A DNA stretch of 24,257 nucleotides from a virus. A program made the translations under genes and the position numbers. The stretch lies in the IMG/VR virus record IMGVR_UViG_3300029892_000122, positions 1-24,257 of that record; one strand, 5' to 3'. Positions 1 to 24,257 of this stretch are shown here, piece by piece. Under the pieces are notes generated by a model, which did no database searches, was not told the origin of the DNA, and was given only the letters and a program-made list of their open reading frames with translations. Positions within the stretch are counted from its first letter, which is position 1. Each line of letters opens with the position of its first letter.

Positions 1-3000
1 GCAACATCCGCAGCGAGCCCGATTGGTATCAGCAGGAGCGGATCATTCAGGATCAGATCGTCGGCGAGTTCAACCCGAACAAGCTGGCCGAGGCTTTGGA
101 CGATGCTGACGGCGCTCCCATCGTTCGCCGCGATGGCTCGATTGCTGCTGGCCACAAGAGGGTTGAAGCATTGACGCGGATTTACCAGGCGAACGGTGCC
201 AAGGCCATCGAGTACCGCCAGTTCATCAAGGACAATGCCCGCGACTTTGGGCTCGATCCTGCTGCCATTGATGGCATGAAGAAGCCGGTACTCGTCAGAG
301 TGCCCGATGAAAGCCGTCCTGCCGGCGCCGAGTTTCCGCCGGACATTTCCCCGGACACGAATTTCCGCCGACCCGCACCAGATCAGGCCGCAGTGATGGA
401 CATGGCCGGCGAAGTCCAGAACGGCACCTGGAACCCCGGCGCGAACTACGTGCCCTTCGTGGATCAGATGCGCGCGCCGGAAGCCAAGGCGGCTAGCGTT
501 GCCGATCTGCCGGCACCGAAGCGGCGCGAGCACATCATCAGCGAATTCGCCTCGGCCATCGGCACGACGGTCTATGAGGGGCGTGTGAAGGGTGACAAAC
601 GCCTGGGCTACTTCCGCCCGAAGATCGAGGAAGTCCGCACCAAGCACGCGAACGACATCGAGGTAGCCGGTCATGAGGTTGCGCACCTGATTGATTTCCG
701 CGTGCCGGAACTCAAGAAGGCATGGAGCACCGACAAGGCACTGGCGGCGGAATTGAAGTCCGTCAGCTACGACCAGAAGAACGTCCGCGAAGGCTGGGCC
801 GAAGGCATGCGCTTGTGGCTGACACAACCCGAGACGCTGGAAGCCAAGGCCCCGCGTGTGATGGCCTTCATCGAGGACTTTGCCAACAGCCACGAATACG
901 GCAAGCCGCTACGCAGGGCACAGGAGCAGATGACAGGATGGTTCGGTCAGGACGCCCTGAACCGCGCACGCTCGAAGATCGGCACCGAAACCCCCCTGCG
1001 GGAGTACATGGATCGCTTTTGGGACAAGTTCCGGCAGGCCACCGTCGATGATCTCCACGGCATCTACAACATGGAACGCAGCATGTTGGGTGAGATTCGC
1101 GCGAATGGCCCCTATGAGTCCGCGCGCACCAGCCGGGCATCCGCCTCGATTGCCGATGGTGCAGTCCGTTTCGGCTACCCGGTTAAGAATCCAGATGGTT
1201 CCTTCAAGTTCGCCGGCAAGGGCCTCGAAGAGATCCTGCAACCCGTCTCGAAGAGCATCGATGATGCCCTGCTGTACTTCGTCGGCCGGTCCGCCAATGA
1301 ACTGATGGGCCAGGGCCGCGAGCATCTTTTCACCAAGGGCGAGATCGACGCCATGCTCAAGCTCAAGACACCCGAGCGGGCCAAGGCATTCGAGGAATAC
1401 CAAGCCTGGAACAAGGGCGTGCTCGACTTCGCCGAAGCTCAGGGCGTCATCAACCCGGAAGCCCGCGCACTCTGGCAGCGCACGCAATACCTGCCTTTCC
1501 ATCGTGTTGAGCAGCCTGGCGGCATCAAGGGCAAACCCGGCGATTGGGCCGGCATCCAAGCCTTGACGGGCGGAACCACGAACATCAAGGACGTGCTCGG
1601 CAACATGATCGGCAATGCCGCGATGTTGATTGATCGCTCCGTCAAGAACGAAGCCCGGCGCAAGGTGGCCAAACTGGCGCAGATGGAAGGCGGCGGCAAG
1701 TTCATGGTGAAGATCGAGCCCGGCGAGAAGATGATCAAGGTTTCCGGCGATCAGGTCATTGAGCAGCTTCTCAAGAAAACCGGCATTGCCCTCGATGGCG
1801 ACGCGCCGGCCTTCTTCGAGTTCCTGGTGAAGGGCCAGCCACCGGCCGGAAACAACGTGGTGGCGGTCCTGCAAGGCGGGAAGCCGCTCTGGTTCGAGGT
1901 CGGCGATCCGATCCTGTACCGGGCGCTGAAAGCTATCGACCGGCCGCTCATGAATCAGGTTGTCAAGGTGCTCGGCTGGCCCAAGCGCGTCGGGCAACTG
2001 AGCATTACGGCTACCCCTGACTTCTGGATGGCGAACATGGCCCGCGACACTTTGATGGGAACGGTGATGAGCCGGGCAGGCTTCCGGCCGATCCTGGACA
2101 GCATCAAGGGCATGGCCACGCGCATGACTTCGGATCCGGCCTACAAGGACTATCTGGCCAACGGCGGCGGGCTGTCCTCGATCTTCCTCGATGAAACGCA
2201 TCTGCGCTCGAAACTGGAGCGCTACTACCGGGATCAGGGCATCGACTACCGGACTGTCCTCGATACCCCGGACAAGCTGCTGACCTTCGTGGAAACCCTC
2301 GGCGATGCCTTCGAGATGTCCACGCGCCTGGGCGAGTACAAGCGGGCCATTGCCGCAGGAGAGAACCCACGGCATGCGGCCTACCTCGGCCGGGAAGTCT
2401 CGACCGACTTCGCCATGCGCGGCGACTCGAAGGCCCTGGGCTTCATGTACGACACGGTGATGTTCCTCAAGCCGGCTGTCGTCTCCTGGGATCGCCTATA
2501 CCGCGGCCTTGCCCACGATCCGAACAAGGGCGCGATTGCCGCCAAGGCCGGCATGATGGCCATGTTCTCAGCAGGGCTCTACCTCTTGAACCGGGAAGAT
2601 CCGCGTTACGCCGATCTGCCGGATTGGGATCGGGACGCGAACTGGCACTTCTTCATCGGCGACCAGCATTTCCGCTGGCCGAAGATTTGGGAAATCGGGG
2701 CCATGTCCTCGGCAGCGGAGCGATCCGTCGAGAAGATCATGGACGAGGATCCGCAGGGCCTGGGCAAGGACTTCGCCCGCATTCTCGGCGCGACCTTCAA
2801 TCTGAACCTGATGCCGCAGATCCTCGCCCCCCTGTACGAGCAGGGCGCGAACCGCAACAGCTTCACGAAGTCGCCGATTGAAACCCCGGGCATGGAGGGC
2901 GTGCAACCCTTCCTGCGGGCCAAGCCGGGCACCAGCGAGACGATGAAGGCGGCCGGCATGGCGACCCGGGATAACCCGGAATGGGCGCAGGTCAATCCGG

Positions 3001-3521
3001 TACGGGCCGAAGCGCTACTGCGCGGCTACTTCAACACCTGGGCCATGTACGGGCTCATGCTCACCGACCAGGCGCTCTATGGTGACAAGCTGCCCGAGAA
3101 GCGCACCGATGAATTGCCGGTAGTGCGACGGTTCTATGCCAACGAGCCGGCCAAGCACACCAAGCATGAATCCGAGTTCTACGACCTGTTGAGCGAGGCC
3201 AAGCGGCTACGCGGCACCATGCGCGAACTGGATGACCGCGGGCTGACCGGCTACGCCGATACCAAGGAGCAATCGCCCCTGGCCGGCGAAGCGAAGCCCC
3301 TGGAGCGGGCCGCCAAGAACCTCGGGGCGATCAACAACGAAATGACGCAGGTACGGCAGGACGGCAACCTGACGCCGAGGCAGAAACGGGAACGCCTCGA
3401 TGCGCTGACCGTCGAGCGCAATGCCCTGCTCAAGGCAGCGGTACAGGACAGCAAGGCCGCGCAGAAGGCGAAGGCGCCAACAGCGGCCGACATGGCGAAA
3501 CGCGGCATCAACCAGGAGTAG
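1..3521 (+). CDS. Giant phage polyvalent protein, 5' end outside window (ParB/DdrB-like, metallopeptidase, LPD38-like)
   Basis: The reading frame (first full codon at 3) is open to the left edge, so this is the C-terminal ~1170 residues of a larger protein. The internal TTG at 96 has no reason to be the true start. The first visible ~80 residues (DGSIAAGHKRVEAL and what follows) resemble the ParB/DdrB-like domain that opens many phage polyvalent proteins. HEVAH is encoded at 672-686, with acidic GWAEG at 792-806, fitting a zincin-type metallopeptidase. The part encoded at about 2430-2800 (FMYDTVMFLKPAVVSWDR, then a weakly hydrophobic stretch and an aromatic-rich segment) resembles LPD38, a domain common near the end of such proteins. 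Family knowledge: these proteins are thought to be packaged and injected with phage DNA. The end (3170-3518) is charged, helical and Ala/Lys rich. It heads a plus-strand run of late-type genes. Domain names are from memory of the families, not from a search. Confidence 0.75.
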   Translation, partial: NIRSEPDWYQQERIIQDQIVGEFNPNKLAEALDDADGAPIVRRDGSIAAGHKRVEALTRIYQANGAKAIEYRQFIKDNARDFGLDPAAIDGMKKPVLVRVPDESRPAGAEFPPDISPDTNFRRPAPDQAAVMDMAGEVQNGTWNPGANYVPFVDQMRAPEAKAASVADLPAPKRREHIISEFASAIGTTVYEGRVKGDKRLGYFRPKIEEVRTKHANDIEVAGHEVAHLIDFRVPELKKAWSTDKALAAELKSVSYDQKNVREGWAEGMRLWLTQPETLEAKAPRVMAFIEDFANSHEYGKPLRRAQEQMTGWFGQDALNRARSKIGTETPLREYMDRFWDKFRQATVDDLHGIYNMERSMLGEIRANGPYESARTSRASASIADGAVRFGYPVKNPDGSFKFAGKGLEEILQPVSKSIDDALLYFVGRSANELMGQGREHLFTKGEIDAMLKLKTPERAKAFEEYQAWNKGVLDFAEAQGVINPEARALWQRTQYLPFHRVEQPGGIKGKPGDWAGIQALTGGTTNIKDVLGNMIGNAAMLIDRSVKNEARRKVAKLAQMEGGGKFMVKIEPGEKMIKVSGDQVIEQLLKKTGIALDGDAPAFFEFLVKGQPPAGNNVVAVLQGGKPLWFEVGDPILYRALKAIDRPLMNQVVKVLGWPKRVGQLSITATPDFWMANMARDTLMGTVMSRAGFRPILDSIKGMATRMTSDPAYKDYLANGGGLSSIFLDETHLRSKLERYYRDQGIDYRTVLDTPDKLLTFVETLGDAFEMSTRLGEYKRAIAAGENPRHAAYLGREVSTDFAMRGDSKALGFMYDTVMFLKPAVVSWDRLYRGLAHDPNKGAIAAKAGMMAMFSAGLYLLNREDPRYADLPDWDRDANWHFFIGDQHFRWPKIWEIGAMSSAAERSVEKIMDEDPQGLGKDFARILGATFNLNLMPQILAPLYEQGANRNSFTKSPIETPGMEGVQPFLRAKPGTSETMKAAGMATRDNPEWAQVNPVRAEALLRGYFNTWAMYGLMLTDQALYGDKLPEKRTDELPVVRRFYANEPAKHTKHESEFYDLLSEAKRLRGTMRELDDRGLTGYADTKEQSPLAGEAKPLERAAKNLGAINNEMTQVRQDGNLTPRQKRERLDALTVERNALLKAAVQDSKAAQKAKAPTAADMAKRGINQE

Positions 3522-3526
3522 TGACA

Positions 3527-3958
3527 ATGGATCTGAGAGCAACCCTCGGTTACGAGGCATTCAAGAAGGACGGCATGGGCCTGTTCGTCAAGGCGATGAC
3601 GGATCCGGAGGCGGCCGGCAAGTTGGCGACCGACATGCAGACGCTGCTCGAGGCGGCCTGGAACCAGAAAGGACAGGCCGGGGGCGCGATGATGCTCTGC
3701 CGCCTGGTCGGCTATGTCGAGGGGCTGGCCGGCGTGGTGGATGGCATTCACAAGGCCGGCGTGCAGTTCCTGCCGATCGAGGACGAGGACGGCCAGCCGA
3801 TCAGCCTGCGCGTCGTGCTCTATCCGGAATCGAAAGCCAAGCCAGCGAAACCGACGAAGCCGCCCACCGACCTGGACAAACTGAACGGCCAGGAATACGA
3901 GGCCGCGCTCGCGAAGATGACGGATGCCGAGCGCGCTGCACACTTGAAGAACGACTGA
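3527..3958 (+). CDS. Small phage protein of unknown function
   Basis: This encodes 143 residues. The ATG at 3527 is preferred over the in-frame GTG at 3521 because AGGAG at 3514-3518 is 8 bases from the ATG but only 2 from the GTG. It begins 5 bases after the stop of the giant gene, so translation is probably coupled. The first ~95 residues are mixed helical, with a hydrophobic GGAMMLCRLVGYVEGLAGVV stretch. A Pro/Lys-rich linker follows (about residues 105-117), then a short acidic helix ending LAKMTDAERAAHLKND. A folded N-terminus, linker and charged C-terminal helix is a layout seen in small virion or chaperone proteins, but I do not recognise the family. A role with the preceding giant protein is inference from adjacency only. 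Confidence 0.75.
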   Translation: MDLRATLGYEAFKKDGMGLFVKAMTDPEAAGKLATDMQTLLEAAWNQKGQAGGAMMLCRLVGYVEGLAGVVDGIHKAGVQFLPIEDEDGQPISLRVVLYPESKAKPAKPTKPPTDLDKLNGQEYEAALAKMTDAERAAHLKND

Positions 3959-3974
3959 CCAAGGAGAGAACCAC

Positions 3975-4442
3975 ATGAATGCGAAAGACTTCATCACACG
4001 GCAACTGGCGACAACCGGCTGGGCGCCGATTCATCCCGACGTGGCCAAGCTGATCGATCCGGAGGCCGGCAACGCGAACGTGCAGCGCGATCTGAGCGCG
4101 GACCAGCGTCATCCGGAGCATCTGCTGCGCATCTTCCCGCGTACAGCCCTGTGCATGTCCAAGGTGGAAAGCTACGGCCGGGTGCCTATTCTGTACCGTT
4201 CGCCCCTGGTCCTGGCCGAACGCATCGCCTTCCTGACGGGCGGCGAGGTTGAACTGATCGAGGATGCCACGCTGCCGAAGGTGGCTGAGCCGGTTCGAGT
4301 CGTGGAAATGTTCAAGCGCCCGGCTGCTGATGAGCGCCTGGAACGCTTGAAGGCACTGGCAGCGCAGGAACTGCCGGGGCACGAGTGTTCCCTGCGGACA
4401 GACATTCTGAAAGCCAGGGCGGAGCTCGAGCGCGCAGCATGA
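3975..4442 (+). CDS. Hypothetical phage protein
   Basis: This encodes 155 residues. A strong ribosome binding site, AAGGAGAG at 3961-3968, sits 6 bases before the ATG. The protein is soluble, with no signal peptide or membrane segment. The middle (residues about 50-95: RIFPRTALCMSKVESYGRVP, then an LTGGEVELIED segment) looks like a small mixed alpha/beta fold. The C-terminal ~45 residues are helical and charged. Its stop overlaps the next start in an ATGA at 4439-4442, so the two are translationally coupled. No family recognised. It lies in the same plus-strand series as the giant polyvalent gene and is probably a late or accessory phage gene. Confidence 0.75.
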   Translation: MNAKDFITRQLATTGWAPIHPDVAKLIDPEAGNANVQRDLSADQRHPEHLLRIFPRTALCMSKVESYGRVPILYRSPLVLAERIAFLTGGEVELIEDATLPKVAEPVRVVEMFKRPAADERLERLKALAAQELPGHECSLRTDILKARAELERAA

Positions 4443-4993
4443 GCCCACTCGATCAAGCCTGCACGCTGCTGGCCGATCTGCTCAATGATGGGCCGCGCAA
4501 CGCCGCCGAAATCCTTGCCGCTGCCGAAGGCGCCAAGATTGCCGGGCGGACGATGCAGCGGGCAGCCGAGCAGATGGGCGTCATCAAGACGAAAGACGGG
4601 TTCGATGGTGGCTGGACTTGGGCACTTCCTGCCGAAGATGCCAAGGCAGAGAGCGGCATTCAGGAGCAAAACGCGGCGGCTGAAATGTTCGAAGACACTA
4701 ACGTTTCACTAAGGGTTGAGCCTGAGATTGCACAGGTTCCGGCTAGGGTTGATCCAGAGCCGAGCCGGGCCAATGTCATCGCCGCCAGGCTGCGCAAGCT
4801 GGAAGCGGCCAGGGGCATGAAGGGGCCTTTCTATCCGCAGGACACCCGCATCAAGGCATGGGTGCGGGCCGGCATCAGCGATCCGGATCTGCGCGAAGCC
4901 TATGAACGGGCGACGACTGAGCATCGCGGCATGCTGACGGCCGGGATCCTGGATAACTACGTCAGCGCGGTAATGGCCGAGGCCATGACCTGA
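4439..4993 (+). CDS. Winged-helix phage protein with a replication-protein-like C-terminus
   Basis: This encodes 184 residues from the ATG of an ATGA overlap at 4439. A longer frame starting at 4385 would lie inside the preceding gene and is not favoured. Residues about 5-60 (LLADLLNDGPRNAAEILAAA, then RTMQRAAEQMGV and GFDGGWTWALP) match the small winged-helix module found at the C-termini of RepA-like and primase-helicase proteins, usually a DNA-binding fold. A variable Glu/Ala-rich linker follows. The last ~55 residues (FYPQDTRIKAWVRAGISDPD, then LTAGILDNYV) resemble the tail of phage replication proteins that select helicase-loading partners. Such a protein within a late-type gene run is unexpected; it could be a stand-alone regulator. 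DNA binding is inferred from the fold pattern only. Confidence 0.7.
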   Translation: MSPLDQACTLLADLLNDGPRNAAEILAAAEGAKIAGRTMQRAAEQMGVIKTKDGFDGGWTWALPAEDAKAESGIQEQNAAAEMFEDTNVSLRVEPEIAQVPARVDPEPSRANVIAARLRKLEAARGMKGPFYPQDTRIKAWVRAGISDPDLREAYERATTEHRGMLTAGILDNYVSAVMAEAMT

Positions 4994-5015
4994 TCCTGCA
5001 CCTGACAGAAACACT

Positions 5016-5450
5016 ATGCCGAGAAAAACAGCAACCGCCTGGAAGCCCGGACAGTCCGGGAACCCGGCAGGACGCCCAAAGGGCTCGAAGAACCGCGCCA
5101 CCATGATCGCACTGGCATCCATGGAAGGCGAACTGGACGCCATCGTGAAAAGCGTCATCAAGGCAGCCAAGGCCGGCGACATGGTTGCCGCGCGCCTGGT
5201 AGTCGACAAGCTCATCCCTGCCGCCAAGGATCGGCCCGTCAGCATCAACCTGCCGCAGATTACGGACGTTGCTACCTGCAATCAGGCACAGGCGCAGATC
5301 ACGGCATCCGTGGCCAGCGGCGACCTGCTGCTGAGTGAGGGCGAGGCGCTTGCCGGCCTGGTCGAGCATCAGCGCCGGGCTCTGGAGACTCACGACCTGG
5401 CGAAACGTCTCGAAGCCATCGAGCAACAACTGAGCAAGGGGAAATCATGA
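5016..5450 (+). CDS. DUF5681-domain phage protein
   Basis: This encodes 144 residues. The N-terminus, WKPGQSGNPAGRPKGSKN (residues about 9-26), is the hallmark of DUF5681, a short basic Gly/Pro/Arg-rich motif found at the start of many phage proteins, often beside terminase genes and sometimes annotated as small terminase-like. The rest is helical: residues 30-75 (MIALASMEGELDAIVKSVIK and what follows), a short linker, then a coiled-coil-like C-terminus (RLEAIEQQLSKGKS). The 22-base gap before it has no strong ribosome binding site. It overlaps the next gene in an ATGA at 5447-5450. A DNA-packaging or DNA-binding role is inference from the family's usual company; no large terminase is visible downstream here. 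Confidence 0.75.
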   Translation: MPRKTATAWKPGQSGNPAGRPKGSKNRATMIALASMEGELDAIVKSVIKAAKAGDMVAARLVVDKLIPAAKDRPVSINLPQITDVATCNQAQAQITASVASGDLLLSEGEALAGLVEHQRRALETHDLAKRLEAIEQQLSKGKS

Positions 5451-5650
5451 GCGTGCAGATAGCCAGGCGCATCAGGAAGGCCGAGGAAGCCGCGGCCGCC
5501 AGGAATCCGGCCCATCGTCCGGTCAAGATGATGTTCTATCCCGACGATGCCTGCGACGTGGAACGCTTTAACCAGGAAGTCGAGCAGGCAGTCCAAGAAG
5601 GTTTCTTCGTCATTCGGATCGTGCCGCTGCAACCGGAGGCCAGGACATGA
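5447..5650 (+). CDS. Small hypothetical phage protein
   Basis: This encodes 67 residues. The start lies in an ATGA overlap with the DUF5681 gene, with AAGGGG a few bases upstream, and its own stop overlaps the following start in another ATGA at 5647-5650. This chained coupling is the main support that it is real. The N-terminal ~20 residues are basic and helical (ARRIRKAEEAAAARN). The remainder, VKMMFYPDDACDVERFNQEV to FFVIRIVPLQPE, reads as a small beta-alpha-beta unit. No family recognised. Confidence 0.65.
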   Translation: MSVQIARRIRKAEEAAAARNPAHRPVKMMFYPDDACDVERFNQEVEQAVQEGFFVIRIVPLQPEART

Positions 5651-5928
5651 GATCGCATCTGCACAACCGCGTCAGCAAGATCGAACAGGCCGTGATGGCC
5701 AGTAAGGTCAAGGCAGGCCAGCGGGATCCGGAACTCGTTTCATTCCTTGAGAAGTTCGGCATACCTTTAGACAGGACACCTTCTGGTATTTCTGCCAAGG
5801 AGTACCTTGACGAGGTTTTCAAGAATCTGAAGCCTCGGATCTTCATGCCGGTGAAGAGCGAGGAAGAGAGCGCGGAGATCGCGCGTAGGCTGGAAATGTT
5901 CGCGCGCAGGGATGGCCAGGAAACCTGA
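5647..5928 (+). CDS. Small hypothetical phage protein, last gene of the plus-strand series
   Basis: This encodes 93 residues, starting in an ATGA overlap, with GGAGGCCAGGAC just upstream serving as ribosome binding site. It has an N-terminal amphipathic helix (NRVSKIEQAVMASKVKAG), a central SFLEKFGIPLDRTPSGISAK segment and a charged helical end (EEESAEIARRLEMFARRDG). The central part is more AT-rich than its neighbours (5740-5830), hinting at a separate origin. Function unknown. After it the plus-strand coding stops, and the next solid genes are on the minus strand. Confidence 0.65.
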   Translation: MRSHLHNRVSKIEQAVMASKVKAGQRDPELVSFLEKFGIPLDRTPSGISAKEYLDEVFKNLKPRIFMPVKSEEESAEIARRLEMFARRDGQET

Positions 5929-6117
5929 CGCGCTTCGGTGTCGTGCAGATCGCCAGTATCAAGTCGCGGGATGATGCAAAGCTGTGGATCGGCCGCAACC
6001 TTGCGGAAGCGGCCCTTGCTGACGTTTGTATCTGAGGCTGCGGGGGCTTGTCATCGCCTTGTCCGTAGCCTGCTGCCTTTCGGCAGTCTCACAGGCCCGA
6101 CGAGCGGGGATCTGGCC
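5929..6117. other. Convergent junction with possible gene remnants
   Basis: There is no well-supported gene between the last plus-strand gene and the antitoxin stop. Two fragments read like protein. One frame from about 5931 to the stop at 6015-6017 gives FGVVQIASIKSRDDAKLWIG and more, without a good start. A second, from TTG at 6026, gives LRGLVIALSVACCLSAVSQA, which looks like a signal peptide, but it runs into the antisense antitoxin gene. A hairpin (GCCTG-CTGCC, loop TTTC, GGCAG, then CAGGC) spans 6068-6096 without a T-run; it may stop or pause convergent transcription. The fragments may be remains of genes lost when the toxin-antitoxin pair arrived. Confidence 0.35.
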
Positions 6118-6471
6118 TCATGCCGTGGCTAATTCTCCGGCCGGCTTTCTTCGTGGAGCCTTGCGGGGCTTGGATTGGGTAACAGCCGGGGCGGCGTGCA
6201 GTTTCATCTTGAGTGCCTTGATGACCTTGAACACGGTCGAGAACTCAGGATTGCCGGAAGCGGAAAGGGCCCGGTAAAGCCCTTCGCGCGTCAGACCGGT
6301 ATCGCGGGCAAGCTGTGTCATGCCGCGCGCCCGGGCAATGTCGTTGAGGGCGGCTCGGACTAGGCTACCGTCGCCGGAATCCTCTTCCAGGCAGGCATCC
6401 AGGTAGAGCGCCATGTCTTCCTCTGTTTCAAGGTAGTCGGCGGCGTCCCATCGTGTGAATTTCTCAGCCAT
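6118..6471 (-). CDS. Antitoxin, addiction-module antidote family (HTH)
   Basis: This encodes 117 residues starting MAEKFTRWDAADYL. The ATG at 6471 is chosen because AAGGA, inside the end of the toxin gene, lies 6 bases upstream; a longer in-frame start at 6486 lies within the toxin gene. DAADYLETEEDMALYLDACL, followed by a helix-turn-helix (about residues 48-80: MTQLARDTGLTREGLYRALS), is typical of the HigA-like 'addiction module antidote' family paired with RelE-type killers. Residues after about 95 are a basic Pro/Ala/Lys tail. Its start is 2 bases beyond the toxin stop, toxin first, as in HigBA-type loci. Role (family knowledge): binds and neutralises the toxin and represses the shared promoter. 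Confidence 0.88.
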   Translation of the reverse strand: MAEKFTRWDAADYLETEEDMALYLDACLEEDSGDGSLVRAALNDIARARGMTQLARDTGLTREGLYRALSASGNPEFSTVFKVIKALKMKLHAAPAVTQSKPRKAPRRKPAGELATA

Positions 6472-6473
6472 GT

Positions 6474-6773
6474 TCAATCCTTCCATTCCTTGGCGATCTT
6501 GATCGCCGTTTTGATGTCTTCGTCCTGCGTCCGCTTGTCGCCTCCGGCCAGGAGCACCACTACCACCGAGCCGTGCTGCATGAAGTAGACGCGATAGCCG
6601 GGACCGTAATCGATGCGCATCTCGCTTACCCCATCACGAGCAACCTTCGCATCGCCGAAGTGGCCGGACTGCTGGACTCGTAAGATCCTCGCATTGATAC
6701 GGGCCTGAGCCTGCCGATCCTTCAGCTTGCGGAACCAGTTCTCGTAGGTTTCAGTTTTGATGACTTCGATCAT
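6474..6773 (-). CDS. RelE/ParE-family toxin (addiction-module killer)
   Basis: This encodes 99 residues from MIEVIKTETYENWF, the usual start of this family. A longer in-frame start at 6791 (MDYTYP) exists but would lie upstream of the expected transcription start. The family pattern is clear: KLKDRQAQARINARILRVQQ, GDAKVARDGVSEMRIDYGPG YRVYF, then VVVLLAGGDKRTQDEDIKTA. Family knowledge: these toxins are RelE-fold proteins, many of which cleave mRNA on the ribosome. It is transcribed with the antitoxin from a putative promoter at 6780-6808 and sits after a terminator that closes the replication operon, so it is an independent 'moron' cassette in the prophage. Confidence 0.9.
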   Translation of the reverse strand: MIEVIKTETYENWFRKLKDRQAQARINARILRVQQSGHFGDAKVARDGVSEMRIDYGPGYRVYFMQHGSVVVVLLAGGDKRTQDEDIKTAIKIAKEWKD

Positions 6774-6779
6774 TGGGTA

Positions 6780-6808
6780 AGTGTAATCCATGATTTACAG
6801 TTGAGCAA
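6780..6808 (-). promoter_or_regulatory. Putative promoter with dyad operator for the RelE-type toxin-antitoxin pair
   Basis: On the minus strand TTGCTC (6803-6808) and TACACT (6780-6785) are separated by 17 bases. The spacer and -10 carry an imperfect dyad (TGTAATC and GATTTACA around CAT, 6782-6799), a likely antitoxin operator. The predicted transcript would start almost at the toxin ATG at 6773, implying a leaderless or very short leader. The -35 is weak, so this is tentative. Confidence 0.4.
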
Positions 6809-6813
6809 GAACG

Positions 6814-6835
6814 AAAACCCCGGCCGGAGCCGGGG
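6814..6835 (-). terminator. Intrinsic terminator of the minus-strand replication operon
   Basis: A perfect 7-bp stem, CCCCGGC with GCCGGGG (6818-6824 and 6829-6835) and a 4-base loop, is followed on the minus strand by TTTT (6814-6817). It lies about 30 bases after the stop of the last small gene (6865) and just before the toxin promoter, so it separates the two transcription units. Confidence 0.75.
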
Positions 6836-6864
6836 CGGCATCTCGTTGCAATTCAGGAGGTCGG

Positions 6865-7092
6865 CTATTTCCTGTTCCTGAACTGCAAGCGAGGTAGGGC
6901 ATCGCCGCTGGTACTTCCTGAAACCGCTACGGCTTGAGCGCGCACATTTTCTGGAAGTAGATTCATATCTAGAACTTCGTACCAGGCGCCTGCCTTCCTG
7001 AGAATTCCGTCACGCTCAAGCTGCGCAAAGTCGATTGGCTCAGACATCAGGCGCGTCTGCTCTTCAAGTTTCTCGCGATCAATTATTGTCAT
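6865..7092 (-). CDS. Hypothetical phage protein, last gene of the replication operon
   Basis: This encodes 75 residues beginning MTIIDREKLEEQ. The start lies in an ATGA overlap with the preceding gene (7089-7092); a longer frame starting at 7464 overlaps two upstream genes and is rejected. Residues 1-25 are helical, then FAQLERDGILRKAGAWYEVL and a VRAQAVAVSGSTSGD segment, suggesting a small single-domain protein. The PIDFAQLERDGIL...AWYEV pattern is reminiscent of small wHTH-like proteins, but I do not recognise a family. An intrinsic terminator follows. Confidence 0.65.
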   Translation of the reverse strand: MTIIDREKLEEQTRLMSEPIDFAQLERDGILRKAGAWYEVLDMNLLPENVRAQAVAVSGSTSGDALPRLQFRNRK

Positions 7093-7313
7093 GCCGCCTC
7101 CAGCAGTCCATCCGAGTCCATGAAATGCGCCCGCGCCTGCCGGGAAACTGCGGCATCCTGCGCCTGTTCGTAGGCTTGCCGCGCTACGTTCGCCTTCTGC
7201 ATCGCGCTCCGGTGATATTGCTGCGCGTGTTCGAGCTTGCGCTGCGCGTTCGTCAGTTCGCGGTTCGCCTGCGTCGAGATGGCCCGCAGGGATTCGATGG
7301 TCAGGCCGGGCAT
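7089..7313 (-). CDS. Small coiled-coil phage protein
   Basis: This encodes 74 residues beginning MPGLTIESLRAIST. It overlaps the upstream gene's end by 13 bases and the next gene by 4 (ATGA). Nearly the whole protein is predicted helical: NRELTNAQRKLEHAQQYHRS, then AMQKANVARQAYEQAQDAAV, alternating Ala, Gln and charged residues as in a coiled coil. No catalytic motif and no family recognised. Coupled translation on both sides makes it likely real despite its size. Confidence 0.65.
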   Translation of the reverse strand: MPGLTIESLRAISTQANRELTNAQRKLEHAQQYHRSAMQKANVARQAYEQAQDAAVSRQARAHFMDSDGLLEAA

Positions 7314-7624
7314 GATGCCAACTCCCGTTCCTGTTTCTCGATCGCCTGCTCCACACTGTCGAGTGCGCGCAGTGATTCGGCAAAACGGCAGATCGTATCG
7401 GGCGCTCCAGTGGGATGTATCGGACGCAGATCGCCCGGAATCTGATCGCAACCAATCTCGACATGAATGTCGTATGCGTTGTCCAACCGCTCGATCTCGC
7501 CGAAACTGCTCAGGCCGATGAGCAATGCCTCGCGGATATAGCGGCATGTCTCAACGTCAATGAAATCAGAAATCGGCCTCGGCGCGACGGCGGCGACTTC
7601 CTTGAGTTTGGCGCGGGCGGTCAT
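7301..7624 (-). CDS. Hypothetical phage protein
   Basis: This encodes 107 residues from MTARAKLKEVAAVA. The start overlaps the preceding gene in ATGA (7621-7624) and is preceded by the junction sequence AAGGCGGTGCAGC, which also precedes the neighbouring gene. The middle (FIDVETCRYIREALLIGLSS, then GEIERLDNAYDIHVEIG) suggests alternating helices and one strand. The C-terminus (RALDSVEQAIEKQERELASC) is helical. No family recognised; likely an accessory early phage gene. Confidence 0.65.
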   Translation of the reverse strand: MTARAKLKEVAAVAPRPISDFIDVETCRYIREALLIGLSSFGEIERLDNAYDIHVEIGCDQIPGDLRPIHPTGAPDTICRFAESLRALDSVEQAIEKQERELASCPA

Positions 7625-7842
7625 GCTGCACCGCCTTCCATGTTGGCTTTCGTGGAAGCGTGATCAATCTCATTCTTCAAAACTTGCGCACGCTCGGCCA
7701 CCATTCGCATCAACATCGCCGCATCGCCCGAATCCTCTTCGTCGCCTTCGGAAACCATGATTTGTGCGGCTCTGGCCAGCACGCGAATGTCGTTCATCCC
7801 AAACAGGAACTCAGGAACATCGATATTGATAGGCTTGTTCAT
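7621..7842 (-). CDS. Small acidic phage protein
   Basis: This encodes 73 residues from MNKPINIDVPEFLFG, joined to both neighbours by ATGA overlaps (7839-7842 and 7621-7624). It is helical, with an acidic cluster EGDEEDSGDAAMLMRMVAER. It ends MEGGAA, as the upstream gene ends EKGGAA, and the 17 bases around the two junctions are identical. This suggests the two genes are old duplicates, or that the junction was copied as a unit. Function unknown. Confidence 0.65.
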   Translation of the reverse strand: MNKPINIDVPEFLFGMNDIRVLARAAQIMVSEGDEEDSGDAAMLMRMVAERAQVLKNEIDHASTKANMEGGAA

Positions 7843-8111
7843 GCTGCACCGCCTTTCTCTGCGGCTTGGATCATATCTTCAAGCTGGTTGAAAGCCTCTA
7901 TGTCCGAAGTCATGTCATTTATCACGCTGAACAGGTGCATTGCTGTCAGATCGCGGTTGCCCTCACTCTGGCTCTCGATCCAGGACAACCCGGCCATTGA
8001 CGGTGCGACGATCTTTTCATTCTGCGCTTTCATCGCCCTAAGCCAAAAGGCAGCATTTCTTGGGTTGAACTCAACTTTAGTGGTGCTGCTGGTATTCTTG
8101 CTGGTAGCCAT
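7839..8111 (-). CDS. Hypothetical phage protein
   Basis: This encodes 90 residues from MATSKNTSSTTKVEF, with a strong ribosome binding site AAGGAGA 6 bases before the ATG. A Ser/Thr-rich N-terminus is followed by helices (AAFWLRAMKAQNEKIVAPSM, then LFSVINDMTSDIEAFNQLED). The C-terminal third resembles the downstream 73-residue protein in layout, and both end GGAA. No family recognised. It heads a run of five ATGA- or overlap-coupled small genes leading to the terminator. Confidence 0.7.
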   Translation of the reverse strand: MATSKNTSSTTKVEFNPRNAAFWLRAMKAQNEKIVAPSMAGLSWIESQSEGNRDLTAMHLFSVINDMTSDIEAFNQLEDMIQAAEKGGAA

Positions 8112-8176
8112 GTTGATCTCCTTGGTAGGTCACTTGGTTAGGGCCGACTTGGTGTTGCTGCACCTTGCCTGCCCGC

Positions 8177-8410
8177 TTAATCCTCAATTCTCTCGAATGG
8201 CTTGATCGCGCCGAGCTTCCGGCCGATCTCTTCCAGGTCGCAATCCTTTGCGACGACGACATTCCTGGCCAGGTCGACAACGTAATAGTCGCCAAAGTCC
8301 TGCCGTACGCGCTCACCCCGCGCTGCCCTCAACTGCTTCGATTCCTTCGATAGGGCTCGATTGATGCGCTGAACGGCCGCACGCTGGCTGATCGGTACGG
8401 TATTGCTCAT
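8177..8410 (-). CDS. Small hypothetical phage protein with its own putative promoter
   Basis: This encodes 77 residues from MSNTVPISQRAAVQR, with AAGGA upstream of the ATG at 8410. The N-terminal half is basic and helical (QRINRALSKESKQLRAARGE). The second half, FGDYYVVDLARNVVVAKDCD, reads as a beta hairpin followed by a helix (LEEIGRKLGAI). A putative promoter with 9-bp repeats lies 30-60 bases upstream, so this gene and those after it may be expressed apart from the replication genes. Function unknown. Confidence 0.65.
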   Translation of the reverse strand: MSNTVPISQRAAVQRINRALSKESKQLRAARGERVRQDFGDYYVVDLARNVVVAKDCDLEEIGRKLGAIKPFERIED

Positions 8411-8436
8411 TGCCGGTTCCTTGGCTGAGAATTGAG

Positions 8437-8473
8437 ACAATGAGAATATAGAACAATGAGAGAATGAGCGCAA
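8437..8473 (-). promoter_or_regulatory. Putative internal promoter with repeated operator
   Basis: On the minus strand TTGCGC (8468-8473) and TATATT (8445-8450) are 17 bases apart. Two perfect copies of TCTCATTGT lie 16 bases apart (8453-8461 and 8437-8445 on the given strand as ACAATGAGA), flanking the spacer and the -10. The pairing of a good -10 with helically spaced repeats suggests a regulated promoter for the small accessory genes at 6865-8410. Confidence 0.45.
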
Positions 8474-8483
8474 GCGGAATATT

Positions 8484-8825
8484 TCACGAGTCCGCCATCC
8501 TCTGGAAACCTCGATAGAACGTGGCTTTCCGTATCTCTCTCGTCTCGAACCGGCCAGGATCTGGCCTGTAGGTGAGCGTGCCAGCATCGGGATCGTGGGC
8601 GATCAGCACATCGTGTACGCCGAGATCTGCAATCGCAACAAGATTTCGCCACGCATCGGCAGCCGTGGCCTTCGGGTGCCGGCGCTTGTACTCGGTGACC
8701 AAGGTGTAGAGCGCATTCCTCTGCCTCGTAACCCTCACAGTTGAGCGCTTTTCGTTTTCTTGGCCCTTTTTCGGGCCGGTGGCGCTGTTTTTCTGCTCGG
8801 GGCTGTCTTGGTATTCGATTGCCAT
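8484..8825 (-). CDS. Hypothetical phage protein
   Basis: This encodes 113 residues from MAIEYQDSPEQKNS, with AGGAGA about 9 bases upstream. The first ~35 residues are a hydrophilic, probably disordered tail. After that comes a compact domain: NALYTLVTEYKRRHPKATAA, DAWRNLVAIADLGVHDVLIA, then TYRPDPGRFETREIRKATFY. The HPKATAADAWRNL stretch reads like a helical DNA- or RNA-binding unit, but no family is recognised. It lies between primase-side genes and the small accessory genes of the same operon. Confidence 0.65.
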   Translation of the reverse strand: MAIEYQDSPEQKNSATGPKKGQENEKRSTVRVTRQRNALYTLVTEYKRRHPKATAADAWRNLVAIADLGVHDVLIAHDPDAGTLTYRPDPGRFETREIRKATFYRGFQRMADS

Positions 8826-8845
8826 CGTTTTGCTCTCCTGCTTTG

Positions 8846-9133
8846 TCAGTGAATGTGTTCGCCTGATTCCTTGCGGCGTTCTTCGCCATCAATGGCAACA
8901 ATTTCGCCCAGGCGGGGCTCAACCTTCTGCACCATCGATTCAATGCGCTGGGCAAGCTCGGCGGCTGCATAGGCGATCGTCATGGCGGATCCAACAGGAT
9001 CGCTCTCGTACAGGACATGGCCAACATGATCGCGGGCGGCATTGGCCAAATCGCGCGCATCGCGTGCGGCGTAGTTCAATAAGTCACGGGAAACTTCGGC
9101 CAGGCTGACGGCCGTCGATGCGAGCTTATCCAT
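8846..9133 (-). CDS. Hypothetical helical phage protein
   Basis: This encodes 95 residues from MDKLASTAVSLAEVS. The ATG at 9133 overlaps the upstream gene's end by 8 bases; the longer frame to 9205 would run deeper into that gene. It is almost entirely Ala-rich helix (NYAARDARDLANAARDHVGH, then GSAMTIAYAAAELAQRIES), with an acidic/basic tail ending GEHIH. No family recognised. Confidence 0.65.
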   Translation of the reverse strand: MDKLASTAVSLAEVSRDLLNYAARDARDLANAARDHVGHVLYESDPVGSAMTIAYAAAELAQRIESMVQKVEPRLGEIVAIDGEERRKESGEHIH

Positions 9134-9467
9134 GGGCCAGCCCTTTCTCGGTTGCCCGCCAGCGCCGGTAGGACGGATGGCGTGGATCGTGGACGCGCTC
9201 GACAAACCCCTGTGATTCCAGATAACGCAGGCCCCAGGTAATCATCCCGCGTGATGCGTTGAGGTTGAACCTCAGTTGTCCGTGTTCCATGTGCTGCGGA
9301 TGAACCCGGCGCAGTTCGGCCAGGACGCGCTCAGTTGCACTGCCGGCCCGGATGCCAGTCGGGAACGGATTCATCGGCCAAGGTGGGCGCTCGGACTCGG
9401 CCTTCACTGCTGCCGCTGACGCGCTGGCGCTCAATAGCATTTCGAACATCGATGGAACTCTGCTCAT
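9126..9467 (-). CDS. Winged-helix DNA-binding protein
   Basis: This encodes 113 residues from MSRVPSMFEMLLSAS; the start lies in an ATGA overlap with the primase stop (9464-9467). The last ~70 residues form a clear winged helix-turn-helix: ATERVLAELRRVHPQHMEHG, RGMITWGLRYLESQGFVERV and a wing with RHPSYRRWRATEKG. This resembles MarR/PadR-like or phage replication-accessory wHTH proteins. It is probably a transcription or replication factor acting on phage DNA. The N-terminal ~40 residues are Ala/Ser-rich and less ordered. Confidence 0.7.
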   Translation of the reverse strand: MSRVPSMFEMLLSASASAAAVKAESERPPWPMNPFPTGIRAGSATERVLAELRRVHPQHMEHGQLRFNLNASRGMITWGLRYLESQGFVERVHDPRHPSYRRWRATEKGLAHG

Positions 9468-10384
9468 GCCGCCACCTCGTCGGCAAAATCTGTTCCGATC
9501 CGCTCTGGCAGTTTCACCTCGACGGACAACCCGGCCGCGATCAGCCGTTTCGCCAGCCCCCAGGCTGCCGCCTGTCCGGTGCTGCTCACGTCGTTGTCGC
9601 CAAATACGATCACCTTGCGAACCTCCTTTGGGGGCTGAAATGACTCTACGCCGACTGCCGAGACGCACGACCAGACCGGCACGCCGAAAAGCTGCCGAGC
9701 CGCAAGCGCCGTCTCGATACCCTCGGCAACGCCGAGCACTTCGCCGGCCTGGTGCAGACGAATCGCTGCCCCCTTGATCGGCTTGCCTGGCATGAGCTTC
9801 TTCGGGCACGGCACTAGTGCCTTGCGGCCGTCTTGCAGGTACGTCCTATGCAACGTTGCACCCCTGCCGTCCGGCCCGGTCACGAGCGCCACCAGCGCCG
9901 GGAACTTGCCGAGCGTGTCGCCGCCGTCGCGATAGACGAGGCCGGGGTGCAGCCGCAGCGCCGACATGGGCAGGTCGACATGCAAGCCGCGCCCGGCCAT
10001 GTAGCGCATCGCCTCGTCGCACTCGCGCAGCGGTGCCGCCTCAGACCAGACGCGGCGCAGAACGCGCAACTTTTCCTCGTCGCTGAAAGTCGGCGCTGGC
10101 GGGACGGCAGCAACGGTGCCGACGAGCTGCTCGACCTCGCGGGCGGCATCGCGGAATGACCAGCCCTTGAGGTTTTGCAGCAGCGTGAAGCCGTCGCCAG
10201 CGCCGCAGTGCGAGCAGAAGAACGTGCCGCGCCCGTCCTTGTCGTCGAACCTGAATCGATCCTTGCCGCCGCAGACGGGGCAGGCCGTGTGCTTGCCGGT
10301 CAGGAAAGCGGCATCGACGCCGAGCGCTGTGAGGATGCCGGGCCAGCGGCCGGTCGCCGCTTCGCGAACGTCAGGCCGTTGCAT
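9464..10384 (-). CDS. Phage primase (zinc finger plus TOPRIM)
   Basis: This encodes 306 residues from MQRPDVREAATGRW; the longer open frame to 10906 lies antisense-like across the helicase gene and is rejected. A zinc-binding primase domain is visible (C35-P-V-C38, FFC57-S-H-C60, with GKDRFRFD between). The TOPRIM core has VAEGIETAL (E221) and FGDND (D263, D265), the metal-binding acidic residues. This is the P4-alpha/T7-type primase layout, here without the fused helicase. The helicase is a separate gene just upstream, overlapping by 14 bases. Role: makes RNA primers for phage DNA replication. Confidence 0.9.
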   Translation of the reverse strand: MQRPDVREAATGRWPGILTALGVDAAFLTGKHTACPVCGGKDRFRFDDKDGRGTFFCSHCGAGDGFTLLQNLKGWSFRDAAREVEQLVGTVAAVPPAPTFSDEEKLRVLRRVWSEAAPLRECDEAMRYMAGRGLHVDLPMSALRLHPGLVYRDGGDTLGKFPALVALVTGPDGRGATLHRTYLQDGRKALVPCPKKLMPGKPIKGAAIRLHQAGEVLGVAEGIETALAARQLFGVPVWSCVSAVGVESFQPPKEVRKVIVFGDNDVSSTGQAAAWGLAKRLIAAGLSVEVKLPERIGTDFADEVAA

Positions 10385-11879
10385 GGCTGCCTCCCTGGTC
10401 GCGGCGCTTGGCGTGCGCGATCTGGCGCGACTTGATCCAGGACAGGATTTCCGGCGTCGGCGTAGCGGATACCTTGCGCAGCCCGGCGGGATGGCGGCCG
10501 TCGAAGAATTCCGCGTACTTGTGCCACGCCCAGCCGTCCTGATAGCCGCGCGTCCTCGCGTAGCCGAGCAACTGCGAAAAGACCCACTGCCCGCTTTCCT
10601 TGCGGATCGGCTTCTTGACGCGCTTGACCTTCTCGAGCTCGCCGTCGCCGACGACGATTTCTGACTGGCGCTCCGGCGCGAAGCCGCACTGCGGGCAGGC
10701 ATGCACCTTCGCCGGCTTGACGAATGCGCACTTCGGGCAGGGCTTCGGCAGCGGCTCCTTGCGCTCTTGTCCCTTGCCTGCCTGGGCCGGCTTGCCGTCG
10801 TGGAGAAACAGCGGCAGGTCGTCGGTTGCGAAGCCCAGCCGCTTGACCGTGCCGCTGTGGTCGAGCACCAGGGCGCGCTCCTTGCCCTCGTGCGGGCGCA
10901 GGACACGGCCGATCATCTGCAGGTACCGGATCAGGCTTTTTGTCGGGCGGGCGAGAATCAGCGTTCGGCAGGCCGGAAAATCCCAGCCTTCGGAGAGGAT
11001 ACCGACATTGCTGATGACCGTCGTCTCGCCGCTGGCGATGCGGCTCAGGATCGCGCGGCGCTCGTCGTCATCGGTGAAGCAGTCAATGTGCTCTGCGCGC
11101 ACGCCGGCCGCCCGGAACTGCTCAACGATATGCTTGCTGTGCGCGATGCTGGCGGCGAATACCACCGTTGGCGTGCCGGCGGCAAGGCGCTGCCAGTGGG
11201 TCACGATGTCGCCGATCAGGTGCGGCTTGTCGACCGCCTCGCCGAGCGCCTTGTCGCCGTAGTCGATTTCACCGAAGGCGTTGCGCGCCGTCTTCACACC
11301 GGTCAGGTCGGGCTCGGCCGGCGCGAAGTAGTCGGCATCAACGAGGAATCCCTGTTCGATCAGATCGCCAATGTGTGCCGCGACAATCATCTGCTCGAAC
11401 AGCGGGCCGTCAAGTTCGGAATATCGCTTGCCCAGCCCGACCGAGAACGGCGTCGCAGACAGGCCGATGATGGGCCGAGCGGAGTTGCTGAACACGACCT
11501 GCCGGAACTTCGACGAGCCGGCAACGGCATGGGCCTCATCGATCACGATCACGTCGCAATCCGGGAAGCCGCGCCGGGCTACCGTGTCGATGCTCCCGAC
11601 CAGGACAGGTTGGTGCGTGTCGCGCGTGTTGTCGGCCTGGATGATGCCGTGCTCGATCCCGGAGGCGTAGAAGCGCCGGCTCGCCTGCTCGACCAGGTGA
11701 ATCCGGTTTGCCAGGAAGATCGCCCGCTTGCCTTTCGCTTGGGCGCCCTTGATGATCGACAAGGCCATCTCGGTTTTGCCGCTGCCGGTCGGTGAGTAGA
11801 GCATCAGGCGTTGAGCACCCCCAGCCAGGGCAAGGCGCAGGGCATCGACGGCGGAGGTTTGATAGTTGCGGAGTTTCAT
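10371..11879 (-). CDS. Superfamily II DEAH-type helicase with zinc ribbon
   Basis: This encodes 502 residues from MKLRNYQTSAVDALRLAL. Motifs are in order: Q-like start, Walker A PTGSGKT (30-36), DEAH (114-117), SATP (141-144), the motif IV-V region with SEGWDFP (296-302) and motif VI QMIGRVLR (321-328). A four-cysteine zinc ribbon follows (C381, C384, C395, C398), then a basic C-terminal segment with a W-rich patch. This matches phage-borne SF2 helicases of the UvsW/RecG-like or 'DEAD/DEAH box helicase' type found next to primase. It overlaps the initiator-like gene by 4 bases (ATGA). Role: unwinding duplex or branched DNA in phage replication; whether it is the replicative helicase cannot be told from the sequence. 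Confidence 0.92.
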   Translation of the reverse strand: MKLRNYQTSAVDALRLALAGGAQRLMLYSPTGSGKTEMALSIIKGAQAKGKRAIFLANRIHLVEQASRRFYASGIEHGIIQADNTRDTHQPVLVGSIDTVARRGFPDCDVIVIDEAHAVAGSSKFRQVVFSNSARPIIGLSATPFSVGLGKRYSELDGPLFEQMIVAAHIGDLIEQGFLVDADYFAPAEPDLTGVKTARNAFGEIDYGDKALGEAVDKPHLIGDIVTHWQRLAAGTPTVVFAASIAHSKHIVEQFRAAGVRAEHIDCFTDDDERRAILSRIASGETTVISNVGILSEGWDFPACRTLILARPTKSLIRYLQMIGRVLRPHEGKERALVLDHSGTVKRLGFATDDLPLFLHDGKPAQAGKGQERKEPLPKPCPKCAFVKPAKVHACPQCGFAPERQSEIVVGDGELEKVKRVKKPIRKESGQWVFSQLLGYARTRGYQDGWAWHKYAEFFDGRHPAGLRKVSATPTPEILSWIKSRQIAHAKRRDQGGSHATA

Positions 11880-12406
11880 TTTCCACCCCCCGGATTTTTT
11901 TGCTGGCCGCCGCCGTGTACACTCTCCGTAGGTAGACCATTGCCCCCTTGGCTAGGAATATCCAGCCCACTACGCTCCAGCCCATTACATTCCACTACAG
12001 CGGAACGCGACGCGACGCGATGCGGTCGCGTCATCATCGCGTCATCATCGCGTATCTGTCGCGTTGCTATCGCGTCAGGGTCGGGAGCCGGCAACTGACT
12101 CGCCCGCTCCTTGTTGTTGATGACCTGCAAGCGTGCGAATTCAGGAATGAACGCAAGCTGCTCACCATTGGCGACGTAGGGAACAACGAAGCTAGCGGAC
12201 ACGAGCTCATCAGCAAGCGAATTGATGTCGCAGGCGTCGAGTGGCAGATAGCGGAGCCGCAATGTTTTGGGATGCCATACAAGGCGGCCTTCGCGGTCAG
12301 CCTCAAGCCAGGTGGCGATGTAGAGCAGGCGCGCGAGCGGCGACAGTTCGGCGATATAGGCGTTGCTGAAAAAGTCGCGGGAGATTGAGCGATAGAGTAC
12401 TGTCAT
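11876..12406 (-). CDS. Replication initiator-like phage protein carrying an internal iteron array
   Basis: This encodes 176 residues from MTVLYRSISRDFFSNAYI. The ATG at 12406 overlaps the next-upstream gene by 4 bases. The N-terminal ~100 residues (SPLARLLYIATWLEADREGR, LRLRYLPLDACDINSLADEL, VVPYVANGEQLAFIPEFARL) match the winged-helix N-terminal domain of phage replication proteins that bind the origin. The rest is low-complexity, unlike the well-ordered front, and contains an 11-bp-period DNA repeat (12005-12080). By analogy with lambda O, where the origin lies inside the initiator gene, this is a likely initiator with its origin. The end (GGGQQKNPGGGK) is disordered. Confidence 0.75.
   Translation of the reverse strand: MTVLYRSISRDFFSNAYIAELSPLARLLYIATWLEADREGRLVWHPKTLRLRYLPLDACDINSLADELVSASFVVPYVANGEQLAFIPEFARLQVINNKERASQLPAPDPDAIATRQIRDDDAMMTRPHRVASRSAVVECNGLERSGLDIPSQGGNGLPTESVHGGGQQKNPGGGK
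12005..12080. repeat. Iteron-like array, candidate phage replication origin
   Basis: Five consecutive 11-bp units each begin TCGCGT (starts 12026, 12037, 12048, 12059 and 12070); the first two are identical (TCGCGTCATCA). Just to the left, three overlapping copies of the complement ACGCGA run at 5-bp steps (12005-12020), giving a 7-bp inverted repeat GACGCGA/TCGCGTC around TGCGG. Eleven is not a multiple of three, so the periodicity is at DNA level and not a protein repeat. It lies inside the initiator-like gene, as origins do in lambdoid phages. Nearby DNA is only modestly AT-rich. Confidence 0.6.
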
Positions 12407-12585
12407 AGCGCACCCCCAATCTGCCCGATGGCCTGCAGGCGGATCGAAGCGGCACGGCGCTGGGCAATCTCGACCGGACAATGCGGCGTAGGATTCGCCT
12501 TGTTCAGTTCCCCCTGAATTGCCGCTTTACCGACATCGCCGGCCCGCATGCCGGCTTTGTCTTTTGTGAGGTCAGGCCGTCGCAT
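12403..12585 (-). CDS. Small basic phage protein
   Basis: This encodes 60 residues from MRRPDLTKDKAGMRAGD. AGGAGG lies 6 bases before the ATG at 12585, which fixes the start; it overlaps the HTH gene upstream by 14 bases and the initiator gene downstream by 4. The N-terminus is basic, followed by a short helix (VGKAAIQGELNKANPTP) and a second helix (EIAQRRAASIRLQAIGQIGG). No family recognised. The position between regulator and initiator suggests an early regulatory or replication-accessory role. Confidence 0.65.
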   Translation of the reverse strand: MRRPDLTKDKAGMRAGDVGKAAIQGELNKANPTPHCPVEIAQRRAASIRLQAIGQIGGAL

Positions 12586-12907
12586 GGCGGGCCTCCTGAT
12601 TCTTCGCACGTGCCTCTATGGACAGCCTGGCACGGCGCTTATGCAGTTCGCCGCGCTTTTCAGTTTCAGCCTCGGCCTTGGTAGCGAAATCGACGAGGAA
12701 CTGCGCAACAACATCCGAGCGCCAGCGGCGGGAGTTCGTCGATACCAGGATGCCCTGCGGAAATTCGCCGGCCGCCACCATCTTCCAGACGGTTTGCGGA
12801 GATCGGCCAATGGCCAGCGCTACGGCGCGGACATCGAGCAGGATGAAGGGGATATGAGCTTGATTCGCGCTGGCAAAGGCGAGCGCTGCGTGTTGCTTGG
12901 TTTGCAT
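12572..12907 (-). CDS. Helix-turn-helix regulator (excisionase/AlpA-like fold)
   Basis: This encodes 111 residues from MQTKQHAALAFASANQAH, with AGGAG 7 bases before the ATG at 12907. Residues about 22-75 (LLDVRAVALAIGRSPQTVWK, MVAAGEFPQGILVSTNSRRW, RSDVVAQFLVDFA) have the MerR/AlpA-type HTH pattern used by phage excisionases and early regulators. The C-terminal ~35 residues are Lys/Arg/Glu-rich helix. It is the first gene of the replication operon after the ~250-bp regulatory region, and lies near the integrase, consistent with control of early transcription or excision. Confidence 0.75.
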   Translation of the reverse strand: MQTKQHAALAFASANQAHIPFILLDVRAVALAIGRSPQTVWKMVAAGEFPQGILVSTNSRRWRSDVVAQFLVDFATKAEAETEKRGELHKRRARLSIEARAKNQEARHATA

Positions 12908-13156
12908 GGACGTGCTCCTTGCATGCCAGCATCGTTCTCTGCCCCGCTGGCAACTATCAAGGTCGCACTCCTGCGCAACTGCTAATTGTCGGTTTATGCT
13001 CGAGACGGCCTTGAACAATCCAAGGCGCACCTCATGCGCACCCACCGTTACTACTCAACTACAGGGCGAATCCTATACGCGCATGGCGCAGAAACTGCAC
13101 ATTACTAGACGATGATAAATATAAATCGCATTCGATAGTGTGATAGGTAGCGGCAA
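12908..13156. promoter_or_regulatory. Regulatory region upstream of the replication operon
   Basis: This 249-bp gap lies between the integrase stop and the first operon gene. GCGCACC occurs twice with an 11-bp period (13025-13031 and 13036-13042), a possible site for a dimeric or cooperative regulator. An AT-rich patch lies at 13112-13140. I could not place a convincing promoter, though the operon should start here. Short plus-strand frames exist but lack support. Confidence 0.35.
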
Positions 13157-14389
13157 TCACGCAACCTGCCGGAACGGAACCACATTGAACGCCTCGCCCT
13201 TCTCGGCGGCTTCGAGCTTCGCGGCCCAAAGCTCTAGAGCGCGGCGGCGCTCAGTGAGATAGTCGTGCTTGTCGTAAATTGCGACCAGCCCGCCTAGAGA
13301 GTGATTCAGGCAGCGCTCGGCGACGATCAGGTCGACGCCCAAGGCGCCCAGGTGACTGCGGGCTGTGCTGCGCAGATCGTGGGGCGTCACATCGGCGAAT
13401 GGGGCCGATAGCTTTTCCATTGCCCGGTTCAGGGTGCCTCGGCAGATGGTTGTAGATCCGCGGCGCTGCCTGGCGGGCAATACCATCGGAGAATTCCCGG
13501 CCAGGGCGCGAAGCTCTGTGAACTTGCCGACCACCCAAGGCGCCAAGGGTATGACGAAATCACGGCGTTCCTTGCGCCGGCCGGTTTTCTGGTTCTCGGG
13601 TGGAACGGTCCAGGTGCCCGCCTCGAAGTCGATATGCTCCCATCGCGCCAGTGCAAGTTCCGACTTGCGAACGGCCGTGGCCATAATGATCTTCATGGCG
13701 AGTTCGTTTTCCTTGCCCAGCGCCGGCAGCGCTTTGAGGAATGGGGCAAGCTGGCTATCGGTCAGGCTCAGTCTTTCGCGTGGGGCGTCCTGTTGTCCGA
13801 TGATGGCCGGCGCCTTGAGGATTGCGCAGGGGTTCGATTCAACCAGGTGTTTGTGGATGCCATGAGAAAAGATTGCCGCGACCATGGCGAAGGCGTTGAT
13901 GGCGACAGTCTTTGACCGCGTGGCGATCCGCTCGATCAGGGCAACGATCTCGCTGGGCTTGATTTCGGCAGCAGGCAGGACGCCGATGCGCGGCAGGATG
14001 TCCTTGTCGAGGTAGCGCCTCAGTTCGGCCTGGTACCGTGCCGACTTCGACGGTGCGACCTTCTGCGTGTAGTCCTCGGCCAGTTCCTTGAAGGTATTGG
14101 CCATGGCGCGTTCGATCTTTTCGATACGTTTGACGGCGGCAACGTCTTTCCCGCCCATCACCTCGACGCGCTTGGTTGCGGCCAGTTCGCGCGCTTTTGC
14201 CAATCCGATGTCCGGATACCTGCCTAGCGTGAGTTCGCGCTGCTTGCCGCCCCAGCGGTAACGCAGCAACCAGGATGCGGTTCCTCGCGCCGACAGCGTG
14301 AATGTCAGGCCATCCCCATCAGCCTTTCCCGGTACCGGCTTTCCGGCCTTGATCCACTTCCGGATCTGGATGTCGCTCAATTTGCCCAT
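13157..14389 (-). CDS. int: P4-type tyrosine integrase
   Basis: This encodes 410 residues from MGKLSDIQIRKWIKAGKP. The N-terminal DUF4102-like arm-binding domain (LTFTLSARGTASWLLRYRWG, LGRYPDIGLAKARE) is followed by a SAM-like core-binding domain (about 95-200) and the catalytic domain. Catalytic residues are visible: R241 (TAVRKSELALARW), H337-x-x-R340 (TPHDLRSTARS), H363 and the nucleophile Y372. Length is normal for the family (about 400). It integrates and, with an excisionase, excises the element. It is transcribed towards the phage interior, with a promoter and repeat array between it and rnr, which places the attachment site there. Confidence 0.95.
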   Translation of the reverse strand: MGKLSDIQIRKWIKAGKPVPGKADGDGLTFTLSARGTASWLLRYRWGGKQRELTLGRYPDIGLAKARELAATKRVEVMGGKDVAAVKRIEKIERAMANTFKELAEDYTQKVAPSKSARYQAELRRYLDKDILPRIGVLPAAEIKPSEIVALIERIATRSKTVAINAFAMVAAIFSHGIHKHLVESNPCAILKAPAIIGQQDAPRERLSLTDSQLAPFLKALPALGKENELAMKIIMATAVRKSELALARWEHIDFEAGTWTVPPENQKTGRRKERRDFVIPLAPWVVGKFTELRALAGNSPMVLPARQRRGSTTICRGTLNRAMEKLSAPFADVTPHDLRSTARSHLGALGVDLIVAERCLNHSLGGLVAIYDKHDYLTERRRALELWAAKLEAAEKGEAFNVVPFRQVA

Positions 14390-14413
14390 CTTTACTGGCC
14401 CTCCAAGGTGTCT

Positions 14414-14513
14414 GAGTAGCCAGGTGAGTAGCCAGAGCCAAGAAAGCCCTTTCTAGCTACTCAAAAATCTTTCGAGAACCGAAATTGATTCGTAGCTACT
14501 CGCCTAGCTACAC
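14414..14513. repeat. Five-copy heptamer array, probable integrase arm sites
   Basis: GAGTAGC occurs at 14414-14420 and 14426-14432, within two perfect TGAGTAGCCA units 12 bp apart. Its complement GCTACTC occurs at 14456-14462 and 14495-14501, and the variant GCTACAC at 14507-14513, again 12 bp from its neighbour. Two pairs with 12-bp spacing in opposite orientations directly upstream of int fit arm-type sites of a tyrosine integrase. The last pair covers the predicted int transcription start, which would allow autoregulation. Confidence 0.6.
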
Positions 14514-14515
14514 AC

Positions 14516-14544
14516 ATTATAGGTGCTTGCCGAAAAGTTGCCGA
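14516..14544 (-). promoter_or_regulatory. Promoter of the integrase gene
   Basis: On the minus strand TCGGCA (14539-14544, 4 of 6 match to TTGACA) and a perfect TATAAT (14516-14521) are 17 bases apart. The start point would be near 14509, giving a leader of about 120 bases that holds the heptamer array. Confidence 0.65.
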
Positions 14545-14612
14545 GAGTTATAAAGACTGTTACGTATTGAAAAATAAGGGATAGTGAATTTTTCAGAAAA
14601 GTTACTGAGAGT
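14532..14612. repeat. Imperfect 17-bp direct repeat at the rnr/prophage boundary
   Basis: GAAAAGTTGCCGAGAGT (14532-14548) and GAAAAGTTACTGAGAGT (14596-14612) differ at two positions and are 64 bp apart. The second copy covers the stop codon of rnr (14602-14604). The first contains the -35 of int. The pair may mark the attachment core or an earlier insertion at the same site. Confidence 0.5.
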
Positions 14613-16821
14613 CCGAGAGCCTGAAATCGATCTTGTTCTGCTCGAGGTCGACGCGCACCAGTTGCACCTTGACGCGGTCAGACAGCCGGTAGCGCGCGCC
14701 GGTGCGCTCGCCGACCATCGCATGCGCCTTCTCGTCGAAGTGGAAGTAGTCGCGGCCAAGGTCGGACACATGCACGAGTCCCTCGACGAACACCGTATCG
14801 AGCGCGACGAAGATGCCGAAGGGCACGACCGAGGAGATGCTGCCGGCGAACACCTCGCCGATGCGGTCCTGCATGTACCAGCACTTGAGCCAGGCCTCGA
14901 CGTCGCGCGTCGCGTCGTCGGCGCGGCGCTCGGTGGCCGAGCAGGCCAGGCCGACTTCCTCCCAGTTCAGCGTGTCGTAGCGCCGTCCCGCCAGCGCCGA
15001 CTTGATCGCGCGGTGGATCAGCAGGTCCGGATAGCGGCGGATCGGCGAGGTGAAGTGGGTGTAGCTCTCATACGCCAGGCCGAAGTGGCCGACGTTGTCC
15101 GGGCTATAGATCGCCTGCTTGAGCGAGCGCAGCATCACGGTCTGCAGCAGCTGCTTGTCGGGGCGGTTCTGGATCTTGTCGATCAGCTGCGCGTAGTCCT
15201 TGGCGTGCGGTTCCTCGCCGCCGCCGAGCTGTAGGCCGAAGGTGCCGAGGAAGTCGCGCAGCTTCACCAGCCGCTCGGGCGTCGGCCCTTCGTGGACGCG
15301 ATACAGTGCCGGATGCTCGCGCTCCTTGAGGAAGTCGGAGGCGCAGACGTTCGCCGCGAGCATGCATTCCTCGATGATGCGGTGGGCGTCGTTGCGCTCG
15401 TAGGGTTCGATGCGCTCGATCTTGCCGTGGTCGTCGAAGACCATGCGCGTCTCGACGGTCTCGAAATCGATGGCGCCACGCTTGGCGCGCGCCTTCTGCA
15501 GGACGCGGTAGAGCGCGTCAAGGTTTTCCAGGTAGGGCAGCAGGGGGCCGATTTTCGCCAGCGCCACCGCATCCTTGTCGTAGAGCGCCGCCGCGACTTC
15601 GGTATACGTCAGTCTTGCATGCGACCAGATCACCGCCGGATAGAAGCGGTACTGCTTGATCACGCCGGTGGCGGAAATCGCCATGTCGCAGACCATGCAG
15701 AGGCGCTCGACCTGCGGGTTCAGTGAACATAGCCCGTTCGAGAGTTTCTCCGGGAGCATCGGAATCACCCGGCGCGGGAAATACACCGAGTTGCCGCGCT
15801 CGCGCGCCGTGGCGTCGAGGGCGTCGCCGTCCTGCACGTAGTGCGAGACGTCTGCGATGGCGACGACGAGGCGATAACCCTTGCCCTGGCGCTCGCAGAA
15901 GACGGCGTCGTCGAAGTCCTTGGCCGTCTCGCCGTCGATGGTAACGAGCGGCATCTCGGTGAGATTTTCACGGCCCTTCCAGTCCGACTTGCGCACCGCG
16001 TCCGGAATCTTCTTCGTCTGCGCCAATGCTTCCTTCGAGAACACGAAGGGCAGTTCGTGCTTGCGCAGCGCGATCTCGATCTCCATGCCGGGATCGGCAT
16101 AGTTGCCGAGGATCTCGACGACGTGGCCGATCGGCTGAGCGTGCTTGGTCGGTTGCTCGATGATGTCGATCATCACCACCTGGCCGGCCTGCGGCCGCAG
16201 CGCTTTGCGGTCGCCTTTTTCCGGCGGCGCGATCAGAATGTCCTGGCTGATGCGCTTGTTTTCGGCGACGACGAAGAACACGCCGTGCTCCTGGAACACG
16301 CGGCCGACCAGGCGCGTGTTGGCGCGCTCGGTGACCTCGACGATGTGGCCTTCGGGCCGTCCCTTGCGGTCGATGCCGACGATGCGCGCGATGACGTGAT
16401 CGCCGTGCAGCACCTTGGCCATTTCCTTCTCGGGCAGGAACAGGTCGGTACCCTTGTCGTCGCGCACGAGGAAGCCGAAACCGTCCGGATGGCCCTGCAC
16501 GCGGCCCTTGATCAGATCGGCCTTGTCGGGCAGCAGCCAGTCGTTGCGGCGGTTCTGCATGAGCTGTGCGTCACGCGCCATGGCCCCGAGGCGGCGCTGG
16601 AAGGGTTCGCGCTCGAAGTCGGCGATGTCGAGCAGCTGACAGAGACGGTCGAAGCTGGTCGGCACGCCCTGCTCGGCGAGCACCTGCAGGATGTACTCGC
16701 GGCTGGGGAGGGGGAATTCGTAGTTCGCGCTTTCGCGCGCGAACTCGGGATCGGCGCGGCGGATCTTCGAAAGCTTGCGATTTTGCGATGTTTGCTTGTT
16801 TGACATTGATGGTTTTTTCAT
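14602..16821 (-). CDS. rnr: Ribonuclease R
   Basis: This encodes 739 residues. It is a 3'-5' exoribonuclease for structured RNA, acting in mRNA and tRNA quality control in the cytoplasm. Layout: N-terminal helical/wHTH region (about 35-105), cold-shock domains (about 105-245), and an RNB catalytic domain with the Asp cluster IDGETAKDFDDAVF (D296, D302, D304, D305) and SVYFPRRVIPMLPEKLSNGL. A C-terminal S1 domain ends IDFRLSDSQ. E. coli RNase R is 813 residues with a Lys-rich tail; here the protein stops right after S1, at the prophage boundary. Two starts are possible (16821 MKKPSM, 16806 MSNKQT); neither has a good ribosome binding site. The 5' end overlaps the divergent tRNA promoter. Confidence 0.95.
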   Translation of the reverse strand: MKKPSMSNKQTSQNRKLSKIRRADPEFARESANYEFPLPSREYILQVLAEQGVPTSFDRLCQLLDIADFEREPFQRRLGAMARDAQLMQNRRNDWLLPDKADLIKGRVQGHPDGFGFLVRDDKGTDLFLPEKEMAKVLHGDHVIARIVGIDRKGRPEGHIVEVTERANTRLVGRVFQEHGVFFVVAENKRISQDILIAPPEKGDRKALRPQAGQVVMIDIIEQPTKHAQPIGHVVEILGNYADPGMEIEIALRKHELPFVFSKEALAQTKKIPDAVRKSDWKGRENLTEMPLVTIDGETAKDFDDAVFCERQGKGYRLVVAIADVSHYVQDGDALDATARERGNSVYFPRRVIPMLPEKLSNGLCSLNPQVERLCMVCDMAISATGVIKQYRFYPAVIWSHARLTYTEVAAALYDKDAVALAKIGPLLPYLENLDALYRVLQKARAKRGAIDFETVETRMVFDDHGKIERIEPYERNDAHRIIEECMLAANVCASDFLKEREHPALYRVHEGPTPERLVKLRDFLGTFGLQLGGGEEPHAKDYAQLIDKIQNRPDKQLLQTVMLRSLKQAIYSPDNVGHFGLAYESYTHFTSPIRRYPDLLIHRAIKSALAGRRYDTLNWEEVGLACSATERRADDATRDVEAWLKCWYMQDRIGEVFAGSISSVVPFGIFVALDTVFVEGLVHVSDLGRDYFHFDEKAHAMVGERTGARYRLSDRVKVQLVRVDLEQNKIDFRLSDSQ

Positions 16822-16827
16822 TAGAAT
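16800..16827 (+). promoter_or_regulatory. tRNA-Leu promoter
   Basis: TTGACA (16800-16805) and TAGAAT (16822-16827) are 16 bases apart, followed by a GC-rich discriminator (GCGCGCC), as in stringently controlled stable-RNA promoters. The -10 lies just before, and the -35 within, the first codons of the divergent rnr. Confidence 0.8.
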
Positions 16828-16845
16828 GCGCGCCTTCGCACGCCT

Positions 16846-16930
<85 letters not shown>

Positions 16931-16956
16931 TAATGCAGACTGCGAGAACGTGATAG

Positions 16957-16980
16957 CGGCCACTGACAAGTGGCCGTTTT
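16957..16980 (+). terminator. Intrinsic terminator after tRNA-Leu
   Basis: A perfect 8-bp stem CGGCCACT/AGTGGCCG with loop GACA (16957-16976) is followed by TTTTCATTT. It lies 26 bases after the tRNA. Between it and the higBA promoter, a TTTCCGCAAT decamer occurs twice (16983-16992 and 17002-17011); its role is unknown. Confidence 0.85.
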
Positions 16981-17135
16981 CATTTCCGCAATCCTACATT
17001 TTTTCCGCAATTCGCACTACATGCCGCGGCAAATATCTTCGTGCGGAAGCGATCTGAGCCCCATGATCGAGGCGGCAAAGAGGCAGGTAAGGCCTGTGCT
17101 GGTCTCGTCAGGGCTGATCAGTTGAACCGGTTGGC

Positions 17136-17163
17136 TTGACAAATCCCAATATGGGACTATATT
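17136..17163 (+). promoter_or_regulatory. higBA promoter with palindromic operator
   Basis: A perfect TTGACA (17136-17141) and TATATT (17158-17163) are 16 bases apart. The spacer holds the dyad TCCCA-ATA-TGGGA (17144-17156), so an antitoxin bound there would block polymerase. The higB ATG is 6 bases after the -10, so the expected transcript start falls almost at the ATG (very short leader). Confidence 0.8.
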
Positions 17164-17169
17164 TCTCCC

Positions 17170-17475
17170 ATGCGAGTCATTGCCGTCAGCTGCCTGCGCA
17201 CTTTCTGGGGGAAAAACCCGGATGCCGAGCAGTCATTGAAGTCCTGGGTGGATGAGGCGAAGAAAGCGGCTTGGCGCACACCGGCCGACATCAAGGGGCA
17301 GTACCGCAGCGCCAGTGTCCTCAAGAGCCGGCGGGTAGTCTTCAACATCAAGGGCAATGACTATCGCCTGGTGGTTGCGGTAGCGTATCGCTACCAGGCT
17401 GTCTACGTGAAATTCATCGGCACGCATGCTGAGTACGATGCGGTTGATGCCGAAACTGTCGATATGGGGCAATGA
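17170..17475 (+). CDS. higB: HigB toxin
   Basis: This encodes 101 residues. The HigB family pattern is clear: MRVIAVSCLRTFWGKNPDAE, SLKSWVDEAKKAAWRTPADI, VVFNIKGNDYRLVVAVAYRY and YVKFIGTHAEYD near the end. Family knowledge: HigB is a RelE-fold, ribosome-dependent mRNA interferase that arrests translation when the labile antitoxin is lost. Toxin precedes antitoxin by 1 base (TGACATG), the classic higBA order. It lies between a host tRNA and a phage-derived island, where it would stabilise the neighbouring DNA. Confidence 0.93.
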   Translation: MRVIAVSCLRTFWGKNPDAEQSLKSWVDEAKKAAWRTPADIKGQYRSASVLKSRRVVFNIKGNDYRLVVAVAYRYQAVYVKFIGTHAEYDAVDAETVDMGQ

Positions 17476-17476
17476 C

Positions 17477-17854
17477 ATGGAAATCCGTCCGATTCGTACC
17501 AAAGCAGACTACAAGGCCGCGCTTCGAGAGGTATCGGCGTATTTCGATCACGAGCCGGATCCCAAGACGCCGGAAGGGGACCGCTTCGAGGTGTTGCTGA
17601 CCCTCGTAGAGGCATACGAGGCAAAGCACTTCCCGATCGATCTTCCCGATCCTGTCGAAGCCATCAAGTTCCGCATGGATCAGGCCGGGCTGACGCCGAA
17701 GGATCTGGTGCCCGCCATCGGCCGCCTGAACCGCGTCTACGAAATCCTCACCCGCAAGCGCCCTTTGACACTGAACATGATCTGGCGGCTACACGAGAAA
17801 TTCGGCATCCCGGCCGAAAGCCTGATTCGGCCCGCCAAGCTGCAAGCGGCTTGA
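17477..17854 (+). CDS. higA: HigA antitoxin
   Basis: This encodes 125 residues from MEIRPIRTKADYKAALRE; the ATG one base after the higB stop is chosen over an earlier start within higB. The N-terminal part (residues 1-60) is the HigA-type dimer/toxin-binding region (YKAALREVSAYFDHEPDPKT). The C-terminal HTH (about 65-120: IKFRMDQAGLTPKDLVPAIG, VYEILTRKRPLTLNMIWRLH) binds DNA, here probably the dyad in its promoter. GGGG upstream is the likely ribosome binding site. It neutralises HigB and autoregulates. Confidence 0.92.
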   Translation: MEIRPIRTKADYKAALREVSAYFDHEPDPKTPEGDRFEVLLTLVEAYEAKHFPIDLPDPVEAIKFRMDQAGLTPKDLVPAIGRLNRVYEILTRKRPLTLNMIWRLHEKFGIPAESLIRPAKLQAA

Positions 17855-17869
17855 TTCTCGGGGCACGAC

Positions 17870-18031
17870 GTGGCGAAAGGAAAATCCACTAGGCGTGCAG
17901 CGCAAACGCTCACGCTGCTCCCCTCTGTCGGAAAACCAGACTTGGATCGAGCCGCAAAACTGCTGGCGCCGGTGATTGTTTCGATCTGGCAAAATCTTCA
18001 AGGGAAAATACCAGAGAGCAAGGAGCGGTAA
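17870..18031 (+). CDS. Small 53-residue protein, coupled to the next gene
   Basis: A GTG start at 17870 follows an in-frame stop (the higA TGA), and the frame ends TAA overlapping the next ATG (TAATG, 18029-18033). It reads MAKGKSTRRAAQTLTLLPSV, then DLDRAAKLLAPVIVSIWQNL and KIPESKER. It has a basic N-terminus, a hydrophobic helix and a charged end. There is no strong ribosome binding site. The tight coupling suggests one transcript with the 227-residue gene. Family unknown; it could be an unrecognised small partner protein. Confidence 0.55.
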   Translation: MAKGKSTRRAAQTLTLLPSVGKPDLDRAAKLLAPVIVSIWQNLQGKIPESKER

Positions 18032-18714
18032 TGAACGACGATAACAGTTCATCGCATCCTGAATGGCAACAGATTTATCGCTCTTTGATTAAGCGAAAAG
18101 ACGAATCGCTTGAAACGCTCAGATCAGAATCACTTGAAGAGATCGAGGCTTTCATTTTGGATTTTAAGCGAGAGGTGATTACCCTCGATCACCTGCTTTG
18201 GTTTCTCGCATCGGATGCCCTTCGGTTACTCAAGAAAGAGACGCCTCAAAAGCTGCAGAAGGTAGATTTTCTTTTCTACGAATCGTATGCGATCGTTCTT
18301 AGCATCGCCAAAAGAGACATCTTGTCTGGAAAACTGAAAGTCAAGTATCTCGCCACATTGGCCCCGATCAATAGCGAACCATCCGTCATTGCCTGGTGCA
18401 ATAAAAGTCATGCGACAGAAAGAATCGAACTTTCCAAGCCTCATCGAAGAATAGTCGTGACGCTGGGTGATGCGCGTGCCTGGATTGCTGAAAATGAAAT
18501 GCCAATGCCAAGGTGGCTGACAACAGGCCATACCCAATCTGGCATGGAGAAGAATGGATTAATGAGGGTGAGGGAGAGGTACAGAAACAGGTATATCGAA
18601 TTATGTAGGATGGGCTGTAAATCGAAACTTAAAACTCTCGCGAAGGAGTTTAACCGCACCGAGTCGACTGTCCGGAAACACATCTACCCACTGGATAGTT
18701 GGTTTGTGAGGTAG
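18031..18714 (+). CDS. Unknown protein with C-terminal HTH-like segment
   Basis: This encodes 227 residues from MNDDNSSSHPEWQQIYRS, with AAGGAG 5 bases before the ATG. Residues 1-110 are mostly helical (SLEEIEAFILDFKREVITLD, HLLWFLASDALRLLKKETPQ). A middle part (about 120-165) has strands, and the end (KLKTLAKEFNRTESTVRKHI) resembles a HTH. Base and codon use are clearly more AT-rich than the surrounding genes, which points to recent transfer. It is coupled to the 53-residue gene and sits between higBA and a phage-like island, a position typical of cargo or defence genes; no function can be assigned. Confidence 0.75.
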   Translation: MNDDNSSSHPEWQQIYRSLIKRKDESLETLRSESLEEIEAFILDFKREVITLDHLLWFLASDALRLLKKETPQKLQKVDFLFYESYAIVLSIAKRDILSGKLKVKYLATLAPINSEPSVIAWCNKSHATERIELSKPHRRIVVTLGDARAWIAENEMPMPRWLTTGHTQSGMEKNGLMRVRERYRNRYIELCRMGCKSKLKTLAKEFNRTESTVRKHIYPLDSWFVR

Positions 18715-18746
18715 GCCTTCCAAACGGTATTCAGCATAGGCAATAA

Positions 18747-18786
18747 GTAACAATATTTCCCCTTGCTTGTTACCCCGGTAACAAGC
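18747..18786. promoter_or_regulatory. Dyad upstream of the AlpA-like gene, possible Ogr/Delta-type site
   Basis: GCTTGTTACC and GGTAACAAGC (18765-18774 and 18777-18786) form a perfect 10-bp inverted repeat around CC; a third GTAACAA lies at 18747-18753. No T-run follows, so it is more likely an operator than a terminator. Centred about 65 bases before the AlpA-like ATG, it has TGT-N10-ACA, close to the TGT-N12-ACA dyads bound by P2 Ogr/P4 Delta near -55. That link is tentative. Confidence 0.45.
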
Positions 18787-18840
18787 GCAAAGTTCTAGCC
18801 ATGTCTGCAAAGCGCCATTGGGCGCCACTGGAGTTCAGTC

Positions 18841-19101
18841 ATGGCAAATTCATTCAGGATCATGCGCAGTCCCGAGGTCATCCAGATTTCTGGGATGCCT
18901 CGATCAACGCGCGTTCTTCATATCTCCAAGGGCTTGTGGCCCCGTCCAGTCAGTATTGGCGGACGGGCGATCGGATGGCTATCAACCGAAGTTGATGCAA
19001 TCCTCGCCGCGCGGGTAGCGGGTAAATCGGACGAGGAAATCAGGCAGCTCGTCAGGAATCTCGAAGCCCAGCGCACGGCAGCCATGCCGAAGGCGGCATG
19101 A
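18841..19101 (+). CDS. AlpA/Vis-family regulator
   Basis: This encodes 86 residues from MANSFRIMRSPEVIQIS, with GGAG upstream. The AlpA pattern is clear: RSPEVIQISGMPRSTRVLHI, SKGLWPRPVSIGGRAIGWLS, TEVDAILAARVAGKSDEEIR. The MerR-like HTH (about 8-60) is followed by a helical tail. AlpA-family members include the P4 Vis regulator, an excisionase and late-promoter repressor. It lies at the start of the phage-derived island with the dyad at 18765-18786 upstream. The usual G-(x)-S-x-S-T-(I/V)-Y is here GMPRSTRVLH. Its stop overlaps an ATG at 19098, but a following gene is doubtful. Confidence 0.85.
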   Translation: MANSFRIMRSPEVIQISGMPRSTRVLHISKGLWPRPVSIGGRAIGWLSTEVDAILAARVAGKSDEEIRQLVRNLEAQRTAAMPKAA

Positions 19102-19593
19102 ATCTACCAAAAATCCTTCATGCAGCGAAATGCATCGCTATGGTGCAGCAATTCGCAACGGGTTCAAGCAATGGCCGATGCAAAGCCGCGCCAGTGCTGG
19201 CGGACCTCTCCGCAGCCGCTGCACCTGCAATGAAAGTGCCCCAAAAAGCGTGCAGGCGTGGCGGGGGTCACGGCGCGCGCGGGGGGTACTGGCCGCTGGT
19301 CATCGATGACCAGCGCAACTCGCTAAACACCTCAATCAGTCGAGCGAGGACGGCGCAGAAGGCACGATCGCCCGCTTCGGTGATGGCGGGCGTGGACGCA
19401 TCAACGAACCGCTCCAAGGCCTGCCTATGGCCGGCGAGCCCCTATGTTCTTCCTGACCGGCGACCCATGTCCCGCCGATTGGGAAGGGCAAGCATCTGGT
19501 GCTGCAAAACCAGGTGCAGCGGCGCTGGGTGCGCTAACACCCGGCGCCGCACCCAACCACTCGAAAACACCAACCAACCATGAGGGTGAACAC
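19102..19593. other. Poorly coding stretch, possibly a decayed gene
   Basis: This ~490-bp stretch has no convincing gene. An open frame from 19098 (ATGA overlap with the AlpA-like gene) runs to 19583, but past about 19300 its composition (Arg/Ser/Cys-rich) looks out of frame. Between 19310 and 19456 the third frame reads more naturally (SSEDGAEGTIARFGDGGRGR) but has no start, and it continues after a stop as GKGKHLVLQNQVQRRWVR. From 19444 the frame of the next gene is open (FFLTGDPCPADWEGQASGAA). This switching of best frame suggests a frameshifted relic. A 22-bp palindrome sits at its centre. Confidence 0.35.
19294..19315. repeat. 22-bp perfect palindrome
   Basis: CGCTGGTCATC (19294-19304) is followed directly by its exact reverse complement (19305-19315), with no loop. 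No T-run follows, so a terminator is unlikely. It lies in the poorly coding stretch between the AlpA-like gene and the operon with Ogr and tail genes. A dimeric regulator or recombinase site is possible. Confidence 0.6.
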
Positions 19594-20289
19594 ATGAATG
19601 AGAAGTACAGGCCCGGATCGTTGCCCGAGGAGCGCGCCGCGATCGAGAGTTTCAAGGCATTGGGCGAACGCTTCAATGAGGCGGTCGCCAAGCACAAGGA
19701 AATTGCCGAAAAGCAGGACCGGCTATCTGAACTGGCCAGCCAGGTCAATGACGAAGCACGCAATCTGTCGGAAAAGTTTCGGGAAACTATCAAGAGCGGT
19801 GGCAATGATGTCGAGACGATCGCAAAGTTGCGAGGCCAGATGCGGGAAAGCCTTGAGACAGCAGAAATTTACGCAGAATCGGCGCGCGCATGCGAGCGAG
19901 AGGCCAACTTGGCCAAAATCAACGCCGGCGACCTGAGTGGCGCGGCGACCACGCTGCGCGGATCCATCCTTACCATGATTGCAGAGAATGCGCTGAAGGC
20001 GTCTCTTACCGGCCTCGACGATTTATTCGTCGGCATTCGATTGTTCGAGTTGTCGATCAATAGGTTAGACACGCGAATTACTGCGAATCCTGCGGTCGTC
20101 GATCAGCTCGACTACGCAATTAAAGAAGTCCAGACGGAAATCCGACTGAGGTACAAGGATTGGATCATCCGGCAGGAGGGCATGGCTCTAGAAGACCTAT
20201 TCCCCGAACTGTTTGGCCAATTTGAGTTTCACCAGTATCCCAAAATGTCCCCGGCCCAGAAGCACGTGGCGGACAGCGCAGTGCGGTAG
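19594..20289 (+). CDS. All-helical protein, possibly Psu-like
   Basis: This encodes 231 residues from MNEKYRPGSLPEERAAIE; an in-frame ATG at 19444 would add 50 Ala/Gly/Pro-rich residues, but GAGGGTG before 19594 favours the shorter form. Residues about 15-110 form a long coiled coil (FNEAVAKHKEIAEKQDRLSE, DVETIAKLRGQMRESLETAE, IYAESARACEREANLAKINA). More helices follow (120-200) and the end has YPKMSPAQKHVADSAVR. All-helical content, an N-terminal coiled coil and the C-terminal PAQ segment recall P4 Psu, the polarity suppressor/capsid decoration protein. In P4, psu, delta and sid form one late operon, and here an Ogr/Delta gene follows after 3 bases. The match is from memory and weak; Sid-like or unrelated remain possible. 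Confidence 0.4.
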   Translation: MNEKYRPGSLPEERAAIESFKALGERFNEAVAKHKEIAEKQDRLSELASQVNDEARNLSEKFRETIKSGGNDVETIAKLRGQMRESLETAEIYAESARACEREANLAKINAGDLSGAATTLRGSILTMIAENALKASLTGLDDLFVGIRLFELSINRLDTRITANPAVVDQLDYAIKEVQTEIRLRYKDWIIRQEGMALEDLFPELFGQFEFHQYPKMSPAQKHVADSAVR

Positions 20290-20292
20290 ACG

Positions 20293-20511
20293 ATGAAAAT
20301 TAAATGCCCCCATTGCGGTTCTGCACAAACCGCTTTCGTCGGTCAGCACGATACGAGTGCCGGACTAGAACTGTCTTTCCGCTGCGTCAACCCAAAATGC
20401 AACGGCCAGTTTTACGGGCTTCTCACCATGACTCGCGGCGTCGCGCCAGGCACCGAGAAATTCAGCACCAATAAACCCCAGCACTCGCAACAGATCCTGA
20501 CCGACTTCTGA
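20293..20511 (+). CDS. ogr: Ogr/Delta zinc-finger late-gene activator (first copy)
   Basis: This encodes 72 residues. The Ogr/Delta signature C-x2-C-x22-C-x4-C is exact (C5, C8, C31, C36), with the typical FRCVNPKCNGQFYGLLTMTR context and a PG shortly after. Family knowledge: such proteins bind one zinc, contact the RNA polymerase alpha subunit and activate P2/P4 late promoters from dyads near -55. It starts 3 bases after the helical protein's stop and lies just before the tail genes. In P2, ogr lies at the end of the late genes, while P4 keeps delta with psu and sid, so this placement is more P4-like. Residues 45-72 are polar. Confidence 0.88.
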   Translation: MKIKCPHCGSAQTAFVGQHDTSAGLELSFRCVNPKCNGQFYGLLTMTRGVAPGTEKFSTNKPQHSQQILTDF

Positions 20512-20539
20512 AAACACCATTAACCCACGAAAGAAAATC

Positions 20540-20827
20540 ATGGACACCATCACTCTTGAAACCCCCATCCAGCGCGGCGAGACCAAGATCACCGAAATCA
20601 AGCTGCGCAAACCCGCCGCCGGCGAGCTGCGCTGCATCAGCATGCGGTCGATCATCGATCTCAGCGTGGACTCTGTGCTGCTGCTGTTGCCCCGCATCAG
20701 CGACCCTACCCTCACGGATGTCGAGTGTGGGCGAATGGATCCCGTCGACATCATGCAGGCGTCAGGAGTCATCGCAAGTTTTTTCGTCCCGAAACAAGCG
20801 CTGGAAGAAGCCCTGACCAGCTTGTAA
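20540..20827 (+). CDS. Tail assembly chaperone, P2 gpE-like
   Basis: This encodes 95 residues from MDTITLETPIQRGETKIT. The pattern (ITEIKLRKPAAGELRCISMR, then SVDSVLLLLPRISDPTLTDV and DPVDIMQASGVIASFF) matches the P2 gpE/TAC family, which guides tape measure folding during tail assembly. It carries a slippery site (20779-20785) near its end and is followed in the -1 frame by E'. The tape measure gene comes next, the conserved order in P2-like phages. No sheath or tube genes precede it here; instead an Ogr gene does. Confidence 0.85.
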   Translation: MDTITLETPIQRGETKITEIKLRKPAAGELRCISMRSIIDLSVDSVLLLLPRISDPTLTDVECGRMDPVDIMQASGVIASFFVPKQALEEALTSL

Positions 20828-20973
20828 TTCCAGATCGGGTTGAGGATGCCATCGCGGATATCGCCACCGTGTTCCATTGGTCGCTTGAATCCATATCCAC
20901 GATGAGCATCCACGAACTAGCAGTCTGGCACGGCAAGGCGCTTGAGCGATATGGAGTGAACGATGGGCAGTGA
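20540..20973 (+). CDS. E+E' fusion product by -1 frameshift
   Basis: Ribosomes slipping back one base at T-TTT-TTC (20779-20785) would leave the E frame after its ~82nd codon and continue as RPETSAGRSPDQLVIPDRVE, DAIADIATVFHWSLESISTM, SIHELAVWHGKALERYGVND to the stop at 20971-20973, about 145 residues in all. The tail is the P2 GpE (E') domain with its conserved AxVFxW and ELxxWxxxA pattern. The frames differ by exactly -1, and the E' frame has no start of its own. In P2 the same arrangement makes E and E+E' in fixed ratio. Confidence 0.85.
20779..20824 (+). promoter_or_regulatory. Programmed -1 frameshift signal
   Basis: TTTTTTC (20779-20785) is in the T-TTT-TTC register of the E frame. After a 9-base gap, CAAG-CG-CTGG (20795-20804) can pair with CCAGCTTG (20817-20824), forming an 8-bp stem with a 2-base bulge and a 12-base loop. 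Heptamer, gap and stem fit a classic bacterial/phage -1 frameshift signal. The stem overlaps the E stop region. Confidence 0.8.
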
Positions 20974-23605
20974 AAAAGTGAGAATTGAAGTCGTTCTTGC
21001 AGCGATCAACAAGGCCGCTGGCCCTCTGCTTGACGTTGCCAAAGGCAGTAGCGCTGCTGCCAAGGCTCTCAAGGCCGCCAAGGAGCAACTGAAGGGTCTG
21101 AATGACCATCAAGGCAAGATCAACAGCTTCAACGCGGCCGTCGAGGCGTCCCGTAAGGCATCCGCCACCTATCGCGACCAAAAAGCAGCGCTGGCCGAAC
21201 TTGGGACAAAGCTGAACGCGGCCAGGGAGGCGCAGGCCAACATGGTCGGAGCCGTCAAGCTGGCGCGCGCCGAACACAAGCAACTGGCGGCCGCGTTTCG
21301 CAAGGACGACTCAATCCCTGGCTTGGCCAGCAAGCTCTACGATGCCAAGAAAAATCTTGAAAAGCTCGAGGGGCAGTACAGCAGGTCGATCAATGCTACC
21401 CGCCGCTTCAAGGAGGCCATCAAGCTCGCGAATCACGATCTGGATGGCGCAAAGCGCGCCAAGGACCGCGAATCGGAATCGTTGCGCAAGCTTTCCGCCG
21501 CGATGCAGGAAGTCGGTCTCGGCACCAAGGGGCTGGCGGGCAAGCAAGCGGATCTCGCGAAGCAGATCGAGCTGGCCAATTCCAAGGTAGAGAAACAGCG
21601 GAAAATCATGGACGGCCTCGATGCCGCGCACGCGAAGCATGCCAAGCTGATGGGACTGTCGAATCGACTGCGTTCCGGCGGCGCCAAGGTCGCCGGCATT
21701 GGCGCGGGCGTCAATGCCGTTGCAGCGGTACCCGTGGTTGCTTATGCAAAGGCCGAGAATTCGGCAACGCAACTGAAGATCGCCATGATGCAGGCCGGCG
21801 GCAAGGTCGCGACGGAGTTCGAGAAGATCAACGATCTCGCCATGAAGCTGGGCAATCGCTTGCCGGGGACGTCGAGCGACTTCCAGGACATGATGACCAT
21901 GCTGATACGCCAGGGCATGCCGGCGAAAAGCATCCTCGGCGGCCTCGGCGAAGCGACGGCCTACCTGGCCGTGCAGATGCAGATGCTGCCAACCGAGGCG
22001 GCCGAATTCGCAAGCAAGCTGCAGGATGCCACGCGCACCGCCGACAAGGACATGATGGGCCTGATGGACACCATCCAGAAGACCTTCTATCTTGGCGTCG
22101 AAAGAAGCAACATGCTGCAGGGCTTCGCCAAGCTGACCCCTGCCCTGTCCATCATCAAGAAGGAAGGTGCTGCGGCCGCCAAGGCCCTCGCCCCGCTGCT
22201 GGTCTTGACTGACCAGGCTGGCATGGCGGGCGAAGCTGCCGGCAATGCCTATCGCAAGATTTTCCAGAAGAGCATGGACACCGACAAGATCAAGAAGGTG
22301 CTTGATGGCTTGGCGGTGGAAAAGGGTATCAGGCTCAAGCTCGATTTCACGGACGGCAAGGGCGAGTTTGGTGGCCTTGAAAACATGTATGCGCAGCTGG
22401 CCAAGCTGAAGGGGCTCAATACCGAAACCCGACTGGGAGTGATCAAAGATCTCTTCGGCGACGATGCGGAAACGCTTCAGGCACTGTCGCTGATGATCGA
22501 AAAGGGCATCGACGGCTATCGAGACGCCCAGGCGAAGATGGACGCGCAAGCAGACATTCAGCGCCGCGTCAATGAGCAACTGGGTACGTTGCGCAACCTG
22601 TGGGATGCGGCAACCGGCACGTTTACCAATGTCCTTGTCGCGCTCGGCGAATCGATCGGCCCGGAGTTGCACGCCATGACAGAATGGCTTGGCGAACTAG
22701 CGGAGAAAATCCAGCGCTTGGCCAAGGAGAATCCAGGGCTATCCGCCGCCATCATGAAAACCGCTGCTTATGGCGGGATGCTGGCGGTCGCCCTGGGCGG
22801 CCTGGTCGCTACCGCATCTGCTGTCATAGTACCTTTGGCTGCCTTGAAATTCAGCATGGCCTATCTCAGCGTGCATGGATTCGGTCTCTTATCGATACTC
22901 GGAAAAATCGGTGCCGTCTTTCCGCTGATCGGAAACGGCCTACTGTTCCTGGGGCGGGCGATGCTCACCAACCCATTCGGAGTGCTGATCACGGGCGCAC
23001 TGCTGATCTACACCTACTGGGAGCCCATCTCCGGGTTTTTCGGAAAGGTATGGGATGGAGTATCGCGGGCGTTCAAACTGGCCTGGGCTGAAATCAGCCA
23101 GACCATCGAGAACGTCAAGGCGGCCGGCGCGCAAATCATCGATGGCATTCTGGCTGGCATATCGTCCAAATGGGAAGCGCTCAAGGCCAAGATCGCCGAA
23201 TTGGCCAGCATGCTCCCAGAGTGGCTGCGCAAGCCGCTCGATATCAATTCACCATCGCGTGTATTCATGGCGATTGGCGATTCGACGATGGAAGGTCTGG
23301 AGATGGGCATCGCCAGCGGTCAGGGCGGACCGCTTGACGCGCTTTCGCGGGCTGCCAGAAACATTACGGCCGCAGGCGCAGGCATGGTGATTGGAGGGGT
23401 CGCCATGGCGGGCGGTGTGCCAGGCGCCGGCGGCTCAGTATCTGGTGGAGCTGGGCTCGGACAAGGCAATAACTTCAACTTCTATATCTATGCCGCGCCC
23501 GGCATGGATGCGCGCGACATCGCGAATGAGGTCAGAAACGAGATCGCGAGGATCGAACGTGAAAACTCCGCCAGGTCGCGCAGCAGGCTATCCGATAGGG
23601 ATTAA
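20963..23605 (+). CDS. Phage tail tape measure protein (TP901 family)
   Basis: This encodes 880 residues from MGSEKVRIEVVLAAINKA, with GGAG 7 bases upstream and an 11-base overlap with E'. The N-terminal ~250 residues are long Ala/Lys/Gln-rich coiled coil. Then comes the TP901 core (FEKINDLAMKLGNRLPGTSS, LQDATRTADKDMMGLMDTIQ, GMAGEAAGNAYRKIF). Hydrophobic segments span about 595-690 (GGMLAVALGGLVATASAVIV, then MLTNPFGVLITGALLIYTYW). The end has SPSRVFMAIGDSTMEGLEMG and a Gly-rich stretch. Tape measure length sets tail length, and the protein enters the cell envelope on injection. It is normal in size and looks intact, although U, D, sheath and tube genes are absent around it. Confidence 0.93.
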   Translation: MGSEKVRIEVVLAAINKAAGPLLDVAKGSSAAAKALKAAKEQLKGLNDHQGKINSFNAAVEASRKASATYRDQKAALAELGTKLNAAREAQANMVGAVKLARAEHKQLAAAFRKDDSIPGLASKLYDAKKNLEKLEGQYSRSINATRRFKEAIKLANHDLDGAKRAKDRESESLRKLSAAMQEVGLGTKGLAGKQADLAKQIELANSKVEKQRKIMDGLDAAHAKHAKLMGLSNRLRSGGAKVAGIGAGVNAVAAVPVVAYAKAENSATQLKIAMMQAGGKVATEFEKINDLAMKLGNRLPGTSSDFQDMMTMLIRQGMPAKSILGGLGEATAYLAVQMQMLPTEAAEFASKLQDATRTADKDMMGLMDTIQKTFYLGVERSNMLQGFAKLTPALSIIKKEGAAAAKALAPLLVLTDQAGMAGEAAGNAYRKIFQKSMDTDKIKKVLDGLAVEKGIRLKLDFTDGKGEFGGLENMYAQLAKLKGLNTETRLGVIKDLFGDDAETLQALSLMIEKGIDGYRDAQAKMDAQADIQRRVNEQLGTLRNLWDAATGTFTNVLVALGESIGPELHAMTEWLGELAEKIQRLAKENPGLSAAIMKTAAYGGMLAVALGGLVATASAVIVPLAALKFSMAYLSVHGFGLLSILGKIGAVFPLIGNGLLFLGRAMLTNPFGVLITGALLIYTYWEPISGFFGKVWDGVSRAFKLAWAEISQTIENVKAAGAQIIDGILAGISSKWEALKAKIAELASMLPEWLRKPLDINSPSRVFMAIGDSTMEGLEMGIASGQGGPLDALSRAARNITAAGAGMVIGGVAMAGGVPGAGGSVSGGAGLGQGNNFNFYIYAAPGMDARDIANEVRNEIARIERENSARSRSRLSDRD

Positions 23606-23607
23606 CC

Positions 23608-23760
23608 ATGACCAAGAAAAGCAAGGGAACACAGCAGGAGCGCTGGTACGGCATCGACCTCGCCCGCAGAAGCCCGTATCAACCCGGCGGCAATGTAACA
23701 GCGCAGTCAAAGCATAAAACGAGGACCATGCCGGCCCCTCGGAAAGCGGCAGGTAGGTAA
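23608..23760 (+). CDS. Small basic protein between tape measure and second Ogr
   Basis: This encodes 50 residues from MTKKSKGTQQERWYGIDL; the ATG is 2 bases after the tape measure stop and the frame ends TAATG into the Ogr gene (23758-23762). It is very basic and hydrophilic (RRSPYQPGGNVTAQSKHKTR), with no predicted fold. In P2 the gene after T is U, but there is no resemblance. Coupling on both sides supports expression. Confidence 0.55.
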   Translation: MTKKSKGTQQERWYGIDLARRSPYQPGGNVTAQSKHKTRTMPAPRKAAGR

Positions 23761-23981
23761 TGCGATTGAAATGTCCGCACTGTGGCGGGACCGCGCACAT
23801 TCGCACCAGCAGAGATCTGAGCGAAATAACACGCGAACTCAGTATTCAGTGCTTGAACGTCGAATGCTCCCATTCCTGGGTGGCGATCATCGAAGCAGTG
23901 CGAACCATCGCTCCCTCGATGACGCCCAACCCCGCCATACACATCCCGTTATCGCCTCGCGTTGAGAACTGGAGAGCATGA
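23760..23981 (+). CDS. ogr: Ogr/Delta zinc-finger late-gene activator (second copy)
   Basis: This encodes 73 residues. It again has C5-x2-C8-x22-C31-x4-C36 with TAHIRTSRDLSEITRELSIQ between, close to P2 Ogr (HARTSR...) and closer than the first copy. The end (EAVRTIAPSMTPNPAIHIPL) also follows the P2 pattern. Its role would be activation of late promoters with Ogr-type sites. Here it follows the tape measure, as P2 ogr follows the tail genes. The two copies in the island are diverged (the finger is conserved but most other residues differ), so they are not a recent duplication. Confidence 0.9.
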   Translation: MRLKCPHCGGTAHIRTSRDLSEITRELSIQCLNVECSHSWVAIIEAVRTIAPSMTPNPAIHIPLSPRVENWRA

Positions 23982-24115
23982 ACAAGCGCCCGAATGCATT
24001 CCGCATGCCTGGCAAGCGTCGGCTGCCAACGACAATAAAAATGGCCCCCGCAGGGGCCAAAGGTGTTACACATGAAAGAAAGCAGAGACAGCGTAAAGCA
24101 TATCTATCCACATAG
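23978..24115 (+). CDS. Possible small basic protein after second Ogr
   Basis: This encodes 45 residues from MNKRPNAFRMPGKRRLPT, starting in an ATGA overlap with the Ogr stop, with GGAG just upstream. It is very basic (KGVTHERKQRQRKAYLST). A hairpin that acts as a terminator for the opposite strand lies inside it, which lowers confidence that it is a conserved gene. Confidence 0.35.
   Translation: MNKRPNAFRMPGKRRLPTTIKMAPAGAKGVTHERKQRQRKAYLST
24036..24058 (-). terminator. Intrinsic terminator for minus-strand transcription from beyond the right edge
   Basis: A perfect 6-bp stem GGCCCC/GGGGCC with loop CGCA (24043-24058) is followed on the minus strand by ATTTTTATT. It implies minus-strand gene(s) lying right of the window and converging on the tail operon. 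Confidence 0.6.
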
Positions 24116-24257
24116 CCTTCTGCAATGGGCAATGCCCATCGCTGGTTTATGGAAATCGCTTTTACATCTACTGTCGCGGGTTTTTAGACCTGTCCGGTTC
24201 TGTAGCTTTTGAATTGTCCGCTTTTTGGCAGGGGGCGGGAAGCGGCGGAGGGCGTAG
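24116..24257. other. Right-edge stretch without a recognised gene
   Basis: It contains a short inverted repeat ATGGGC/GCCCAT (24125-24139), an AT-rich patch with TTTTTAG, and two TGTCCG words about 24 bases apart. Nothing conclusive is seen. Confidence 0.3.

Follow-up and report, generated by a model that had tools for sequence, protein, structure and literature searches.

A candidate P4-like satellite with a Sid-family protein and its own P2-type tail chaperone and tape measure

The 24,257-bp viral contig IMGVR_UViG_3300029892_000122, analysed here over its entire length and referred to as the window, has in its right part what is probably a P4-like satellite, represented by its left half. 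With the 3' end of a tRNA-Leu gene as its insertion site, the element would parasitise a P2-like phage, and its private tail chaperone (E/E') and tape measure (T) would be built into tails made by the helper. Its late block reads vis/alpA, cos, sid, ogr, E/E', T and ogr, with no head, sheath, tube, baseplate, U or D gene. A satellite of this kind had been suggested by an earlier sequence-only reading of the same DNA, and the suggestion is now supported by recurrence of the block, by complete and bounded copies, and by the Sid-family protein and the cos-like site; in no copy does a P2-like prophage adjoin the element.

Results

Layout of the window and gene content of the island

The window comprises the end of a separate prophage (1-14.4 kb), the host gene rnr with tRNA-Leu(CAG), and, to the right of these, the island. 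About 200 related genomes match the DNA across rnr and the tRNA gene, and the best matches end exactly at 16930; because synteny with these genomes breaks at the tRNA 3' end, the island begins there, to the left of the start at 18841 that had first been proposed. The unrelated prophage right part at 1-14389 encodes a 1172-aa ddrB/LPD38 protein, a Toprim primase, a ResIII helicase and an arm-type integrase, the last of which ends beside rnr, where relatives have rlmB. The features of the island and its boundary are as follows.

16846..16930, + strand: tRNA-Leu(CAG) (ARAGORN); its 3' end is the left island boundary
17170..17854, + strand: higB-higA toxin-antitoxin pair (PF09907 9e-33, phrog_1373); an integrase occupies this slot in relatives
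18031..18714, + strand: conserved satellite protein, 227 aa (tblastn/phmmer; homologues 5' of AlpA in L065, L066 and L156)
18841..19101, + strand: AlpA/Vis-type regulator (PF05930 1.1e-10)
19225..19293, + strand: P2/P4-type cos-like packaging site, core GGCGTGGCGGGG at 19255 (blastn, profile)
19594..20289, + strand: Sid-family capsid-size determination protein, 231 aa, helical (profile, hhalign, HMM)
20293..20511, + strand: Ogr/Delta-like zinc finger 1 (PF04606 4.6e-5, below the curated cut-off; phrog_603)
20540..20827, + strand: tail assembly chaperone E (PF10109 3.4e-12; phrog_103 2.5e-31)
20779..20973, + strand: -1 frameshift site T TTT TTC (20779-20785) and E' extension (slippery heptamer, in frame)
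20963..23605, + strand: tape measure protein T, 880 aa (phrog_28 3e-116; no internal stop)
23760..23981, + strand: Ogr/Delta zinc finger 2 (PF04606 8.4e-17)

All of the genes originally read from the sequence (AlpA, a helical ORF, Ogr, E/E', T and Ogr) are present, with AlpA, E, T and the two Ogr-like fingers confirmed by Pfam and PHROGs, and the accompanying statement that capsid, terminase, sheath, tube, baseplate and U/D genes are absent holds for 16931-24257: E/E' and T are the only virion genes of that interval, which has none for the head, terminase, sheath, tube, baseplate, U or D and thus lacks a phage structural gene set. As in P4-like satellites, an Ogr/Delta activator adjoins sid, and an AlpA/Vis regulator is present. 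The first Ogr-like finger is a weak match, yet it has positional homologues in L160, L105 and L157-L159. Homologues of the 227-aa protein are found at 6692-7474 in L065, 7210-8181 in L066 and 2896-3705 in L167, and the gene stands upstream of AlpA in the window, L065 and L066; neither it nor its homologues matched a Pfam or PHROG family.

No integrase was seen in the island of the window, where the tRNA-Leu gene stands at the boundary and higBA occupies the slot that holds an integrase in L065, L066 and L160. The window higBA genes have approximately 81% nucleotide identity to plasmid-borne higBA of Azospira, Aeromonas and Stutzerimonas. At the other side, the contig stops 276 bp past the second ogr, before the primase region and about where C4 would begin. 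The window contains no direct repeat of the tRNA-Leu 3' end, and the right end of the element therefore lies beyond the contig. With no visible integrase, higBA in its place and such an early end, the window copy may be defective.

The helical protein belongs to the Sid family

The gene upstream of the first Ogr-like finger ends at 20289 and likely starts at the ATG at 19594 and not at 19444. A profile of its family, compared with the PDB, had one real relative, 'Size determination protein Sid' (7jw1_E, 7.5e-11, nearly full length), and profile comparison with hhalign gave P4 Sid a probability of 95% (E 4e-8) and Psu one of 0.14%, so the 'Psu-like?' label first attached to this protein is rejected in favour of the P4 Sid family. 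Several relatives match phrog_6165, the family of P4 Sid itself, and an HMM built without the window sequence recovers both the window protein (7.5e-11) and P4 Sid (1.1e-10). On its own, the window protein has diverged too far to match phrog_6165 directly, and a fold search with its model, which consists of long helices (mean pLDDT 75), returned generic long-helix matches only, an uninformative comparison. As judged from sequence profiles, then, this protein is homologous to P4 Sid. Peptide-pattern searches of viral and genome collections found nothing, the protein being too diverged, and its relatives were located instead by profile search of whole genomes.

A cos-like site lies between AlpA and Sid

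Among the checks proposed at the outset was a search for a cos site to the right of the contig; a helper-type cos-like site was found inside the window, at 19225-19293, where it had been missed in the 490-bp gap separating AlpA from Sid. With P4 cos as blastn query the window matched at 4.7e-5 and most other satellites matched too, with no match in 193 kb of host loci; the reversed query gave 0 matches and shuffled queries a mean of 0.32 loci. A cos profile scored the window site at 1.8e-12 (leave-one-out E 1.1e-6 in 3.3 Mb) and recovered held-out satellites including L160, L157, L090, L092, L093, L167 and L264. It also marked L162, a Rhodocyclaceae P2-like prophage, beside the portal gene, which is the place of P2's own cos. 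Cos-like sites are thus present in nearly all satellites, P4, P2 and L162, and of all the evidence it is the predicted site in the window that speaks most strongly for packaging of the element by a P2-type terminase.

The frameshifted chaperone and the tape measure are intact

The -1 extension that forms E' (VEDAIADIATVFHW...) ends at 20973, inside the start of T, as it does in P2 and KS14, and the slippery heptamer with the ADIA-FHW extension is conserved in P2, KS14, L065, L066 and L252. RNA structure at the E/E' junction is not unusual (z -0.57). Among satellite copies of T, dN/dS is 0.15-0.32 in most pairs and 0.35 and 0.44 in two, with dS near saturation, values which indicate purifying selection and long-term constraint between distant copies. 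In its core, T is close to that of the P2-like phage L097 (73%).

The first reading had also suggested comparing the length of the tape measure with that in co-resident P2-like prophages. In the window, T is 46-64 aa longer than in the nearest phages (880 aa against 816-834 aa in L097 and L002); in L066 it has 873 aa, against 732-733 aa in L099 and L112. The Enterobacterales satellites described below, however, match the length of their donor (877 aa against 875 aa in the phage pair partner). A change of tail length, as predicted from these gene lengths, would not be a general rule but is possible in some members.

The block recurs in bounded elements of other genomes

Searches with the tape measure found P2-like prophages almost everywhere, and two genome loci with a compact block that lacks FI, FII, U and D: L065, in a Sulfuritalea MAG, and L066, in a Rhodocyclaceae MAG. 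A third copy, L160 (genome G669), has an integrase, a primase and both AlpA genes, and L105 and L101 are two metagenomic halves. Each of these five loci has all or part of the series AlpA-Sid-(Ogr)-E-T-Ogr and carries no further virion gene, so the gene set does recur as a compact unit elsewhere, a point on which the initial reading had made its own proposal depend. The Rhodocyclales plan, seen complete or in part in genomes and metagenomes, comprises a tRNA, integrase, AlpA, Sid, Ogr, E/E', tape measure, Ogr, C4 RNA, primase and DUF927.

L066 is a complete 13.6-kb element, bounded by 18-bp direct repeats of tRNA-Arg at 5390-5407 and 18987-19004. Its first half runs from tRNA-Arg through an integrase, a 323-aa protein, AlpA, the helical protein, E/E' and T to Ogr, after which come small genes, a Toprim primase, a DUF927 protein, AlpA, a toxin-antitoxin pair and host genes. 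A P4-type integrase at a tRNA is present in L065, L066, L156, L159, L160, L105 and L252, and an alpha-type primase/helicase (Toprim and DUF927) in L066, L160, L101, L156 and L252. The complete copies have the integrase, primase and cos that were to be looked for, and no tail genes to the right. With Rfam, a C4 antisense RNA was found downstream of Ogr in five relatives (L066, L065, L160, L101 and L156) and an int-alpA RNA in L065 and L156. C4 is an immunity RNA of the P4/P1 type, and the related CI RNA of P4 confers immunity.

No P2-type capsid gene was found in the five host genomes G001, G002, G669, G426 and G641, and these elements are therefore not parts of a resident P2 prophage. Other searches were negative: psu was not found in the window or its Rhodocyclales relatives; phmmer with P4 epsilon as query found none in Rhodocyclales members, a search that could miss a diverged analogue and that covered only a small part of the early region of the window copy; and no strict TGT-N12-ACA Ogr boxes precede the block in the betaproteobacterial members. 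A 168-aa ORF between the first Ogr and E in L160, considered as a candidate Psu, has no similarity to it.

E/E' and T are a repeatedly captured module

None of the Sid-bearing satellites found by profile (L089-L094, L156-L159, L263 and L264) has E-T in the available sequence; most of them share a common plan, and L092-L094 are short contigs. Genomes reached via Sid and not via T therefore number 0 with E-T, which is a poor basis for estimating the frequency of the cassette. As E-T is missing from satellites identified by Sid only, the satellite lifestyle does not depend on the cassette. One of them, L156, is the closest relative of L066 and is inserted in the same tRNA-Arg(CCT) gene.

The cassette is also found in three viral records, L252, L254 and L255, which are Enterobacterales P4-like satellites (P4 integrase 3e-206, Sid and Ogr; tRNA-Leu(CAA) in L252) with E-E'-T after Ogr. 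The segments at 8153-12634 in L252 and at 7297-11778 in both L254 and L255 encode Sid, Ogr and E/E', with a tape measure of 877 aa, in place of psu. Their E-T has 85.5% identity to Klebsiella P2-like phages, and we infer Klebsiella as the host genus. Two Ogr boxes stand in the sid promoter region of L252, at -90 and -52, where P4 has them too. Since sister satellites lack E-T and the Enterobacterales copy was acquired independently, the cassette is a repeatedly captured add-on module.

Five satellite tape measures cluster in the tree (SH-aLRT 94), but the L066 tape measure falls beside those of two P2-like phages. Trees of the T core and of its C-terminal part disagree, and each forces at least three label changes. 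In the Enterobacterales pair, satellite and phage T are 85-98% alike over most of their length and 41-57% over the last ~90 residues; between two phages the last ~90 residues are 62-79% alike. From the conflict between core and C-terminal trees and the changes they force, satellites and phages appear to exchange parts of the T gene. A single ancestral satellite tape measure is unsupported, as the trees conflict, at least three changes are forced and the satellite copies do not form one clade.

Further P2-type genes were observed in related loci. L159 (6709-10815, genome G641) is a Sid satellite of 13.4 kb with 19-bp attachment repeats that encodes a P2-type large terminase subunit (P) of its own and also has a gpS-like gene, and in L263 (9270-11083, G957) a P2-type portal gene (Q) directly follows the Sid-like gene in a satellite-like locus. 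L167 (631-11594, G579) is satellite-like and has a P2-type capsid gene N, a P2 A-like replication gene, Ogr, E, a 761-aa tape measure and a cos-like site inside, without FI, FII, U and D. A small HAD-like protein after Sid (L065 9155-9514; also L089, L092-L094 and L156) takes the slot used by E-T elsewhere.

Discussion

Several accounts of a tape measure in such an island can be weighed against each other. The alternative offered with the first reading was a decayed P2-like prophage, in which E, T and ogr were left after loss of FI, FII, U and D and insertion of unrelated genes. The order E-E'-T-ogr is compatible with deletion of U and D, and the window itself has no integrase; but the same block recurs in complete bounded elements, the host genomes of the relatives lack a P2 capsid gene, T and E are intact and constrained, and Sid, cos and C4 RNA are features of satellites (the cos of P2 lies beside Q, far from E and T). 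This explanation is now largely refuted, and we consider it highly improbable. The cassette could otherwise be helper DNA picked up recently and carried along with no selected role, as might be thought from the 85% identity of the Enterobacterales copy to phage DNA and from the single P2 genes borne by other satellites (P and S in L159, Q in L263). Its position at the same place of the late operon in several lineages, and dN/dS values that are mostly 0.15-0.32 between distant copies, speak against mere carriage and make it improbable.

A third possibility is that E/E' and T act mainly as a weapon, competing with or poisoning helper tail assembly, while the satellite particles use any available tape measure. 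Some satellite and defence proteins are known to act on tail assembly (Rta in PMC12987554, Tai in PMC11364771), and the T core is close enough to the helper type (73% to L097, 85-98% in the Klebsiella pair) for cross-assembly to be plausible. A full-length ruler, under purifying selection along its whole length and accompanied by an intact frameshifted chaperone, is nevertheless more than a poison needs, and the satellite-encoded tape measure of PLE is built into particles (PMC12987554). We regard this explanation as unlikely, though with a better claim than the two preceding ones.

The reading that we prefer remains a P4-like satellite that supplies its own chaperone and tape measure. On this account, growth of the helper would lead Ogr/Delta proteins to activate the satellite late block; Sid would cause the helper capsid protein to assemble small heads that exclude the helper genome; and the private E/E' and T would join tails made of helper sheath, tube and baseplate. 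The resulting particles would have both head size and tail ruler specified by the satellite, with tail length altered only in some members. The likely gain would be independence from the helper's tape measure, both from the entry requirements it brings and from the host or prophage proteins directed against it. Escape from anti-tape-measure proteins, or different entry needs, would fit all cases.

As a group, the new elements share with P4 and P4-like satellites a P4-type integrase at a tRNA, AlpA/Vis, Sid and Ogr/Delta with sid followed by ogr/delta, a Toprim-type primase with a helicase-like protein, a C4-type RNA and a cos of helper type (PMC8628076). Unlike P4, the Rhodocyclales members have no detected psu or epsilon, their Delta function is represented by one or two separate single Ogr fingers, the new elements carry E-E'-T in the late operon, and their hosts are mostly Rhodocyclales and Burkholderiales; P4-like elements without psu are already known (PMC8628076). 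P2-like phages such as KS14, Klebsiella phage ST11-VIM1phi8.4, L097 and L112 are the source of E/E'/T and share the cos type, and differ in having the whole set of head and tail genes.

The closest functional parallel is provided by the PLE satellites of Vibrio phage ICP1, in which chimeric tails contain a satellite tape measure and hub that replace those of the phage (PMC12987554, 2026). The chimeric tails are shorter by 10 nm, and transfer falls by ~99.9% when tmp is deleted; a satellite tape measure in particles has been demonstrated for PLE11 only (PMC12987554). Both systems encode a tape measure and a tail chaperone, and chimeric tails, shown in PLE, are predicted here from genes. PLE belongs to an unrelated lineage with an unrelated helper, PLE11 adds the baseplate hub BhuB, and no Sid-family protein has been described there (PMC12987554), whereas the module described here is a P2-type E/E'-T with a -1 frameshift. 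A putative tmp is also present in cf-PICIs and Vibrio PLE-like elements (PMC12987554, Extended Data Fig. 10). The cf-PICIs make their own capsids, in contrast to the elements reported here, which carry Sid, a protein that in P4 re-sizes the helper capsid; L167, with capsid gene N, E and T, is closer to the cf-PICI type. According to the PLE report, a tape measure gene had not been described in any other satellite (PMC12987554), and our literature search, made outside preprints and subscription journals, found no P4-like satellite that combines Sid with a private P2-type T.

Taken across the family, there seems to be about an even chance that P4-like satellites captured E/E'-T at least three times, in Rhodocyclales and Enterobacterales, to build particles whose head is set by Sid and whose ruler is set by T, as part of a family that swaps chosen helper virion parts singly, the others being terminase, portal and capsid. 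Satellites were thought to use ready-made tails, to which PLE was the first exception (2026). The classic P4/P2-type system now offers several cases of a satellite with its own tail ruler, in a lineage other than that of PLE and alongside Sid and a recognisable cos site, and the capture of tape measures across lineages points to a general satellite strategy. Sister satellites with and without the cassette at one tRNA site offer a tractable system, and satellite tape measures may provide a handle on the roles of tape measures besides the setting of length.
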